Of a stretch of DNA of 64,000 bases, positions 1-64,000 are shown in pieces; the first letter of the stretch is position 1, and each line of letters begins with the position of its first letter. The DNA comes from Pseudanabaena sp. UWO311. GTDB lineage: Bacteria > Cyanobacteriota > Cyanobacteriia > Pseudanabaenales > Pseudanabaenaceae. Location of the stretch: assembly GCF_006937785.1 (NCBI RefSeq), contig NZ_SJEE01000007.1, positions 1 to 64,000 on the forward strand, given 5' to 3'. A program made the translations under genes and the position numbers. The notes beneath the pieces are model-generated. The model had not been told where the DNA came from, did not search any database, and saw nothing but the letters and a program-made list of their open reading frames with translations.

Positions 1-1
1 A

Positions 2-55
2 AAAACCCCAAAATAATGGGGGGGGGGGAAGCCCGCCGCTATATTCTGGGGTTTT
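2..55. terminator. hairpin at left edge with an 11-G run
   Basis: AAAACCCC (2-9) pairs with GGGGTTTT (48-55), and an uninterrupted run of 11 G lies at 18-28. It resembles the AAAACCC...GGGTTTT hairpins found elsewhere in the window and may end a gene lying left of the window. The G run is slippage-prone, so its length is uncertain. Confidence 0.4.
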
Positions 56-111
56 ATATTTTGTGTAAGTCCCTTAGGGAACTCAAAGGAAAAAATGATC
101 CATATAAAACC

Positions 112-152
112 AAAAAAAATAGAGGCGGGCGCAGCTCGCCTCTATTTTTTTT
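112..152. terminator. long inverted repeat, terminator-like
   Basis: A 16-bp perfect stem (112-127 with 137-152) ends in an 8-T run, preceded by AAAACC. It belongs to the window-wide family of near-perfect hairpins. It lies about 160 bases before ado, so it probably ends an upstream transcript rather than acting on ado. Confidence 0.6.
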
Positions 153-314
153 GAGATCGATTATTTTATGTAAGTCCTTTAAAACTTAGATAACGTATGT
201 CTGAGCGAAGCTTCACCATAGCTTTCTGGGTTTTAATTTTATTGCATAGTCCACTTAGCATAAAATAGCAAGAGATTAACTTTTATTGAGCAGGGATATT
301 TAAAGAGGCAAAAC

Positions 315-1010
315 ATGGGGCAAACACTCGAAGCTGTAGCGATTGACTATTACACAGAAAACTATCGCGATGCCTACAGTCGAATCAATGCGATCGTCAT
401 TGAAGGTGAAGCTGAGGCGTACAGCAACTATCTCCAACTAGCGGAGCTACTGCCCGAATCTACTGAAGATTTTACCAGACTTGCGAAGATGGAGGATCGC
501 CACAAAAAAGGCTTTATTGCCTGTGGTAAGAACCTTAAGGTCACACCTGACATGGATTTTGCCGAGAAATTCTTTGCTGAACTGCATGGCAATTTTCAAA
601 AAGCATTTGCAACAGGGGATATTGTCACTTGTCTGTTGATTCAATCACTCATTATTGAGTGCTTTGCGATCGCTGCTTACAACATCTACATTCCCGTTGC
701 TGATCCTTTTGCACGCAAGATCACTGAAGGCGTGGTTAAAGACGAATACTTGCATCTTAACTTTGGTGAAGAATGGTTGCATAATCATTTTGACGACTCC
801 AAGGCAACCCTAGAGCAAGCAAATCGTCAAAACTTGCCTATCGTCTGGAAAATGCTCAACCAAGTCGAAGCCGATGCCAAAGTTCTTGGCATGGAAAAAG
901 AAGCTTTGGTTGAAGACTTCATGATTCAATATGGCGAAAGTCTAGGCAAAATCGGCTTTAATACTCGCGACATCATGAGAATGTCGGCAATGGGTTTGGT
1001 AGCTGCTTAG
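315..1010 (+). CDS. ado: aldehyde-deformylating oxygenase
   Basis: This 231-residue protein matches cyanobacterial aldehyde-deformylating oxygenase, a soluble non-haem di-iron enzyme that converts fatty aldehydes to alkanes (one carbon shorter) plus formate. All expected metal ligands are visible: E32, E60 and H63 in EDRH, E115 in IIECF, and E144 and H147 in DEYLH. The conserved Cys is at residue 70. Length is normal for the family. The start is supported by GAGG at 305-308, six bases before ATG. The partner acyl-ACP reductase follows 163 bases downstream on the same strand, the standard cyanobacterial arrangement for alkane synthesis, though the spacer is filled with heptamer repeats. Confidence 0.97.
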
Positions 1011-1013
1011 TAG

Positions 1014-1152
1014 CAATTAGCTGTTAGCTGTTAGCGTTTAGCTAATTGCCAACAGCTAATCATCTTTACAATCCTCAAAAAAGAAATAATTATTTCTAAA
1101 AATTCTAAATAAAAAAGCTAATAGCTAACCGCTAATAGCTAATTGCTAATAA
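1014..1152. repeat. heptanucleotide repeats (STRR-like) between ado and aar
   Basis: Degenerate tandem heptamers of the type TTAGCTG (about 1017-1046) face inverted heptamers AGCTAAT / CGCTAAT / TGCTAAT (about 1119-1150), so the two halves can pair. Short tandemly repeated repetitive heptamers are known from cyanobacteria. The unit copies are imperfect and no gene is present. Confidence 0.7.
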
Positions 1153-1172
1153 AAAACTGGTAACTGCAATCG

Positions 1173-2192
1173 ATGTTTGGTCTTATAGGGCATTTGACAA
1201 GTCTTGAACACGCTCAGTCTGTAGCAAGGGAATTAGGCTATCCCGAATACGCCGATCAAGGTTTGGAATTTTGGTGTAGCGCCCCGCCCCAAATCGTCGA
1301 TCGCATCAAAGTTACGAGTGCCACAGGTCAGCAGATCGAAGGGCTATATGTAGAATCTTGTTTTTTACCTGAAATGTTAGCGGGGAGTAAAATTAAAACC
1401 GCCATTCGCAAGATCCTCAACGCGATGGCGCTTGCGCAAAAAAATGATGTGGATATTACGGCTTTAGGTGGATTTTCTTCGATTATTTTTGAGAATTTTA
1501 ATCTCAGTCAGATGTCGAGCGTGCGAAATATTCAACTAGAATTTGATCGCTTTACCACGGGCAACACCCACACCGCTTACATCATTTGTCGTCAGATCGA
1601 AGAGGCAAGTCGTAAGTTTGGTATTGATCTGGCTAAAGCCACGGTGACTGTTTGCGGTGCAACTGGTGACATTGGTAGCGCTGTATGTCGTTGGCTAGAT
1701 ACACGTACCAACATCAAAGAATTATTGCTAGTTGCGCGGAATCAGGAACGCTTACAAGAATTGCAAGCCCAACTTGGACGCGGTAAGGTAATGGATATGG
1801 AGGCTGCTCTGCCGCAATCGGACATTATCGTGTGGGTGGCGAGTATGGCGAAGGGCATGGCGATCGACCCAGCCACTCTTAAGCGTCCTTGCATTCTCAT
1901 CGATGGTGGCTATCCGAAGAATATGTCTACTCTTGTTCAAGAAGATGGAATTCATGTGATTGATGGCGGTATCGTTGAGCATAGTCTTGATATTGACTGG
2001 AAGATTATGAAGATCGTGAATATGACTGCTCCTGCGCGTCAGCTTTTTGCTTGTTTTGCGGAGGCGATGCTTTTAGAGTTTGAGGGTTGGCATACTAGTT
2101 TCTCTTGGGGACGCAATCAAATCAGTATGGAGAATATGGACAAGATTGGTGAAGTCTCGATCAAACATGGATTTAGACCGCTAATCCAATAA
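1173..2192 (+). CDS. aar: long-chain acyl-ACP reductase
   Basis: This 339-residue protein is the cyanobacterial acyl-ACP reductase, which reduces fatty acyl-ACP with NADPH to the fatty aldehyde used by ADO. The N-terminal region starts [14 protein letters not shown] as in the family. A nucleotide-binding glycine motif, [10 protein letters not shown], lies mid-protein, and the thioester-forming Cys is at residue 294 (LFACFAEAM), the position known for this enzyme. Length is normal. It probably shares function, and possibly a transcript, with the upstream ado; the 163-base spacer contains heptamer repeats but no obvious terminator. Confidence 0.97.
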
Positions 2193-2239
2193 AACTACCT
2201 TGTATGCACAAGGCTAACTGTCTACGTTTCGATGTATCG

Positions 2240-2323
2240 AAGCCCCCTAAATCCCCCAATTCTTGGGGGGCTTTGAAAGAATTTTATTTTCTTGTTCCCC
2301 CAGAATTGGGGGCTAGGGGGCGA
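2240..2323. repeat. intergenic CCCCCTAAATCCCCC-type repeat
   Basis: AGCCCCCTAAATCCCCCAAT at the left faces CCCCCAGAATTGGGGGCTAG at the right, so the segment can fold on itself. Repeats of this GGGGGATTTAGGGGG type are common dispersed elements in cyanobacterial genomes (recalled from general knowledge, not searched). Confidence 0.6.
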
Positions 2324-2468
2324 TTAATTCTTGACTGATCTGGGTTTTATTACTTGTGTGTACAAGGTAGAGTAATAAAAGTGGGATTGAGGGGAATCTA
2401 GACAATTCTTAAATGGTTTCTTAAATAGATTGGTTATATAGCCTTAGACACTTTTATCAAGACAAATC

Positions 2469-2523
2469 AAAACCCAAATAGTGAGAGGCGGCGCGAAGCG
2501 CCGCCTCTCACTATTTGGGTTTT
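2469..2523. terminator. perfect 26-bp hairpin with GAA triloop
   Basis: Arms 2469-2494 and 2498-2523 are exactly complementary, with GAA at 2495-2497 as the only unpaired bases. The stem begins AAAACCC and ends GGGTTTT, with a GGCGGCGC core. It is a close relative of the hairpin at 6443-6497. It lies between aar and the histidine kinase gene and can terminate aar transcription. Confidence 0.75.
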
Positions 2524-2682
2524 ATGTCCTAACACGAATGGCGACAGCTATAGCTATAACAATTTATGAAAGTGTAGCTATGATCATGTGAATCGTTATA
2601 AAATGTTTATAACAATCAAATTTCCTTGATGTGAATAACTCTAAGATAGTTTAGTTTGTATTTGAATTTCAAATTCTTGGTT

Positions 2683-2689
2683 GGAGGAG
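2683..2689 (+). promoter_or_regulatory. strong ribosome binding site pointing to ATG 2701
   Basis: GGAGGAG lies 11 bases before ATG 2701, but that ATG opens only a seven-codon frame (MNTLEHN, stop at 2722). The kinase frame begins at TTG 2711, 21 bases away. The site therefore suggests that translation was meant to start at 2701 and that a one-base shift separates it from the kinase. Confidence 0.6.
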
Positions 2690-2710
2690 AAGCAATTCTC
2701 ATGAATACTC

Positions 2711-5392
2711 TTGAACACAACTAAACCCAAACTATCTGAACTTGAGTCAGCGATTGTTCGCTACCCTTTAGTAGTTAATCCTCATACAAATGTTATTGAC
2801 GCGATCGCACTAATGGCTATTGGGCGATCGCAACTAGATACTGACCATAATAGTGACAATCAGCAAGCATTTCAGCAAGAGGTAAGGTCGAGCTGTGTCT
2901 TAGTGGTTGAGGATGATCAGGTGATCGGGATATTGACTGAGCGGGATGTGGTACGCCTGAGCGCTCTGCAACAAGACCTTGATCTCTTAGTGATGCAAGA
3001 GGTGATGAATCCCGAAATTGTTGAGATCAATCTAGAGACATTGATCAGCAACGTGCAAGAGATTTTAAATCAGCGATCGATTCATGAGTTAGTAGTACTT
3101 GGCAATCAGGATGAATTATTGGGAATTGTCACCCAAACTAGTTTTTTCAAAGCCTTAAGTCTGCTAGAAATGTCTAATTTGGCAGAGATAGAAGAAGCAA
3201 AAGCTTTGATCTCAAGTCAGCAAATAGAGCTAAAAAAACGCAATTCTCTATTAGAGGCTACCAATGAAGAATTGCTCTGTACGGTGGAGGAGCTAAGTGG
3301 TACTTCGGAAGAATTGGTTAGTCAGTATCAACAACTCAGATATGAACGGTTTCGCTACCAAAATTTATTTCAGATTGCTCCTGATGGTTATCTTGTGACA
3401 GATGCATCGGGAAAGATACTAGAGGCAAATCAATTTGTCGTAGATTTGCTGGCGATTAGTTGTGATTTTATTGTAGGGAAGCCATTCATTGTCTTTGTTG
3501 CCCCAGATCAAAGAGAGCTTTTCTATAATAAATTCAATCATGTGTGCCTCCACAACAATGCGAATTCGGCTAGCACCTCTTGGGAGATGACGCTGACCCC
3601 CCGTGAGGGAACCCCTTTTCCTGCTGAACTTACCGTAACTAAAAATATTGATCCTGAGACAAATGGGATTCAACTTTGTTGGATTATTCGCGATATAAGC
3701 GATCGCAAGCGAGTTGAACAAGAACTAAAACAACTCACTCAATTCCTAGAAGCTAAAGTCGAAGAAAGAAACCAAGAGCTTTGGCAAGTCACTTATTTAC
3801 AACGAGCCATCCTTAATGCTACTGATTACGCAATTATTTCGACTGATTTAAATGGCATCATTCAGACTTTTAATGCTGGTGCTGAAAAAATGTTGGGCTA
3901 TAGCGCTGCTGAAGTAATTGGTAAAGTCACACCAGCAATTCTGCATGAACCTCAGGAGTCAATTGATAAGGCAGTATCACTCTCAGTTGAACTGGGTTTT
4001 GATATTTCTGCCTCTGAGGTCTGCTTCGCCAAGGCGCGTCTGGGACTCACCTATGAAGATGAATGGACTTATATCCGCAAAGATGGCTCTCGATTTCCTG
4101 TGTGGGTATCTGTTACAGCCCTAAAGGATTTCAATCAGCAAATTGTGGGATTTTTAGGTGTCTCGCAAAATATTAGCGATCGCAAACTCAGTGAAGCACA
4201 ATTGCTAATCGCTAATCAAGAACTGTTGCAAGCAACTCGTCTCAAAGATGAATTCCTTGCCAACATGAGCCATGAACTCCGCACTCCACTCAATGCCATT
4301 CTCGGTATGACCGAAGGCTTAATGGAAGAAGTCTTTGGAGTTCTCAATCAACAACAGAAGAATAGCTTGCAGATAGTCGAAAAGAGTGGCAATCATTTGC
4401 TGGAGCTAATTAATGACATTCTCAATCTCGCCAAAATTGAAGCTGGTCAATTAACCTTAGACTGCGCAGTTGCTAGCGTTAATCAAATTTGTCAGGCTAG
4501 CGTCATGTTTGTCAGAAATCAAGCCATGAAAAAGCAGATCAAACTGGAAATGCATGTGCCTTCAGATATACCCTATATAGAAGTAGATGAGCGTCGCATT
4601 CGTCAAGTCCTAATTAATCTGCTCAATAATGCTGTGAAATTTACGCCAGAGGGCGGCAGCATTACCCTAGAAGTAACACTAGAGAGCATGATTGATGTTC
4701 TCAAAGACAGCATATCTACACAATGGGTAAAGTTTGCTGTCATCGATACAGGCATCGGCATCGACCGCCAAGACCTAAAGAAACTATTTCAACCCTTTAT
4801 CCAAATAGATAGCGCCCTCAATCGTCAATACGATGGTACAGGCTTAGGTTTAGCCTTAGTCAAACGCATTGTCGAACTCCATAATGGACGAGTTAGCGTC
4901 ACTAGTGAAGTGGGTGTAGGCAGTCGCTTTGAGATCGCACTTCCCTGCATAGAAATAACATCTCAAATCCCGCAGGAAGTGCCCACCCCATCCTCTTCAG
5001 CTTCCATTGAACATGTTGGCAGTACTAGCGAATCACCCCTGATCCTGTTAGCCGAAGACAACGAAGCTAATATCATGACCATTGTCAGTTATCTTGAGGT
5101 GAAGGGCTTTCGGATTGCCGTCGCTAACGATGGACAGGAAGCGATCGCACTGGTGCGATCGAAAAATCCAGACTTAGTACTAATGGATATCCAAATGCCG
5201 AAGATGGATGGACTAGAAGCAATAGAATGGATTCGCAACAATCATTCTACCGATTTACCGATAATTGCTCTTACGGCTTTGGCAATGACAGGCGATCGCG
5301 AAAAATGTTTGGCAGCAGGAGCTAATGATTATTTGAGTAAACCGATTAAGCTAAAGCAACTCGAAGCTGTCATTCAACAGTTCTTAGAATAA
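2711..5392 (+). CDS. hybrid sensor histidine kinase (CBS-PAS-PAS-HisKA-HATPase-REC)
   Basis: A soluble-looking 893-residue hybrid kinase with no membrane segment. In order: a CBS pair (about 14-160), a coiled coil (about 165-215), two PAS domains with PAC segments (about 218-330 and 365-490), a HisKA domain with the phospho-accepting His at 521 (ANMSHELRTPLN), a HATPase domain (N box INLLNNAVKFTPEGG, then DTGIGI and GTGLGLALV), and a C-terminal receiver with phospho-acceptor Asp 826 (LMDIQMPKMDG). CBS domains usually bind adenosine nucleotides, so energy or redox sensing is a reasonable inference. The given start is TTG, because an in-frame TGA sits at 2702. A better-placed ATG at 2701 is one base out of frame, so a small indel or slippage at 2701-2713 is likely. 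Confidence 0.9.
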   Translation: MNTTKPKLSELESAIVRYPLVVNPHTNVIDAIALMAIGRSQLDTDHNSDNQQAFQQEVRSSCVLVVEDDQVIGILTERDVVRLSALQQDLDLLVMQEVMNPEIVEINLETLISNVQEILNQRSIHELVVLGNQDELLGIVTQTSFFKALSLLEMSNLAEIEEAKALISSQQIELKKRNSLLEATNEELLCTVEELSGTSEELVSQYQQLRYERFRYQNLFQIAPDGYLVTDASGKILEANQFVVDLLAISCDFIVGKPFIVFVAPDQRELFYNKFNHVCLHNNANSASTSWEMTLTPREGTPFPAELTVTKNIDPETNGIQLCWIIRDISDRKRVEQELKQLTQFLEAKVEERNQELWQVTYLQRAILNATDYAIISTDLNGIIQTFNAGAEKMLGYSAAEVIGKVTPAILHEPQESIDKAVSLSVELGFDISASEVCFAKARLGLTYEDEWTYIRKDGSRFPVWVSVTALKDFNQQIVGFLGVSQNISDRKLSEAQLLIANQELLQATRLKDEFLANMSHELRTPLNAILGMTEGLMEEVFGVLNQQQKNSLQIVEKSGNHLLELINDILNLAKIEAGQLTLDCAVASVNQICQASVMFVRNQAMKKQIKLEMHVPSDIPYIEVDERRIRQVLINLLNNAVKFTPEGGSITLEVTLESMIDVLKDSISTQWVKFAVIDTGIGIDRQDLKKLFQPFIQIDSALNRQYDGTGLGLALVKRIVELHNGRVSVTSEVGVGSRFEIALPCIEITSQIPQEVPTPSSSASIEHVGSTSESPLILLAEDNEANIMTIVSYLEVKGFRIAVANDGQEAIALVRSKNPDLVLMDIQMPKMDGLEAIEWIRNNHSTDLPIIALTALAMTGDREKCLAAGANDYLSKPIKLKQLEAVIQQFLE

Positions 5393-5431
5393 TTTTTGTA
5401 GAAGTGTTGCTTTTTAACACTTCTACAAAAA
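5393..5431 (+). terminator. terminator after the histidine kinase
   Basis: A 16-bp perfect stem (5393-5408 with 5416-5431) around a 7-base loop, starting at the kinase stop codon. The stem has A/T ends typical of intrinsic terminators. Confidence 0.75.
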
Positions 5432-5505
5432 TTAGAGCGTGTATGAGTGCAAGGCGCTATGATATTGTTTTTTTTGCCGCCAGATATTGATTAACGGTTA
5501 ACAAG

Positions 5506-6426
5506 ATGATGTTTAAACTAACTCAACTAAGTTCCATTACTAAAGTTTTTGCTTCCATTGCGATCGCGATCGCAATGAATGTTGCATATGCTCCAATTTC
5601 TAACCATCTCAGATCTGATGCGATCGCCGCCGAAAATCCTCCTGTTTCTGCGGAAACAAAACAGTTGATTGATCGCTTAACTGGTCAATGGCAAATAGCA
5701 TCCCCTTTCAACACCAATGATATATTTACCTTTATCTTCTCTGCTGATGGCAAACTATATATAGTCATCCCAAGCCAAAAGACAGCATATGCATTGGAAT
5801 ATCAAGTTAATACGGCTGATGGACAGACATACTTAGATGTTTTGCAGGGTGGTTTTGCTTCCAGAACAACCGTTGGTTTTAGTCAAAAAGGTCAGCTAAT
5901 TTTGCAGCAGTTAGTCATCCCAGCCGCGTTCCAGTCTTCTGGCAATCTTCTTGGAGGCTTTCTTTTAACTAATGCTCTATTTCTCAATCGCATTTCTAAC
6001 GATACTAATTTGCCAAAAGACGTTGAGGTTACTACTCCTCAATCTGGCGCAATTCCAGCTAGACAGAGCGAAGCGAAAACTTATATTGGTTCTATGAATC
6101 GTGCGCAGCAAGCTTTCTTTCTGGAAAAAAATTACTTTGCAGGTAACCTTGCAGTACTAGCAATTGGCATCCCATCTGAAACTGAAAACTACAAGTATCA
6201 AGTGATGGTTTTAGATAGTACTAAGGCTGTTCAGAATATTGCGATCGCTAAGGGTGAAGAATTGAAGTCATATACAGGATTGGTATATCTTGCCAAAATG
6301 CCTGACTCTCAGGAACCATACACACTCACCCTAATCTGTGAGAGCCTGAAGCCTACTCCTCAGATGCCTCCCAAATTTATCATTCAACCTGAACCAGAAT
6401 GTCCATCTGGATATATACCAATATAA
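5506..6426 (+). CDS. secreted protein with Pilin_GH-like domain
   Basis: A 306-residue protein with an N-terminal signal sequence (about residues 1-35, hydrophobic ASIAIAIAMNVAYA). The C-terminal half (from about 190, EAKTYIGSMNRAQQAFFLEK) resembles the 'type IV pilin-like G and H, putative' domain of cyanobacterial pilin-like proteins. The typical type III prepilin leader (G followed by FTLIE) is absent, so it is probably exported by Sec and is not a pilus subunit. The N-terminal half resembles nothing I recognise. The final PEPECPSGYIPI tail is low-complexity. It stands alone between two hairpins. Function unknown. Confidence 0.7.
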   Translation: MMFKLTQLSSITKVFASIAIAIAMNVAYAPISNHLRSDAIAAENPPVSAETKQLIDRLTGQWQIASPFNTNDIFTFIFSADGKLYIVIPSQKTAYALEYQVNTADGQTYLDVLQGGFASRTTVGFSQKGQLILQQLVIPAAFQSSGNLLGGFLLTNALFLNRISNDTNLPKDVEVTTPQSGAIPARQSEAKTYIGSMNRAQQAFFLEKNYFAGNLAVLAIGIPSETENYKYQVMVLDSTKAVQNIAIAKGEELKSYTGLVYLAKMPDSQEPYTLTLICESLKPTPQMPPKFIIQPEPECPSGYIPI

Positions 6427-6442
6427 GGTTTGCTTAGGACAT

Positions 6443-6497
6443 AAAACCCAAATAAGTGAAGGCGGCACGAAGTGCCGCCTTCACTTATTTGGGTTTT
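6443..6497. terminator. perfect 26-bp hairpin with GAA triloop
   Basis: Arms 6443-6468 and 6472-6497 are exactly complementary around GAA. Homologous to 2469-2523 (same AAAACCCAAATA start, GGCGGC core), with differences matched on both arms. The preceding sequence GCTTAGGACAT is also shared in inverted sense with the flank of the 2469 copy. Confidence 0.75.
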
Positions 6498-6506
6498 GAA
6501 TCGCCA

Positions 6507-6545
6507 CAAGACAAAAGGTAGTGCATTGCACTACCTTTTGTCTTG
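6507..6545. terminator. second hairpin, AAGGTAGTGCA core
   Basis: A nearly perfect palindrome (19-base arms, one central base) directly after the 6443 hairpin. It may be a back-up terminator or a separate small repeat. Confidence 0.5.
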
Positions 6546-6613
6546 CGAACCAGAATCAGGGCGATCGCTATAGTAAATTTATTAAGCTGATAAAGTTTTG
6601 ATAAATTGCAAAT

Positions 6614-7504
6614 ATGACTCAAAAGATTGCATTTCTTGGTTTGGGCGTAATGGGTGGGGCAATGGCTGCCAACTTAGTCAAACGTGGATATTCAGTACTA
6701 GGTTGGAATCGCACTAAAGATCGCCCCACGATCGCTACATTTACGAGTGTAGGCGGCACATTAGCTGACTCCTTAGAAGATGCAGTCAAAGAAGCAGATG
6801 TAGTGTTCTCCTGTCTAGGTGATGTCCCAGATGTCACGGAAGTACTCATCGGAGATCATGGGGCTATGCACTTTGCCAGAGCCAATTCCCTATTTATTGA
6901 TACCAGCACCATCGGCAGTGATGCTGCTAAGAACCTTGGGAATGCGTTAATGCATGACGGGTTACGATTCTTGGATGCGCCAGTTTCGGGTGGCGATGTG
7001 GGTGCACGTAATGGCACATTAACATTTATGGTTGGTGGCAATCCCGAAGATTTACAGGAGTGTTTATACCTGTTTGAGGCGATGGGTAGCAATATTAAAC
7101 ATTGCGGCGCGATCGGTAGCGGTCAAGCGGTCAAGCTCTGCAATCAAACTCTAGTGTCAGTCTATATGCTGGCTCTTTGCGAAACCATGCAATTTGCTGA
7201 AAAAATGGGCATTGATCCGCGATTAATCGTCGATGTTTGTGGCAGTGGGGCAGCAGGGTCTTGGGCTTTAACAAATCTTGGTATGAAAGTTGCGACTGGG
7301 GATTATCAGCCAGGATTTGCAATTAAACATATGCTCAAGGACTTAAGGCTTGTACAAGAAATTAGCGATCGCCAAGATTTAGATTTTCCTGTAGATCTAC
7401 CTGCGATCGCCCTAGCTATGCAAAATTTCCAAAAAGTGAGTCAACTCGATGACGGGCAAGGGGCAGAACAAGGCACGCAGGCGATGATCCGTGCTTATCA
7501 ATAA
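6614..7504 (+). CDS. NAD(P)-dependent beta-hydroxyacid dehydrogenase
   Basis: A 296-residue member of the 3-hydroxyisobutyrate dehydrogenase / glyoxylate-succinic semialdehyde reductase family. The Rossmann motif FLGLGVMGGAMA is at the N terminus, followed by NRT, which suggests NADPH preference because Arg follows the second strand. The substrate-binding motif DAPVSGGDVGA is at about 120, and the catalytic-Lys segment GSGQAVKLCNQ at about 165-175. Length is normal. The likely physiological reaction is reduction of glyoxylate or succinic semialdehyde, which cannot be fixed from sequence alone. Its stop codon abuts an inverted-repeat element. Confidence 0.88.
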   Translation: MTQKIAFLGLGVMGGAMAANLVKRGYSVLGWNRTKDRPTIATFTSVGGTLADSLEDAVKEADVVFSCLGDVPDVTEVLIGDHGAMHFARANSLFIDTSTIGSDAAKNLGNALMHDGLRFLDAPVSGGDVGARNGTLTFMVGGNPEDLQECLYLFEAMGSNIKHCGAIGSGQAVKLCNQTLVSVYMLALCETMQFAEKMGIDPRLIVDVCGSGAAGSWALTNLGMKVATGDYQPGFAIKHMLKDLRLVQEISDRQDLDFPVDLPAIALAMQNFQKVSQLDDGQGAEQGTQAMIRAYQ

Positions 7505-7618
7505 TCAGTCTGAATCACGGATTTGACGGATTATAAGATTTCGCGGATTTTGATGATGCTGTGCCAAGAAAAAATCTGTGTCATCCTTTAATCCTCGTAA
7601 TCCGTGATTCAGACTGAT
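7504..7618. repeat. 115-base element with 20-bp terminal inverted repeats
   Basis: ATCAGTCTGAATCACGGATT (7504-7523) and its exact reverse complement (7599-7618) bound an AT-rich centre that contains further GCGGATTTTGATGATG-like sequence. Elements with GTCTGAATCACGGATT ends are widespread small repeats in many bacteria. It starts at the last base of the preceding stop codon. Confidence 0.7.
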
Positions 7619-7731
7619 GGGATTTTTGGGTTTAAATCGTAAATTGTTAAAAATCTATCAAACTCTAGCAAGTATGCTTTGATACAATGCGATGCTAATC
7701 CCATAAAGATGCCTCCGCTCCTCCAGAAAAA

Positions 7732-8901
7732 ATGCAACTGGCAAAAAGACTTCGTAATATTCAGCCTTCCTTAACTCTAGCGATCGACGCAAAAGCTAAG
7801 GCGATGAAGGCTAGTGGAATTGATATTTGTAGCTTTAGTGCTGGCGAACCAGACTTTGATACACCCGACCATATCAAAGCTGCTGCCAAACTCGCCCTCG
7901 ATCTAGGTAAGACTCGCTATACTGCCGCCGCAGGTATCCCTGAGCTGAAACAAGCAATCGCTGCTAAGCTCCTGCGTGACAATAACGTAACCTACAAGCC
8001 CGAACAAATCATCGTCACTAATGGTGGTAAGCACTCGCTGTATAACCTGATGATGGCGATCCTTGACGAGGGGGATGAAGTAATTATTCCTGCGCCGTTT
8101 TGGGTGAGCTACCCTGAAATGGCAAAGCTTGCTGAGGCGACACCAGTATTTGTGATTACAACTGAAGAAACTTGCTACAAAATCACTCCTGAGCAATTAG
8201 AAGCTGCCATCACACCCAAAACCAAGCTATTTGTTCTCAATTCGCCTTCTAATCCCACAGGCATGGTGTACTCACCTACGGAAATCAAAGCTCTGGCTGA
8301 AGTACTAGATCGACATCCCCATGTTTACATCGTCTCCGACGAGATTTACGAAAAGATTCTTTACGATGGGGCAACTCATCTCAGTATCGCGGCGGTGAGT
8401 CAGTCGATGTATGATCGCACTTTAATCAGTAGCGGTTTTGCTAAGGCTTATTCGATGACTGGTTGGCGAGTTGGCTATTTGGCTGGAGCAGCTGAGATTA
8501 TCAAAGCGACTACAATGATCCAAGGACATAGCACCTCAAATATTTGTACCTTTGCTCAGTATGGTGCGGTTACAGCGCTTAATGATTCTCAAGACTGCGT
8601 CGAAGTGATGCGCAAAGCTTTTGCAGAACGTCGCGATGTTATGTATGACTTATTAACTTCTATTTCTGGACTTACCTGTCCTAAGCCTGATGGAGCCTTC
8701 TATCTCTTCCCTAGCATCAAAGCTTTTGGTCTTCCTTCTCTAGAATTTTGCGACAAATTACTAGAGGAGCAGAAAGTTGCTGTAATTCCAGGGATTGCTT
8801 TTGGTCTAGATAATTGTATTCGTCTTTCCTATGCTACGGATTTAGGAACGATTCGCGAAGGGTGCGATCGCATTCGTCAATTTGTCGAGAAACATTTCTA
8901 A
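7732..8901 (+). CDS. aspC: PLP-dependent aminotransferase, aspartate type
   Basis: A 389-residue fold-type I aminotransferase of subgroup I-gamma. Seen: substrate/PLP region DFDTPDHI (about 44), [21 protein letters not shown] with the conserved [16 protein letters not shown], and [13 protein letters not shown] with PLP-binding Lys 238. The Arg of the carboxylate-binding motif lies near the C terminus (CIRLSYA). It most probably converts aspartate and 2-oxoglutarate to oxaloacetate and glutamate, or acts on prephenate as some close relatives do. A hairpin follows at once, so it is probably monocistronic. Confidence 0.9.
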
Positions 8902-8915
8902 TTTCTTAAATGAAC

Positions 8916-8946
8916 AGAAAAGGCGGCGCATTGCGCCGCCTTTTCT
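8916..8946 (+). terminator. terminator after the aminotransferase
   Basis: AGAAAAGGCGGCGCA pairs with TTGCGCCGCCTTTTCT. The strong GC core and T-rich 3' arm fit intrinsic termination. It lies inside the open frame that extends the SGNH gene upstream, which argues for the downstream start of that gene. Confidence 0.75.
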
Positions 8947-8962
8947 ATTGGTTTCCTTAATT

Positions 8963-9712
8963 ATGAACAAAATCTACTTTGCTATAGCAGCAGCTATTGT
9001 TATTTTGATCTGTGGATATTTGGGGCTAAATTTTTGGCTACTGGAGAATCGCTCCCCAAAAAATAGCATGACTGAATCCCTAGGTTTAGATCCATACGAA
9101 TTGAGCACTTATCCTACCAATCCTGATCTATCAAAACGTGATTTAAACAAACCTTTAGTTGTATTTTTTGGGGATTCCCGCGCCGTGGCTTGGCCCGCGA
9201 TCGCTAATATTCCCTTTGAATTTATCAATCGTGGCATCAATGGACAAACTACTGATCAAGTATTAGGAAGACTATCTGCTCATGTTGCGTCGCTATCACC
9301 CCAAATCGTCGTTGTCCAAGTCGGAGTAAACGATCTGAGAGATTTTGCCGCATTTCCCAATCAATCGCAGAATATAGTCAATAAGTGCAAACAAAATATT
9401 CAAAAAATTGTTGATCGATTAACCCAAGAACTAAAAGCAACGGTTATTCTCACGACGATTTTCCCGACTAGTGAGTTATCTCCATCAATACGAGCTTATT
9501 GGCCAGAAGAAGCCGATCGCGCAATTATTGAGATTAATCAATTTATCAAATCACTCAAGAGCGATCGGGTTATTATTCTAGACGCAGCAACACTTTTGGC
9601 AGATGAGCGCGGCAAAGTTCGCCAAATCTATAGCCGCGATATTCTGCATCTCAATAGCCAAGGCTATACTATGCTTAACGATGAGTTATTGAAAATACTC
9701 ACGAATAAGTAA
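8963..9712 (+). CDS. SGNH/GDSL-type hydrolase, membrane-anchored or exported
   Basis: A 249-residue protein starting MNKIYFAIAAAIVILICGYL, a single N-terminal hydrophobic segment acting as signal anchor. The SGNH blocks are present: block I VVFFGDSRAVAWP (Ser in GDS), block II Gly in NRGINGQTT, block III GVNDLRD (Asn), and block V DILHLNSQGY (Asp and His). Such enzymes are esterases, lipases or acyltransferases of the periplasm or membrane. The substrate is unknown. The frame is open up to 8882, but that extension would run through a terminator hairpin. The stop codon lies inside the next hairpin's left arm. Confidence 0.85.
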   Translation: MNKIYFAIAAAIVILICGYLGLNFWLLENRSPKNSMTESLGLDPYELSTYPTNPDLSKRDLNKPLVVFFGDSRAVAWPAIANIPFEFINRGINGQTTDQVLGRLSAHVASLSPQIVVVQVGVNDLRDFAAFPNQSQNIVNKCKQNIQKIVDRLTQELKATVILTTIFPTSELSPSIRAYWPEEADRAIIEINQFIKSLKSDRVIILDAATLLADERGKVRQIYSRDILHLNSQGYTMLNDELLKILTNK

Positions 9713-9756
9713 ACCCATAGGGTTGCGCCCCACAGGGGCGCAACCCTATGGGTTTA
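9710..9756 (+). terminator. perfect 22-bp hairpin including the stop codon
   Basis: Arms 9710-9731 and 9735-9756 with loop ACA. The TAA of the SGNH gene is the first three bases of the left arm. Same AAACCC...GGGTTT ends as other family members. Confidence 0.75.
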
Positions 9757-9800
9757 TCTAGTTAGAAATATTACGTCACGAAGATTGGACAGTTAAACGG

Positions 9801-10343
9801 ATGGCTAAATTTTACGATCTCCTGACGACCGAATTACAGAACTTCATTGAAGCTCAGCATATTTTCTTCGTGGCAAGCGCTCCTAATGATGGACGTGTGA
9901 ACTTGTCGCCAAAAGGAATGGATGCTTTGCGAGTAGTCAACGAATCCGAAATTGCCTATCTCGATCTCACAGGGAGTGGCAATGAAACTGCTGCTCATTT
10001 ACTGGAAAATGGTAGAGTCACGATCATGCTCTGTAGCTTCACAGAGAAGCCTTTAATCCTGCGTCTCTATGGTCAAGGCGAACCAATCCGCCCTAGAGAT
10101 GCGGCATGGCAAGAATATCTATCGCTATTTCCTGCGATCGCAGGTACTCGCCAAATCGTGCGGGTCAAAGTCGAATCTGTACAAACATCCTGCGGCTTTG
10201 CAGTTCCCTTTTATGAATTTTCAGGCGATCGTCAAATATTAAAAGAATGGGCTGAGAAAAAAGGCGAAGAGGGTGTCTATGAATATTGGGAAAAAAACAA
10301 TCAGCAAAGCATTGATGGCTTGCCAACTAGACTCTTAGAATAA
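9801..10343 (+). CDS. pyridoxamine 5'-phosphate oxidase family protein
   Basis: A 180-residue split-barrel flavoprotein-like protein. The N-terminal part (IFFVASAPNDGRVNLSPKGMDALRV) and the LDLTGSGNETAAHLLENGRVTIM segment match the general stress/PNPOx-like family that binds FMN or F420-type cofactors. It lacks features that would identify a true PdxH. The actual substrate is unknown. It is flanked by hairpins and appears to be a single-gene unit. Confidence 0.85.
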   Translation: MAKFYDLLTTELQNFIEAQHIFFVASAPNDGRVNLSPKGMDALRVVNESEIAYLDLTGSGNETAAHLLENGRVTIMLCSFTEKPLILRLYGQGEPIRPRDAAWQEYLSLFPAIAGTRQIVRVKVESVQTSCGFAVPFYEFSGDRQILKEWAEKKGEEGVYEYWEKNNQQSIDGLPTRLLE

Positions 10344-10388
10344 GCAAAGATTATTGAGTGTTATAGCAGACTCAGCATCGCAAAAAAA

Positions 10389-10427
10389 CAAATAGAGTTG
10401 CGACGCGAAGCGTCTCAACTCTATTTG
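10389..10427. terminator. hairpin with GCGAAGC loop
   Basis: An 18-bp stem (10389-10406 with 10410-10427) around GAA, with a single mismatch. It lies between the PNPOx-family gene and hisG and continues into a GGGGGTT right flank like other family members. Confidence 0.7.
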
Positions 10428-10474
10428 GGGGTTATAGCTATAGAATGGACTATGACAAACGCTCTAACCATTCC

Positions 10475-11119
10475 ATGTTCACCTTCGCACTGCCCAAGGG
10501 CTCACTGTTAAAAGACTCGATCCGCTTGCTTCAAGGAGTCGGACTCGACTTTAGCGCATTTCTCGATGCATCGAACCGCCAACTCCAAATCACCGATCCC
10601 ACAGGAACTGCCAAGGCTCTGCTAGTAAGAGCACAAGATGTGCCTGTATATGTGGAATATGGACAGGCTCAAGCTGGCATTGTCGGAGAAGATGTATTGC
10701 GTGAAAAGACTCCTAAAGTAGCAAAGTTGCTTGATTTGGGCTTTGGTGGCTGTCGGATGTCGATCGCAGTTTCAGGAGAGAGTCGCTACCGATCGCCACT
10801 CGACCTGCCGCCCCATAGCCGTGTCGCCTCAAAATATGTCGGTTGCGCCCAAGCCTACTTTGACAGCATCGATCTACCCGTCGAGATTATTCCTCTCTAT
10901 GGTTCAGTTGAGCTTGGGCCCATTACAGGCATGGCAGAAGCGATCGTGGACTTAGTTTCCACAGGCAAGACCCTTAAAGATAATGGGTTAATTGAAATTG
11001 AAGTTTTATATCAAAGCACAGCCCGATTCATTGGACATCCGCTAAGTTATCGCCTACATAGCGATCGATTTGGTAAGTTGATGAGCCAGATGCAGACCCT
11101 GCACTCAAGTGCGGTCTAA
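10475..11119 (+). CDS. hisG: ATP phosphoribosyltransferase, short form
   Basis: Catalyses the first step of histidine synthesis, joining ATP and PRPP. The start chosen, [15 protein letters not shown], fits the conserved N terminus of short-form HisG; an in-frame ATG ten codons earlier (10445) is possible. Seen: [28 protein letters not shown], and the PRPP-loop segment [18 protein letters not shown]. At about 214 residues it lacks the C-terminal regulatory domain, so it needs HisZ, which is not in this window. The last residues (LHSSAV) and the stop codon are encoded by a dispersed multi-hairpin repeat. Confidence 0.95.
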
Positions 11120-11216
11120 AAGCTCAAACCCGTTGAAACGGGTTGCGGAGAAATGCTTTTTAGTCCACTTCAGTGGACTTGAGCTTTTAGCCAAGAACTT
11201 GAGTTCTTGGCTTATT
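11098..11216. repeat. multi-hairpin dispersed repeat, copy A
   Basis: Four small palindromes in order: GCACTCAAGTGC, AACCCGTTGAAACGGGTT, AGTCCACTTCAGTGGACTT, and GCCAAGAACTTGAGTTCTTG. The same order occurs at 26735-26847, and the last two at 28881-28935. This copy overlaps the 3' end of hisG at one side and the stop codon of the convergent coiled-coil gene at the other. Confidence 0.85.
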
Positions 11217-11502
11217 AATCAGTTAATTTTTCCCATGCCGATCGCGCTGCTTTTTGGACGCGATTTAAGGTTTTGGAGACTTTTTTTTCTAGCTTTTTCT
11301 CGACATTTTCTAAAGCCTCGTTAACCGACTCAACTGCCCAGCTATCAAATTCTTCAAGGCGATCGCGCACTGTGCCAACCTGCTTATCGACGTTTTTATG
11401 GGCTTTTTTTAAATTTTTTTCGTACTGCTGTTGAGCTACGTCAGCAACAGTATGCAGCGTTTTTTCGATCTGATGCTTGATATCTTTCGACTTTTTGGAC
11501 AT
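11215..11502 (-). CDS. small coiled-coil protein, function unknown
   Basis: A 95-residue, strongly charged (Lys/Glu/Gln) helical protein without Cys, signal peptide or membrane segment. Heptad-like spacing runs almost throughout (KKAHKNVDKQVGTVRDRLEEF, ALENVEKKLEKKV). The ATG is preceded by AAGGAG (11509-11514), a good ribosome binding site. The end is TAATAA, the outer stop lying in repeat copy A. I do not recognise the family. It is probably real because of the clear SD and cyanobacterial codon use. Confidence 0.65.
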   Translation of the reverse strand: MSKKSKDIKHQIEKTLHTVADVAQQQYEKNLKKAHKNVDKQVGTVRDRLEEFDSWAVESVNEALENVEKKLEKKVSKTLNRVQKAARSAWEKLTD

Positions 11503-11584
11503 CGCGATAACTCCTTAGTAATGCACTGCAAAAGTATGAGTTTCATTTATCATAATCGCTATAGCTGGGATAGCAAGTAGAGCC

Positions 11585-12883
11585 ATGATACAAGATTTTA
11601 AAGAAGATTTCTATCAGCAGGGTTTAGCAAAGTCAAAGGCTGGCGATCGCTATGGTGCTGTACAAGCATTTAGTTGTGCGATCGCAGCCAATGATCAACT
11701 GGCTGAAGCCTATTATCAGCGTGGCTTAGTCCTATTTGATTTGAGCGATAGCCAAGGAGCGATCGCCGACTATGACCAAGCTCTTAGCCTGAAACCTGAT
11801 GCGATCGATGTTTATATTTCTCGAAGCATCACGCGCATTGCGCTTGCCAATATCGAAAGCGCACAAGCTGACATTGCTCAAGCGCTAGTAATTAATCCCA
11901 AATCCGCGATCGCTCACCAATTATTAGGCTTGACCTATAAACAACAAAATCAAATCGAAAAGGCGATCGCTACCTATAAAAAAGCAGCAAGCCTATTTTT
12001 AGAACTAAAAGATGAAGATAATTGCCGCCGTTGCATCGAAAGCTATAAACCTATGGAGGCAATGCTGCCCCCATCTACGGCAGATATTTTTGCTAATGTG
12101 CAGCAAAGAATCGATAAAGGCGACTATACCAATGCCTTGATCGATCTCAATTGGATGCTGCAAATCGATCCGAAAAATGTGAAAGCTTTTTGTCTGCGAG
12201 GTTTAACGCTAGGTAAACTCGGCGATCCTGAAGCCGCAATCAAAGATCTCAACCAAGCAACTTTTCTTGAGCCGCAAAATATTGAAGTGCGCATCAGTCG
12301 TGGTCGCATCCGTCTTGAAATCGGTGATGCTCAAGGAGCGATCACGGATTTTAATGAATTACTGCGCGAATATCCCAGCATGGCGGAAATTTACAGTGAT
12401 CGCGCTAAAGCTCATCTAAAGCTCAAGGACTATCGCACAGCAATCGAAGACTTTTCTCGCTCGCTATCTCTTAATAACAAAAGTCCTCAACTATATTGCG
12501 ATCGCGCTGAGGCAAGGTATGAATTTGGCGACCTCAAAGGTGCGATCGATGATTACCAACAAGCAGCGAATATTTGGTTTAATCAGTCGAACATGGATCG
12601 GTATCGCTATGCTCTAGATCGGGTTAATCTCTGGCAATCAGAACTCGAAAAACAATCTAAAGAAAAAAAGCGGCAGCAAGCCAATGCAGCAGCTACAGTA
12701 GATTTGATGCAGATGCCCAGTTTAGAATTGCAACAACGATTGCTTGCTTTAGTCGGTGGCAATATGGCGATCGCCCAGCGCCTGATCGATATTGCGAAAC
12801 AAGATCATCCGAATATGCCCGAAGTTTGGTATTGGCAGAAAGTTATCTTTGATCTTGAAAGCGATCAAAGACCCAGAAATTAA
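11585..12883 (+). CDS. tetratricopeptide repeat protein
   Basis: A 432-residue cytoplasmic TPR protein. About eight TPR units in two blocks are seen: residues about 5-150 (KAGDRYGAVQAFSCAIAAN, SQGAIADYDQALSLKPDAID, ...) and about 170-345 (GDYTNALIDLNWMLQIDP, GDPEAAIKDLNQATFLEPQ, ...). A basic coiled stretch and a C-terminal helical tail follow. TPRs form protein-binding superhelices; the partner is unknown. Its TAA shares the TTAA tetranucleotide with the stop codon of the convergent gene, giving a 4-base overlap. Confidence 0.88.
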   Translation: MIQDFKEDFYQQGLAKSKAGDRYGAVQAFSCAIAANDQLAEAYYQRGLVLFDLSDSQGAIADYDQALSLKPDAIDVYISRSITRIALANIESAQADIAQALVINPKSAIAHQLLGLTYKQQNQIEKAIATYKKAASLFLELKDEDNCRRCIESYKPMEAMLPPSTADIFANVQQRIDKGDYTNALIDLNWMLQIDPKNVKAFCLRGLTLGKLGDPEAAIKDLNQATFLEPQNIEVRISRGRIRLEIGDAQGAITDFNELLREYPSMAEIYSDRAKAHLKLKDYRTAIEDFSRSLSLNNKSPQLYCDRAEARYEFGDLKGAIDDYQQAANIWFNQSNMDRYRYALDRVNLWQSELEKQSKEKKRQQANAAATVDLMQMPSLELQQRLLALVGGNMAIAQRLIDIAKQDHPNMPEVWYWQKVIFDLESDQRPRN

Positions 12884-13224
12884 GCCTGTTTTCTGTTAAC
12901 CATTTCAATCATTAATCGAATATTTTCGGCTTGAACTTTGGCTGTATCAGCTTGAGCTTTGGCTGCCTCTGCTTGAATTTGCGCGGCGATCGCTTGCTGT
13001 TTTGCCAATTCTTTAAGTTCTACCAGTTCACTATGAAGTGTTTCTCGTTGCTCTCTTGCCTCTTCACCAATGCTGTTTATCTCGGCTTTGATGTTTGGCA
13101 ATTCAAGATATAGAGGCTCTATGAGTCTGCTAATCTGTTCGCCTTGCTGATCAATCTTGTCAGCGATCCGATCTACTTTGTCCGCAAATCTGTCTAATCG
13201 TTCATCTGTCCATCTTTCAGCCAT
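12880..13224 (-). CDS. small coiled-coil protein, function unknown
   Basis: A 114-residue helical protein with MAERWTDERLDRFADKVDRI at the N terminus and a long heptad region ending in Ala/Gln-rich repeats (AAQIQAEAAKAQADTAKVQAE). Proteins with this WTDERLDRLA opening are common, uncharacterised and cyanobacteria-restricted in my experience. No membrane segment. It ends four bases inside the convergent TPR gene. Confidence 0.7.
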   Translation of the reverse strand: MAERWTDERLDRFADKVDRIADKIDQQGEQISRLIEPLYLELPNIKAEINSIGEEAREQRETLHSELVELKELAKQQAIAAQIQAEAAKAQADTAKVQAENIRLMIEMVNRKQA

Positions 13225-13278
13225 CTGTTGAGATCCTTAATGATGCGACCATTTTAGTTACTAGATGATCTTTGATAA

Positions 13279-13350
13279 AGCCCTCAACGGGATTTGAACC
13301 CGTGACCTTTCCCTTACCAAGGGAATGCTCTACCCCTGAGCCATGAGGGC
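13279..13350 (-). tRNA. trnT-GGU: tRNA-Thr (anticodon GGT)
   Basis: Reading the minus strand, a complete 72-base cloverleaf can be drawn: acceptor GCCCTCA/TGAGGGC, D stem GCTC/GAGC, anticodon stem TTCCC/GGGAA with loop TTGGTAA, T stem ACGGG/CCCGT with loop TTCAAAT. Discriminator base T; CCA is not encoded. Anticodon GGT reads ACC/ACT threonine codons. Confidence 0.96.
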
Positions 13351-13445
13351 GTTTTTTAACGCTTTGTAATTATGACACAGTGACGCACATTTGTTTCAAG
13401 CTCAGAAAAAATATTTTTAGGCGGCGATCGCCACACCATAAAAAA

Positions 13446-13471
13446 CAGCCTTAGAAATATTTCCAAGGCTG
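13446..13471 (-). terminator. intrinsic terminator of the pil cluster
   Basis: CAGCCTT...AAGGCTG stem followed on the minus strand by a T6 run, 40 bases after the pilQ stop codon. Confidence 0.75.
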
Positions 13472-13510
13472 TAAAAAAGGGAGTGTAAATGAAGAAGGAA
13501 AACTCAAATC

Positions 13511-15841
13511 TTACTGAGTCTTGCGTTGGTTGCTATCGAGAACTTTCTGGACTTCGGGCCCTGGCTGATAGGTGTAACCCCAATTAGCATCCTGACTGTC
13601 ATCAATAATGCGGGGAGTGACAACAATAATCACTTCACTACGACTATTGGTTGTGACGGTTCTTCTAAATAAAGCTCCAATAATTGGGATATCGCCAAGA
13701 AGAGGAACTTTCTGTACTGATTCAGAATCAGAATCGCGAATAACCCCTGACAGAACTAGTGTTTGAGCATCACGTAAGCGAATTCTGCCAGAATTCAAGA
13801 CTCTCTCAGATATTGGTACAACAAAATTGGTTCCAGCAGAGGAAGTCAGCGGCACAGCATTTAAAGGGGTGGATATTCTTGGTGACACCGACAGATTGAT
13901 AAATCCATTGTCATCAATTCTCTCGATTTGAATAGCAAGAGTTAAGCCAACCTGAGCAAAAGTTGCAGTAGTTGTCGTAGTTGCGGCAGTTCCAGGTGTA
14001 GTAGCAGCAGTAATCGTAGAAGTAATGTTGTTAATAACCTGATCTGTCAAGGCGATAGTCGCTGTCTCACCTTCTTGAACTGTTAGATTAGGATCGGTGA
14101 TTACCTTAGCACTTCCGTTTCTAATTGATGCTGTAAGCGAAGCAATGAATGATGTTGGTAGTGTTATTGGATTATTACTGGTGAGAGAAATCCCCAAGGT
14201 ATTAGTACTGTCAACGCTAAGACCTTGCGTAATAGTTGGGTTTCCACCAGTTGTCGTAAATCCACCTGAAAGAGTTTGACCATTGCTGATAGCAACTTCT
14301 AGAACTCTCACGTTAACCATAACTTGACGTTTACGCAGATCGAGTCTTGCAAGTTGCGCTTCAGCATACTCTACTTGTCTAGGCGATCCAACCAAAGTAA
14401 TTGAATTAGAACGCTCTTCTGCAATTACCTGTAAACCTTTTAGCAATGGAGTTGCACCAGACTCAGGGGTGATAGTTACAGTTTCTAAAGTTGGTACAGC
14501 TTCAGTTGCGACGTTTATGATCGCCTGAGAAGCAGTTCCAATCTGGGCAGTCTGTACACCTGGAATTGGACGCTGACGGTTAACCACACGAGAAGCGCCT
14601 AAACCAATTAAATATGAAGAAGCTTCACCGACAGTAATTTGATTGAGACGGTAACTCTTAGAGATCATATTTTTCAGAGTTACTGGCAACTTCGTTGCCA
14701 CAAAGATAGTCTGACCAATACGATTTGCTTCTAATCCAGAAATTCTCAAAACATTATTGAAGACATCCTGAGCAGTTTCATTCTCAATCGAGAGACTGAC
14801 TGGCTGCTTTAATCCCGTAGCAGCAGCAGTTGTTGTTGTCGGAGCAGCAGCAGCAGTACCAGTAGTAGATGGAGCTTCGGCGGAGACAACACTCAAACCA
14901 GCCACACGACCGATCAGAGTCAAAACCTCGATCGCAGGTGCATCACGCAAAGTGATTCTTGGTACACGTTCAGCAGTACCAAGCTCGATAATGTCAGGAC
15001 GAAGCTTGGAAGAAGTTGTGGCAATATCGCCAACAGGAGGAGTTTTAATTTGGCGGAACGGAGGGACGACACCAGGAACACGACCTGGCAACTGTGGGGT
15101 GACTGGATTCGCAACAGGTGGCATCACAGTATTTGGGGTTGTGTTTTGCGCTACGCGAGTTTTCCCGTCAGGATTAGTAATCGTTACCTTTGGCTCAAAC
15201 AATGGTTTGCCAATAGAAGAGCTAGTAGTATTTTGAGCTACTAAAACCTGCTTAGGATCAGCCGAAGTTTGACTATTTACAACTCCAGCTTCAGGTGCAT
15301 TAGATGTAGAGAGACTACTAGCTTGAGTGGTGGAAGGTTGCATCTCTAGGCTAAATACTAGACTGTCACCAGTATCTTGGCGCTTGATTAAATCCTTCAA
15401 CATCTCTGGATCGGTAGCAGTTACTCGAATACGAACTTTATTCGCTGCGTATTGAGTCGCCTCGATCGCAGTGATACCTGGTGCAGGATTAGCTTTGGCA
15501 TAGCTAGCATTCCCATTGACTAGTTGCAACTGTGCGCCATTCAATACCGCTACCCATGCCTTTCCTTGCTTGGTATAGGTAACTTGAGGTCGATCGCTAC
15601 TAGCAAAATTCAAAGTCAGATTCAAGCGATCGCCTGCTACAGCAGTATTGATGTCAGTAATCCGACTCGCCACGGAAACCACATCAGTCTGATTTGCAGA
15701 GATTGGGCTTTGAGTTGCATTCTGAGCTTGTAGCGGTGCGATCGCTAAAACCTGTGGGCAACTCGCCGCAATTAGAAACCAGCAAGCCAGAGACTTACCA
15801 TTCCAATTCCCATTCAACCTATCATTCAACTTAGCATTCAT
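13511..15841 (-). CDS. pilQ: type IV pilus secretin PilQ
   Basis: A 776-residue outer-membrane secretin through which the type IV pilus passes. Seen: signal peptide (about 1-40), an AMIN-type domain (about 55-150, peptidoglycan binding), Pro/Thr-rich linker, an STN/N-domain around 290-390 (APAIEVLTLIGRVAGLSVV), the NolW-type domain (SNSITLVGSPRQVEYAEAQLARLD) and the secretin core with the RVLNSGRIRLRDAQTLVLSGV segment and VPLLGDIPIIGALFRR. Last gene of the minus-strand pilM-N-O-Q cluster, separated from pilO by 264 bases that contain a hairpin. No pilP gene is present, as in other cyanobacteria. Confidence 0.95.
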   Translation of the reverse strand: MNAKLNDRLNGNWNGKSLACWFLIAASCPQVLAIAPLQAQNATQSPISANQTDVVSVASRITDINTAVAGDRLNLTLNFASSDRPQVTYTKQGKAWVAVLNGAQLQLVNGNASYAKANPAPGITAIEATQYAANKVRIRVTATDPEMLKDLIKRQDTGDSLVFSLEMQPSTTQASSLSTSNAPEAGVVNSQTSADPKQVLVAQNTTSSSIGKPLFEPKVTITNPDGKTRVAQNTTPNTVMPPVANPVTPQLPGRVPGVVPPFRQIKTPPVGDIATTSSKLRPDIIELGTAERVPRITLRDAPAIEVLTLIGRVAGLSVVSAEAPSTTGTAAAAPTTTTAAATGLKQPVSLSIENETAQDVFNNVLRISGLEANRIGQTIFVATKLPVTLKNMISKSYRLNQITVGEASSYLIGLGASRVVNRQRPIPGVQTAQIGTASQAIINVATEAVPTLETVTITPESGATPLLKGLQVIAEERSNSITLVGSPRQVEYAEAQLARLDLRKRQVMVNVRVLEVAISNGQTLSGGFTTTGGNPTITQGLSVDSTNTLGISLTSNNPITLPTSFIASLTASIRNGSAKVITDPNLTVQEGETATIALTDQVINNITSTITAATTPGTAATTTTTATFAQVGLTLAIQIERIDDNGFINLSVSPRISTPLNAVPLTSSAGTNFVVPISERVLNSGRIRLRDAQTLVLSGVIRDSDSESVQKVPLLGDIPIIGALFRRTVTTNSRSEVIIVVTPRIIDDSQDANWGYTYQPGPEVQKVLDSNQRKTQ

Positions 15842-16056
15842 AATTACACTCCTCTTGTTCCATAACGGAACTCAATACACTTAATCTTTAGTAGTAAATC
15901 TGTAGAAACTGGAACATGTCCTAACTAAAAGAACGACATAACCAAGACAGAATTGACGCGATTATGGTGCGAGATTATACCACACTTTGTCAATTTCAAA
16001 TCAAAAAAATAATAGGTTTGACTAGTCAACCTCAATTATTAGGTTTTGTGCCCTTT

Positions 16057-16098
16057 TTTACTTCCTCCACGGCTCAATTCCACTACGGAGGAAGTAAA
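16057..16098 (-). terminator. hairpin between pilO and pilQ
   Basis: TTTACTTCCTCC (16057-16068) pairs with GGAGGAAGTAAA (16087-16098). It lies just past the pilO stop codon and reads into a T-rich run on the minus strand, so pilQ may be transcribed partly by read-through or from its own promoter in the rest of the 264-base gap, where I see no other gene. Confidence 0.55.
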
Positions 16099-16105
16099 TA
16101 TTTTT

Positions 16106-16849
16106 TTACTTTTTCGGTGGAGTAGCAGCCTTCTTCAGCTCCTCATCAGTTTTAGGGACAAAGGCTTCTAGCGTGAAGTCTGCTCCAATTAATGGTGGCA
16201 AGATATCCAGAATTTCTTTTTCCTTCCCAGCTGCGATCGGGCGAGAAAACTTAAAAGTAGCAGTTGGCAAAGCCTTTTTTGTTAGTTTTAAATCTTTGAC
16301 TACTAGTAGAGGCTTTAATCGCTCAATTTTTTGGATTGTATTCAATACATCCTCAAACTTTCCATCAAAGCCAATCGTGAAGGAATAAGTATCATACTGT
16401 GCCCCTACAACTGGAACAGAAGGCTGGAAATTCCTCAAGGTTCCTGCTAGTTCATAGGAGAAATCTGGTGGCAAAGCAATCACAATAGTCTTAGGAATCT
16501 GCTCTTGAATATCGCGGATTAGCGTATCAATATTGTCTACATTTGGTAAAAGCGATAGAACAAATTTATTCTGTTGATTTGCTTCCTCAATCTTTTGAGC
16601 AATATTACTTTTACTTGCTACTTGACCTTTGAGAGTTGTAACATTTGTCGTTTTAGCATCAATATTTTTTTGTCCAGCCTGAACTGAATCCCAGATTGGC
16701 ATGACATAGGTTGCAGCTACATAACCAGCTAAAACAACCCCACCAACTCCGAGTAAGATTCCTAAAACCTTTGATGTTAAGGTGAGTCCAAATAGTGTTA
16801 CACCACCTGCACCATCTTCAATTCCTGAAGCAGCTCCAACGTTTGTCAT
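16106..16849 (-). CDS. pilO: type IV pilus inner-membrane protein PilO
   Basis: A 247-residue bitopic inner-membrane protein of the pilus alignment complex. One membrane segment (about 28-50, VLGILLGVGGVVLAGYVAATYV) is followed by a coiled coil (about 60-100) and a ferredoxin-like domain. Position directly after pilN (one base between stop and start) and length support PilO. The C terminus is a Lys-rich tail. It is known to pair with PilN and link PilM to the secretin. Confidence 0.92.
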   Translation of the reverse strand: MTNVGAASGIEDGAGGVTLFGLTLTSKVLGILLGVGGVVLAGYVAATYVMPIWDSVQAGQKNIDAKTTNVTTLKGQVASKSNIAQKIEEANQQNKFVLSLLPNVDNIDTLIRDIQEQIPKTIVIALPPDFSYELAGTLRNFQPSVPVVGAQYDTYSFTIGFDGKFEDVLNTIQKIERLKPLLVVKDLKLTKKALPTATFKFSRPIAAGKEKEILDILPPLIGADFTLEAFVPKTDEELKKAATPPKK

Positions 16850-16850
16850 T

Positions 16851-17558
16851 TTATTTGATAACTCCCTGTTGCTTTAATAGATTGACTCTCGTAACTAACC
16901 CATCGGCTCCTGACTTTTGGAGTGCGGGTAAGATATCCGCAGGACTCTTTTTAGTAACAGTGGTCTGGATTTGAAAGTTGACCAGCGTGAAATTCTTGTC
17001 AGAAGTCGCTGGTTGCAAGGTAGATGTCTTTAACTCCGTTAGTTTATCGTCCAGAAGCGGTGATGCTTTGAGCAACAATAGAAAATCATTTAGCTCGTTA
17101 TAGTTAGTAGCTTTTCCACTGATAGATATCGTCGAACCAGCAGGAGCTTGAGCTGTTGCAGCAGCCGATGCTTGGGTGATGGCTTCCACTTGAACAGTAA
17201 TGGGAGTACGTTTTCTGATGTCGTCAGCGATCGCACTGACAGGCAAATTACCCACAAACAGATTAACAAGCTCTCCAGTTCTAGCTTGTATCGCTTGAAG
17301 TTCAGTTTCTTGACTTTTCAGCGCTGTAAGCTTGCTATTTAGTTGTGACTCCTCAGCAGTTAAAACAGAGAGCTTTTGTTTGATGCCCTCATTTTGCGAG
17401 TTTAGGACTAAAAAAGCACCACCAACTATGGCGAGAGCAACTACAGCAGCCGCACCTCCATAGACTAAAAACTGTGAATCAGCAATCGGTTGACGTTCCA
17501 ATGCTTGAGATTCTTCAGCAGCGCGATCGCTTAAAAAATTAATATCAAGTGTATACAT
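16851..17558 (-). CDS. pilN: type IV pilus assembly protein PilN
   Basis: A 235-residue protein with the short N-terminal motif MYTLDINFLSDR, the equivalent of the INLLP-type segment that docks into PilM. It has one membrane segment (about 31-52), a coiled coil, and a periplasmic ferredoxin-like domain. The frame of the preceding pilM runs 14 bases into it, but only because of an apparent pilM frameshift. If that is corrected, 9 bases separate the two genes. Confidence 0.92.
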   Translation of the reverse strand: MYTLDINFLSDRAAEESQALERQPIADSQFLVYGGAAAVVALAIVGGAFLVLNSQNEGIKQKLSVLTAEESQLNSKLTALKSQETELQAIQARTGELVNLFVGNLPVSAIADDIRKRTPITVQVEAITQASAAATAQAPAGSTISISGKATNYNELNDFLLLLKASPLLDDKLTELKTSTLQPATSDKNFTLVNFQIQTTVTKKSPADILPALQKSGADGLVTRVNLLKQQGVIK

Positions 17559-18678
17559 AACGCCCTTTTAAACCTCCCTCAAACCTAGACCTAGAGCAAC
17601 AGACATAGCCATTGCGTTCCTGAATAGGAATGTCCATATCAACAGTTACGCCAACGGCAGTAAGTGGGTCAACTGCAATAGCAGCAATACCGAGGCGTTG
17701 ACTGAAGAACTCGTTTAATTGACCAATACAAGCCCCAGGACCTGCAATCAATAACTGCACAACATCCGAACCAGGAGATTGGCTAGTGTAGAAGTCAATT
17801 GAGCGTCTTAGCTCATCTGAAAGATCGCCAACAACCCGCATAATAGCGGCATCCCCTGGAGTTCCACCACCACCAGCAAGACTTGCCGTATCCATGGATT
17901 GAACAGGAACAACAGTTGAACTCAACATTTCCATGTCTGTTGTCCTGCGTGGAGGCAGGTTAATGGCTCGCAATTGAGCATTTTGAATCTGCGCCGTACC
18001 GATCGGGAAAGTCCGAGAAAATTGTGGAACTCCATCAACTGTTACCGTAATTTCGGTGGCTTCGTACTCGATATCGACGATCGCTACTGCTTCCGCTAAG
18101 GTGCTAAATCTTGATAACTCATTGTGCATAGCACGAATGAGAGCAAAGCTACTAACCTCAACAACATCAACCTGTAGCTGTGCTATTTCTAGTGCCTGCA
18201 TGTAGCTGTCTGTGACCTCTTTAGGTGTTGCCACCATCAGAATCTCAATACGTTCGATGCCATCATCATCAAGCGCTGTACCCAACTTTTGATAATCAAC
18301 ATCAGCATCTTCGCGAGGAAAAGGTAAGTACAGACTAGCCTCTTGATTAAGAACCATCTCGCGCAGTTCGATGTCAGGAATTTCCGCTGGAAGGCGAATC
18401 AGACGGCTTACAGTCTCTCGACCTGGTAGAGCCGTAGCAACCTTCTTAACTTTTATTTTTTTGTCTGCTAGCAAACTGCGAATAACTTCTCCCAGCGCTA
18501 CAGGGTCGAGAATACGTCCTTCTTCAACAGTACCTTCGGGAAGCTCGACGCTACCATACGTCACTAGCTTGTAAGAAGATTGCCCCTTGCGGCGCAATTG
18601 AACTAGGTTAACTTTCTCGGAAGTGATTTCAATTCCGATGCCTTTCTTAGACTTTCCGCCAAATTTTAAGCCGAACAT
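17545..18678 (-). CDS. pilM: type IV pilus ATPase-like protein PilM, 3' end frameshifted
   Basis: A 377-residue actin-like (FtsA-fold) cytoplasmic protein that binds nucleotide and the PilN N terminus. Seen: GIGIEITSEKVNLVQLRR (phosphate-1 loop), RETVSRLIRLPAEIPD, a central SHS2-like region, VDIEYEATEITV, and AGPGACIGQLNEFFSQRLGI. The last about 21 residues (from NGYVCCSRSRF) do not look like PilM. In the next frame the same bases read NAMAMSVALGLGLREV then TAA at 17568, the usual kind of PilM ending, and remove the overlap with pilN. So an indel lies near 17614-17625. It could be real or an assembly error. Confidence 0.9.
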   Translation of the reverse strand: MFGLKFGGKSKKGIGIEITSEKVNLVQLRRKGQSSYKLVTYGSVELPEGTVEEGRILDPVALGEVIRSLLADKKIKVKKVATALPGRETVSRLIRLPAEIPDIELREMVLNQEASLYLPFPREDADVDYQKLGTALDDDGIERIEILMVATPKEVTDSYMQALEIAQLQVDVVEVSSFALIRAMHNELSRFSTLAEAVAIVDIEYEATEITVTVDGVPQFSRTFPIGTAQIQNAQLRAINLPPRRTTDMEMLSSTVVPVQSMDTASLAGGGGTPGDAAIMRVVGDLSDELRRSIDFYTSQSPGSDVVQLLIAGPGACIGQLNEFFSQRLGIAAIAVDPLTAVGVTVDMDIPIQERNGYVCCSRSRFEGGLKGRYVYT

Positions 18679-18893
18679 AAGCGTGTCTTTATGAGTTTTG
18701 TAGCTTGTGTAGCACTGGGCATACTAAACAATGGAGGGATTATAGACTGTAAGTGACCATTGTCAATAGGAGAAGAAAAAATAATCATCACGAATGTCGT
18801 AGATGTCTGATTTTGCCTTGTTTCTTATAGACGATTTTGGGCGTTTTAGCAAACAAAATAAAAAATAGTTGAATTTTGGTGTGATCGTTACAA

Positions 18894-18932
18894 AAAACAA
18901 AAACGAGAAGCAAAGCTTCTCGTTTTTGTTTT
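18894..18932. terminator. perfect 18-bp hairpin, GCAAAGC loop
   Basis: AAAACAAAAACGAGAAGC and its complement around AAA. Between the pilM promoter side and the DUF4168-like gene (minus strand), so it can end the latter's transcript. Confidence 0.65.
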
Positions 18933-18941
18933 GGGCTTACA

Positions 18942-18997
18942 AAAAATAACGCAATGTAGGGGTAATTCATGAATTACCCCTACATTGCGTTATTTTT
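18942..18997. terminator. 56-base perfect palindrome
   Basis: The whole segment equals its own reverse complement, centred on CATG at 18968-18971, with A5/T5 ends. It begins two bases past the stop codon of the DUF4168-like gene and is the nearest terminator for it. Perfect palindromes of this size are unusual because they are unstable in replication. Confidence 0.75.
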
Positions 18998-18999
18998 CT

Positions 19000-19638
19000 T
19001 TACTTGTTACCGCGTAATTGCATCTGCTTACCTTGGATTAAGCTTCTAAGACGCGGATTTTGCTTCTGCTCCAGCGTGATTTGATTAAACTCTTTCGTGG
19101 TAAATCCATTGCGGCAAATTTCTTCTTCGCTATAGGTGCGTAACTGGTTGCAAAGCGATCGCAAAAATTCTGGTGGATTTGTGAGATCGCAGACTTTAGT
19201 TTGTTGCGATTCTGCGAGATTCGCAACATTACTCCAATCAGGGTTACTTTTCGCCTCTCTAAAAATCTCTAGACGTTTGTTTTCGATCGCATTAGCAGCA
19301 GCTGCATAACGAGTAAGATTGTCTTCACCAAGAGACACTTTGGTGAGAAAGTTTTGTAAGTTTGATGGTTTGACGCAGGTTTCAGCCGCCGCAGATAAGC
19401 GACTACCACTAATCATTGGCTCAACAATGGCGACTATAACTACACATAGACCAAGTAAGCTAATTGTGACTAATCCCTGATCTAAGTGTTTTTTGAAATT
19501 ATTCTTAACATCTAGTAGATCTGATGTTAGACCTAGATTTTGGGTTTGCCCATTAACAAGTTGCTTGTTAGCAAATTGCTTGCTTACAAATTGCTTAAAA
19601 TAAACCGAATTTCTCTGATGCCAACTATTCATAATCAA
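19000..19638 (-). CDS. DUF4168-like membrane-anchored protein
   Basis: A 212-residue protein with an Asn/Gln-rich cytoplasmic start, one hydrophobic segment (about 57-77, VTISLLGLCVVIVAIVEPMI), and an external helical domain. The stretch LTRYAAAANAIENKRLEIF and the later NGFTTKEFNQI resemble the DUF4168 family found in cyanobacteria, whose role is unknown; this is a weak match by eye. Six Cys lie in the external part (CVK, CDL, CNQL, CRNG). Preceding intergenic and flanking hairpins suggest a single-gene unit. Confidence 0.6.
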   Translation of the reverse strand: MIMNSWHQRNSVYFKQFVSKQFANKQLVNGQTQNLGLTSDLLDVKNNFKKHLDQGLVTISLLGLCVVIVAIVEPMISGSRLSAAAETCVKPSNLQNFLTKVSLGEDNLTRYAAAANAIENKRLEIFREAKSNPDWSNVANLAESQQTKVCDLTNPPEFLRSLCNQLRTYSEEEICRNGFTTKEFNQITLEQKQNPRLRSLIQGKQMQLRGNK

Positions 19639-19718
19639 TTGCCATTAATCGCCAAAAACTCTAAGGACGTAATCTGTATCTGTTAAGTAATGGGCAAAAA
19701 ATTAAAAACTCACAATCT

Positions 19719-19743
19719 GTGAGGCTTGCATAGCAAACCTCAC
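19719..19743 (-). terminator. terminator of prfB
   Basis: GTGAGG(C/T)TTGC stem around ATA, about 60 bases after the prfB stop on the minus strand, followed by a T-rich stretch (about 19700-19710 complement). Confidence 0.55.
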
Positions 19744-19800
19744 AATCCTTAAAACTGAGTCTTAATATAAGCCTGAGGTACTCATTCTAAAAGTATTGAC

Positions 19801-20908
19801 TCAAACAGGCTGATTTTGTTGCCGCAAATATGACTGAATGAAAGGATCAAGGTCTCCATCCATTACATTTTGAATATTTGTGGTTTCTTCCCCTGTCCGT
19901 AAATCTTTTACTAACTGGTAAGGATGAAACACATAGTTGCGAATTTGGTTGCCCCAAGCCGCTTCCACCATATCGCCACGAATATCCGCTATTTTCTGAG
20001 CGCGTTGTTCTTGGGCAATAATTAATAATTTTGCTTTCAGCAATCGCATGGCATTTTCTTTGTTTTGTAATTGCGATCGCTCTTGTGTACAGCGTACCGA
20101 AATCCCTGTGGGTAAATGAGTAATTCTTACAGCCGTTTCTACTTTGTTGACGTTTTGACCGCCTTTGCCACCTGCTCTAGTGGTCGTAATTTCTAATTCT
20201 TTCGGATCAATTTCGAGATCGACATCCTCTTCGAGTAATGGCATGACTTCTACGCCAGCAAAACTGGTTTGACGCTTATCATTGGCATTAAACGGGGAAA
20301 TTCGGACAAGACGATGTGTGCCTTTTTCAGGAGCAAGGTAGCCATAGGCATAACGCCCATGTACGAGCAAAGTTACTGATTTGATGCCTGCCTCTTCCCC
20401 TTCAGAAATTTCAGAAATCTCCACTTTGTATCCTTGTGATTCACAAAAGCGCGTATACATCCGTAGCAGCATTTCTGTCCAGTCTTGGGAGTCAGTGCCC
20501 CCAGCGCCAGCATTGATTGTTAAAATTGCATCATATTTGTCATAGGTTCCTGACAGTAGTTGCTCTAAATCCCAACGATCCATCTCTTGCAGTATTTGAC
20601 TCAGGCTCTGTTTAGCTTCATTTGCTAAAGCTGGATCGTTCTCAAGGGCGAGTAACTCAGCGATCGCTTCCAGATTTTCGATGGTTTTCTGCCAGCGCTC
20701 AAACTTTTCGAGGTAAGATTTCAGCGCATCTAGTTCGCGCATTGTTTTTTGGGCTTGGTCACTATTCTCCCAAAATTCTGGTTGGGCAGCTGTTTGTTCC
20801 AGATCAGTAATTTTTGCTGCGATCGCAGGTACGTCAAAGATATTCCTGAGCAATGCTCAGGCGCTGGGATAAAATCTGGGTCTGGCGTGCTATCTCCGTA
20901 ATGTCCAC
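19801..20908 (-). CDS. prfB: peptide chain release factor 2 with programmed +1 frameshift
   Basis: Release factor 2 recognises UGA and UAA. The main frame contains the GGQ peptidyl-hydrolysis motif ([16 protein letters not shown]), and the stop-recognition region lies before it. The 5' part is in another frame: GTG at 20908 (with GGAG ten bases upstream) opens [24 protein letters not shown] and meets TGA at 20836-20834 within CTT-TGA-C. A +1 slip on CTT gives LDVPAIAAK and continues the main frame. An SD-like AGGA lies four bases before CTT. This is the classical autoregulatory RF2 site. An in-frame ATG at about 20967 is an alternative start. Confidence 0.95.
20833..20847 (-). promoter_or_regulatory. 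RF2 +1 frameshift signal
   Basis: On the minus strand: AGGA, four bases, CTT TGA C. Low RF2 makes the ribosome pause at UGA and slip from CUU to UUU, which then reads GAC. High RF2 ends translation after about 24 codons. The elements and order match the known bacterial prfB signal. Confidence 0.92.
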
Positions 20909-20983
20909 TAAAGTATTTCTCCGAGATATATCGAGTTTCAATTGAATATTGTATAAGTACCTCGTCATAATTAAAAAACAAAG

Positions 20984-21026
20984 CCAAGATCTGTACCTCC
21001 CGTGCAGCGGGCGATACAGATCTTGG
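20984..21026. promoter_or_regulatory. hairpin in the prfB leader / divergent region
   Basis: CCAAGATCTGTA (20984-20995) pairs with TACAGATCTTGG (21015-21026), with an inner CCCG...CGGG. On the minus strand it is followed by CTTTGTTTTTT, so it looks like an intrinsic terminator about 75 bases before the prfB start. Because the next gene to the right is divergent, no upstream gene needs it; it could attenuate prfB or be an inserted repeat. Confidence 0.45.
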
Positions 21027-21163
21027 GGTTTTTATATTTAATTGTGCCTAGCTGCTTAGAAAGCCAATCAAGGTAGGCATTTTCCCCTCATCCCAAAGGT
21101 GCTTGCTTTCATCGTTAGCTCCAGATTAAGTTAAACGAATAAAATAGGATTAATTGTAAAAAT

Positions 21164-21544
21164 ATGACAAGCACAACCCATGAAGAATCTGAAATTAGTA
21201 TTAATTTTTCCAGCGAACATACGTTGGTAGTAACCGACAACAGCGGAACTCGCAAGATGCAGCTAGTAGAAAATCAATATACAATCGGTCGAGAATCCGA
21301 TAACACCGTTCATCTCAACTCTGATTTTGTCTCGCGGTATCACGCAACCATAAGGAAAGTTCGTCATCGCGATCGCCTTGATACTTATCGGATTATCGAT
21401 GGTAGCGCCTCAGGTAAACCCAGCAAAAATGGGATTGTTTTAAATGCGACCCAAAAAGTTTCTTCCCATGATCTGCAAGATGGTGATATTGTCACGTTCG
21501 CGCCTGAAGTACATATTCTGTATCTTGCACCGAAGTTAATTTAA
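21164..21544 (+). CDS. FHA domain protein 1
   Basis: A 126-residue protein made almost only of one forkhead-associated domain, which binds phosphothreonine peptides. Seen: YTIGRESDNTVHL (GR), FVSRYHATI (SRxH), and SGKPSKNGIVLN (NG). A polar N-terminal tail of about 25 residues precedes it. The next gene encodes a close paralogue. Likely an adaptor for Ser/Thr kinase signalling, but no kinase lies nearby. Confidence 0.88.
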   Translation: MTSTTHEESEISINFSSEHTLVVTDNSGTRKMQLVENQYTIGRESDNTVHLNSDFVSRYHATIRKVRHRDRLDTYRIIDGSASGKPSKNGIVLNATQKVSSHDLQDGDIVTFAPEVHILYLAPKLI

Positions 21545-21747
21545 AAATTAACTTGAAGATTTAAGTTTAACTATGTTCTCTAAATGTGCAAAGAATAAAT
21601 AAGCTACAGAGATTCGCTAACTCTTGATAAAAACTCTATAATTCAACCCATTTGTAGAGTAAAGTAGAGCGAGATTAAACTAAATGCCTACCAGTAGCAT
21701 ATACTTTTCGCTGGTAAGCCACATCTACTTCTTTTTTTGGTGAGCTA

Positions 21748-22095
21748 ATGAGCGAAACACACGTTAGTCACACACTATTAATCACTGATGCGAGAGGTAG
21801 TAGAAAACTCGCACTTGATGGCTTAAAGTATACGATCGGGCGGGATGTGAATAATAATATTCAACTTTATTCGCGATTTGTCTCTCGACAACACGCTGTA
21901 TTGCTGCGTGTGCCTGGCGAGGGTGGCCGTTATTTGTACCGAATTATTGATGGGGATTTGTCTGGTAAGCCGAGTGTCAATGGGGTAATAATTAACCATC
22001 ATATGAAGATTGCCTCTTCCCATGATCTATGTAACGGTGATGTGATTACGCTTGCCCCAAACGTGGAATTAACCTATCTCAGTAGTCAACCTTGA
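21748..22095 (+). CDS. FHA domain protein 2
   Basis: A 115-residue single FHA domain protein: YTIGRDVNNNIQL, FVSRQHAVL, SGKPSVNGVIIN. It shares the domain order, the IIDG(D/S)xSGKPS segment and the SSHDLxxGDxxTxAPxV(H/E) segment with the gene 200 bases upstream, so the two arose by tandem duplication. The variable N terminus and loop suggest different phosphopeptide partners. GAGCTAATG start context; an in-line hairpin follows. Confidence 0.88.
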   Translation: MSETHVSHTLLITDARGSRKLALDGLKYTIGRDVNNNIQLYSRFVSRQHAVLLRVPGEGGRYLYRIIDGDLSGKPSVNGVIINHHMKIASSHDLCNGDVITLAPNVELTYLSSQP

Positions 22096-22127
22096 AAAAT
22101 CCACCAAATGTCTTTGGCTGGATTTTT
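22095..22127 (+). terminator. terminator after FHA gene 2
   Basis: AAAAATCCA...TGGATTTTT stem with an inner CAAA/TTTG pair, beginning at the stop codon. Confidence 0.65.
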
Positions 22128-22159
22128 ACAGTGCCTTTGCTATAGTTTATGCCTGAACA

Positions 22160-22225
22160 AAAATCAAACCCAAGATAAAAATGTCGGCACGAAGTGCCGA
22201 CATTTTTTATCTTGGGTTTGATTTT
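22160..22225. terminator. long GAA-triloop hairpin
   Basis: Arms of about 31 bases with one bulged T, loop GAA at 22191-22193, ends AAAATC/GATTTT and core GTCGGCAC/GTGCCGAC. Same family as 2469 and 6443. Confidence 0.7.
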
Positions 22226-22332
22226 CATGTTTTTACTGGCACTTTTGCTGATGATTTCTAGTTCGTGGATTTTTGGGTGAGGTGAAAAAATATTGTGTAA
22301 TAAATCCATAATTTGACTTGATTACAGCATAT

Positions 22333-22866
22333 ATGGCAATTGTCTTATCCCTTCAAGAAAACATAGACTTGCTATTGCTTTTAGTCAAGTTAGCGATCGC
22401 GTTAGGCTCAATTGCCATTACGTTATTACTGCTATTTTGGTTGCGACTTAAGAAAATTGAAAAACGTATATACCAGAGAAGAAGACAGCTAAAGCCGAGA
22501 TTTCATCAAACTAGCACGCCAAAAACCTCACAAAAAATACTGCCAAAGCCTTACAAGTCATTTGGCTCGACCCACGTTATCACCAATCGATCAATGGGTA
22601 ATCTGGCAGTTGCCAACAAGCGATCGCCAAAGACTCAGGTCTATATAACAACTTCATCCCCAAAACTTTTACAAAAACCAAAGAGGCGTTCTAGTCGAGT
22701 TCGTTTGCACTGGTTATGGGCAATTATGATTGCTAGCATGACAGGCATGGCGATCGCCCTCATGCAGTTAGGTAATAGCTTTATTAGCCCTGAATACATG
22801 CCAATTGTCTGGTTGTTAATTGGTTTAACCCTAGTCATCAGTGCCACATTTATCGAAATTGCATAG
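22333..22866 (+). CDS. membrane protein, function unknown
   Basis: A 177-residue protein with one hydrophobic segment near the N terminus (LDLLLLLVKLAIALGSIAIT..LLLLFW), a basic Lys/Arg/Ser-rich middle (about 50-135) and two closely spaced C-terminal segments (LWAIMIASMTGMAIALMQLG and MPIVWLLIGLTLVISATFI). TTG 22318 could give five more residues. I do not recognise the family. It lies 144 bases before csaB on the same strand. Confidence 0.6.
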   Translation: MAIVLSLQENIDLLLLLVKLAIALGSIAITLLLLFWLRLKKIEKRIYQRRRQLKPRFHQTSTPKTSQKILPKPYKSFGSTHVITNRSMGNLAVANKRSPKTQVYITTSSPKLLQKPKRRSSRVRLHWLWAIMIASMTGMAIALMQLGNSFISPEYMPIVWLLIGLTLVISATFIEIA

Positions 22867-22868
22867 CG

Positions 22869-22937
22869 TAATACCAAAGCACTTTTGTGATTTGGTATTA
22901 GATTTTTCAGTGCCTGCGGCGATGAAAAATCTAATAC
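22869..22937 (+). promoter_or_regulatory. two mutually exclusive hairpins before csaB
   Basis: TAATACCAAA (22869-22878) pairs with TTTGGTATTA (22891-22900). GTATTAGATTTTTCA (22895-22909) also pairs with TGAAAAATCTAATAC (22923-22937). The GTATTA at 22895-22900 is shared, so only one structure can form. This may be a terminator or an attenuator-like switch, or just overlapping repeats. Confidence 0.4.
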
Positions 22938-23009
22938 TTGTTGCAAATGCGCGAGAATAAGATCCCGTGATAATTGCGGCAAAGCTAAAAAATATTTGGG
23001 ACATTAAAT

Positions 23010-24050
23010 ATGCGACGTGCGGTTTTATGTGGATATTACGGAATGGGAAATGGTGGGGATGAGGCGCTACTTGCCACATTGCTGCAAATGCTACCCAAAG
23101 ATATCCAACCGCTTGTTTTGTCGGCCAGTCCCAGAGCTACCGAAAATTTACATCAAGTCGAAGCTAGCGATCGCTATTCAGTATTTGCCTTAATCAATGA
23201 ACTTAAGCGATCGGATCTATTTATTTGGGGCGGTGGTAGCTTGATGCAAGATGCAACTAGTGCCAGAAATCCGATCTACTATGGCGGACTGATGGGACTA
23301 GCGCAGGGGATGGGATTACAAACGATCGCTTGGGCGCAAGGGGTGGGACCACTCAAGCGTAAGTTGAGTAAATGGATCGCTAGACGTGCTTTTCAGGGAT
23401 GTTCATCGGTGTCCGTGCGCGATCGCCAATCGGCACAACTATTAGCAGACTGGCAAATTGAGAGTGTGGTTGCTCCCGATCCTGTTTGGGCTTTGGATGC
23501 AAATCCAATCAATATAGATCGTGATGCATTAAAACCTCTTGTTGCTGTGGTTTTGCGATCGCATCCTGCGCTAACTACCTGTCGCATTGCCACAATTACT
23601 GAGGCTTTGCAAAAGTTGCAATTACAAACCAATGCTGAAATTATGTTGATCCCATTTCAGCCAGCTCAAGATAAGGCGATCGCCCAAGCAATTTGTGATT
23701 CGCTTAATGAAAAGATGCCAAGTTGTAGCCAAATCGTCATTCAAAAAGATCCACGTCGCCTTAAGGGGATATTCAAAAGTGTCGATCTAACGATCGCAAT
23801 GCGGTTGCATGGATTAATTATGGCGGCGGCTGAAGGTAGTAACTGTTCAGCAATTAGTTACGATCCTAAAGTTTCTTATCTCATGGAAGACTTAGGGATT
23901 TCTGGCTGGGAGTTAGAGGATTTACCAGACAACGTACAGTCGTTTACGGACGCTTGGGTTGATCAACTCGAAAATCGAGATCAATTTTTAAGCGATCGGG
24001 TACAGCAACTCAAACAACAAGCTTTAATTCATCAAAAAATATTAGGTTAA
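23010..24050 (+). CDS. csaB: polysaccharide pyruvyl transferase CsaB
   Basis: A 346-residue enzyme that transfers pyruvyl from phosphoenolpyruvate to cell-envelope polysaccharide; in other bacteria the pyruvylated polymer anchors S-layer proteins with SLH domains. Seen: CGYYGMGNGGDEALL at the N terminus, DLFIWGGGSLMQDATS, QGVGPLKRKLSK, VSVRDRQS and the C-terminal SVDLTIAMRLHGLIMAA with the conserved Arg-Leu-His. Cytoplasmic, no signal peptide. SLH porins of cyanobacteria are plausible clients, though none lies in this window. Confidence 0.92.
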   Translation: MRRAVLCGYYGMGNGGDEALLATLLQMLPKDIQPLVLSASPRATENLHQVEASDRYSVFALINELKRSDLFIWGGGSLMQDATSARNPIYYGGLMGLAQGMGLQTIAWAQGVGPLKRKLSKWIARRAFQGCSSVSVRDRQSAQLLADWQIESVVAPDPVWALDANPINIDRDALKPLVAVVLRSHPALTTCRIATITEALQKLQLQTNAEIMLIPFQPAQDKAIAQAICDSLNEKMPSCSQIVIQKDPRRLKGIFKSVDLTIAMRLHGLIMAAAEGSNCSAISYDPKVSYLMEDLGISGWELEDLPDNVQSFTDAWVDQLENRDQFLSDRVQQLKQQALIHQKILG

Positions 24051-24079
24051 AGCCAATTTGACAAACTGTAACTACATCA

Positions 24080-24130
24080 AAAACCAAAAGAGAGTTGCGG
24101 CGCTTTGCGCCGCAACTCTCTTTTGGTTTT
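24080..24130. terminator. perfect 24-bp hairpin with TTT/AAA triloop
   Basis: Arms 24080-24103 and 24107-24130; ends AAAACC/GGTTTT and core TTGCGGCGC. Immediately after csaB. A 69-codon frame drawn across it is not a gene. Confidence 0.75.
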
Positions 24131-24156
24131 CAGGTTTTGGAATTCTCAAAATGTCA

Positions 24157-24209
24157 TTGCCCAATAGATTAGAGGTATCGCGAATCACTACCTCTAATCT
24201 ATTGGGCAA
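24157..24209. repeat. inverted repeat upstream of tsf
   Basis: TTGCCCAATAGATTAGAGGTA (21 bp arm, 24157-24177) and its exact complement 24189-24209 around an 11-base loop. It is 168 bases before tsf; role unknown. Confidence 0.55.
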
Positions 24210-24376
24210 GTTCGGAGATCGCCCAAAATTTTCAAAACCCTGTGTACATAGAATTGTGATAACTTAGAGTACTGTAAACATTTTAGAAATATTTTCGAGA
24301 GATATTTTCGGCAACGAGCAAAAACTCCTCGCTCCTCGAAATGTTGCCCTAGAAATCCAAAACAAGCTTACTTAAT

Positions 24377-24976
24377 ATGGCAGACATTACAACCCAACAA
24401 ATTCAAGAGCTACGTGCGAGAACTGGCGCAGGTATCAAAGACTGTAAAGCAGCGCTCGTTGACTCCAGTGGTGATTTTACCAAGGCAACTGAATACCTAA
24501 GACAAAAGGGGCTAGCCTCTGCTGTTAAAAAAGCAAGCCGCGAAGCATCCGAAGGAATCGTCCATAGTTATATTCACTTTGGTAGCCGTATTGGTGTACT
24601 AGTCGAAGTTAACTGCGAAACTGATTTCGTAGCGCGTCGTGAAGAACTCAAAGAACTAGCTGATAGCGTAGCTAAGCAAATAGCTGCTTGCCCTAACGTT
24701 GAATATGTCAGTGTTAGCGATATTCCTGCTGAATTTGTCGAAAATGAAAAGCAAATTGAATCTGGTAAAGAAGATTTAGCTAGCAAGCCTGCTGCTATTC
24801 GCGAGAAGATTGTGCTTGGTCGCATCGAAAAGCGCTTGAAAGAATTGTGCTTACTAGATCAGCCTTATATCAAAGATCAAAGCATCACCGTTGATGAATT
24901 GGTTAAACTAACTGCTACCAAACTTAGCGAAAATGTTAAAGTTCGTCGCTTTGTGCGGTTTGTTGTTGGCGAATAA
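24377..24976 (+). CDS. tsf: translation elongation factor Ts
   Basis: A 199-residue EF-Ts, the nucleotide exchange factor of EF-Tu. Seen: N-terminal UBA-like domain ([18 protein letters not shown]), the signature [15 protein letters not shown]-like segment ([14 protein letters not shown]), and the C-terminal [11 protein letters not shown]. It is of the short cyanobacterial/plastid type, without the second core subdomain of E. coli EF-Ts. rpsB, the usual upstream neighbour, is not present here; csaB precedes it instead, with 326 bases of spacer carrying two hairpins and, presumably, the tsf promoter. Confidence 0.96.
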
Positions 24977-25017
24977 TCAAAAATCTATATTTGCAGAGCC
25001 GTAGGCGATGCAAATAT

Positions 25018-25066
25018 AAAGAGGTAAGGATAGACGACGCAAAGCGTCGTCTATCCTTACCTCTTT
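25018..25066 (+). terminator. perfect 23-bp hairpin, GCAAAGC loop (tsf terminator)
   Basis: Arms 25018-25040 and 25044-25066 around AAA. A smaller ATATTTGCA/TGCAAATAT pair lies just before it (24987-25017). Confidence 0.75.
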
Positions 25067-25109
25067 GGCAAGACCACAAAAAACGAAAGAAAAAATAGTG
25101 TGAACTCCC

Positions 25110-25709
25110 ATGCTGGTGCGTATTGATAAAGATATTCAAAATATCCAACAGGCGATCGCTGAGGCGATCACTCGTATCGATACTATTCATATTGAGTATT
25201 CACAAGCGATTGCTGAGGCAGTCCAGCAGCAAATCTTGCTAACAGTATTTAAGTTTTGCACCCAAAAATGTCCTGATGCATTTCTAGCGCTATCTTTATC
25301 AGCACGTCAAAATTTGCAAGAAGCATTGCGGCAGAGGATCAAATCGCTCTGTGAGCAGATGCAAAAAACTCTCAAAGAATGCGATCGCGAAAGTCGCACT
25401 AACCAAGAAAATCTTGATAACTTGCTGAGTAAGCTGCTTAACGATAGCATGGAGAAACTAAACCAGCTTTTAGTCGAGCATAAAGTTTTAAATCTTGAAG
25501 AAAATAAGACTAAAGATGATAAATCTCCACAGATGAGTATTCGTCTTGCTGAAATTGAGTTTACCGATCGCAAAGTCATGTCTCATCGCGGCGAGTTGCG
25601 CGTTTTATCGGCAAGGCTAGCGCATTTGCACAATGAGCTAGAAAAGAAATATCAACAAAAGACGATCGCCGAAGCAGAATTAGCATGGCGATCGGCATGG
25701 ACAGAATAA
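25110..25709 (+). CDS. coiled-coil protein, function unknown
   Basis: A 199-residue, almost entirely helical cytoplasmic protein with two Cys (FCTQKC) near residue 50, and long coiled-coil stretches (about 60-150 and 160-195). Between tsf and an SUI1-like gene, in the same orientation, each separated by a hairpin, so apparently a single-gene unit. I do not recognise the family. Real coding is likely: an SD-poor but in-frame ATG, HIP1 sites in frame, and a stop codon built into the following hairpin. Confidence 0.65.
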   Translation: MLVRIDKDIQNIQQAIAEAITRIDTIHIEYSQAIAEAVQQQILLTVFKFCTQKCPDAFLALSLSARQNLQEALRQRIKSLCEQMQKTLKECDRESRTNQENLDNLLSKLLNDSMEKLNQLLVEHKVLNLEENKTKDDKSPQMSIRLAEIEFTDRKVMSHRGELRVLSARLAHLHNELEKKYQQKTIAEAELAWRSAWTE

Positions 25710-25758
25710 TATTTTTTGTTGAAACTTTTGCGAAGCAAAAGTTTCAACAAAAAATATT
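25708..25758 (+). terminator. perfect 24-bp hairpin with GAA triloop, contains the stop codon
   Basis: Arms 25708-25731 and 25735-25758. The left arm begins with the last two bases of the preceding TAA. Core CTTTTGC-GAA-GCAAAAG. Confidence 0.75.
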
Positions 25759-25786
25759 GGATTTTATTTAACGATTACTTACAGCT

Positions 25787-26113
25787 ATGACCAAAAATCG
25801 TGTAGTTTACCGCGAGTTCGGCACACCTGAAGAAGACGATTCTGAGCAAAAAGAGATCGATTTACCTCCACAGCAACAAAATCCGCGTATTCAAGTAACG
25901 CGCCGAGGTAAGGGTGGAAAGACGGTAACTGAAGTCACAGGTTTTCAGACGACGACCGAGAATTTGGCAAAGCTGACTAAGCAGTTAAAAAATCATTGCG
26001 GAACGGGTGGTACCTGTAAGGGGCAAGCGATCGAGATTCAAGGCGATTGCAGTCAGAAAATTTTGCAGATCTTGCTAGGTTTAGGCTATAAAGCCAAAAT
26101 AAGCGGTAAATAA
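25787..26113 (+). CDS. eIF1/SUI1-family translation factor (YciH-like)
   Basis: A 108-residue protein with an acidic N-terminal tail and a SUI1 domain (about 35-105): RIQVTRRGKGGKTVTEVTGF, the Cys-containing HCGTGGTCKG loop, and IEIQGDCSQKILQILLGLGYKAKISGK. In bacteria such proteins (YciH) affect start-codon fidelity or stress translation; the role in cyanobacteria is not established. Its last residues and stop are encoded in the arm of a bidirectional hairpin. Confidence 0.92.
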   Translation: MTKNRVVYREFGTPEEDDSEQKEIDLPPQQQNPRIQVTRRGKGGKTVTEVTGFQTTTENLAKLTKQLKNHCGTGGTCKGQAIEIQGDCSQKILQILLGLGYKAKISGK

Positions 26114-26153
26114 TAAAGAGGACGCAAAGCGTCCTCTTTATTATTTACCGCTT
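26101..26153. terminator. perfect 25-bp bidirectional terminator encoding both gene ends
   Basis: Arms 26101-26125 and 26129-26153 around AAA. On the plus strand the left arm encodes the final Ser-Gly-Lys-stop of the SUI1 gene; on the minus strand the right arm encodes the Lys-Arg-stop of the Uma2 gene. Since the arms are inverted copies, both ends use the same sequence in different frames. Confidence 0.85.
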
Positions 26154-26684
26154 TAAGCAACCAAAAATCTGATTTGCAGTTAGTTGTAATGACATCCCAT
26201 CTAAAAAGATTAGAGGATCGTCACCGCTAACAAGTTGGAGTGGCTGATCTGGGAGAAAAAGCATGATTACTTCTTCTTGGCTGTCAATTAACCAACCGAG
26301 TTTTGAACCTTCAGCCAGACAAGCTTGAATTTTTGTGATTAGTTTTGTCGTGCTTTGATCAGTCGAGAGGATCTCAATTAGCCAATCTGGAGCGCCCTGA
26401 ATTGCAGAATTACCCAAAGGTATGCGGCTTTTGTGAATAATAGTTATGTCTGGAACAACAGAGTTTTTGCTCAAAATACAGCGCAGTTCTGGAAAAGCTT
26501 CGTAGGTGCTATTAGTATTGTCGATCGCTCTAACTAAATACTTTTGCAAAAGGCTATGGTAAAAAGTAGGCATTGGCTTTTGCAATACTTGACCGTTAAG
26601 AAATTCCCATGCTGGAGATTCTTCAATATTGGGAAGTTGAGAAAACTCATCTAAGGTGACTGGATGAAGGGCTGCTAAAACCAT
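26145..26684 (-). CDS. Uma2-family (DUF820) endonuclease-like protein
   Basis: A 179-residue protein of the Uma2 / DUF820 family (PD-(D/E)XK fold), very common in cyanobacteria and of unknown role. Seen: VTLDEFSQLPNIEESPAWEFLNGQVLQKP (with the acidic core residue), VVPDITII (PD), and the WLIEILSTDQSTTKL segment (E-x-L-S then Thr in place of the usual E..K order) followed by LGWLIDSQEE. Intact-looking. It converges on the SUI1 gene. Confidence 0.85.
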   Translation of the reverse strand: MVLAALHPVTLDEFSQLPNIEESPAWEFLNGQVLQKPMPTFYHSLLQKYLVRAIDNTNSTYEAFPELRCILSKNSVVPDITIIHKSRIPLGNSAIQGAPDWLIEILSTDQSTTKLITKIQACLAEGSKLGWLIDSQEEVIMLFLPDQPLQLVSGDDPLIFLDGMSLQLTANQIFGCLKR

Positions 26685-26734
26685 AAGCCACTTATCTCAA
26701 GACTAACAATCTAAACTTTATCACATCTGGAAAG

Positions 26735-26847
26735 CCCTGCACTCAAGTGCGGGCTAAGAGCAAAAACCCGTTGAAACGGGTTAGTTTTGTTCAGTCTACT
26801 TCAGTAGACTTTAGCTTTTAGCCAAGAACTTGAGTTCTTGGCTTATT
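26735..26847. repeat. multi-hairpin dispersed repeat, copy B
   Basis: Same four palindromes as copy A (CCCTGCACTCAAGTGCGG, AACCCGTTGAAACGGGTT, AGTCTACTTCAGTAGACTT, GCCAAGAACTTGAGTTCTTG), with paired substitutions in the third (TCTAC/GTAGA against TCCAC/GTGGA). Its right end touches the ackA stop codon at 26847. Confidence 0.85.
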
Positions 26848-28055
26848 TACTTTAAATTCCAACATTCACGGGCAATTTCCCAGTCTTCTTGTGTATGAAT
26901 TACTAAAACTCGCACCGCTGAATCAGGTGCAGCAATATCTACATCAAACAATCTCTGATTGTTCTTATCTAAATCCAGTTTCAATCCTAAAAACTCAAAT
27001 CCTGCACAAGCCGCCGCTCTAACTGTGGGAGCATTTTCGCCCACACCTGCGGTGAATACGAGAGCATCTAATCCGCTGAGACTCGCTATCATTGCGCCAA
27101 TATGCGATCGCAAGCTATGCACATACACATCAAAGGCTAATTGCGCTTGTGTGTTACCTTCAGTGATCGCCTTGAGAATTGGACGCAGATCCGCCGAAAT
27201 TCCTGAAACTCCTAACAAACCTGATTCGCGATTTAGTATGCGATCGAGTTTCTCCACATCCATATCAGGTTGACGTAATAAATGAATAAGAATTCCTGCA
27301 TCAATGGAACCAGAGCGACTGCCCATTACTAAACCTTCAAGTGGAGTAAAGCCCATTGTCGTGTCAATACTTTGACCGTTACGAATTGCGGCGAGCGAAC
27401 ATCCATTTCCCAAATGACAGGTAATCAGACGTAAATCTTTGATATTGCGATTAAGAATACTTGCGGCGCGATCGCGACAATATTGATGACTAATGCCATG
27501 AAATCCATAGCGACGAATTCCTTGCTCGGCGTATTTTGTAGGGATTGCGTAGGTATAAGCATCTGGTGAGAGTTGAGCGTGAAAAGCGGTGTCAAATACA
27601 GCAACTTGGGGGGTATTCCCAAATAGTTGTTCGGCAGCCTCAATTCCTTCCAAATTGGCAGGATTATGCACTGGTGCGAATATGGCTAATTTGGCGATCG
27701 TCTCTTTTACTTCGGTATTAATGATCGTACTTTGGCGATATTCTGCACCACCATGTACGACACGATGACCGATGATATCTATTTCTGATGGACTTTGGAG
27801 AACTGGAGATTCGCCACTCCACAGAGTTTCGAGCATATGAGTGATGATCTCAGGACGAGACGTTGAGGATATCTCTTCTTCTAGAACTTTCCCATGTTGT
27901 GGCTTAACCTTTATTTCCGCAAACCCATCATGGTGTGTCCAGTCGATGCTTGCTTCCCAAATTGGTGCAGGTGGCGTATCAGGCAATGCATTTTCTAAAT
28001 CATACAGACAACTTTTTTGGCTACTCGATCCCGCATTCAGAACTAGTATCTTCAT
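26847..28055 (-). CDS. ackA: acetate kinase
   Basis: A 402-residue acetate kinase, making ATP and acetate from acetyl phosphate. Seen: N-terminal MKILVLNAGSSSQKSCLYDL, VHGG, FDTAFHAQLSP, YGFHGISHQYC, ITCHLGNGCSLAAI, DTTMGFTPLEGLVMGSRSG, and VFTAGVGENAP. Length is normal. It starts 18 bases after the histidine phosphatase gene and follows the phosphoketolase gene on the same strand, so acetyl phosphate from phosphoketolase can be used directly for ATP. Confidence 0.96.
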   Translation of the reverse strand: MKILVLNAGSSSQKSCLYDLENALPDTPPAPIWEASIDWTHHDGFAEIKVKPQHGKVLEEEISSTSRPEIITHMLETLWSGESPVLQSPSEIDIIGHRVVHGGAEYRQSTIINTEVKETIAKLAIFAPVHNPANLEGIEAAEQLFGNTPQVAVFDTAFHAQLSPDAYTYAIPTKYAEQGIRRYGFHGISHQYCRDRAASILNRNIKDLRLITCHLGNGCSLAAIRNGQSIDTTMGFTPLEGLVMGSRSGSIDAGILIHLLRQPDMDVEKLDRILNRESGLLGVSGISADLRPILKAITEGNTQAQLAFDVYVHSLRSHIGAMIASLSGLDALVFTAGVGENAPTVRAAACAGFEFLGLKLDLDKNNQRLFDVDIAAPDSAVRVLVIHTQEDWEIARECWNLK

Positions 28056-28072
28056 AGTTTTATCTCGATTTT

Positions 28073-28711
28073 CTAAGTGCCTGACAGAGATCGCAATTCA
28101 TCGTCCATAAAACTGCGATCGCCTAAAACTGTGAGCTTAGGACCAAGCGAACCAAACTGGACAATACTCAACGAGGCAGCAGGAACATCAATGCGATCGC
28201 GATATCGACCCATATCGATTCCCAATAGACTACAGAGAATCACCCGAATCGTTGCCTTATGTGAAACTACTAACACATTACCCGATGTATATTTTTCTTG
28301 GATTTCGGCTATTACTAATGAAGCTCGGCTTGCAAGCTGCACCGCTGTTTCCCCTCCTGTAGGAGGATTCCATGCGGGTTCCGTTAGCCAACGCAGATAG
28401 TCCTCGCTGTAGTTCTCTTTGACAAACTCATTGGTTTGTCCTTCCCATTTGCCATAACGCAATTCTTTTAATCCATCGTGCAATTGCATTTTTATGCTCA
28501 CAGCTTCACATAAAGGTGTAGCTGTGGCGATCGTCCGTTTCATTGGGCTAACGATGATCGCCTCCCATGCGATCGCTTTATGTGCATCAGCAAAGGCTGC
28601 TGCCATTTTTTCACCATTATCAGTTAAATCTGGATCAAGTTCGCCACAATAGCCACCAGTACGACTATAGGCAGTTTCACCATGACGGAGCAGATATAGT
28701 TTTAAGTTCAT
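28073..28711 (-). CDS. histidine phosphatase family protein (phosphoglycerate mutase-like)
   Basis: A 212-residue member of the branch-1 histidine phosphatases. Seen: LYLLRHGETAYSRTGGYCG (phospho-acceptor His in RHG), DLTDNGEKMA, SPMKRTIATA, GLKELRYGKWEG (catalytic acid), and VVSHKATIRV (second His). ATG 28711, with GAGG just upstream, begins at the family's normal N terminus; a longer frame to 28759 exists. The place between phosphoketolase and acetate kinase suggests sugar phosphate or phosphoglycolate-type substrates, but this is inference. Confidence 0.87.
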   Translation of the reverse strand: MNLKLYLLRHGETAYSRTGGYCGELDPDLTDNGEKMAAAFADAHKAIAWEAIIVSPMKRTIATATPLCEAVSIKMQLHDGLKELRYGKWEGQTNEFVKENYSEDYLRWLTEPAWNPPTGGETAVQLASRASLVIAEIQEKYTSGNVLVVSHKATIRVILCSLLGIDMGRYRDRIDVPAASLSIVQFGSLGPKLTVLGDRSFMDDELRSLSGT

Positions 28712-28761
28712 AATCCTCACTATAGCTTTTGTGCGGAGATTGCTAGCAAACCCTTTCATAC

Positions 28762-28797
28762 CAATTCACAAAAGTGTGACAACACTTTTGTGAATTG
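28762..28797. repeat. CAATTCACAAAAGTGT inverted repeat, copy 1
   Basis: CAATTCACAAAAGTGT (28762-28777) and complement 28782-28797. A diverged copy lies at 62187-62221. Enclosed, with the next hairpin, by ATACCA ... TGGTAT. Confidence 0.65.
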
Positions 28798-28816
28798 AAA
28801 CCCAGTAAGGTTTTTT

Positions 28817-28849
28817 AAATCAAGAAATGGCTACGCCATTTCTTGATTT
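28817..28849. terminator. AAATCAAGAAATGGC hairpin
   Basis: 15-bp perfect stem (28817-28831 with 28835-28849) around TAC, between the phosphoketolase and phosphatase genes. Confidence 0.55.
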
Positions 28850-28880
28850 GGTATCAAAAGGCTGATTAGAAGTCTTCTGT

Positions 28881-28935
28881 AGTCCACTTCAGTGGACTTG
28901 AGCTTTGAGCCAAGAACTTGAGTTCTTGGCTTATT
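28881..28935. repeat. multi-hairpin dispersed repeat, partial copy C
   Basis: AGTCCACTTCAGTGGACTT and GCCAAGAACTTGAGTTCTTG only; the first two palindromes of copies A and B are missing. Lies 18 bases past the phosphoketolase stop codon. Confidence 0.8.
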
Positions 28936-28953
28936 GGCGTAAGCCATATTAGT

Positions 28954-31401
28954 TTAATGTGGATAACGCCAGTTCACGATTTCAGGTTTATCGATGCCAT
29001 GCTCGTAAGCATATTGACGACATTCGATTTGCTGATTGAGCAGAGATTCCTTCGCATGAGCGCCAATATTTTTTAGCTTTGGCACGCGATCAATTACATC
29101 GATCGCCAGACTAAAGCGATCAACTTGGTTGTTGATGGCAAGTTCCAAAGGCGTATTGATATTACCCTTTTCCTTGTAACCACGCACATGCAGGTTTTTG
29201 TGATTGGTGCGGCGATAGGCGAGACGATGAATCAACCAAGGATAACCGTGAAAATTGAAAATGATCGGCTTGTCAGTGGTAAAGAGCGAATCAAAATCGC
29301 GATCGCTTAAACCGTGAGGATGTTCGGTATCAGGCTGTAGCTTGAACAGATCCACAACATTGATAAAGCGAATCTTCAACTCTGGGAAATGCTCCCATAG
29401 CAGAATTGTGGCAGCTAAAGCTTCTTGAGTGAGAATATCACCACAGCCCACCATTACCACATCTGGTTCCGCACCTTGATCGTTACTTGCCCAATCCCAA
29501 ATGCCTAGTCCTTTGGTGCAGTGCTTAACCGCATCATCCATACTCAAGTATTGCAAATGGGATTGCTTGTCACAGACGATCACATTCACATAGTCGGTAC
29601 TCCGCAAACAGTGATCGGACACCGATAACAGCGTATTCACATCAGGTGGTAAATAAATGCGTGTTACTTCTGCACTCTTGTTTACTACTACGTCCAAGAA
29701 TCCTGGATCTTGATGGGTAAAGCCATTGTGGTCTTGTCGCCATACTGTGGAGGTGATCAAGAGATTCAGAGAAGCGATCGGCGATCGCCAAGGAATCTCT
29801 CTACTGATTTCCAGCCATTTACAATGCTGGTTAATCATCGAGTCGATCACATGCACAAAGGATTCATATGTAGAAAAGAATCCATGCCTTCCCGTCAGCA
29901 AATAGCCCTCTAACCAACCTTCTAAGGTATGCTCGCTGAGGATTTCCATCACCCGCCCATCAGTAGCTAGTTCACCACCATCGGCATCTTCAGGCAGATA
30001 TTCGGCAATCCAGAACTTTTTACTGACTTCGTAAATTGCTTGGAGTTTATTGGAGGTATTCTCGTCTGGACCAAATACACGGAAATTATCCATGTTTTGA
30101 CGCATCACATCGCGCAGAAATACACCCAAAGGCTTAGTGTTTTCCGCTTCGCTTTGACCTGCTTTATCGATTTTCACGCCATAGTCGCGAAAATCTGGCA
30201 TTCTCAAACCGCGACGCAATAAACCGCCATTGGCAATTGGATTTGCACTCATACGGCGCTCGCCGATAGGTGCAAGATCTTTTAACTCAGGAATCAGCTT
30301 GCCAGACGCATCAAACAATTCTTCAGGTTTATAGCTCTTCATCCAATCCGATAGCATTTTTAAATGCTCAGGATTGTTGTGCATTCCCGAAAGAGGGACT
30401 TGGTGTGCTCGCCAAAAGCCTTCCACCTTATGTCCATCTACTTCTTTGGGTCCAGTCCAGCCCTTAGGAGTCCGCAATACAATCATCGGAAATTTGGCTC
30501 TTTTGGGAATACCTGTACTGCGAGATTCTTGTTGAATACGCCTAATCTCGTTAATGCAATGCTCAAGGGTCGCTGCGATCGCTTGATGCATTGACTCAGG
30601 ATCGGAACCTTCCACAAAATAGGGTTGGTAACCATAGCCAATAAATAGACTTTCTAGCTCTTCATGGCTAATGCGTGATAGTACCGTCGGATTGTTAATC
30701 TTGTAGCCATTCAGATGCAAAATCGGTAATACAGCGCCATCACGAATCGGATTGATAAACTTGTTGGAATGCCAAGCTGTTGCAAGGGGGCCAGTTTCCG
30801 ATTCGCCATCACCGACCATCACGACAGAGATTAAATCAGGATTGTCAAAAACAGTACCATAGGCATGGGAGACGCTATAGCCAAGTTCACCGCCCTCATG
30901 GATCGAGCCTGGAGTTTCGGGAGTACAGTGGCTACCAATCCCACCAGGGAAAGAAAATTGTTTAAAGAAGAGCTTCATTCCCTCTTCATCTTCACTGATA
31001 TCGTGATAAACCTCAGAGTAGGTTCCTTCGAGATATACAGGGCCTAAAATACCTGGAGCGCCATGTCCGGGCCCTGCCAAAAAGATGGCGTTCAGGTCAT
31101 ACTTCTTTATTAAGCGATTCAGATGTGTATAGACGAAACTCATGCCAGGACTCGACCCCCAATGTCCGAGTAGGCGATTTTTGACATGTTCTGGCTTGAG
31201 AGGTTCACGCAAAAGAGGATTTTCACGAAGATAGATCATCCCGATCGCGAGATAATTACAAGCCCGCCAGTAGGCATCGGTTTTCTGTAATTCTTCGGCG
31301 CTGAGAGGGCTTCCTGCCACTGTGGAGCGGGCATTGCCATAGCAACTAATTGCTGTGTTTAAGGAGTCTGTGTCAGCCATTTTGAGAGGAGTTGATACCA
31401 T
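28954..31401 (-). CDS. xfp: phosphoketolase (xylulose-5-P / fructose-6-P)
   Basis: An approximately 815-residue TPP enzyme that cleaves xylulose 5-phosphate or fructose 6-phosphate with phosphate to acetyl phosphate plus glyceraldehyde 3-P or erythrose 4-P. Seen: [79 protein letters not shown] (TPP GDG), [13 protein letters not shown]. The ORF runs to a TTG at 31455; ATG 31401 (MVSTPLK) or 31380 (MADTD) fit better. It heads a minus-strand group with a histidine phosphatase and ackA, together a route to acetate and ATP. Confidence 0.95.
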
Positions 31402-31551
31402 AAAATTACGATTAATTCCTGTCGCTAATAAGTTCTTTGACTTCTTACTTCTCAACTCTACATGAAGAATTTATTACTCATGGTGTTGTGCACATCTCTT
31501 TTAAGATTCTCTTTGCGGGGATCGCTTATACTTCACTACAAGGTTTAATGG

Positions 31552-31582
31552 ATAGAAGACAGCATAAAGCTTTGTCTTCTAT
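31552..31582. promoter_or_regulatory. hairpin between divergent xfp and sat
   Basis: ATAGAAGACA pairs with TGTCTTCTAT around a short loop region containing AAAGCTT. It lies between two divergent starts, so it is in the leader of one of them rather than behind a gene. Confidence 0.4.
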
Positions 31583-31713
31583 TTTGCTGTTTTAGGAATC
31601 AGCACTACATAAAGGAAAAGCAATTTTTTATCTCTGAATTTAATGCTTAAATTTAGTTTTTGGAGACAAAAAAAGTTAACATTAATTTAACAATTTCCTA
31701 GTAGTTTTAACTC

Positions 31714-32916
31714 ATGGCTCGACAACTAAAAAATATCGCACCGCACGGCGGTCAACTGATCAACCGCATGGCAACAGAAGCACAAAAAGAAGTGTTTTAT
31801 AGCAAAGCTGACCACTTGCCAAGCGTGCAACTAACAGAGCGATCGCTGTCGGATCTAGAGCTTATTGCGATCGGTGGATTTAGCCCATTGACTGGCTTTT
31901 TAGGTAAAGCTGACTATGAGTCCGTAGTTTTAAATATGCGTCTCGCCAATGGCTTACCTTGGTCGATTCCGATTACCTTGCCCGTCACTACTGAAGTTGC
32001 AGATACTCTGGGCGTTGGCAGCCTTGTGCGTCTAAATGATCCTGACGGTATATTTATTGGCGTATTAGAACTAAGCGAAAAATACAAATACGACAAACTC
32101 AAGGAAGCGATCCATGTCTATCGCACCAATGAAGATCGGCATCCTGGAGTCAAAGTGGTCTATGCCCAAGGTGATGTGTATCTGGCTGGCGATGTGTGGC
32201 TGTTAGAGCGTCGTCCTCATCCTCTATTTCCCACCTATCAGATCGATCCTGTTGACTCTCGTGAACTATTCATCGAAAAAGGCTGGCGTACAATTGTCGG
32301 TTTCCAAACCCGTAACCCGATTCACCGCGCCCATGAATATATCCAAAAATGTGCATTGGAAATCGTCGATGGTTTATTCCTGCATCCTCTAGTCGGCGCA
32401 ACTAAGAGCGACGACGTGCCCGCCGATGTACGGATGCGTTGCTATGAAATCATGCTGGAGCATTATTTCCCCTTAGATCGGGTGACCTTGGCGATTAATC
32501 CTGCGGCGATGCGCTATGCGGGGCCCCGTGAAGCGATTTTCCATGCCTTGATTCGCAAAAACTATGGTTGTACGCATTTCATTGTCGGGCGCGATCATGC
32601 GGGTGTTGGTGACTACTACGGAACCTATGACGCACAACATATTTTCTATGAATTTGAAGATGGCGAACTCGGAATTACGCCTTTGATGTTTGAACATGCT
32701 TTCTATTGCAAACGAGTTCAGGGCATGGCAACCACTAAAACCAGTGCCAGTCTTCCCGAAGAGCGCGTACATCTCTCTGGTACAAAAGTCCGCGAAATGC
32801 TCCGTCGTGGCGAATGTCCGCCGCCTGAATTCTCTCGCCCTGAAGTGGCGGCGGAATTGGCGAAGGTGATGCATAAAATGGCGATAGAAGAAGCTGCCAC
32901 AGGCTTTGAAATCTAA
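31714..32916 (+). CDS. sat: sulfate adenylyltransferase (ATP sulfurylase)
   Basis: A 400-residue homomeric-type ATP sulfurylase, forming APS from sulfate and ATP at the start of sulfate assimilation. Seen: the [17 protein letters not shown] segment with the QxRN and HxxH motifs, the second [12 protein letters not shown] motif, and the C-terminal [24 protein letters not shown]. No APS-kinase domain is attached. Length is normal. Divergent from xfp; its stop codon starts the terminator hairpin. Confidence 0.96.
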
Positions 32917-32945
32917 AAAAAGAGGCGCAAAGCGCCTCTTTTTTT
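32915..32945 (+). terminator. terminator of sat, GCAAAGC loop
   Basis: 14-bp perfect stem (32915-32928 with 32932-32945) around AAA, ending in T7 and containing part of the sat stop codon. Confidence 0.8.
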
Positions 32946-32963
32946 TCTATGTTATGGAAAAAC

Positions 32964-34070
32964 ATGACTAAATTATTTAGAAATTCTTTCGATTTAGCCT
33001 TTAACCTAGCTTTTCTAGCAATTGAGACGGAGAGCCTAGAACCATTGCAGAAGTTGCGAGAAATGATTGTCGAGAAGGAAGTAGATGCCAATGCATGGGT
33101 AGATGAGATTACGCTTCTAGGGAAGGTTGCAGAGGCTGGAGATCAAGAGCTAGTTTCGCTGATGCTAGGCTTGGTAGATGACGTAAATTTTAGAAAGGTT
33201 GAAAGAGTTGTTACTCCTTTAATGGATGCAGCAGGAGGTCAAAGTATAGAGATAGTTAGACTTTTAATTGATTATGGCTCTGATCCGAATATTGTAAGAG
33301 AGGGTACATTTGCTCTTGAATGTGCGGCTCAAGCTGGAAGGGATGATATATTTGAATTCCTTTTACCTCTTACGCATCAAGATTTCCATAAATCAGCAAA
33401 AAGAATTATGGATTCTATAAAAGAAAAAAGCTCAAGAGAACCTTTGAATAAAGACACTCTTGAGCTTTTTGAACTTCTTCGTAGGAGCGATGTATCAAAA
33501 ATAAAAATTGTGAAAGCAATTTCCAAAGGCGCTAACGTGAATGCTTATGATGATTCAGACTGCACTATATTAATGAGAGCATGTGACAGGTGTTCTGCTG
33601 ATATTATTCAGGTATTACTCAAAGCTGGAGCAGATCCCAATTTAGGACAACCTATATTTAGAGCTTTTAGTTACAACAAGTATTACGTATTGGATGTTAC
33701 AAAAACTCTTGTACATAGTGGTGCTAACGTGAATACTGCTTATCATGATGGTGTATGTCCACTTATGATAGCGAGCCATTACAATACAGGATTTAGGATT
33801 AAAGCTTTTAAAGTTGGCTACGATTTATGTGATTTTTTGATTAGTTCAGGGGCAAATTTAAATCAAACAACCCAAGATGGATGCACATCTCTGATGTTTG
33901 CGGCAAGAAGTGGAGATATTCAAATTGTTAAACTACTAATTGAGAAAGGTGCAAATGTAAATCTAAGGGATAACAAAGGAATGTCAGTTTTGGACTACGC
34001 TAAAACTTCTTTCTATGTAAAAGAAAGTGGAGACACAAACCTTATACAGTTCCTAGAATCAATCTACTAA
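32964..34070 (+). CDS. ankyrin repeat protein
   Basis: A 368-residue cytoplasmic protein with ankyrin repeats in two sets: about 95-125 (TPLMDAAGGQSIEIVRLLID) and 165-350 (DSDCTILMRACDRCSADIIQ, GVCPLMIASHYN, DGCTSLMFAARSGDIQIVKL). ATG 32964 has GGAAA just upstream; an in-frame ATG at 32949 would start four bases from the sat terminator. Base use is more AT-rich and has fewer HIP1 sites than the neighbours, which hints at a different history. Partner unknown. Confidence 0.8.
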   Translation: MTKLFRNSFDLAFNLAFLAIETESLEPLQKLREMIVEKEVDANAWVDEITLLGKVAEAGDQELVSLMLGLVDDVNFRKVERVVTPLMDAAGGQSIEIVRLLIDYGSDPNIVREGTFALECAAQAGRDDIFEFLLPLTHQDFHKSAKRIMDSIKEKSSREPLNKDTLELFELLRRSDVSKIKIVKAISKGANVNAYDDSDCTILMRACDRCSADIIQVLLKAGADPNLGQPIFRAFSYNKYYVLDVTKTLVHSGANVNTAYHDGVCPLMIASHYNTGFRIKAFKVGYDLCDFLISSGANLNQTTQDGCTSLMFAARSGDIQIVKLLIEKGANVNLRDNKGMSVLDYAKTSFYVKESGDTNLIQFLESIY

Positions 34071-34123
34071 TATTTATAAAAGTCTTAGTAGATTGGACAA
34101 TGAAGAATCTCAAACAGGCTGTT

Positions 34124-34164
34124 AAAACAAAAAAATGAGGTGTTTCACCTCATTTTTTTGTTTT
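34124..34164. terminator. perfect 19-bp bidirectional hairpin
   Basis: AAAACAAAAAAATGAGGTG around TTT, between the convergent ankyrin and glycosyltransferase genes. The latter's stop codon overlaps its right end. Confidence 0.8.
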
Positions 34165-35263
34165 ATCGATCGCTAATCGACTGTTCTTTTTGTGATCGCA
34201 GTTCTTGCGCCCTAATCCTTTGCCAGACCTTAAAGCAAGCATACGCCATCAATAAAGTACTAATCGCCGCATAGGTTCCCCCAGCAGGCATCCCTGAAAC
34301 CGCCATCGCGATGCTTCCGACCCAGAGGGTGAGCGCATAGATAAATAAAACTGTGAGCCTTTTTGATACACCTGCCTGCACTAAGCGATGGTGCAAATGA
34401 TTCTTACCTGCGGACATTGGCGACTCACCTCGCCTAATTCGCTGCAAAATTACCGCAGTCGCATCCACAATCGGCACTGCAAGAATCATGTAGGGCATAA
34501 TCAGTGCCACCGTCGCCACTGCCTTGACTAGACCAATGACACTCACACCTGCAAGGGTAAACCCCAAGAAATAAGCACCACCATCGCCCATAAAGATTTC
34601 CGCAGAACCTTTAGGCTTGAAGTTGTAGCGCAAGAAACCCAGACATCCCCCAGCTAGTGCCGCAGCAATCAAGGCTGCCGCAGGTTGCTGCATAAATAAA
34701 CTAGTTATTAAAATTACAGCGGCTGCGATCGTGGTTACTCCTGCGGCAAGTCCATCAAGTCCATCCAACCAATTGATTGCATTTGCCATACCCGATAGCC
34801 AAACCATCGTAATTGGCAAACTAAACCAACCAAATTTGATAATGCCAATAAATGGCACTGAGATAAAATCTATTCTCACGCCCACGCGCCATGCGGCAGC
34901 GGATACTGCTAACTGCGCAATTAATCTGGGCAATGGTGGTAAGTTAAACAGGTCATCAGCAAACCCAATTAGGAAAAAGGCTGCGCCACCGATGGTTACA
35001 CCCCAGACTTCATATTCTCTAGTTTGCGGCAATATCCCAAAGTATCCTCCTACCCAAACTAGCAATAAGGCGCTGACACTGCCCAAAAAAATTGCTACCC
35101 CACCTACACGCACAACTGGAGTTGTATGCATTTTACGATGGTTAGGTTTGTCTACTAATCCTGCTTTAAGACCAAAATGACGAATAATCGGCGTACTTAG
35201 CCACACCACGATCGCAGATACTGCAAAGGCGACCAAGTAAGGGATGGCAGTTGGATGCAGCAT
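34163..35263 (-). CDS. UDP-GlcNAc-type undecaprenyl-phosphate sugar-1-P transferase (WecA/TagO/RfbA-like)
   Basis: A 366-residue polytopic membrane protein of the MraY/WecA (PNPT) family, with about ten hydrophobic segments. Seen: GLVDKPNHRKMHTTPVVRVGG (N-terminal motif), IGFADDLFNLPPLPR (catalytic Asp-Asp), NAINWLDGLDGLAAG (NxxNxxDGxDGLxxG), GDGGAYFLGF, and the cytoplasmic HLHHRLVQAG (HHR carbohydrate-recognition motif, which suggests a HexNAc-1-P donor as in WecA). It starts polysaccharide or O-antigen lipid carriers. Not MraY itself because of the HIHH-type motif and length. Confidence 0.9.
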   Translation of the reverse strand: MLHPTAIPYLVAFAVSAIVVWLSTPIIRHFGLKAGLVDKPNHRKMHTTPVVRVGGVAIFLGSVSALLLVWVGGYFGILPQTREYEVWGVTIGGAAFFLIGFADDLFNLPPLPRLIAQLAVSAAAWRVGVRIDFISVPFIGIIKFGWFSLPITMVWLSGMANAINWLDGLDGLAAGVTTIAAAVILITSLFMQQPAAALIAAALAGGCLGFLRYNFKPKGSAEIFMGDGGAYFLGFTLAGVSVIGLVKAVATVALIMPYMILAVPIVDATAVILQRIRRGESPMSAGKNHLHHRLVQAGVSKRLTVLFIYALTLWVGSIAMAVSGMPAGGTYAAISTLLMAYACFKVWQRIRAQELRSQKEQSISDR

Positions 35264-35342
35264 TACAAGAATAAAATTAAGTGTTGGGATTGAGCAAATT
35301 TATGCTTGCAAGCATAGCACTGGATTGGCGAAACGCAACTAT

Positions 35343-35395
35343 ATTAAAGCCAATTTAAAGAGGGTGTTTAGCACCCTCTTTAAATTGGCTTTAAT
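35343..35395. repeat. perfect 24-bp hairpin between divergent genes
   Basis: ATTAAAGCCAATTTAAAGAG... arm (35343-35366) and its complement (35372-35395), loop TTTAG. It lies between the start of the WecA-type gene (minus) and rpmJ (plus), so it terminates neither. Confidence 0.6.
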
Positions 35396-35471
35396 GTCTG
35401 GTCAAAAATCATGCTAGGATTAAAAGCCGTGTCAAAAATTTTGATCATCAGTAAACGTTAGGCATTAGTTC

Positions 35472-35597
35472 ATGAAAGTTGTTAGCTCCCTCAGATCGGC
35501 AAAAACTCGCCATAAGGACTGCAAAGTTGTGCGTCGTCGCGGCAGAATTTATGTCATTTGTAAGTCAAACCCAAAGTTCAAAGCTCGTCAAGGATAA
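35472..35597 (+). CDS. rpmJ: ribosomal protein bL36, alternative (type B-like)
   Basis: A 41-residue protein, [20 protein letters not shown]... ending NPKFKARQG, recognisable as ribosomal protein L36 of the longer second type (YkgO-like), with Cys at 17 and 30 rather than the CxxC of the main rpmJ. In E. coli the alternative copy replaces the zinc-binding one under zinc limitation; for this organism that is inference. Too short for standard ORF cut-offs. It stands alone, outside any ribosomal operon, followed by a repeat and a palindromic terminator. Confidence 0.9.
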
Positions 35598-35625
35598 TCA
35601 ACGATTTTGCGTTATTTATCAAAAA
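35593..35625. repeat. 33-base dispersed repeat, copy 1
   Basis: GATAATCAACGATTTT, two variable bases, GTTATTTATCAAAAA. An equal segment at 42642-42674 differs only in the two middle bases. Each copy is followed immediately by a strong palindrome. Confidence 0.75.
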
Positions 35626-35665
35626 GGAAAAGCCCGTCATATGACGGGCTTTTCCTTTTTGATAA
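35616..35665. terminator. perfect 50-base palindrome, bidirectional terminator
   Basis: 35616-35640 is exactly complementary to 35641-35665, centred on ATAT, with AGCCCGTC cores. It lies between the convergent rpmJ and ketosynthase genes. Confidence 0.8.
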
Positions 35666-35690
35666 AGGTGAGAGATAGTACTTTGTGCTG

Positions 35691-38600
35691 TCATCTTGGA
35701 GCTTGTCGCGCTCTATGCAAGCATTTCTGTAATTTCTGCGCCAATATTTGCACCTGTGGCTCATGAAACATTGACATGTGATCGCCAGAGATAGTTTGGA
35801 TATCCAATCCACCTGCCGCTAACTTACCCCATCCCAGATCCCATTCTAGTTCTAGTGGCACAAAACCTACGCCTTGAACTGGTGAATCCTGTGTGTCAGC
35901 CCGAAACAAGGTTACCTTGTCTGGATAAGCTTGAATTATATATTTGTTCATTGCCTCTACACCAGCTTTTTCTAATGACTCCTCGATCGCAGATTGACGG
36001 AGATAAATCGGTAATTGCCATTGCATCCGTTGATAAAAACGTCGAGTAATTGCCTTTGTCCAATAGTTATACTTACCGATTAGCCATTCTTGCCATGCTG
36101 GAAATTTTTGGAAAAAATATATAAAGCCCATTTTTTTGAATTCTTGATAATGCAAAAAAATTCTCTTGTGAAAAGGTTGCCTAACTGTATTTGTGGATCT
36201 AATTTTGCCATCAAATAAAGCAAGTAAGGCGACTTTCTCACCTTGCTGATATAGTTGTTGAGACATCTCCCACACGATATGACTCCCAAAAGAATAGCCA
36301 CCAAAGAAATAAGGACCTTTGGGCTGCACTGTTCGCACAACTTGAATGTAGTCAGATGCTATTTCTTCGATGCTAGTGAGGGGAGGATGTATACCATCTA
36401 GGGCTCTTGGTTGCAGCCCATAAAAAGGCTGATCTGCACCCAAATATTTAGCAAGATCAGCGTATACGAGTACACTGCCACGAATACCAGAAACACAAAA
36501 TAAAGGAGGGTGTCTACCTTCTGTCCTAATTGGTATAAGGGTTGACCAATCTACACTTTGCTCCGATTGCTCTTGTTGATTTAGTTGGCTTAATGTCTGG
36601 GCAAGTTGAGCAATAGTTGGACATTGAAATAAAACAACAAGACTAAGATGAGATTTAAAAGCCTGTTCGACTTTGGCAAATAAGTCAACCGCAATGCTCG
36701 AAGTTCCACCGATATCGAAAAAGTTGTCATAGATGCCGATGGGTTTCATGTTGAAAACTTTTTCCCAAATAGTTGCTAATTTTTGCTCAATGCGATCTCG
36801 GGGGGCAACAAAATTGCTTTCTAAATCTTTTGCTGATTTTGTCTTGGTTGGATTCGTTATGGGTGTTTCAGCAACTGGGGGTGCTTCTGAACTATCTAAT
36901 TGAGAAGAAGGCTGCACCCAAAAAGATTGCCGCTCAAATGGATAAGATGGTAATGAGATTGGGACTAAATGAGAGCTAGCATATAAACTGCTCCAATCGA
37001 CTTGGACACCATGTACCCAAAGTTGAACAATTTGATCGCGTAAAAATTGATGTGTATTTGGTTCTATTTCTGGTAATGAAGAGAATCCAAAAGTAATTTG
37101 TTCTAGGGTAGATTCAGGATAATTTTGTTTAAGGACGCTGATCGAAATTTCTTGAGCCGAGAGAATTGACTTGAGAGACTGTTTTTTGTATTTTTTCTGG
37201 TTTGCTTTGCCACTAAATACTTGGCTTGACTGACTATCGCTAATAAATGCACTCAGTTTTTGCTGTAGGTCACCGATCTCATTTGCAATGATCGCAAGGC
37301 GATAGTTAAGCTGCGATCGCCGCATAGCCGTGACACAAATTTGGGCGATCGCGACTTCTGGATTTTCTTGCAAAAAATCATGATAATTAATTGCCATTTG
37401 CCGTAAAGCCTGTTCGGTCTTAGCGCTCAGAAGCAAAACATGGTAAGCACAATTAATCGATGAATTTGGATTGAGAATAGAAACTGAAGGTGCAGATTCT
37501 AAAACAACGTGAGCATTCGTTCCACCCATGCCAAAAGCACTTATACCTGCATATAGAGCTCCCTCTGGAGGTAAAGGAGTAAGAACGGTTGGTACTTGGA
37601 GAGATAGTTTATCAAATTCAATGTATGGATTTGGCATCTCGAAATGTAAATGGGCTGGGATTTGGCGATGGTGCAGGGTTAATGCGATCTTGATCAGCCC
37701 TGCAATTCCTGAAGCAGTTTCTGTATGACCAATATTTGTTTTCACCGTGCCAATTTGACATTTTTTATTGGCAGAATTTTCTAAGGAACTAGAGTTAAAT
37801 ACTCGTTCGATCGCTTTCATTTCCAATGCGTCGCCTATCAGCGTGCCAGTGGCGTGAGCTTCGAGATAGTGAATAGTAAGAGGATCGATCTCAGCTTGAT
37901 GATAAGCGCGACGCAATAGTGATTCCTGTGCTTGAAGATTGGGAGCAGTGAGTCCATTGCCTCGACCATTATGGTTAACTGCACTGCCACGAATCATTGC
38001 ATAAATGCGATCGCTATCCTTGATAGCTTCAGACAAGGGTTTAAGAACGACAATTCCCACACCTTCAGAACGCACATAACCATCGGCTTTTGCTGCAAAA
38101 GATTGACATCGGTGGTTTTTTGACAGTAATTCTGAGGAGCCTAGAGATATTCCTAAATTAGCAAAGATATTTATACCACCTGCCAAAGCAAGAGAACTTT
38201 GACCAGACCAAATACTTTGGCAAGCTAGATCGACAGCAACTAATGCGGATGAACAAGTAGTATTAATTGGGATACTTGCACCTTGCAAATCGAAGTAATG
38301 AGAAATGCGGTTAATGGCGATCGCATCACTTGTGCCAGTAGATATACAAGCGATTTGGTCGCCGCCTGTTTGCAAAAGTGCTTCATAATTATTTGCTGAA
38401 ATGCCAATAAACGCACCAGTTTGACTACCTCTAATTTGCTCTGGATTTATGGCGGCATCTTCTAGGGCTTCCCAACTCACTTCTAACAATAGTCGCTGCT
38501 GCGGGTCCATCGCCACTACCTCACTTGCAGAAAACCCAAAAAAATCTGCATCAAATTGATCGACTCCATCCAAAAATCCGCACCATCGTCCATTTATGGC

Positions 38601-38768
38601 TTCAAGCGCAGCGTCATCAAAGCTGCTAAAAGGATACAGTTGACGGCGATCTCTAGGCATGGGTGCGATCGCATCTACGCCATCGCGCAGTAATTGCCAG
38701 AATGCTGCAACTCCTCTAGCCTGTGGAAAACGGCAGCCAATACCAATAATTGCGATCGGTTCTCTCAT
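35691..38768 (-). CDS. KS-ACP-TE polyketide synthase without acyltransferase
   Basis: A 1025-residue protein starting MREPIAIIGIGCRF; the ATG overlaps the P450 stop as ATGA. Domains: ketosynthase (about 1-425) with Cys 172 (NTTCSSALV), His 305 (EAHATGT) and His 348 (NIGHTE); a KS-to-AT linker (about 440-520); then, with no AT domain, a remnant linker QLWVHGVQVDWSSLY ... LPSYPFERQSFW that normally follows AT; a carrier domain (about 655-730) with Ser 689 in DNFFDIGGTSS; and a thioesterase (about 745-1025) with Ser 825 in GGYSFGSH and His in SGDHMSMF. Probably extends and releases an ACP-bound acyl chain. Malonyl loading must come in trans, for example from FabD, or the KS does not extend. Confidence 0.92.
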   Translation of the reverse strand: MREPIAIIGIGCRFPQARGVAAFWQLLRDGVDAIAPMPRDRRQLYPFSSFDDAALEAINGRWCGFLDGVDQFDADFFGFSASEVVAMDPQQRLLLEVSWEALEDAAINPEQIRGSQTGAFIGISANNYEALLQTGGDQIACISTGTSDAIAINRISHYFDLQGASIPINTTCSSALVAVDLACQSIWSGQSSLALAGGINIFANLGISLGSSELLSKNHRCQSFAAKADGYVRSEGVGIVVLKPLSEAIKDSDRIYAMIRGSAVNHNGRGNGLTAPNLQAQESLLRRAYHQAEIDPLTIHYLEAHATGTLIGDALEMKAIERVFNSSSLENSANKKCQIGTVKTNIGHTETASGIAGLIKIALTLHHRQIPAHLHFEMPNPYIEFDKLSLQVPTVLTPLPPEGALYAGISAFGMGGTNAHVVLESAPSVSILNPNSSINCAYHVLLLSAKTEQALRQMAINYHDFLQENPEVAIAQICVTAMRRSQLNYRLAIIANEIGDLQQKLSAFISDSQSSQVFSGKANQKKYKKQSLKSILSAQEISISVLKQNYPESTLEQITFGFSSLPEIEPNTHQFLRDQIVQLWVHGVQVDWSSLYASSHLVPISLPSYPFERQSFWVQPSSQLDSSEAPPVAETPITNPTKTKSAKDLESNFVAPRDRIEQKLATIWEKVFNMKPIGIYDNFFDIGGTSSIAVDLFAKVEQAFKSHLSLVVLFQCPTIAQLAQTLSQLNQQEQSEQSVDWSTLIPIRTEGRHPPLFCVSGIRGSVLVYADLAKYLGADQPFYGLQPRALDGIHPPLTSIEEIASDYIQVVRTVQPKGPYFFGGYSFGSHIVWEMSQQLYQQGEKVALLALFDGKIRSTNTVRQPFHKRIFLHYQEFKKMGFIYFFQKFPAWQEWLIGKYNYWTKAITRRFYQRMQWQLPIYLRQSAIEESLEKAGVEAMNKYIIQAYPDKVTLFRADTQDSPVQGVGFVPLELEWDLGWGKLAAGGLDIQTISGDHMSMFHEPQVQILAQKLQKCLHRARQAPR

Positions 38769-39994
38769 GATGCTAAAAATTTTACAGGTAAAGTTTTCAA
38801 ACCCCTCAAAGTGATGCTTTCCCGCCACTGAAGTTCAGGATTGCTCTCATTTTTTAATCTTAAATGAGGATAGCGCTGGATCAAACTCCCGATCGCAATC
38901 TGACCCTGAACCCTTGCTGAAGCTGCGCCTAAGCAGTAATGTAGCCCACCGCCAAATGGCAAATTATAATTACGACGATGAAAATTAATTTGATCGGGAT
39001 CGGGGAAAATTTCGCGATCGCGATTTGCCGCACCGAGACACAAAATCACTTTATCGCCAGTATGAATAGTTTTACCTCCATACTCAAAATCTTCAGTAGC
39101 AAGGCGGGCAATCACCTGCACAGGGCTATCAAATCGCATTAACTCTTCGATCGCAGCGGGGATCAAATTCGGGTTTTGCTGTAATTCGGCTAAAGCTTGA
39201 GGATGCTGTAAAAGGGCGAGAACGCTATTACCGATCAGGCTTTTAGTGGTTTCTTGTCCCACAATCAACAGCATGATACAAAAGCCTAAAATTTCATCTT
39301 CATTCAGTTGTGTGCCTTGCTCCCTAGCCTCTAGGAGTTGTCCCAATAGTCCTGATGGTTTCGTAGCCATCAGGTTAATCAGATATTCTCGCGCCTCGAT
39401 CGCAATTTCGTTTTGTTTCTGATAGCCACTTAGGGACATCGGTTGATCGAATACAAAAAACAAATCGTAAGACCAACGCATTAGCTTGTCATGATCTTCC
39501 AATGGCAAACCAAGAATTTGCGTGACGCTCATTGCAGGGAGAGGTTCGGCAAAATCAATCATAATGTCGATTTCGCCATTATTTTGACGAGCTTTCTGCT
39601 CTGCTTGCACGAGTATGCGATCTACTAATTCTGCGATCGCAGGTCGTCTGGTTTCGATCATGCTTGGGGAAAAAGATTTGGCAACTAAACTTTTAAGTTT
39701 GGTATGGTGCGGTGGTTCTAGAAAAAACAGCCAGTTTTCGATCGTTTGCGCCAAGGCTGTAAAATTGCCCTGCTTAAGGTATTGGCTTTTTTGTCTTAAC
39801 CGCATTGGTAGATCGTCAACGTGCAGTTCTGGGGCTTTGAGTAATGCATCAACATCGTGATGGCGGGTGACTACCCAAGCTTGCATAAAACTCCAATGAA
39901 TTGGATCGTTATCACGTAACCATTCATAAATGGGATAGGGATTAGCATGAAAATCTGGAGAAAATGGATCGAACCTGAATTTGTTTGTTGTCAT
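38765..39994 (-). CDS. cytochrome P450
   Basis: A 409-residue soluble bacterial-type P450. Seen: I-helix segment IVGQETTKSLIGN (oxygen-activating GQETT), K-helix ExxR in EELMRF, ...R..FPDPDQINFHRR, and the haem loop NLPFGGGLHYCLGAASARV with thiolate Cys 354. It lies between FAAL-ACP and KS-ACP-TE, translationally coupled to the latter by ATGA. The likely substrate is the acyl chain carried by one of the cluster's carrier domains, to be hydroxylated, epoxidised or desaturated. Needs separate ferredoxin and reductase, not encoded here. Confidence 0.95.
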   Translation of the reverse strand: MTTNKFRFDPFSPDFHANPYPIYEWLRDNDPIHWSFMQAWVVTRHHDVDALLKAPELHVDDLPMRLRQKSQYLKQGNFTALAQTIENWLFFLEPPHHTKLKSLVAKSFSPSMIETRRPAIAELVDRILVQAEQKARQNNGEIDIMIDFAEPLPAMSVTQILGLPLEDHDKLMRWSYDLFFVFDQPMSLSGYQKQNEIAIEAREYLINLMATKPSGLLGQLLEAREQGTQLNEDEILGFCIMLLIVGQETTKSLIGNSVLALLQHPQALAELQQNPNLIPAAIEELMRFDSPVQVIARLATEDFEYGGKTIHTGDKVILCLGAANRDREIFPDPDQINFHRRNYNLPFGGGLHYCLGAASARVQGQIAIGSLIQRYPHLRLKNESNPELQWRESITLRGLKTLPVKFLAS

Positions 39995-40020
39995 GTAAGT
40001 ACCCGTACAAAATTAATTAT

Positions 40021-40069
40021 CCAAATTTATAAGGTTTTGCCCCTGCGGGGTGCGATCTTGCAAATTTGG
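40021..40069 (-). promoter_or_regulatory. intercistronic hairpin between FAAL and P450
   Basis: CCAAATTT (40021-40028) pairs with AAATTTGG (40062-40069), with inner GCCCC-TGC-GGGGT. In the 80-base gap between two genes of the cluster; may adjust expression of P450 and KS relative to FAAL. Confidence 0.4.
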
Positions 40070-40074
40070 GTTTG

Positions 40075-42120
40075 TCAATTCAACTCAATTAAATATGCTG
40101 CTAACTCCGTGATTGTGGGATATTCCCAAAATAAAGTTGGCATTAGTTTTTGCTCAAGCCAATCAGATAAGTCGGCGGTGAGATTGAGCAAAACTGATGA
40201 ATCAAGTCCGAAGCGAGAAATCGCTTCATCGATATCAATCTCATCTGGATCAAGATTGGCGAGTTGACTAAGACGATTCACGATCCATTCAGCGATGGAT
40301 TCTTCCGTCAATTCAGCTTTAAGTGTAATCGGGACAGAAGATTCTAAATTTTCTGCCTTTGGTAGTTTCCATTGACCAACTATATCAAGGCTATTTGCTA
40401 AAAACTGTTGTCGGCAAGCCTGACGCTGAATCTTGCCGCTTGAGGTTTTGGGAATACTTGCGGGTTTGATCAGCGCGATCGCATATACCGAAATTTCATG
40501 TTGTTCCGATACCGCTTGTCTGATTGCTGTGATGATTCCCTCAACATCGAGTTCCCGTAATGCAGTTCTTTCTACTTCTTGCATAATCACCAAGCACTCT
40601 TGACAATCAACATCGATCGCAAAAGCTGCACCAGCATCAATCCGCAATGCAGGATGACTGTTTTGAACAGTCAATTCAATATCTTGCGGATAGTGATTGC
40701 GACCCCAAAGGATCAGCAAATCTTTGAGCCGTCCTGTCACAAAAAGTTCTCCATCGCGCATGAAGCCTAAATCGCCAGTACGAAGCCAATTCACTTGGTC
40801 GTTGGATTGACTATCTACAAGTTGAGCTTGAAATGTGGCTCTAGTCACTTCTGGTTGCTGCCAATATCCTAGAGCCACACTACTGCCTGACAACCAAATT
40901 TCACCAACTTGATCGGGTGGGCATTTTATATGTGTTTCTGGATTAGCGATCGCAATTTTAGTATTCAGCCAAGCTTTGCCGACCCCGACAAAATGTTTTG
41001 CATTTGGATCAGTATCAGCCACGGTTACAACTTGTTTTTGTTCAAGCGCTGGGGATGCGATCGCGCAATAAACTGGCTCAGCATTAACTACACCTCCCGA
41101 AATCATCAGCGTTGATTCTGCCATGCCGTAGCAGGGATAGAAAAATTTTGACTGGAATCCTAATGGCTGAAATTTGCTAGCAAATTGCTCTAATGTTGAT
41201 CGCCTAATTGGTTCTGCCCCTGTATAAGCACTTTGCCAACAACTTAGATCGATTTGCGTTTGATTAATTTGTTCTGGACTAATTTTGCGGACACACAACT
41301 CATAGCCTTGATTTGGTCCCCCACAATGAGTTGCTCGATAGTGCGAAATTGCCTCTAGCCAGCGCATTGGCTTTTGCAAAAAAGCCCCTGGCGACATTAA
41401 TACCCCCCCAAAGCCCGTATATATGGGCTGAATAATGCTATCTATTAGCCCCATGTCATGAAAGTTTGGCAACCAACTCACCGAAACACTACTTTGGTCT
41501 AGCTCAAAAGCTGTCTGAATATAAGCAGAATTATGTATGAGATTTTGATGACTGACCATCACGCCCTTAGGATGCCCCGTCGAGCCAGAGGTATATTGCA
41601 AAAAGGCAAGACTGTCTGGCTTTAGCTCTGGGCGTTGCCACTGCATTGCCAAATCGGGTGACAGGCGATCGCTAGCCATCCATTGCACAACTGGCAAATC
41701 TGGAAAACTCAACCATGACTGCTGCAAACTATCTAATAGTGCTGATGTCGTCAGTACCACAGCAGGTTGAGCATCGTTAACAATTGCCCTTAGGCGCGAC
41801 TGCATTTGAGCCCGTTTAGGAGGTGGAACAGGAACCGCGATCGCGCCTGCATAAAGGCAACCAAAAAAAGCACTAATAAATTCAAGTCCTGATGGATAGC
41901 ACAATAATACTCGTGAACCTGCTGGTACTAGATCTTGCAGTTGCGCAGCAACTGCTCTTGCTTGTAAATCCAGATCTTGATAACTCATAGGAAATACATC
42001 TAACTCTCCGTCCACTAAAAATGTAAACGCATTTTGACTGGACTGATTTTGGGATCGCAATTGGAGACAATCTACTAAATCAGAAAAATTAGTACGGCTC
42101 ATCTTATGAGTTACCTGCAT
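40075..42120 (-). CDS. fatty acyl-AMP ligase fused to an acyl carrier protein
   Basis: A 681-residue two-domain protein. The ANL domain (about 1-580) has the P-loop motif LQYTSGSTGHPKGVMVSHQN, GMAESTL, W-LRTGDLGFM and the C-terminal Lys in PKTSSGKIQRQA. The domain is of the FAAL subclass (long-chain acyl-AMP made, then passed to a carrier protein rather than CoA), consistent with the FAAL-like N-terminal form YPSGLEFISAFFGCLYAGAIAVP and the fused carrier. The carrier domain (about 600-681) has FGLDSSVLLNLT with the phosphopantetheine Ser. First gene of the minus-strand cluster with P450 and KS-ACP-TE. Confidence 0.93.
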   Translation of the reverse strand: MQVTHKMSRTNFSDLVDCLQLRSQNQSSQNAFTFLVDGELDVFPMSYQDLDLQARAVAAQLQDLVPAGSRVLLCYPSGLEFISAFFGCLYAGAIAVPVPPPKRAQMQSRLRAIVNDAQPAVVLTTSALLDSLQQSWLSFPDLPVVQWMASDRLSPDLAMQWQRPELKPDSLAFLQYTSGSTGHPKGVMVSHQNLIHNSAYIQTAFELDQSSVSVSWLPNFHDMGLIDSIIQPIYTGFGGVLMSPGAFLQKPMRWLEAISHYRATHCGGPNQGYELCVRKISPEQINQTQIDLSCWQSAYTGAEPIRRSTLEQFASKFQPLGFQSKFFYPCYGMAESTLMISGGVVNAEPVYCAIASPALEQKQVVTVADTDPNAKHFVGVGKAWLNTKIAIANPETHIKCPPDQVGEIWLSGSSVALGYWQQPEVTRATFQAQLVDSQSNDQVNWLRTGDLGFMRDGELFVTGRLKDLLILWGRNHYPQDIELTVQNSHPALRIDAGAAFAIDVDCQECLVIMQEVERTALRELDVEGIITAIRQAVSEQHEISVYAIALIKPASIPKTSSGKIQRQACRQQFLANSLDIVGQWKLPKAENLESSVPITLKAELTEESIAEWIVNRLSQLANLDPDEIDIDEAISRFGLDSSVLLNLTADLSDWLEQKLMPTLFWEYPTITELAAYLIELN

Positions 42121-42184
42121 TGATAGACTAAATAATTTATTGTTAGGGCTGTGCGATTTAATAAAGATCCAAATATAAAACCAT

Positions 42185-42217
42185 AATTAGTGGGGTGGCG
42201 AAGCCACCCCACTAATT
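42185..42217. terminator. perfect 15-bp hairpin with GAA loop
   Basis: AATTAGTGGGGTGGC and complement around GAA. Upstream of the FAAL gene, thus ahead of the lipid cluster. Confidence 0.6.
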
Positions 42218-42315
42218 CTTTAAAATCTTGAATGGTACTTTATCTATTTGCTTGTCCTTTACCACAAATTATACGAACAATAGTAGTGCAAATTTTGCTT
42301 AGGACAGGCATAAAG

Positions 42316-42362
42316 CCCAAAAGATAGTGCTGCGGGCAAAGCCCGCAGCACTATCTTTTGGG
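42316..42362. terminator. perfect 22-bp hairpin with AAA loop
   Basis: Arms 42316-42337 and 42341-42362, ends CCC/GGG, core GCTGCGGGC. Preceded by CTTAGGACA, shared with the flanks of the 2469 and 6443 hairpins. Confidence 0.7.
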
Positions 42363-42430
42363 TAGGCTTCTTATCTCACTCTTACCTGAAAACGGATGAA
42401 CTCTTAGGAACTTAGTTGGAGTGCCTCATG

Positions 42431-42646
42431 CTAAGGGGATACTATAGTACAGGCGATCGCACTTCTTAAATATTGGGTATTAGCTATGAGCCAATTTGGA
42501 ACATTATCATTAGATATAGCTGTATCTGCTCCATCCACAAATCCATTGATCTGAATGTTGTTAATCGCTATAATCCTTTTCACTAGATTAAGCCCTAGCA
42601 CACCTGTACCAGTAGTCGTGATTTGATAATCTTCAATTAAAGATAA
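42431..42646 (-). pseudogene. remnant of a DUF11-type surface protein gene
   Basis: No start codon. On the minus strand an open stretch ending at TAG 42433-42431 reads ...LGLNLVKRIIAINNIQINGF then VDGADTAISNDNVPNWLIAN. It is clearly related to LVKRITRINNIDITGFDDG near the end of the intact 1397-residue protein next to it, including the 'NxxW(L/P)' part that follows. A TGA lies just upstream in frame. So this is a decayed copy of the last unit, left by duplication or loss of a paralogue. Confidence 0.75.
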
Positions 42647-42674
42647 TCAACGATTTTATGTTATTTATCAAAAA
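42642..42674. repeat. 33-base dispersed repeat, copy 2
   Basis: Copy of 35593-35625, differing at two bases. Followed at once by the terminator palindrome of the DUF11 gene. Confidence 0.75.
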
Positions 42675-42704
42675 CAAAAAGCGGCGCGATCGCGCCGCTT
42701 TTTG
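42675..42704 (-). terminator. 30-base perfect palindrome, terminator of the DUF11 operon
   Basis: CAAAAAGCGGCGCGATCGCGCCGC... ; self-complementary and centred on a GCGATCGC (HIP1) site, 5 bases after the last gene's stop, with T5 on each strand. Confidence 0.8.
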
Positions 42705-42708
42705 TTGT

Positions 42709-45700
42709 CTAACGAACTCTTACTCTAAATCTCACAAATCCATAGGAGGTTGGAGGTGTTCCAGCGGCTGTAGCATTGGGGACAACAGGGAATGTGGGCG
42801 CTCCTGTGGTGCGGGTGACATTAACAGCCACAATACCGTTGGCATTGCTGGTAATTGAAGCGGCAGGATTATTAGGATCAGGGCATCTCTCTAGTCCTGC
42901 TGCCGCAGGTACTTCGCCTAAAGCAGGATCGTAGTATCGACCGCGATCGGGTAAATCGTTAGCACCTGTTAGAAATCGGCGATCGCCTAATGTCGTACCT
43001 GTCTGTAAGACAATACCTAGATCCACAGATGATCCGCCGTCAGTGGGAGTAGAACCATTAAAAGCATTGGCTATAAAGCTAGTATTAGCAGGAACTGGAT
43101 CGCAAATCCTTAAATTGCCTGCATTGCTTTGACCGCGATTTAGGTAATAGATTGTGTACTCCACATCATCCTGAGGTCGTACATTAGGTTGACTGATCAC
43201 TCCACGCAAAGAATCGGAAGTTGGACTTGGCCATCTAGCATCATTGTCATCTGTACCAGGACCATCGTCAAAACCAGTAATGTCAATGTTGTTAATTCGC
43301 GTAATCCGCTTGACCAAAATTACTTCGGGAGGTAGGACGGTAGATGTAATGACTAAGTCCGCAGTTGCGGGACCATTGGAAGTTGTCGTACCACCGCCAA
43401 TAGTGGTTTGTATGGTTGCTTGCACATTTGCAGTAGGGATAGTGTTGGTATAGGTATTTGCAATATTGGAAACCACATCTATCGCCGCAGTGCAGGTCGT
43501 ATTGAAAGGCAGCTCAAAGCCTTGCAAGGTAAAGGTTGTTTCTCCTCCGCCCAATGCTGGGTTAAACACGCCATTGGTACAAGTGGTAGTGGCATTTGGC
43601 GTACCTGCTACCCGCACGTTTGCTGGTAAGTCATCTGTAAACCGAATATTGTTCAAAGGACCACCCAGCTCGCCTGTAGTTTGACGGTTTTGGATGGTTA
43701 CAGTCAGACGGCTAATCTGACCACCTGCAACCGAGTTTGGGAGAAAATCCTTGGAAACGTTAAGAGCAGGCAATGCGTTAAGGGTCGCTGATGCAGCGGC
43801 TGAGTTAGTAGTACCCTCACGAGTAACAATGCTATTGGCTGGCAATGTATTGGTACGGTTACCTGCCGTATTCCGAGTAGTACGGATAGTGATCGTACAG
43901 GTTGCGCCAGCATTGAGAGTACCGCCGACTAAGCCAAATTCGTTGACTCCCAAGGTTGCAGCACCTACAAAACCTGCTGGTCTAGCCCCTCCTGGCAATA
44001 ATACCGTCCCACCACAAGTAGTTGTGGCAGTAGGAGTAGGAAATACTAAAATTTCCGTAGCCATCGTGTCTACAAACGCCAAATTTGTCGCGGTAATACC
44101 ACCCACTCCAGGATTAGCGATCGTGATTGTTAAGACCGAGGGATCTCCGACAGAGTTTAATGCATTTGGGGCAAATGATTTATTGATCGTCAAGTCATTG
44201 ATAACACGATTGAGGGTTCCACTAATTACTGCAGGATTAGAGAAGCTTTGTGCAGTTGTAACAGAGTTTACTGGCAGTGTGTTTGTAAAAGTATTACCAC
44301 CTGTACCATCAATCGTGACATCAAAGGATACTGTACAAATCCCATCAACACCACCCACTGCTGCGGGTAACGTGCCACCTGAGAAGGTAAAAGTCCTAGC
44401 ACCGATCGCGCTAAAAGCACCACCTGCACAAGTAGTCTGAAAGTTAGGAACAGTAGCAATAATCGTATTCGTCTGCACCCAGCTATCCGTAAAAGTCAGA
44501 TTAGTGAGAGCAATGTCTTCTGTGTTATTGAATTGAATTGTGGCTCTGGATGTACCATTGGCACTTACAGAAGGAGATTGAAAGGTTTTCGTACCACTGA
44601 GAGGCGAAATCACTACTAAGTTAGCTGTGGGCAGAGTGGCTGGCTCACCTTCATTATTGCTAAACGCGGTTGGAGTATTGCTATAGGTTTGGGGAGTGGG
44701 GAAGGCGGCAAAGGTTTGAACTATCTCAATTACATCAAATCGCAGTAGGCAGCTAGCACTAGCAGCAATACCACCTCCAGTGAGGGAAACACTCGTACTA
44801 CCCGCAATTGGTGTAAACGTTCCACCGCAAGTATTGGATGAGTTAGGAGGAGTGGCAACCTGTAAATTGGCAGGTAGAGGATCAGTGATTGCTACATTCG
44901 TGAGAGGTTCTGCGACACCCGCCAGACTGCGGCGGTTATTGGTGATCGTAATGGTTACTTGAGAAGGTCTACCACGACCAACTGGAGTGGGAGCAAAGAC
45001 CTTGGCAACGTTAACCCGCGAAGCGGCTGTCAATCTACCTTCAGTATTAGTGACACCATTGCTATCTAAACCGTCATTGTTAGCAATAGAGTTATTGGCA
45101 ATAATGTTGTCAAAGGTAGTACCTACAGGAGTAACTGATGGAGCAAAGACATCAAAAGAGAATGAACAAGTGGCTCCTGCTGCGATCGTTCCACCTGATA
45201 AGATAACCGAAGTACTACCTGCGGTTGCTGTAAGTGTTGGCGCACCACAGCCAGTGGAAGTGGGATTTGGCGAAGTAGCAACCACTAGTTGCTGCCCACC
45301 GCCCGTTGGTAGATTGTCAGTATAGTTAACGCCTGTCGCTGGAATAGGAGATCTATTTTGTACTGTGATCGTAACGCGAGTAGTGCTTCCAGGCGCAATT
45401 AAGTTAGGGCTATAGGATTTAGCAACATTAAGTCCCGCAATGACACTAAAGGGATTAGTCGCATTAGCAGGTGGTACACGTACTTGATCGTTACTAAAGT
45501 TGGTAATGCGATCAATTATGTTAGTTCCCGTATTCTCTGCTTCAGGGAGAGGAAGATTTCCGATCGCCCCAGTTATAGTACGAACATCTACTTGGATCGT
45601 GCAAGTTCCGAGAGCGTTAGTAACAGGATCAGATGCAGGGACGATCGCAGCAGCCCCCAAATTAGCAGTGTTAAGAGTAAAGGTAGTAGAACCAGCAGTG

Positions 45701-46902
45701 GGTTGAGTTGCCCAAGGCGTATTTACTCCACCTGCAATACAGGTAGTCCGAGCATTTGGTGTTGGAGCGATTTCCAGTAATGCGGGTAAAGGATCGGTAA
45801 CGACCAGACCTGTAAGTTGGGAACCACCATTGGAAACTGTAATCGTAATTGTCCTAACAGCCCCTTCAGGCAGATTATTCGCTAGCCCTGCTTTAGCGAT
45901 CGTAACTGCGGTCTGCACGGTAAGATCAGCGCTCGGAGCGTTGCTATTGCTGATCCGATTCTGGGTGTTTAGGGTATTAACGGGAATAGTATTTGTGTAA
46001 CTTCCACCGACGGCAGAGGTGACAGGGAAGGTAATTGTACAAGAGCCATTAGCAGGAATTGTGCCGCCCGTGAGCTGGATTGAGGTGTTGCCCAGTATGC
46101 TGGTAGCAGTCCCGCCTGCGCAAGTCGTAGTTGGTAGTGGAGCACCCACGCGAGTATCAACAGACAGTTGCGAAGGTAAGGCTGGTAAGGCATCAACTAA
46201 AGTGGGTGGAACGGTTGTACCAGTCAGTGGGAAGTCGTTGGGGTTATCCACTGTAATCGTGACTAGCGATCGTCCGTCCCCAGGGATAGTATTGGGAGCA
46301 AAAGCTTTATTGAGAGTTGCCGCAGCAAAAGTGCGAACCTGAAGAGTGGCACTTGTAGGATCAGCGTTCGTACCAACACTAGTGACTAAATCACCAGCAT
46401 TAATCGTGTCGGTATGGTTACCAGAAACAAAGCCGCGCACAGGAAACTCGATAATACATTGTCCAGGTGCACCCGCAGGGATTGTAAATCCAGAGATGCT
46501 ATAAGAACCTGATGCACCACCCCCACCGCCAGAGTTAGGTTCAGTACCAGCGATAAGATTCACAGTCCCAGCACCACCACAGGTATTTGCAGTAGGTGTA
46601 GCACTCGTTATGGTGATTGGACCAGGAGCACCAACTAAGGTATGGTTCAGCGATGTGATCGTGATTGCTGCACCTGTGGAGTTTCGCAAAGTCACGCGAT
46701 AGACTGAGTCAGAACCGGGAATAACATTGTTATTGGGAGTAAAACTATTTAGAATGGCGATCTGGGAGGATGCTTGGGCAAATGATGGTGGAGGCAGCAG
46801 CCACAGGTGCTGTGTGATTACAAAGACAAAGCTCAGAAGAAATAGACTAAGGTTTCGTAGAAGCCGATTGACAGCAGGGATTGGGGTAAATGTTCTCCTC
46901 AT
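42709..46902 (-). CDS. giant DUF11-repeat surface protein
   Basis: A 1397-residue exported protein. N-terminal basic/hydrophobic signal (LLRNLSLFLLSFVFVITQHLWLLP, cleaved near SFAQA). About eight DUF11-type beta-sandwich repeats of 120-145 residues follow, each with a K-x-F/Y-x-P opening (LNKAFAPNTIPGDG, VAKSYSPNLIAPGS, VAKVFAPTPVGRG, INKSFAPNALN, VSKDFLPNSVAGG), a TDxLP, an xxxTTCxGG stretch and an SGGTxxxxxxCTIxFxV end. Each repeat has two Cys, so intradomain disulfides are likely. A terminal unit is divergent (LVKRITRINNIDITGF ... VRFRVRVR). Probably an extended stalk or filament on the cell surface. Last gene of the operon. Not a recognised named protein. Confidence 0.82.
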   Translation of the reverse strand: MRRTFTPIPAVNRLLRNLSLFLLSFVFVITQHLWLLPPPSFAQASSQIAILNSFTPNNNVIPGSDSVYRVTLRNSTGAAITITSLNHTLVGAPGPITITSATPTANTCGGAGTVNLIAGTEPNSGGGGGASGSYSISGFTIPAGAPGQCIIEFPVRGFVSGNHTDTINAGDLVTSVGTNADPTSATLQVRTFAAATLNKAFAPNTIPGDGRSLVTITVDNPNDFPLTGTTVPPTLVDALPALPSQLSVDTRVGAPLPTTTCAGGTATSILGNTSIQLTGGTIPANGSCTITFPVTSAVGGSYTNTIPVNTLNTQNRISNSNAPSADLTVQTAVTIAKAGLANNLPEGAVRTITITVSNGGSQLTGLVVTDPLPALLEIAPTPNARTTCIAGGVNTPWATQPTAGSTTFTLNTANLGAAAIVPASDPVTNALGTCTIQVDVRTITGAIGNLPLPEAENTGTNIIDRITNFSNDQVRVPPANATNPFSVIAGLNVAKSYSPNLIAPGSTTRVTITVQNRSPIPATGVNYTDNLPTGGGQQLVVATSPNPTSTGCGAPTLTATAGSTSVILSGGTIAAGATCSFSFDVFAPSVTPVGTTFDNIIANNSIANNDGLDSNGVTNTEGRLTAASRVNVAKVFAPTPVGRGRPSQVTITITNNRRSLAGVAEPLTNVAITDPLPANLQVATPPNSSNTCGGTFTPIAGSTSVSLTGGGIAASASCLLRFDVIEIVQTFAAFPTPQTYSNTPTAFSNNEGEPATLPTANLVVISPLSGTKTFQSPSVSANGTSRATIQFNNTEDIALTNLTFTDSWVQTNTIIATVPNFQTTCAGGAFSAIGARTFTFSGGTLPAAVGGVDGICTVSFDVTIDGTGGNTFTNTLPVNSVTTAQSFSNPAVISGTLNRVINDLTINKSFAPNALNSVGDPSVLTITIANPGVGGITATNLAFVDTMATEILVFPTPTATTTCGGTVLLPGGARPAGFVGAATLGVNEFGLVGGTLNAGATCTITIRTTRNTAGNRTNTLPANSIVTREGTTNSAAASATLNALPALNVSKDFLPNSVAGGQISRLTVTIQNRQTTGELGGPLNNIRFTDDLPANVRVAGTPNATTTCTNGVFNPALGGGETTFTLQGFELPFNTTCTAAIDVVSNIANTYTNTIPTANVQATIQTTIGGGTTTSNGPATADLVITSTVLPPEVILVKRITRINNIDITGFDDGPGTDDNDARWPSPTSDSLRGVISQPNVRPQDDVEYTIYYLNRGQSNAGNLRICDPVPANTSFIANAFNGSTPTDGGSSVDLGIVLQTGTTLGDRRFLTGANDLPDRGRYYDPALGEVPAAAGLERCPDPNNPAASITSNANGIVAVNVTRTTGAPTFPVVPNATAAGTPPTSYGFVRFRVRVR

Positions 46903-46908
46903 GATCTA

Positions 46909-49005
46909 TTAGTTTCCTTTTCCTTCGATTTGAATATCTTCCTGTTGATCTAGTAGCTGAATTTCCACCCCTTGCATATTTTGGAGGAAAAATTCTACCC
47001 GCCGATCGCGAGCATAGTTAGTGATGTTATTTTGATTGGTTAGCCTTTGGCGCTCTCCACGGGTGCGAATGGTGATCCTTTCTGGGCTAATTCCTTGACG
47101 GCGTAAATAGTTACTAACAGAGCGACTACGTCTGAGCCCTAAATCTAAGTTATAGGCATCGTCGGCTCTAGGGTCAGTATGTCCGACTAACTCAACAGAG
47201 ATTGTGGGATATTGCTTGAGGACTACTACGAATTTGTCGATGATCTTAGCGGAGACAGGACTGATGATATCTTCATCGAGGGCAAAGTGAACTTGGCGAG
47301 GCAGTTGCAAAGCTGCGGGTGGCTCTGGTGGAGTCTCAACAATGACGGGTGGCGGAGTCGTACATTGCGGTTGAGAGCGAGTTTCGGGTGATGCAGTTGG
47401 AATTGTGGTATTGAGATCGCTAATGCGAACGGGGCGAGCAGGCTCTGATGTACCAAACTCAAGATCGGTAGCGATCGCGCTGAGGGTATCACCAGCTTTC
47501 AGGTTATCTAAGCTAGTGCTGAAGTTGCCTTTAGCGTCAGTTTTGAGTGTGGCGAGCAACTCATATAAACCACCACCGCGCAATCGATAGAGATCAATTT
47601 CTGTATTGGGGTCAGCGAGCCCATCGATGCCAACCTTGCCATCAATGAGATGAAAGCGATCAGCCCGAAATTCTGGAGCATCGATCGCTCCATTTGCCGT
47701 GTCTACCCGCCGAAAATGGGAATCACGTTTAGGGTTACGCCCATCTCCAGTGCGGAAATCTTTTTCACTAACATTGCGACGAGAGATTAAATCAATATCT
47801 AAACCTTCAACGAATTGAAATTGATTTTGACGAATCAAATTGCGATCGCTAGCAGGAAAAGCTGCCACGGTTACACCCGATCCCGCTTGATTACTAATGC
47901 GATTATTGCTAACGATATGTCCGCGTCCCATTAAGTAAATAGCAGAGCGGCGAAAGAAACGGGCGTTAAAACTCACAGTGTTATCTTGAACCTCAATTGC
48001 ACCTTCAGGCTTAAATAAAAATACCGCCGAACCTGCATTACCACAAATAATATTTGAGCGCACCTGCATTCCTGCAATTCTTCCTTCAAGCCGAATTGCA
48101 TCAGGCATTCCATCAAAACCATTGCCCTCAATTACATTCTCTTGAATGACAGAGTTGCGGGTGTCAACGGCGGTGATAATGCCACTGCCTTCATGATTGG
48201 CAATCCGATTACGGCGAATATTTGCTTCAACACCATGAAATAGATATACCCCAAAAGCAGAAGGCTGAGATGGCATCGATCCATCAGGAGGAACTCCTAG
48301 CCAATTATTTTCGATCGTCACACGAGCCGCAGGGTGATCGCGATCGTAAAAGGAAAAGTCTTTGGCAGGCTGCTGCTGTTGGGTCGTGTCTGGTGGTGGT
48401 AAGCGATGGGAAATGAAGATATCGCCTGGAGGAGTAACAGCGGTTTCAAAGTGCCGTGAGCTAAATCCGTAGATACTCAGACCACGAATCAAGACATCAT
48501 CGCTGGTGATGGTCAAACCCCGAAAAATTTCTGCTCCAGCCGCAGGAGTAATCGTTACTACTGGGACTGGGATCGGAATCTCTTGAGCAAAGCTTGTTTC
48601 TTCTTTATAAGCGGGATGAGTTGTTCCATCAATCTCCATTGGCACAAGTAGCGGGGGCAAAGCACTTGTTAGCTGAATCTTAGGAATCTCAAGATTTTGA
48701 AATCGAATCTGGTGGCGACCTTTACGGGGCAAGACTTGAGCAAGTTCAGCAGGAGTGAGTTGATCGGTGCGGAGAGTCCCATTGGCGATCAGAATTGCTT
48801 CACGCAGAGTCAATTCGCGATCGCGCAAGTTGTCATCTCGATTGCTATTAACGTTAATCGTTAAAAATGATGGAAGTGATGATGGCGCTGGGTTGTCTGG
48901 TAAAGCCTGTGGCAATGTCTGCGCCATCGTGAGCAACTGCTCATTTAACGACAGTGCTAGAAACTCTGCCATCATCAAAATAACGAGGGTAAGTCTTCTC
49001 TTCAT
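46909..49005 (-). CDS. beta-helix protein with C-terminal OmpA-like domain
   Basis: A 698-residue exported protein. Signal peptide (about 1-29, LTMAQ); a CSLREA-type opening (ELTLREAILIANG, about 65-80); a right-handed parallel beta-helix (about 150-420, repeats such as NVIEGNGFDGM, NIICGNAGSAVFL, NNRISNQAGSGVTV); a linker with IPT-like carbohydrate or Ig region; and a C-terminal OmpA-like peptidoglycan-binding domain (about 560-690) with VELVGHTDPRADD and LRRSRSVSNYLRRQGI. The ATG overlaps the stop of the 1672-residue gene as ATGA. Probably tethers the surface structure to peptidoglycan. Six bases precede the next gene. Confidence 0.85.
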   Translation of the reverse strand: MKRRLTLVILMMAEFLALSLNEQLLTMAQTLPQALPDNPAPSSLPSFLTINVNSNRDDNLRDRELTLREAILIANGTLRTDQLTPAELAQVLPRKGRHQIRFQNLEIPKIQLTSALPPLLVPMEIDGTTHPAYKEETSFAQEIPIPVPVVTITPAAGAEIFRGLTITSDDVLIRGLSIYGFSSRHFETAVTPPGDIFISHRLPPPDTTQQQQPAKDFSFYDRDHPAARVTIENNWLGVPPDGSMPSQPSAFGVYLFHGVEANIRRNRIANHEGSGIITAVDTRNSVIQENVIEGNGFDGMPDAIRLEGRIAGMQVRSNIICGNAGSAVFLFKPEGAIEVQDNTVSFNARFFRRSAIYLMGRGHIVSNNRISNQAGSGVTVAAFPASDRNLIRQNQFQFVEGLDIDLISRRNVSEKDFRTGDGRNPKRDSHFRRVDTANGAIDAPEFRADRFHLIDGKVGIDGLADPNTEIDLYRLRGGGLYELLATLKTDAKGNFSTSLDNLKAGDTLSAIATDLEFGTSEPARPVRISDLNTTIPTASPETRSQPQCTTPPPVIVETPPEPPAALQLPRQVHFALDEDIISPVSAKIIDKFVVVLKQYPTISVELVGHTDPRADDAYNLDLGLRRSRSVSNYLRRQGISPERITIRTRGERQRLTNQNNITNYARDRRVEFFLQNMQGVEIQLLDQQEDIQIEGKGN

Positions 49006-52000
49006 GGTTTGCCCTCTTCAAATAGTTCAGGTCGGATAATTTCGCCACGTAGTTCAGGTTGGTTTTCGTTTAGCGATCGCAGCAGAGCTGTCAACACATC
49101 GCGATCGCGACTGAGCAGGAAGTTCAAGGCTGACACTAAACGGCGGGTATTTGAGTCACGCTTAGTGTCTTCAGCAATCAAATCAGGTTGTCTCTCAGGC
49201 GCTGCATTTGGATCAGGCAATAAGAGAGATAAAATTTGAGCTGAAGGAATAGATGACCAACGCGGTGCAGTTTCAGGTAAGGGGAAACCAGATAGGAAGG
49301 TAGAGAAGTTAGTCGATAGCAAAGTTGGTTGAGCTTGCGGTTCTAAAAGCATAGTGAGCAGTTGTGGATTAGGTAATAATCCGATGAGCTGACGACGATA
49401 GTTCTCAGGATCGAGAAGTTGACTGAGCAAGGAGGATGAGGAAATAGTTAGTTCACCCAGATTGAGTCCAGACTGATTTAGCCCTGACAGATTGAGACTG
49501 AGACGATTATCATTATTTTGTTGCGCGATCGTTCTCGCAGGTGTAGAGCCATTAGGCAATTGGGCGATAGGTACTCCTTCCAAATTTGCAAGAGTGAGCG
49601 TAATACTATTTGCGGTATTGCTATTTGCAGTATCGTTATTTGCAGGACTAATCAAAATGCGATCGCTCGCGATGCCCTTTTGAATTAGATAGCTGCGTAG
49701 TCCCATCAAGCGATTGACTTCAAGCTCTGAGCCATCAAGATTACCTTGCAGCTCTACCGCTACCTCTGGCACATTGACAATTCGACTAATCAACAAATCA
49801 AGATTGGCATTGCTAGGATCGGTCATTTTGCCAACTGGGGCAAACTCAATCCGTTGTGAGATAGCTTGAACTCGCAGAGGGCTAGAAGCAACTGGTGAAT
49901 TAGAAGATACACTTGACAAGTCACTAGGTAGGACATTCTGAAGAACACTACTGCCATTGCCTTGCTTAATACGATCAGATATTTGCGTAAAGGTCTCTCT
50001 TGTGCCACCAAGAGCAAGAAGCACTTGAGGCTTGTCGTCAATTTCTGGAGCACCCAGCGATCGCATTGTAATCCGGCTGCCATCAATGCCTTGGCGCATT
50101 AAATAGGAACGCACTTTACTCAGTCGCTGAGCATCAGGACTATTCGCACTTACCTCAGTGAGGGAAGCTAAACGACCCTGTACATCAATATTAAGGGCAG
50201 GATATTCGCGTAACACTGTTACTAAGTTATCCAAAACCAATTGGTTAATTGGGGACAAATTAACTTGAGATTTTGGAAATTCTACGGGCTGAGCAAGCGA
50301 CACTCTGACTACTTCAGATAGATTACTAGGAACCGATGCTGTCGTAGTACCAGCTTTCTTCGGATTAACGGGTAATTCAATGGCGACGCTAGGATCAAGC
50401 GGTTCTTTCTGCTGCGGTGGCGCAATCTTCTGTAGCCCAAATCCATCAAATAGTTCATTGAGCTTGAAGGTTACCGCCGCATAAATTCCACCTGCTGAAC
50501 GTGTACCACTGAAGTCTCGGTCATTATTGACTGCACCAGAACTGTAGCCCAGAGCAAATCGCAAGTTGGGTGTAGCATAGTAACCGAGTTCGGTAACAAA
50601 GCCAACTTCATTAAATCCTGCGGTCGGTTGGTTGATCAATCTGCCCTCAGCCGACACATCGAAGTTATAGCCTAGTCGATAGGTAGCACGTAACTGCGCT
50701 AAATTAATCGCCGAAGTTCCAATTAAATCCTGAGCCAAGTAGGAAGTATTATTGCGCAAAGCATATTTGCCGTAAAATTCCCATTGCCAGTTTGGAGAAT
50801 AGATTGCTTCGAGCGCGAGAACATGCTCTTCTGAGCCTGAGCCAATACCACCAATAAAGCTTTCAGGAATACTGCTAGGGTTTTGGCGATATTCATAGCG
50901 TAATAGAGCATTAAGGGCATCATTAGCAGGATCTCGATAGGCTAGCCCCAAACGTAAACTAGAGGTATCTCCAAAATTGTTAATCGTTTGGTTAGCAATT
51001 CCCGATCGCTGATAACGCAGTAGCCCAGAGATCGAAGGGCTGATCTTACCGAGGGCAGAAGCATTAATCACTGAGTTTGCGCCCGCTGAAGATATCCGAT
51101 ATTCGTAACGCGCACTTGCCTTAAAATCAGGGTTATCGGTATATTCAAAGCCAATGCTGTAGTTATCACCACTTTGAAGAGCAAGGGAAGAAGTATTAGA
51201 GCCAGTGGTTAGAGGCTGTAACACCTGCGTCACTCCCGCCGAATTCCGAACTTGGTCATTTCCAAAAATCCGTTCGTAACCGAACTCGACTCTTAACCCT
51301 GGGGCAATTACTAAACGCTGATTTAAGCCGATCGCTCCTTGGGTGGTGGTGGTATTTGCGCCACCCACCAAAGTGTATCGACCCGAAAGAGTGGTGTCAG
51401 GGAATACCTTATAGTTGCCAGCAACTTCGCCAGTAGTAAAACTGCTTCCAGCAAGTACGCCACTACTAAACCACTGCTGTCCTACGCGTAAACTAATACC
51501 TTCAATTACCTGCCAATCCAGAACTAGGGCTGTACGGTCAGGCAGAATCGTGTCAGGCGAGTTAGATAGACTAATTTCATTCTGAGCAATAAATTTTAAA
51601 TTTTCGAGAATTGGCACAGTTAACCGCGATCGCAATTGGCTAGAAGCGCCAGAAAAGGTCGTGTTTAATCTATCTTGACGGTCTCGCAACAGAAAGTCGA
51701 GTTCAGCAGTTGCCGAACCTAGCTTTTGTAGAACTCCCAGACTAAGCGTGCTGAGCTGGTTGTCAACGGGAGTGCCTGGCGTAGATTGAGGGGTGAGGCT
51801 GAGGAAGCTATCAAGTGTAAATGGCTGAGGAGCGACACCCCGATTCTCTTCCCGCTCATAGGAAGCCCTAATCGTCGTAGCATCGGAAACCTTCGCATCA
51901 ATACTTAGCCCTAACCTTGTCTGCCCTGGGACAAAACTAATCGTGGCATTATTGACAAAACCAGTATCGGTCTGACGATAAAAAGCTTTAGCTATAATTC

Positions 52001-54020
52001 CTTCCACAAATTCGCTAACTGCTTCAAAGCGTAAAGCAGACCCAGAGACAGGTGCAGGCAAGTCACTGGCGTTATTTTGCGATCGCGCATATTCCGCAAT
52101 CACATAAGAATTTTTGCCAAAGGAAACTAGAGCATTAGCTCCATAAAGCTGAAAGTCTCGCGCTCCTTGATTCTCTTTAAAGTAATTAACGCCTAACCAA
52201 CTCTCTGCGCCAAGCTCGCGATTGAAGTGATAGCGCAACTGACCTGCATAGACACTATTGTTATTACTACCGTTGCTAGTGCCACCTTCATTGTCATATT
52301 CGTAGGAGACAATAATTCGTCTAACTAGGGTTTCACCGTTTGCACCAATATCAGTTTTGAGAATTGGCTGCCGAAATTGCAGAGAGCCGCGATCATAATC
52401 AATCTCATAGTCTTGACTGCGGTTAAGCTTGACTCGGCGCACAATATTTCCGGGACGCAGTAGTTCTTCTGATTCGATAAATACATTTTCACTGCCAGGG
52501 GTGACTAACCGCCGAGAGAGAAAGAAGAACCCACTTGTACCATCAGGCGGAATAATATCACGCTCAAACCCTCGTGTAGTGCTGCTATAAAGCCCTGTAG
52601 CTTGTAAATCGCCAAAGTTATAGTTGAACTTTAGTCCATTGAATTGTCTAGTAAAGGCTGTAAATTCTTGAGAACGACTGGCAAATTCTTCGGTACGGAA
52701 GTCTCCCCACATTAAGAAATCAGTACCTGCATTAGGCACAGGAGAAGTTCGCTCCGCTCTCAAAAAGATACTAGTTAAAGAGGGTGTCTCAGTGGTTAAA
52801 GTTGAGCTATCTCCATAGACAGGATAATTTTGTTTGCAAAACTGAATATCTCGAAATAGTCGGCTTCTACCTTCACAATCTTCGTTAAGCGTCCGACGGG
52901 TATTAAATGCTCCCGTGATCAGCCATTCTCCAACTTTACCAGTCCCAAAGGCTGCTGCATAAAAATCAACATTGGTGGAATTATTACCGTCAGTAGGCAA
53001 GAAATCTCGAAAGCTTCGATAGAAATCAGTGCCTCTTGCTCCTATACGAAAATCAACTACCCCAGTGAGGATAGAAGGGCGCAGGTTAGTTTCTAGTTGC
53101 AGTTGGGTAAAGGCTTCAACTTCGAGATTATTAATTACGGAGCTAGCTCGAATGATAGAATTGCCAGAAGTAAGTCCAGAACGCAGAAGTGCAGTAAATT
53201 GACCTTCTCTTGCCTCTACTTGAAAGCCTGGTTGATTAGGTCGAGCATCATTTCCTATAAATTCACCTTCACTGGTGGTGAGGGTAACAATGGCACTACG
53301 ATTAGAGCGATCGCCTTTTTCGTCTAACAACAGACCCTGCACTGTAGCGGTGGTTCGGCCGTCGGCAGGAATACGCGACTCTAGTGTGCTTACCTGAATT
53401 TTTGTTGCCGCGCCACGCAAGCGCACCACAACACTTTGACTAACTTCACTACCAACTAACTTAGCGGTAATCCTGTTTTCACCTTCATTCAGAGCCACAC
53501 CATACCAAGTCTGAGTTGTGATTCCAGCACTCGCATCAACTTCAGAGCGACCAATCGCATTCGCATCGACCTTTTTCCCATTAACTGATAGCTCCACTTC
53601 TGTCCCAGTGGGAATCCGTAAAATAACCGTAGTCGCAGGGACATCAATCAGGGATTGGTTTGCAGGAGAGAGAATAGTCACTTGTGGTGCAACTTGATCT
53701 TTCTTTACCGCAGTAGGAGGAGTCTTGGATGGTTCAGGAGCTGCCGAACTGTTCTCTGGTTGAGTATTAGTTTGGACTGCAATTTGTAGAGCTGGTTGGG
53801 TACTTGTAAGATTTGGTTTAGGGTTTGGTTTAGTGTTTGAGTCAGTTACTAGCGCTAGTTGATCCGCAGGAGGAGATGCTTCTAACGATCTTGCGTCGTT
53901 GACGACGGAATCGTTTGAAGCGATCGCATTAGATGCAGTCATTCCTAGCCACAAGCCGAACAGACCAAGCACCTGCAAACACAATTGAGCTTTTAATTTA
54001 GCTTTAGATGCAGACTTCAT
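49002..54020 (-). CDS. large predicted outer-membrane barrel protein with Ig-like and OmpA-like parts
   Basis: A 1672-residue exported protein. Signal peptide 1-34 (NAIA/SN). Then a disordered Pro/Asn segment, an Ig-like domain (about 110-200, APQVTILSPANQSLIDVP), a Big_1-type domain (about 200-310, SRIPADGRTTATVQGLLLDEKG), and a long region of alternating beta strands with aromatic girdles (about 330-1170; e.g. SRSQDYEIDYDRGSLQF, LQATGLYSSTTRGFERD) that fits a large outer-membrane barrel. Two degenerate OmpA-like modules follow (about 1235-1345 and 1385-1470), then a tail. Stop overlaps the start of the beta-helix gene. Its start shares one A with the stop of the previous gene (TAATG). Function unknown; could anchor or export the DUF11 proteins. 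Confidence 0.8.
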   Translation of the reverse strand: MKSASKAKLKAQLCLQVLGLFGLWLGMTASNAIASNDSVVNDARSLEASPPADQLALVTDSNTKPNPKPNLTSTQPALQIAVQTNTQPENSSAAPEPSKTPPTAVKKDQVAPQVTILSPANQSLIDVPATTVILRIPTGTEVELSVNGKKVDANAIGRSEVDASAGITTQTWYGVALNEGENRITAKLVGSEVSQSVVVRLRGAATKIQVSTLESRIPADGRTTATVQGLLLDEKGDRSNRSAIVTLTTSEGEFIGNDARPNQPGFQVEAREGQFTALLRSGLTSGNSIIRASSVINNLEVEAFTQLQLETNLRPSILTGVVDFRIGARGTDFYRSFRDFLPTDGNNSTNVDFYAAAFGTGKVGEWLITGAFNTRRTLNEDCEGRSRLFRDIQFCKQNYPVYGDSSTLTTETPSLTSIFLRAERTSPVPNAGTDFLMWGDFRTEEFASRSQEFTAFTRQFNGLKFNYNFGDLQATGLYSSTTRGFERDIIPPDGTSGFFFLSRRLVTPGSENVFIESEELLRPGNIVRRVKLNRSQDYEIDYDRGSLQFRQPILKTDIGANGETLVRRIIVSYEYDNEGGTSNGSNNNSVYAGQLRYHFNRELGAESWLGVNYFKENQGARDFQLYGANALVSFGKNSYVIAEYARSQNNASDLPAPVSGSALRFEAVSEFVEGIIAKAFYRQTDTGFVNNATISFVPGQTRLGLSIDAKVSDATTIRASYEREENRGVAPQPFTLDSFLSLTPQSTPGTPVDNQLSTLSLGVLQKLGSATAELDFLLRDRQDRLNTTFSGASSQLRSRLTVPILENLKFIAQNEISLSNSPDTILPDRTALVLDWQVIEGISLRVGQQWFSSGVLAGSSFTTGEVAGNYKVFPDTTLSGRYTLVGGANTTTTQGAIGLNQRLVIAPGLRVEFGYERIFGNDQVRNSAGVTQVLQPLTTGSNTSSLALQSGDNYSIGFEYTDNPDFKASARYEYRISSAGANSVINASALGKISPSISGLLRYQRSGIANQTINNFGDTSSLRLGLAYRDPANDALNALLRYEYRQNPSSIPESFIGGIGSGSEEHVLALEAIYSPNWQWEFYGKYALRNNTSYLAQDLIGTSAINLAQLRATYRLGYNFDVSAEGRLINQPTAGFNEVGFVTELGYYATPNLRFALGYSSGAVNNDRDFSGTRSAGGIYAAVTFKLNELFDGFGLQKIAPPQQKEPLDPSVAIELPVNPKKAGTTTASVPSNLSEVVRVSLAQPVEFPKSQVNLSPINQLVLDNLVTVLREYPALNIDVQGRLASLTEVSANSPDAQRLSKVRSYLMRQGIDGSRITMRSLGAPEIDDKPQVLLALGGTRETFTQISDRIKQGNGSSVLQNVLPSDLSSVSSNSPVASSPLRVQAISQRIEFAPVGKMTDPSNANLDLLISRIVNVPEVAVELQGNLDGSELEVNRLMGLRSYLIQKGIASDRILISPANNDTANSNTANSITLTLANLEGVPIAQLPNGSTPARTIAQQNNDNRLSLNLSGLNQSGLNLGELTISSSSLLSQLLDPENYRRQLIGLLPNPQLLTMLLEPQAQPTLLSTNFSTFLSGFPLPETAPRWSSIPSAQILSLLLPDPNAAPERQPDLIAEDTKRDSNTRRLVSALNFLLSRDRDVLTALLRSLNENQPELRGEIIRPELFEEGKP

Positions 54021-55525
54021 TATTTTTGCCCTCCCACACCTTTAAATGCTGGAGTTACAGCAAAATTAGCTCTAGCCAAACCACCTGGGGATAGTCTCAC
54101 AAGTCGAGACTGACTGTTGCGTTCAATAAAGTATAAGTTGGGAGCTAGGGTATACCCTGACAAAGAACTTATATCTAATACCAAAGTTCGCGCACCTGGA
54201 ATGACATTAGCAACTGAATATAGTCCATTTGCATCGGTAACAATACGGTTGCCATCATCCATGAATACGACAGCATCAGGAATGCCTGGTTCGCCATTCT
54301 GTTGTTCTCCATCAAAGTTTTTATCCACAAATACTCTTCCAATTAAGGTGGCACAATCAGTAACGATGCCAGGACGGATTCGCATCGTAAAAAGGGCGGG
54401 CCCATCGCGAACGGTATAATTGTTGTCCGCTCTAATTGCCGAAACCGCAGCGGAATTTCGGCCTGTTCCCCTCACAGCGTCGGGAGTAACAGTTACGGCA
54501 TAGGCAACCAAAGCACTTATGTTCCCAGCAGGTATCTGTGCTTGGAGCGCAAAGGATAAATTATTGCCGTTTTCCTGAACTACAACTGGGACAGGATTTC
54601 CATTAAGAGCTGCCCTTGCAGAATTTTGTACATATCGCAAGCCGACAGGCAAAGAATCTGTAATAACTGGGTTAATTAAAGTCGTAGTTGTGAGGTTTTT
54701 GATCGTCAGACGATAGGATGCAATATCTCCTGGCTCAGCAGCAGCGCGATCACCTGTTTTGATGATTTGGATCTCGCGAGCCTCGCACACAGATAGAGCT
54801 GAGTTAAGCTGCAATGCGATCAGTGACAAAGCATTCAGGGCAGCATTGTTGACAACTACGTTTTCAGTAACCGAGAAAACTCCGTCAATTCCAATGGGTC
54901 TGCCATCCACTGCTGTAGCTGTATATGGCAAGAGCAATCCATTTTGTGTGCCAATTACGATCCTAATTCGCCGTTGTCCGAGTCTAAGGCTAGGAGGGGG
55001 ATTCACAACTAGGATATAGGTGCTGCCTGGAGCTCTTTGCACTCCATTTAACAAGAAGTTATATATCCCGCGCCTACCATTTACGGCTGTATTTGTAATC
55101 GAATATGGATTGACGTTTAAGATGTTAGGGGCAAGTCCTTCTGGCAGGACTGTGTTTGGCGGATTAGTTGGGGTTAAAGCAATAGGTGCGCCGATTTCGC
55201 CACCACTCCCAATTGCTTGATATAAGCCCACAGTAAAACCAGTATAGTCAGCAAACTCCTTGCCACCACAATCGAGTATCTGTCCTAGAGGATCGATGAG
55301 GCGATCGCCATTTATAACGTTTAAGGGCGAAGATGCTTGAACTGGAGTCGCTACACCTGGAGTGCCATAGCTACCGCTTGCGCGATTTTGAATTCCAAAG
55401 GTTCGCGCTTGACCGAAAGCAGCGCCATTCGCTAAGCAAAGACATAACGCTAAACTTCCTAGCCATAACCAGAAAAAGAAAGCATATCGCTTGATTATTT
55501 TTTTGAGCGATCGCATATTCATCAA
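54020..55525 (-). CDS. DUF11 plus SdrD_B/CnaB-like secreted protein
   Basis: A 501-residue exported protein with a signal peptide (about 1-38). The N-terminal domain opens with FGIQNRASGSYGTPG, akin to PILNRASGTYVDP in the 884-residue protein. A DUF11-type domain lies at about 260-390 (REIQIIKTGDRAAAEPGDIASYRL, DSLPVGLRYVQNS), followed by an SdrD_B/CnaB-like domain at about 400-460 (GRVFVDKNFDGEQQNGEPGI, VTDANGLYSVANVIPGARTL). The stop and next start are joined as TAATG, so it is translationally coupled to the barrel protein. Some homologous proteins elsewhere carry all these parts in one chain (from memory). Confidence 0.8.
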   Translation of the reverse strand: MMNMRSLKKIIKRYAFFFWLWLGSLALCLCLANGAAFGQARTFGIQNRASGSYGTPGVATPVQASSPLNVINGDRLIDPLGQILDCGGKEFADYTGFTVGLYQAIGSGGEIGAPIALTPTNPPNTVLPEGLAPNILNVNPYSITNTAVNGRRGIYNFLLNGVQRAPGSTYILVVNPPPSLRLGQRRIRIVIGTQNGLLLPYTATAVDGRPIGIDGVFSVTENVVVNNAALNALSLIALQLNSALSVCEAREIQIIKTGDRAAAEPGDIASYRLTIKNLTTTTLINPVITDSLPVGLRYVQNSARAALNGNPVPVVVQENGNNLSFALQAQIPAGNISALVAYAVTVTPDAVRGTGRNSAAVSAIRADNNYTVRDGPALFTMRIRPGIVTDCATLIGRVFVDKNFDGEQQNGEPGIPDAVVFMDDGNRIVTDANGLYSVANVIPGARTLVLDISSLSGYTLAPNLYFIERNSQSRLVRLSPGGLARANFAVTPAFKGVGGQK

Positions 55526-55577
55526 AGTTCTATCACTCTAGATATTCAATCGGGATAAATTAGTTTTAATCATGGGT

Positions 55578-55610
55578 GATGATGCACCGTAAAAGGCACG
55601 GTGCATCATC
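55578..55610 (-). promoter_or_regulatory. intercistronic hairpin without T run
   Basis: GATGATGCACCGT and complement around AAAAGGC, between the 192-residue and 501-residue genes. No T-tract follows on the minus strand, so it fits mRNA stabilisation or processing better than termination. Confidence 0.45.
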
Positions 55611-55614
55611 TTAA

Positions 55615-56193
55615 CTACTTGACACGAACCTGATAAGCCACCATTACCTTAGAATTTGCTGGTAATGCTTCTCCAAAATCCCAGCGTACATGGGTATAGG
55701 CATCGGCTGGAGCAGGACGCTCCTCGATGATGCCGCCACGGGTACGCACGCGAACAATTGGTTGAGTTGTAAAAGTTTTACTTCCATCAATGCTAAATTC
55801 CAATTTAGCGCCTGGGGTATTTAATGCAGTTGCGGATGGGATGATGTAGACCATTCCGTTTGGAATCGGCTGAATCACCATAAGATTACGCATATTACGA
55901 CTAGTGTTATTCTTCGCTGTCACTGTGTAGCGCAAAACACTGCCAGGAATTACTTGGGAATTAGAAGGTAGGGCATTCCAAGAAATTTTTTCTTTGCCTG
56001 ATTCATCACGGCTGATTTGGCGTTTTTCAGCTGCTAATAATAATTCCACAGGTTGCTGCTGTTGAGCTACCCGCGAATCCGATTCAGAAACGTTAGTAGA
56101 ACTATTGTTACTTGCGATCGCAGTAGACAATAGCAACATAGGTAGTATCACAGCCCCGACAGCTAGATACAAGGGTTTAACAAATTTTTTCAT
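55615..56193 (-). CDS. small secreted DUF11-type protein
   Basis: A 192-residue exported protein, starting MKKFVKPLYLAVGAVILPML (signal, cleaved near AIASN); ORF extends four codons further, to 56205. A Gln-rich spacer precedes one DUF11-like beta domain (about 70-192) with VLRYTVTAKNNTSRNMRNLMV and IPNGMVYIIPSATALNTPGA, ending VAYQVRVK. The small size and single domain suggest a pilin-like or cap subunit of the surface structure, though this is inference. Confidence 0.78.
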   Translation of the reverse strand: MKKFVKPLYLAVGAVILPMLLLSTAIASNNSSTNVSESDSRVAQQQQPVELLLAAEKRQISRDESGKEKISWNALPSNSQVIPGSVLRYTVTAKNNTSRNMRNLMVIQPIPNGMVYIIPSATALNTPGAKLEFSIDGSKTFTTQPIVRVRTRGGIIEERPAPADAYTHVRWDFGEALPANSKVMVAYQVRVK

Positions 56194-56286
56194 TATAGGC
56201 TCCAAAACTTCGATAAATTCTTGTCTGTTTGTCTATATCTAAAAAAAGAATCGATTCTCTTTTCTTGCTCTCTTGAGCTGTATAGG

Positions 56287-56380
56287 GATTTTCAATTTGT
56301 CATAGACAAATTGAAAATCTCAAAACTTTAATGATCTTAATTTCCCATTTTCAAATGAGCATCTGCTCATTTGAAAATGG
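56287..56380 (-). promoter_or_regulatory. two intercistronic hairpins
   Basis: GATTTTCAATTTGTC-ATA-GAC... (56287-56319) and CCATTTTCAAATGAGCA-TC-TGC... (56345-56380), perfect stems of 15 and 17 bp. Neither is followed by a T run on the minus strand. Probably stability elements that shift expression among the operon's genes. Confidence 0.45.
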
Positions 56381-56395
56381 CGATAGACTCAGATG

Positions 56396-59050
56396 CTATT
56401 GCAACTGGCGATGGAAGCGTAAAACGCCTTGGAAGATAGCTGGATTAGTTGCGGGTTGAATCGTGCCGACATTATTTACATAAGTCGTGATGGCAGTTCC
56501 TGTTGCTGGGTCGGGAATGGCTGCACCATCATAGGTAACAGTTCCTTGCGAAGCAAAGGTGTTTTGAGCAAATCCGCCAACCGCTGGAGCGACTGCGGGA
56601 TTGTTGAAATGTAACGATACCCCTGCCCAGTTGTTCGGTGCAGTTGTGCCATTTTCTGTAATCACTAAATTCGCAGCATCTAGAACTACGCTACCTGCGC
56701 CAGCAGCAGCTAGAGGCGTTGAGAAGTTAACATACTCAACTACATAGCGAACTATATTGCCTGGCTCTGCGGTCTTAGCAGTTTCGTCAAGTGTGCCATT
56801 GGCAGCGGTGACAGGGCGTGGGTTAGTGCCTTGCAAAACTTGAGACTGCTTCCGCAACCTTACATAACCCGTATAACCGCGATCAATTGTGATATTAAAT
56901 ATCGGATCGTTGGCAGCTAAAAAGCCGCCATTATTATCGTTATCCACAAAAGCAACAATCGGCACGTTAAATCCTGCGCGATCGGCACCATTTGCGATAA
57001 AACGATCAACTGATAGAAGTGTATTCTGAGGTCCAGGAGGTAAATCAAGGGAGACAGTATAGTTATTCAGTACATTTGGCGCTAGAGCATTGACCAAAAT
57101 ACTTGTCGAGCCAACAGGCAATCCAGAGCTTAATCCTGCATTGAAGACATAGCCACCTGCTGCTGTATAGTCATAAACCGCGATCTGGGTTCCAAAAGTA
57201 ATCGTTACTCTAGAGCCATCGGGAATATCTGCGGCTGGCTGTTGTGAAACACCTGGCACAGAGGGATTATTTGGAGGCAATGGCAACAGACGGACTGTAT
57301 CTAGGTTAGTTGTATTGCTGGGCGGATTTTGGAACGTGTTGTTAAAAATAATCGGTGGTGGATCATATGGCAAGACTTGTGCAGGGACTGACTGGGGTGC
57401 TGTCAGTCCAGTGGAACGGTTTGTAAAGTCATCTTGGTTAGTAGTACTTGGTCCGATCGCACCTGGAACATTGTTTGGTCCATTCAGAATGCCACCTGCT
57501 GGAACAATTGGGAAAATGTTGACTTCTCCACCAGGTCCTGTACCTGTGTTGTTGTTATTTGGATCAGTACTTTGGGTGGTTGGATTGGGTACACCATTAT
57601 CTGTAGCAGGTGTGAATAATGTACCTTCAGGTGCTGGAGGTACAGCGCCTTCAAAGTTATTTGGGTTTTGGTCACCTGATTCGTCATAGACCACGCGATT
57701 TGTCGGATCACCCACGGTTTCGCCAAATACTTGGGCAATATTATTAATTACACCACCTGTTGCAGGAGGCAGATTAACTGTAATAACTCTGAATTGGAAA
57801 GCGTTAGCAACTAACTCAGTAGTAAAGCCTGGAGCAAGTGTCCCTGTAAAAATATAACCAACACGGACAACATTCGGTGCAGTCCCAGCAGTTGGAGCCG
57901 TAGTTGACCACGCTGCGGCTGGCAAGGCTCCAGGGGCAGCGCTGACAACGGGAATAGTACCTGCGGCGGTTGCTGTATATTGATAGACCGCTTGCCAGCC
58001 CGCTGGTAAATTTAAGGCTGCATCAAATGTGTCATCAATTCTTGTGCCTACAGGAATCACGTCAGATACCAAGATGCGGGTTTGGACTACAGTATCGACA
58101 TTAACTGTGGTTCCTTCGAGGTTGGCTGGGGTGAACTGGGCAGGATCTGGGGATGTATTGGCTACTCTTAAATTTAGACGATAGGTAAGGCGATCGTCCG
58201 TCACTGCGTTTGTAGGACCTGGATCGTAAGCCGTTCTTGCTTTTAAGACAGTGGCTAGAGCTACATTACGAACAGCAGTAGCAACCGTGGTTGCTTGAAT
58301 TGCGGATGCTTCGCGCTCACCATTAACAGGTGCATCAGGACCAACGTTAACTGTACGCACTTCATTAGCATTAGTACCATCAACGCCTACGAGAGGAGGC
58401 TCGAGACCTGAGTCTGGTTGGTTTTGAGTACCTGCCGAGTTGTCATTGGCTCCAGTATCACCCAATCGGACGCTGACAGGTGCGCCGGCGGCTGCGGCTG
58501 TTACCGTGCCAACAACTCTGACTCGCACAGAGCTACCCGCAGGAATTGGTGTGGTGGTGGTAAATGAACCTGTCTGTAAACCTTCACCAAGATCCAGAAA
58601 ATCGCCGTCATTGTTGAGGTCTAGTTGATACTGCAATGTACCAGCGTTTAAACCTACTGTTGTAATGTTTGCGACTGCTGGGAAGACGATATTACTAGGA
58701 GCATTCCCTGTATTTGTAACTAAAAAGTCAAAGTTAAGTACGTCATTGAGAGCGACACTACCACCGTTGACATCGATAATCCCCGCAGGCACATTCGTAA
58801 TACCTGCTACCTCAGCAACGGTTACTGTAACTGTATTGGAAGTGGCGTTAATCTGTGTGCCAGGATTGTTTGGGTCTACATAAGTACCAGATGCACGGTT
58901 GAGGATTGGTGTATTTGCTGGTGTCGGAGGCACAACCTGAGCTATTGCAAGATAGGGTAGTAACGATGACACTCCACTTATTGTCAATGTCGCTGCTATC
59001 AACCGATAGAATGAAGACTTTGAGTTAGTTTTTTTACTATAATTACGCAT
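56396..59050 (-). CDS. large secreted DUF11/conserved-repeat protein
   Basis: An 884-residue exported protein; signal peptide about 1-37 (LPYLAIAQVV). It opens with NTPILNRASGTYVDPNNPG and is rich in Gly, Asn, Pro, Thr and Val (beta-sandwich composition), with DUF11-like segments at about 85-200 (GGSVALNDVLNFDFLVTNTG), 250-440 and 700-884 (AEPGNIVRYVVEYVNFS). Almost no Cys. First gene of the operon; a long divergent spacer precedes it. It ends VLRFHRQLQ, like a final beta strand. Function unknown; probably the main surface or filament component. Confidence 0.8.
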   Translation of the reverse strand: MRNYSKKTNSKSSFYRLIAATLTISGVSSLLPYLAIAQVVPPTPANTPILNRASGTYVDPNNPGTQINATSNTVTVTVAEVAGITNVPAGIIDVNGGSVALNDVLNFDFLVTNTGNAPSNIVFPAVANITTVGLNAGTLQYQLDLNNDGDFLDLGEGLQTGSFTTTTPIPAGSSVRVRVVGTVTAAAAGAPVSVRLGDTGANDNSAGTQNQPDSGLEPPLVGVDGTNANEVRTVNVGPDAPVNGEREASAIQATTVATAVRNVALATVLKARTAYDPGPTNAVTDDRLTYRLNLRVANTSPDPAQFTPANLEGTTVNVDTVVQTRILVSDVIPVGTRIDDTFDAALNLPAGWQAVYQYTATAAGTIPVVSAAPGALPAAAWSTTAPTAGTAPNVVRVGYIFTGTLAPGFTTELVANAFQFRVITVNLPPATGGVINNIAQVFGETVGDPTNRVVYDESGDQNPNNFEGAVPPAPEGTLFTPATDNGVPNPTTQSTDPNNNNTGTGPGGEVNIFPIVPAGGILNGPNNVPGAIGPSTTNQDDFTNRSTGLTAPQSVPAQVLPYDPPPIIFNNTFQNPPSNTTNLDTVRLLPLPPNNPSVPGVSQQPAADIPDGSRVTITFGTQIAVYDYTAAGGYVFNAGLSSGLPVGSTSILVNALAPNVLNNYTVSLDLPPGPQNTLLSVDRFIANGADRAGFNVPIVAFVDNDNNGGFLAANDPIFNITIDRGYTGYVRLRKQSQVLQGTNPRPVTAANGTLDETAKTAEPGNIVRYVVEYVNFSTPLAAAGAGSVVLDAANLVITENGTTAPNNWAGVSLHFNNPAVAPAVGGFAQNTFASQGTVTYDGAAIPDPATGTAITTYVNNVGTIQPATNPAIFQGVLRFHRQLQ

Positions 59051-59710
59051 ATAGTTCTAATTTTCCTGATTAAAAAGCAATAATGTGTTTCCGTAAAAGG
59101 CAATGTTGAAAACTACCAGTTTTTGATAGCAGCGAACTATCCGTAATTATTCCTAAAATAGGTTGTCAACTACAACTTGAACAAAATATTTGACATTTCA
59201 AGTAATCAACTAAGTAGAGACCCAAAATTATAGGCTACGATCTCTACTTAATTTTGAATTGAGTTCAAAATTTATTCTCAAATAATAGAATTAAATTACA
59301 AAAGTTGATTATGAACTGTAGAAAATCGTAATTTGGAGACTCTTCCAGATTCTACAAATCATTAATTTCTTGCTCAAGATTTCCTCATCTTTAGGAATGA
59401 GAAACCGAGCAACAAACAGTACTAGCGATCGCAGAAATTACGAGAAAACTTAGATCTACATTATCTAAATTTCATCAAGTGTATCTTTATTCAATACGTG
59501 CCATAGTCTACACTATATCGATTATTTTGCACAAGATTTACACAACAATGTTTGCCCAGCATTTATACCTAGAGATATAATTTAGAGGCTGGTAAGCCCT
59601 GAAATCAAGTCTTTGTCAACTAATTGGCGATTAGTTTAGGTTTTAGATATGGGTTTCTAAAACATACATACGTTAATCCTGTCTGGTTTGGATTCGTCTA
59701 GAATGAAAGC
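59051..59710. other. 660-base divergent intergenic region
   Basis: AT-rich, with no convincing ORF on either strand. A hairpin AAGTAGAGA (59212-59220) / TCTCTACTT (59241-59249) lies in the middle. It must hold promoters for the surface-protein operon (minus) and the fibrillin gene (plus), but no sequence stands out as a known site. Confidence 0.55.
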
Positions 59711-60304
59711 ATGACTAGTAATACTCGTAAAGCAAATCTTATTAATGCGATCGCACCTGTGAATCGCGGCTTACAAATGTCCGAAAATCAGCGTAAGGCG
59801 ATTTTTTCGGCAGTGGCTTATCTTGAAGAATTAAATCCTAACTCTTCTCCAAATAACACTCCTGAGCTATTAGATGGTAACTGGTTATTGCTATTTACGA
59901 CTAGCCAAGAGCTTTTGGGAATTGATCGGTTCCCGTTGTACAAACTAGGTAATATATATCAATGTTTGCGTGTAGCGGAAGGCAAGATTTTTAATGTTGC
60001 CGAGATTAAAGGACTGCCGTTACTAAGTGGGATAGTGAGTGTCTGTGCAAATTTTACGGTGGTTGATGAGAAACGAGTTAAAGTGAATTTTGAGCGCTTG
60101 GTAGCTGGTTCACAAAACTTAATTGGCTATCAGAATGTAGATAGTTTTATTGATACTTTGCGATCGCCTAAGAAATTATTTGCGATCGACTTCCAAATTA
60201 AAAGAGAAGATCAAAAAGGATGGCTAGAGACAACTTATCTAGATCAGGATTTGCGAATCGGTAGAGGCAATGAAGGGAATCTATTTGTTTTGAGAAAGAT
60301 TTAA
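59711..60304 (+). CDS. PAP/fibrillin family protein
   Basis: A 197-residue lipocalin-like PAP/fibrillin protein. Seen: the N-terminal helix, ELLDGNWLLLFTTSQELLGI (W-x-L-x-[YF]-T-[ST]), LYKLGNIYQCLRV, and the C-terminal ETTYLDQDLRIGRGNEGNLFVLRKI (typical D-x-x-x-R-I-x-R-G-x-x-G-x-x-F-V). Members associate with thylakoids and lipid (carotenoid, quinone) metabolism or protection. Followed after three bases by the mscS-like gene, so they are likely co-transcribed. Confidence 0.92.
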   Translation: MTSNTRKANLINAIAPVNRGLQMSENQRKAIFSAVAYLEELNPNSSPNNTPELLDGNWLLLFTTSQELLGIDRFPLYKLGNIYQCLRVAEGKIFNVAEIKGLPLLSGIVSVCANFTVVDEKRVKVNFERLVAGSQNLIGYQNVDSFIDTLRSPKKLFAIDFQIKREDQKGWLETTYLDQDLRIGRGNEGNLFVLRKI

Positions 60305-60307
60305 TCT

Positions 60308-61990
60308 ATGTCCAACCATTCAATCCAATCCAAATTCCACTTTTGGAAAAAATGTTTACATGCTTCTGTTTTATGTATTTTAGCGATCGCACTATCGCTA
60401 ATTTTTTCGACTGGTCAAAGCGTTTGGGGGCAATCTGAATTTTTAAAATTAAATTGGTTAACTGGTCAAAGTGCTGCCAATGTGCCCAAAATTGATCATG
60501 CTGTAGTCAAACTTGATGGCTATCAACTGTTTGTGTTAGCAGCTCCAACTTTTAATCAAAGATTCCCTCTAGAGCAACGAGTACAGGGGATAGAAGATGA
60601 ACTGCATCGTATTGCTAATAGCAACTTTGAGCCTGATACTTTGCAAGTAGTTAGCAGCATTGATCCAAAGAGCGATCAACCAGTAATTGCTATTAACGAT
60701 CGCTATCTAATGACCGTGACGACTATAGATGCTCAACTACAAGGTCGAGATCCGATCGGCTGGGCGAATCAGATTGCTCAAGTTCTCCGAGATGCTTTAG
60801 TTCGAGCTAGACAAGAGCGCCAACCCCAATTTTTAATTAATCGTGGGTTAATAGCATCTGGAATTATTCTGACAATGCTCCTTGGGATGCGAGCAATCGT
60901 TCACTGGCAGGGGCGATTAAAGCTAAAGCAGGAAACGATTGAGGCACAGATTCAACATACTGCTCCACCTTATCTTGATGCAGTCGCTGTTACGGATTTG
61001 GAACAACAACTAAACCAAAAACAACGAGCTAACCTCAGTGATCTTCAACGACGGGCTCTACAACTGAGCTATTTAGCTCTTGTCGGTGGTGGTAGCTTTA
61101 TCATTTTGGGACTATTTCCATATAGTCGTTGGATTCAATCTTTCTTGCTCTCGACTCCTCTCCAAATTGCCGCGATCGCCTTCGGGATTTATTTATTAAT
61201 TCGGATCAGCAACCTTCTGATTGATCGCTTCTCAGGATTTCTGAAGGCTAAGGATTTTGCGATGTTGAAGCCATACCAAAGGTTAGATCTAAGAGTATCT
61301 ACGGTGTCGCAAGTTCTCAAAAATATTACTGCGATCGTTTTGGTTGGACTAGGAGCCCTAGCAATCCTCTCTGCTATAGGATTTGACTTAATTCCACTGT
61401 TAGCAGGTGCGGGAATTGTCGGCATCGCGATTTCCTTTGCGGCTCAGGGATTAATTAAGGACGTAATTAATGGATTTTTGATTATTTTGGAAGATCAGTA
61501 TGCAGTCGGCGATGTGATCGCAGTGGGCGAATTAGGAGGATTAGTCGAAAATATGAATCTGCGAATTACCCAAATCCGTAACAATGAAGGTCAACTGATT
61601 ACGATTCCTAATAGCTCTATTGCGATTGTCCAGAATCTATCCAAAGACTGGGCTAGGGTGGATCTGACGATTCGGGTTGCATATGACACGAATCCCAATC
61701 TTGCTTTAGATGTCTTACGAAAATTAGCCCAAGAGATTTATCAAGAGCACATTTGGCGTGCCAAAATTATTGAACCTCCTGAAGTGCTTGGTATTGATGA
61801 TTTGCAACATTCAGGAATGTTAATTCGGATCTGGATTAAGACACAACCGCTTCAACAATGGTCTGTGGCAAGGGAATTCCGTCTTCGGCTCAAGTTAATT
61901 ATGGAGCAAGAGGGAATTGAGATCGGTATTCCACAACAGTTTCTTGTGGCAGAAGAACCTTTACTAAAAGATCAAACTGAACTTAGGTGA
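60308..61990 (+). CDS. MscS-family mechanosensitive channel
   Basis: A 560-residue MscS-type channel with an N-terminal signal-like segment (about 14-35), a periplasmic domain (about 40-170), then membrane segments (about 178-197, 250-270, 283-305) and the pore/cytoplasmic MscS core. The pore helix is ALAILSAIGFDLIPLLAGAGIVGIA, followed by the conserved SFAAQGLIKDVINGFLIILEDQYAVGD segment and EIGIPQQFL near the end. It relieves osmotic pressure, or has related ion transport roles. Spaced three bases from the fibrillin gene. Confidence 0.92.
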   Translation: MSNHSIQSKFHFWKKCLHASVLCILAIALSLIFSTGQSVWGQSEFLKLNWLTGQSAANVPKIDHAVVKLDGYQLFVLAAPTFNQRFPLEQRVQGIEDELHRIANSNFEPDTLQVVSSIDPKSDQPVIAINDRYLMTVTTIDAQLQGRDPIGWANQIAQVLRDALVRARQERQPQFLINRGLIASGIILTMLLGMRAIVHWQGRLKLKQETIEAQIQHTAPPYLDAVAVTDLEQQLNQKQRANLSDLQRRALQLSYLALVGGGSFIILGLFPYSRWIQSFLLSTPLQIAAIAFGIYLLIRISNLLIDRFSGFLKAKDFAMLKPYQRLDLRVSTVSQVLKNITAIVLVGLGALAILSAIGFDLIPLLAGAGIVGIAISFAAQGLIKDVINGFLIILEDQYAVGDVIAVGELGGLVENMNLRITQIRNNEGQLITIPNSSIAIVQNLSKDWARVDLTIRVAYDTNPNLALDVLRKLAQEIYQEHIWRAKIIEPPEVLGIDDLQHSGMLIRIWIKTQPLQQWSVAREFRLRLKLIMEQEGIEIGIPQQFLVAEEPLLKDQTELR

Positions 61991-62008
61991 TTTCTCATTT
62001 AAAATTTA

Positions 62009-62098
62009 CCCCACCCTAACCCTCCCCTTGCAAAGGAGAGGGAACAAGATTTCTAGTTTTCCCTCTTTGCAAGGGGTAATTAAAGGGGGTAAAGCCCA
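62009..62098. repeat. CCCTCCCCTTGCAAAG inverted repeat
   Basis: CCCTCCCCTTGCAAAGGAGA at the left and TCCCTCTTTGCAAGGGG at the right pair imperfectly around AAGATTTCTAG. Such CCCTAACCCTCCCC elements are frequent intergenic repeats in cyanobacteria. Confidence 0.55.
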
Positions 62099-62155
62099 AC
62101 TTATGTCTGAGCATTGGGAAATTCTTGACGAGAAATGACCTTAAATAAACAAATT

Positions 62156-62186
62156 AAAAACCAAACCCTTACAGGGTTTGGTTTTT
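62156..62186. terminator. 13-bp bidirectional terminator
   Basis: AAAAACCAAACCC / GGGTTTGGTTTTT around TTACA, between the convergent mscS-like and ankyrin genes. Confidence 0.75.
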
Positions 62187-62221
62187 AATTTACAAAAGTG
62201 TGACAACACTTCTGTGAATTG
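62187..62221. repeat. ACAAAAGTGTGACAACACTT repeat, copy 2
   Basis: Diverged copy of the 28762-28797 repeat (AATTTACAAAAGTGTGACAA...), seven bases before the ankyrin stop codon. Confidence 0.65.
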
Positions 62222-62227
62222 GGATTA

Positions 62228-62782
62228 TTAGTCGTTTGCGACACTTCGCAAAATTGCGACAGTCTCTTGATGATTGCCATCCCATGCCCACATCATCGCT
62301 GTCCAGCCATTGCGATCCTGTGCATTTAGGCGCGCACCTGATGCAATTAGCGATCGCACAATTTCACCATAGCCTTGACCAGCAGCCCACATCAGCGGAG
62401 TCCAGCCATACTTATTGCGTGTATTTGGATTTGCGCCTGACACTAACAACACTCGCACCACATCAGTATGTCCATTCATTGCCGCCCATAGGATTGGTGT
62501 CCAGCCATATTCATCGCGGACATTGACATCGGTTGCTTGGGAAATTAGCGATCGCACTTCCTTGGTGTTGCCATTTTGAGCAGCTATGAGTAATTGCGCA
62601 TTCAGATTTTGCTTGGTTTTTTCTTGCTTGATTTGCTTGCTTTGGATATTAATTGGTTTGTTTGACTCAGAGCTTTGCGGTAAATCATTCGCATAGATAT
62701 CTTTCGCATAGACATTGCTGCTAAAGCTAAGAACGAGGCTACAGGCTAATAAAAAGTTTGAGCTTCTCAAAAAAATATTCAT
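62228..62782 (-). CDS. secreted ankyrin repeat protein
   Basis: A 184-residue protein with a signal peptide (about 1-26, FLLACSLVLSFSSNVYA) and at least four ankyrin repeats (about 65-184: NAQLLIAAQNGNTKEVRSLI, YGWTPILWAAMNGHTDVVRV, YGWTPLMWAAGQGYGEIVRS, NGWTAMMWAWDGNHQETVAI). Exported, unlike the cytoplasmic ankyrin protein at 32964. Partner unknown. Confidence 0.88.
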   Translation of the reverse strand: MNIFLRSSNFLLACSLVLSFSSNVYAKDIYANDLPQSSESNKPINIQSKQIKQEKTKQNLNAQLLIAAQNGNTKEVRSLISQATDVNVRDEYGWTPILWAAMNGHTDVVRVLLVSGANPNTRNKYGWTPLMWAAGQGYGEIVRSLIASGARLNAQDRNGWTAMMWAWDGNHQETVAILRSVAND

Positions 62783-62807
62783 AGATCTACTTGCATCTCA
62801 AGTTAAT

Positions 62808-62862
62808 AATCTTGGTTTGTTTTGTGGTGGTGCGAAGCACCACCACAAAACAAACCAAGATT
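62808..62862. repeat. perfect 26-bp GAA-triloop hairpin between divergent genes
   Basis: Arms 62808-62833 and 62837-62862 around GAA; GTGGTGGTGC core. It lies between the starts of the ankyrin (minus) and PucC-type (plus) genes, so it is not placed as a terminator. A second, smaller inverted repeat (AAATAAAAGAC / GTCTTTTATTT) follows near 62920-62955. Confidence 0.7.
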
Positions 62863-63042
62863 GATTTAGAGTCTATGAACTTGTTTTGCGATCGGCTAGC
62901 GCAATTCTGCGGAAGTTTATAAATAAAAGACAGTACTTTGTGCAGTCTTTTATTTAAACCTTTACAGAGCGAGGCTTTCTGCTCTTAGTGCTAAAGTGAA
63001 TAATAATATTTTTATTGATTTTTAAAATTTCAATCGCAAACG

Positions 63043-64000
63043 ATGAATAACCAAGTGGATACCGCAAATTTAGACGAACTGCCGCCTAAACTGCCACTGA
63101 TCCAGATGTTTCGGATCGGATTATTTCAAATGGGCTTAGGGATTATGTCTTTGCTGATTGCTGGGCTGCTTAATCGCCTGATGATCAACGAATTGACAAT
63201 TCCTGCCACCCTCGCGGCAGGGTTTATTGCCATGCCTCTATTTGTGTCACCGACGCGAGTCTGGTTTGGGCAGACCTCCGACGCTAAAACTATATTTGGA
63301 ACGCATCGCTCAGGATATGTCTGGATTGGAGCAGTGGTGTTTGCGATCATTGCCTTTTTGCTTACACAGGTAATGTGGAAGTTGGGACTTAGCGTTCATG
63401 AGATTGGCTGGAATGGAATTACCTATGCATGGGCAGTTTTGCTTGGTGCAATGTTCGCTATTTATGGAATGGCAATTAGTTTTAGTTCCACTCCTTTTGC
63501 AGCATTGTTAGTGGATATATCCGATGAAGAGGATCGCTCAAAATTAGTTGGGATCGTCTGGTCGATGCTCATGGTGGGCATTGTGATTGGCGCGATCGCA
63601 GTTTCAAGACTTCTGCCCTGTACTGGTGCGCCGCCTAGTGATGTGTCAATTTATGCAAATAGCGATCGCCTTGCTCAGCTGCAAAAAGCAATTAATTTTG
63701 TATTCATCATCATTCCTGTTGCCGTAGTTGGACTGTCTTTTTTTGCAACCTATGGCGTTGAGCAAAAATATTCTCGATACAAATTGCGTGTTGCTCAAAA
63801 TCATATTCTCAATGGAACTACCGCCACAGAAGATAAACTCAGTCTTGGTAGGGCTTTGCTCGTATTAACTGCTAGTAAACAGACTGGTTTATTCTTCTCA
63901 TTTTTGCTAATGATGACCATCGGCATTTTTATGCAAGATGCGATTATGGAACCATTTGGCGGCGCAGTATTTGGAATGAGCATTTGTGCGACTACCCAGC
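63043..64000 (+). CDS. BCH/PucC-family transporter, 3' truncated by window
   Basis: The first about 319 residues of a major-facilitator-type membrane protein. Seen: MFRIGLFQMGLGIMSLLIAG, NRLMINELTIPATLAAGFIAMP, FGQTSDAKTIFGTHRSGYVW (the loop 2-3 region), and several further hydrophobic segments. The family includes bacteriochlorophyll-cluster PucC/LhaA and cyanobacterial homologues thought to move or assemble chlorophyll or its proteins. The start is ATG 63043 after a CAAACG context. The frame is still open at the window end. Confidence 0.9.
   Translation, partial: MNNQVDTANLDELPPKLPLIQMFRIGLFQMGLGIMSLLIAGLLNRLMINELTIPATLAAGFIAMPLFVSPTRVWFGQTSDAKTIFGTHRSGYVWIGAVVFAIIAFLLTQVMWKLGLSVHEIGWNGITYAWAVLLGAMFAIYGMAISFSSTPFAALLVDISDEEDRSKLVGIVWSMLMVGIVIGAIAVSRLLPCTGAPPSDVSIYANSDRLAQLQKAINFVFIIIPVAVVGLSFFATYGVEQKYSRYKLRVAQNHILNGTTATEDKLSLGRALLVLTASKQTGLFFSFLLMMTIGIFMQDAIMEPFGGAVFGMSICATTQ

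Follow-up and report, generated by a model that had tools for sequence, protein, structure and literature searches.

The window, the whole 64,000-nucleotide stretch of Pseudanabaena sp. UWO311 DNA that was analyzed, contains three genes on the minus strand: a FAAL-ACP didomain (681 aa, 40075..42120), a cytochrome P450 (409 aa, 38765..39994), and a ketosynthase (KS)-linker-ACP-thioesterase (TE) protein that has no acyltransferase (AT) domain (1025 aa, 35691..38768). The original prediction described three same-strand genes, the last two coupled by ATGA, encoding a FAAL with its own carrier, a P450, and a KS-carrier-TE protein. All three are minus-strand open reading frames at the predicted places, and Pfam matches the domain make-up of each. 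The KS gene probably starts at the ATG at 38768, which forms an ATGA overlap with the P450 stop codon, rather than at the GTG (38828) of the mechanically called frame; residue numbers refer to the 1025 aa protein (frame numbering minus 20). Upstream of the FAAL gene is a terminator-like 15-pair hairpin with a partly T-rich tail (42185..42217, minus strand), which may separate the FAAL unit from the gene at 42709. The region holds seven terminator-like sites where 6.8 are expected, which makes the hairpin weak evidence, and the scan for promoters and terminators there was near chance.

The FAAL protein contains an AMP-binding domain (42-420), a DIP2-like AMP C-domain, and a PP-binding domain (611-677) by Pfam. 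Its best solved relatives are 7r7g (“Polyketide synthase”), 3kxw, FadD32, and 3pbk (“Fatty Acyl-Adenylate Ligase”). The carrier motif retains Ser641, and by sequence kinship the protein is a FAAL-type adenylating enzyme fused to a serine-bearing ACP. The P450 (Pfam p450) has the haem motif FGGGLHYCLG and an ExxR motif, and its closest solved relatives by sequence are PksS (4yzr) and a P450 of biotin biosynthesis (3ejb).

Pfam finds a KS, a KS C-terminal extension, a CurL/RhiE-type linker, a PP-binding domain, and a TE in the KS protein, but no AT (PF00698) and no KR, DH, or ER. The AT was predicted to be gone with its flanking linkers kept, and this is what we see: the KS-side linker is at 443-505 and the post-AT motif LPSYPFERQSFW at about 580-618. 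Alignment with intact and relic ATs leaves about 74 residues between them (506-579, 37032..37253, minus strand), versus about 280 for an AT. The KS domain (37638..38762, minus strand) retains Cys172, His305, and His348. Motifs also identify Ser690 in the carrier (36591..36785, minus strand; Pfam PP-binding) and, in the TE (35739..36506, minus strand; Pfam Thioesterase), Ser826 within GYSFG and His997 within GDH. A single PPTase-family protein (221 aa) was found.

The TE shares 69% identity over 278 residues with that of an NRPS in another Pseudanabaena (G011), where an NRPS module occupies the same chromosomal place and the TE is common to both. By blastn, window positions 34099-36511 match 7138-9685 of locus L116 in two pieces, and DNA homology to the NRPS locus stops at the ACP/TE junction (36511, minus strand; residue ~752). 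The TE is held in place while the upstream synthase, NRPS or PKS, varies between relatives.

The KS tree has 95 rows, taken from 198 KS sequences of at least 380 residues; we kept rows with a score of at least 345 or from loci judged to be trans-AT. The “trans” label of L065, L067, L072, L083, and L093 is our own judgement from AT-less multi-KS proteins. Near copies or duplicates (L045, L037, L051, L047, L049, L064) and one short KS (L029) were left out of the tree, and shorter stretches or duplicates of longer loci (L002-L007, L032) were left out before it. Cis or trans descent had been left open, and the tree places the window KS among the cis-AT ketosynthases (cis side 76 rows, support 98/97) and not in a trans-AT clade. 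It groups with the KS of FAAL-associated modules, in a six-member clade (support 100/98) of the window, G005, G016, G001, G344, and G177. Trans-AT descent is rejected by the tree, though the trans-AT entry 7zma is the first solved-structure match. That match spans two scored stretches, and the next are CurL (457 bits) and PksJ (398 bits); among the 50 matches listed, identity is 43% to CurL versus 29-36% to trans-AT KSs. By sequence, the KS is of the cis-AT lineage in a FAAL/P450-associated clade, with the AT lost later.

An AT would be unnecessary if the KS joined two FAAL-loaded acyl chains head-to-head into an alpha-alkyl beta-keto acid without malonyl, as is reported for NocG in nocuolin A. 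We consider this improbable. The window KS is of the modular type I, and among its relatives with a readable AT the closest belong to KS-AT modules, whereas PpyS is a different type of KS. PpyS is described as a head-to-head condensing class in excerpts of PMC4578411.

No member of the clade has an intact AT, and two have dead AT fragments. In G001 and G344 the AT is truncated, GNGTG or GYGTG stands in place of the active-site GHSxG, and the part that would carry the histidine motif is missing. Outside the clade, the AT of G296 lacks about 75 internal residues but keeps the Ser and His; Pfam scores it at 154 bits in two pieces, and it was counted as damaged after alignment. Living relatives show ATs that are intact, internally deleted, dead and truncated, or absent.

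A lost or dead AT in six of six members also fits a KS that does not elongate. It would then move the oxidised acyl chain from the ACP of the FAAL to the second carrier for the TE to release as an oxidised fatty acid or lactone, and AT loss would be neutral because no malonyl is needed. A KS that only transfers was already named in the original prediction, and it seems to be realised in G177, where Cys is kept and both catalytic His are replaced by Asn (EANGSAT, NIGNA); at least one AT-less clade member therefore probably no longer condenses. The alternative fits the window KS less well, which has both His and so does not show the loss that marks non-elongating ketosynthases (KS0); its active residues give no sign of an inactive KS, which would have counted against the prediction. 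Cys-His-His is kept in five of the six members (window, G005, G016, G001, G344), KS-domain dN/dS is 0.17-0.19 among the three closest (window, G005, G016), and mere release would need neither a KS nor a second carrier. We regard this main rival to extension as unlikely for the window.

If the KS does elongate, the second carrier would need malonyl, probably from another protein. The genome encodes one PF00698 protein (294 aa), FabD-sized and on another contig, which we identify as FabD by its size and by its being alone. No second discrete AT was found with PF00698 in 26 Pseudanabaena genomes, where 26 matches beyond the FabD-sized ones lie in frames of at least 632 aa. These genomes are mostly drafts (that of the window has 61 contigs and is 99.98% complete), so an AT may have been missed. 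A single PF00698 match occurs in 16 of the 26, and because single-AT genomes are this common, a single AT is permissive and not specific. G001, G177, G344, and G191 have one full-length AT each (296-315 aa). G191 also encodes an AT-less KS-DH-ER-KR-ACP-aminotransferase module, which we count in favor of trans-loaded extension because it is built to process an elongated chain.

Malonyl might instead come from the AT domain of another PKS in the cell, or the KS might load its own carrier. G005 and G016 do have other PKSs with AT domains, but searches of G000, G001, G177, G344, and G191 showed no full-length AT embedded in a PKS, which leaves only self-loading there; we consider this source very improbable. 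An AT gene elsewhere would have weakened the original prediction, and none beyond the FabD-sized protein is found in this genome. Its proposal of loading in trans, for example by FabD, is the best reading given that the sole AT-family protein is FabD-sized, with FabD itself the presumed loader.

The genes appear to be maintained. Whole-gene dN/dS is 0.06-0.23 among the window, G005, and G016, and that of the KS-ACP linker is 0.24-0.33, values that point to purifying selection on all three genes across three Pseudanabaena genomes and argue against a pseudogene. A decaying remnant without a product could be suspected because the AT is deleted and few genomes of the genus (3 of 26) carry the cassette in this form, but given this selection and the kept active residues it is highly improbable. 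Because G005 and G016 share the AT-less architecture, an assembly artefact was rejected. A search for the three-gene neighborhood, suggested in the original prediction, found that the cassette recurs. This P450 (E<=1e-80) is present in 19 of 388 sampled cyanobacterial genomes; 13 of these have it together with the FAAL and the KS, and the AT is intact in three of the 13. FAAL, P450, and KS distances are only moderately correlated (Spearman 0.48, 0.47, 0.23), which means that the P450 and this KS do not strictly go together.

We favor, with a probability of roughly 57%, a pathway in which the three genes activate a fatty acid and extend it by one unit with malonyl supplied by FabD. The FAAL would adenylate a free fatty acid and place the acyl group on its own ACP, as expected of the family, where the P450 may oxidise it (suggested by gene order and the nearest solved relatives). 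The KS would take the chain on Cys172, and housekeeping FabD, acting in trans, would place malonyl on the Ser690 carrier; FabD is proposed because the module has lost its AT and the genome search turned up no further AT-family protein. The KS would condense once, the product would probably stay a beta-keto thioester because the protein has no KR, DH, or ER, and the TE would release an oxidised beta-keto acid. If the P450 hydroxylates the starter at C2 or C3, release as a tetronate or dihydropyranone lactone may occur. Most likely, the module functions as trans-AT modules do, although it is not of their lineage.

More broadly, the odds seem about even that a FAAL/P450-fed cis-AT lineage shed its ATs in cyanobacteria because housekeeping FabD loads the carriers, a second and independent origin of trans-AT-type assembly. 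The remaining linker would then keep the compact shape of trans-AT ketosynthases, as the predicted fold suggests. Because intact, damaged, and missing ATs occur in one KS family, in some genomes with only a FabD-sized AT, the origin of AT-less modules and takeover by FabD become directly testable with small proteins. A further prediction is that Pseudanabaena makes a class of simple fatty acids that are oxidised and extended once.

Trans-AT PKS modules (bacillaene, Brevibacillus BGC11) are AT-less like that of the window. The predicted KS-plus-linker fold can be aligned with structures of trans-AT KSs along almost its full length and has their compact flanking subdomain after the KS, but the window KS is cis-AT by sequence and tree, and there is no discrete AT in or near the cluster. 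Of the features of cis-AT modular type I synthases, it has the lineage and Cys-His-His but not the integrated AT. Mycobacterial Pks13/FadD32, found among the solved-structure matches, likewise combines a FAAL partner, a KS, and a TE, and uses them for one condensation. To our knowledge that system has no P450, and structure entry titles place ACP1-KS-AT in one Pks13 protein, unlike the AT-less window protein. A Pks13-like reading was set aside on Pfam domain make-up, as was one resembling tenuazonic acid synthetase, a system cited in PMC11356792.

The cyanobacterial systems of hapalosin (HapA/HapB) and olefin synthase (Ols) resemble the window in having a fused FAAL-ACP, which there supplies a type I KS with a fatty acid (excerpts of PMC4558948, PMC11837247). 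As described there, HapB is KS-AT-CM-KR-ACP and Ols is KS-AT-KR-ACP followed by ST-TE, whereas the window protein has no AT or KR and no ST, and the P450 between FAAL and KS is unlike either. An olefin synthase reading was set aside, as Pfam finds no KR or sulfotransferase-TE. In nocuolin A biosynthesis the FAAL-ACP NocH also feeds a ketosynthase, NocG, which by the description in PMC11837247 joins two acyl chains. In the same genus, the PKS/NRPS of Pseudanabaena galeata CCNP1313 has a PKS called AT-less in a section that also gives the AT motifs GHSI and HAFH; it is NRPS-fed (C-A-PCP-KS...-aminotransferase), with no mention of a FAAL or P450 in PMC11356792.

The literature search found no paper on an AT-less, FabD-loaded cyanobacterial PKS, and excerpts of PMC8406139, PMC3098273, PMC8406957, PMC5333925, PMC12184294, and PMC7014017 do not describe the cassette. 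The original prediction knew of no described cluster with this three-gene make-up, and none turned up in the literature searched. A possible candidate is the nostovalerolactone cluster of Nostoc, which contains a FAAL and is hypothesized, in an excerpted review table, to make a lactone from a C8 substrate. In barnesin biosynthesis, BrnF is an AT-less KS module with a TE, and FabD is reported as the trans-AT that loads this NRPS-PKS (excerpts of PMC13096860), a precedent for the loading proposed here. By that description the barnesin system is NRPS-fed with KR and DH, whereas that of the window is FAAL-fed, has no reduction, and includes a P450.

On the minus strand, the window encodes a FAAL-ACP gene (40075-42120), a P450 gene (38765-39994) and a KS-ACP-TE gene (35691-38768), all confirmed as open reading frames with Pfam matches. 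The original prediction of three same-strand genes is borne out, as is the ATGA coupling of the last two: the P450 stop overlaps the start ATG of the KS-ACP-TE gene. The 1025 amino acid KS protein has no Pfam AT match but, as proposed, keeps both the KS-side linker and the post-AT motif, separated by ~74 residues based on Pfam and alignment. Checked for inactivity, the KS retains Cys172/His305/His348. The TE has Ser826/His997, and the carrier serine is present in both carriers (FAAL-ACP protein and KS protein). For the KS, P450 and FAAL genes, pairwise dN/dS among the window and its closest Pseudanabaena relatives with the same architecture (genomes G005 and G016) is 0.19-0.23, 0.06-0.10 and 0.11-0.16, respectively.

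Across its length, the KS protein is matched at ~80% identity or higher in 3 of 26 genus genomes (its own, G005 and G016). A related cassette occurs in a fourth genome, G001: a KS with an AT relic, ACP, TE, P450 and, close to the contig end, just the 3' part of FAAL-ACP. Between its KS and P450 genes are two short P450-like frames (locus L114, 16384-16911), perhaps a decayed second P450 copy. The P450 search found 19 of 388 class genomes (E<=1e-80; sampled evenly from a larger set) and, within the order, 4/38. Among the stretches around all 19, a FAAL is nearby in 15 and a KS is present in 17; the search for the three-gene neighborhood found FAAL, P450 and KS together in 13. No FAAL was found in the fetched stretches of G191, G226, G248 and G278, those of G226 and G278 being short (contig ends), and no KS in those of G138 and G302, though FAAL and P450 are there. 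In G138 (L148), FAAL-ACP is followed by two tandem full-length P450s. In all 13 cassettes the P450 gene lies between those for FAAL-ACP and KS; other genes also intervene in G177, and an extra KS in the G047 group. FAAL, P450 and KS distances correlate just moderately (0.48, 0.47 and 0.23), which counts against a shared pathway.

The G278 KS is cut by a contig end, which leaves 16 in which AT state was scored. The AT is intact in three (G349, G135 and G333), complete with its Ser and His motifs, and in four it is damaged: by an internal deletion of ~75 residues in G296, by truncation with loss of Ser in G001 and G344, and in G226 to a 54-position match under the cut-off. The remaining 9/16 have no AT match (own, G005, G016, G177, G047, G066, G103, G191 and G248, the last with its KS divided between two frames). 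The ATs of G001 and G344 are cut short alike; they have GNGTG or GYGTG at the active site and lack the histidine-motif stretch. The G296 module (L150, 4827-9494), which retains its Ser and His motifs, is a possible intermediate of AT loss.

A careful IQ-TREE analysis of 95 ketosynthases (bootstrap not fully settled, correlation 0.966) answers the question of trans-AT versus cis-AT descent. The window KS falls within the cis-AT part of the tree (76 rows, 98/97), away from rows labelled trans-AT, in a clade of six (100/98: window, G005, G016, G001, G344 and G177), none with an intact AT. The AT-less KS of G047, G066 and G103 are sister to it (90/90, below the tool's star). Next comes a group (92/70, unstarred) of AT-bearing partner KS of the same cassette (G333, G135, G296 and G349), together with FAAL-fused KS from Planctomycetes and Anaerolineae. 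The tree indicates that AT was lost at least twice, because the AT-less KS of G191 falls among AT-bearing ones. AT loss may be wider among cyanobacteria, judging from G037 (L158), which encodes beside a FAAL an AT-less KS-DH-MT-ER-KR-ACP (3960-11621) and a second KS-DH (11570-14401) with no AT match in the part read, both cis-AT type. In L115 (G047), a single cluster holds FAAL, desaturases, P450s, a methyltransferase, ACPs and two KS lacking AT, one of which comes with ACP-TE; the KS, P450, ACP and FAAL of L153 (G103) and L154 (G066) match those of L115.

Residues 1-643 were modeled with AlphaFold (25-row alignment, mean pLDDT 82.6). Trans-AT KS, among them bacillaene and Brevibacillus BGC11 entries, align with nearly the full length of the model (619-655 columns, 712 for one); their trans-AT status was assigned partly from entry titles. 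The KS-AT didomains among the 50 structures listed match over 516-554 columns (816 for one CurL chain). The highest sequence identity among the matched structures listed is to cis-AT CurL (43%). The model alignments thus liken the predicted fold left by AT loss to that of trans-AT modules, and the identity to CurL marks the sequence as cis-AT.

An AT gene elsewhere in the genome was looked for, and the only PF00698 protein found is FabD-sized (294 amino acids). FabD is assigned here by size and by being the sole such AT-family member. Among nine more genomes with the cassette or AT-less kin, a single full-length AT (296-315 amino acids) occurs in each of G001, G177, G344 and G191; G005, G016, G226, G248 and G047 have further ATs beyond the FabD-size one, all in frames of at least 632 amino acids. 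The PF00698 search found no second discrete AT across the 26 genus genomes, with a FabD-size match in 25 and none in G006 (82% complete). A single AT is only permissive of malonyl supply by FabD, because single-match genomes are frequent in the genus (16/26). FabD is reported to serve an AT-less module in barnesin (PMC13096860). The G191 genome, with one FabD-size AT, encodes an AT-less KS-DH-ER-KR-ACP-aminotransferase module (L146, 10858-17595), with no FAAL within ~9 kb either side.

The P450 would oxidize the FAAL-loaded acyl chain, based on its gene position between FAAL-ACP and KS and on its nearest solved relatives, PksS and the P450 of biotin biosynthesis, the second of which acts on acyl chains bound to a carrier. 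The KS would then extend the chain by two carbons to a 3-oxo acyl product, predicted because there is no reductive domain, for release as an acid or lactone. Alternatively, the KS may transfer the chain between carriers without elongating it. A probable present-day case of this is found in the six-member clade: the G177 KS has Cys-Asn-Asn instead of Cys-His-His and probably cannot condense, which would make it a non-elongating transfer KS. It belongs to an AT-less KS-ACP (L142, 5908-8142), with NRPS-like and glycosyltransferase genes close by.

G011 encodes a C-A-PCP-TE NRPS module at the same position in its chromosome. DNA homology between window 34099-36511 and L116 (G011) 7138-9685, in two adjoining pieces, runs from a glycosyltransferase gene through the TE and stops at 36511 (residue ~752), the ACP/TE junction. 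The TEs are 69% identical over 278 residues and the carriers just 42%; the window and G001 TEs share 32%, despite the common KS clade. From this junction and the identities, the TE end is common to the window KS protein and a different synthase, best explained by a synthase swapped in front of the resident TE or by a swap of the TE itself, in either direction. Short sequences near the KS stop (35570-35692) match both ends of the L116 NRPS gene, partly inverted, and a palindrome lies upstream of the FAAL gene (42185-42217); these may be small palindromic repeats bordering the locus. Adjoining the cassette, 42378-59050 encodes a run of large repeat proteins (DUF7933, OmpA/beta-helix, one of 1672 amino acids that no Pfam family matches, DUF11 and DUF7925). 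The FAAL genes of G005 and G016 have another large protein as neighbor (GEVED in G005), its end ~75 bp away. This neighbor seems to have been replaced, because the 3' DNA of the G005/G016 gene matches window intergenic sequence (42378-42636).

The original prediction knew of no cluster with exactly this make-up, and none was found in the literature searched. The terms P450, AT-less and trans-AT are absent from the available text of a 2025 FAAL review. Weighing against novelty are Pseudanabaena galeata, in which an NRPS-fed PKS has already been described as AT-lacking, in a section that also describes AT motifs, and possibly the Galica FAAL survey cited by the FAAL review and the nostovalerolactone cluster, a FAAL lactone pathway according to a table of that review.
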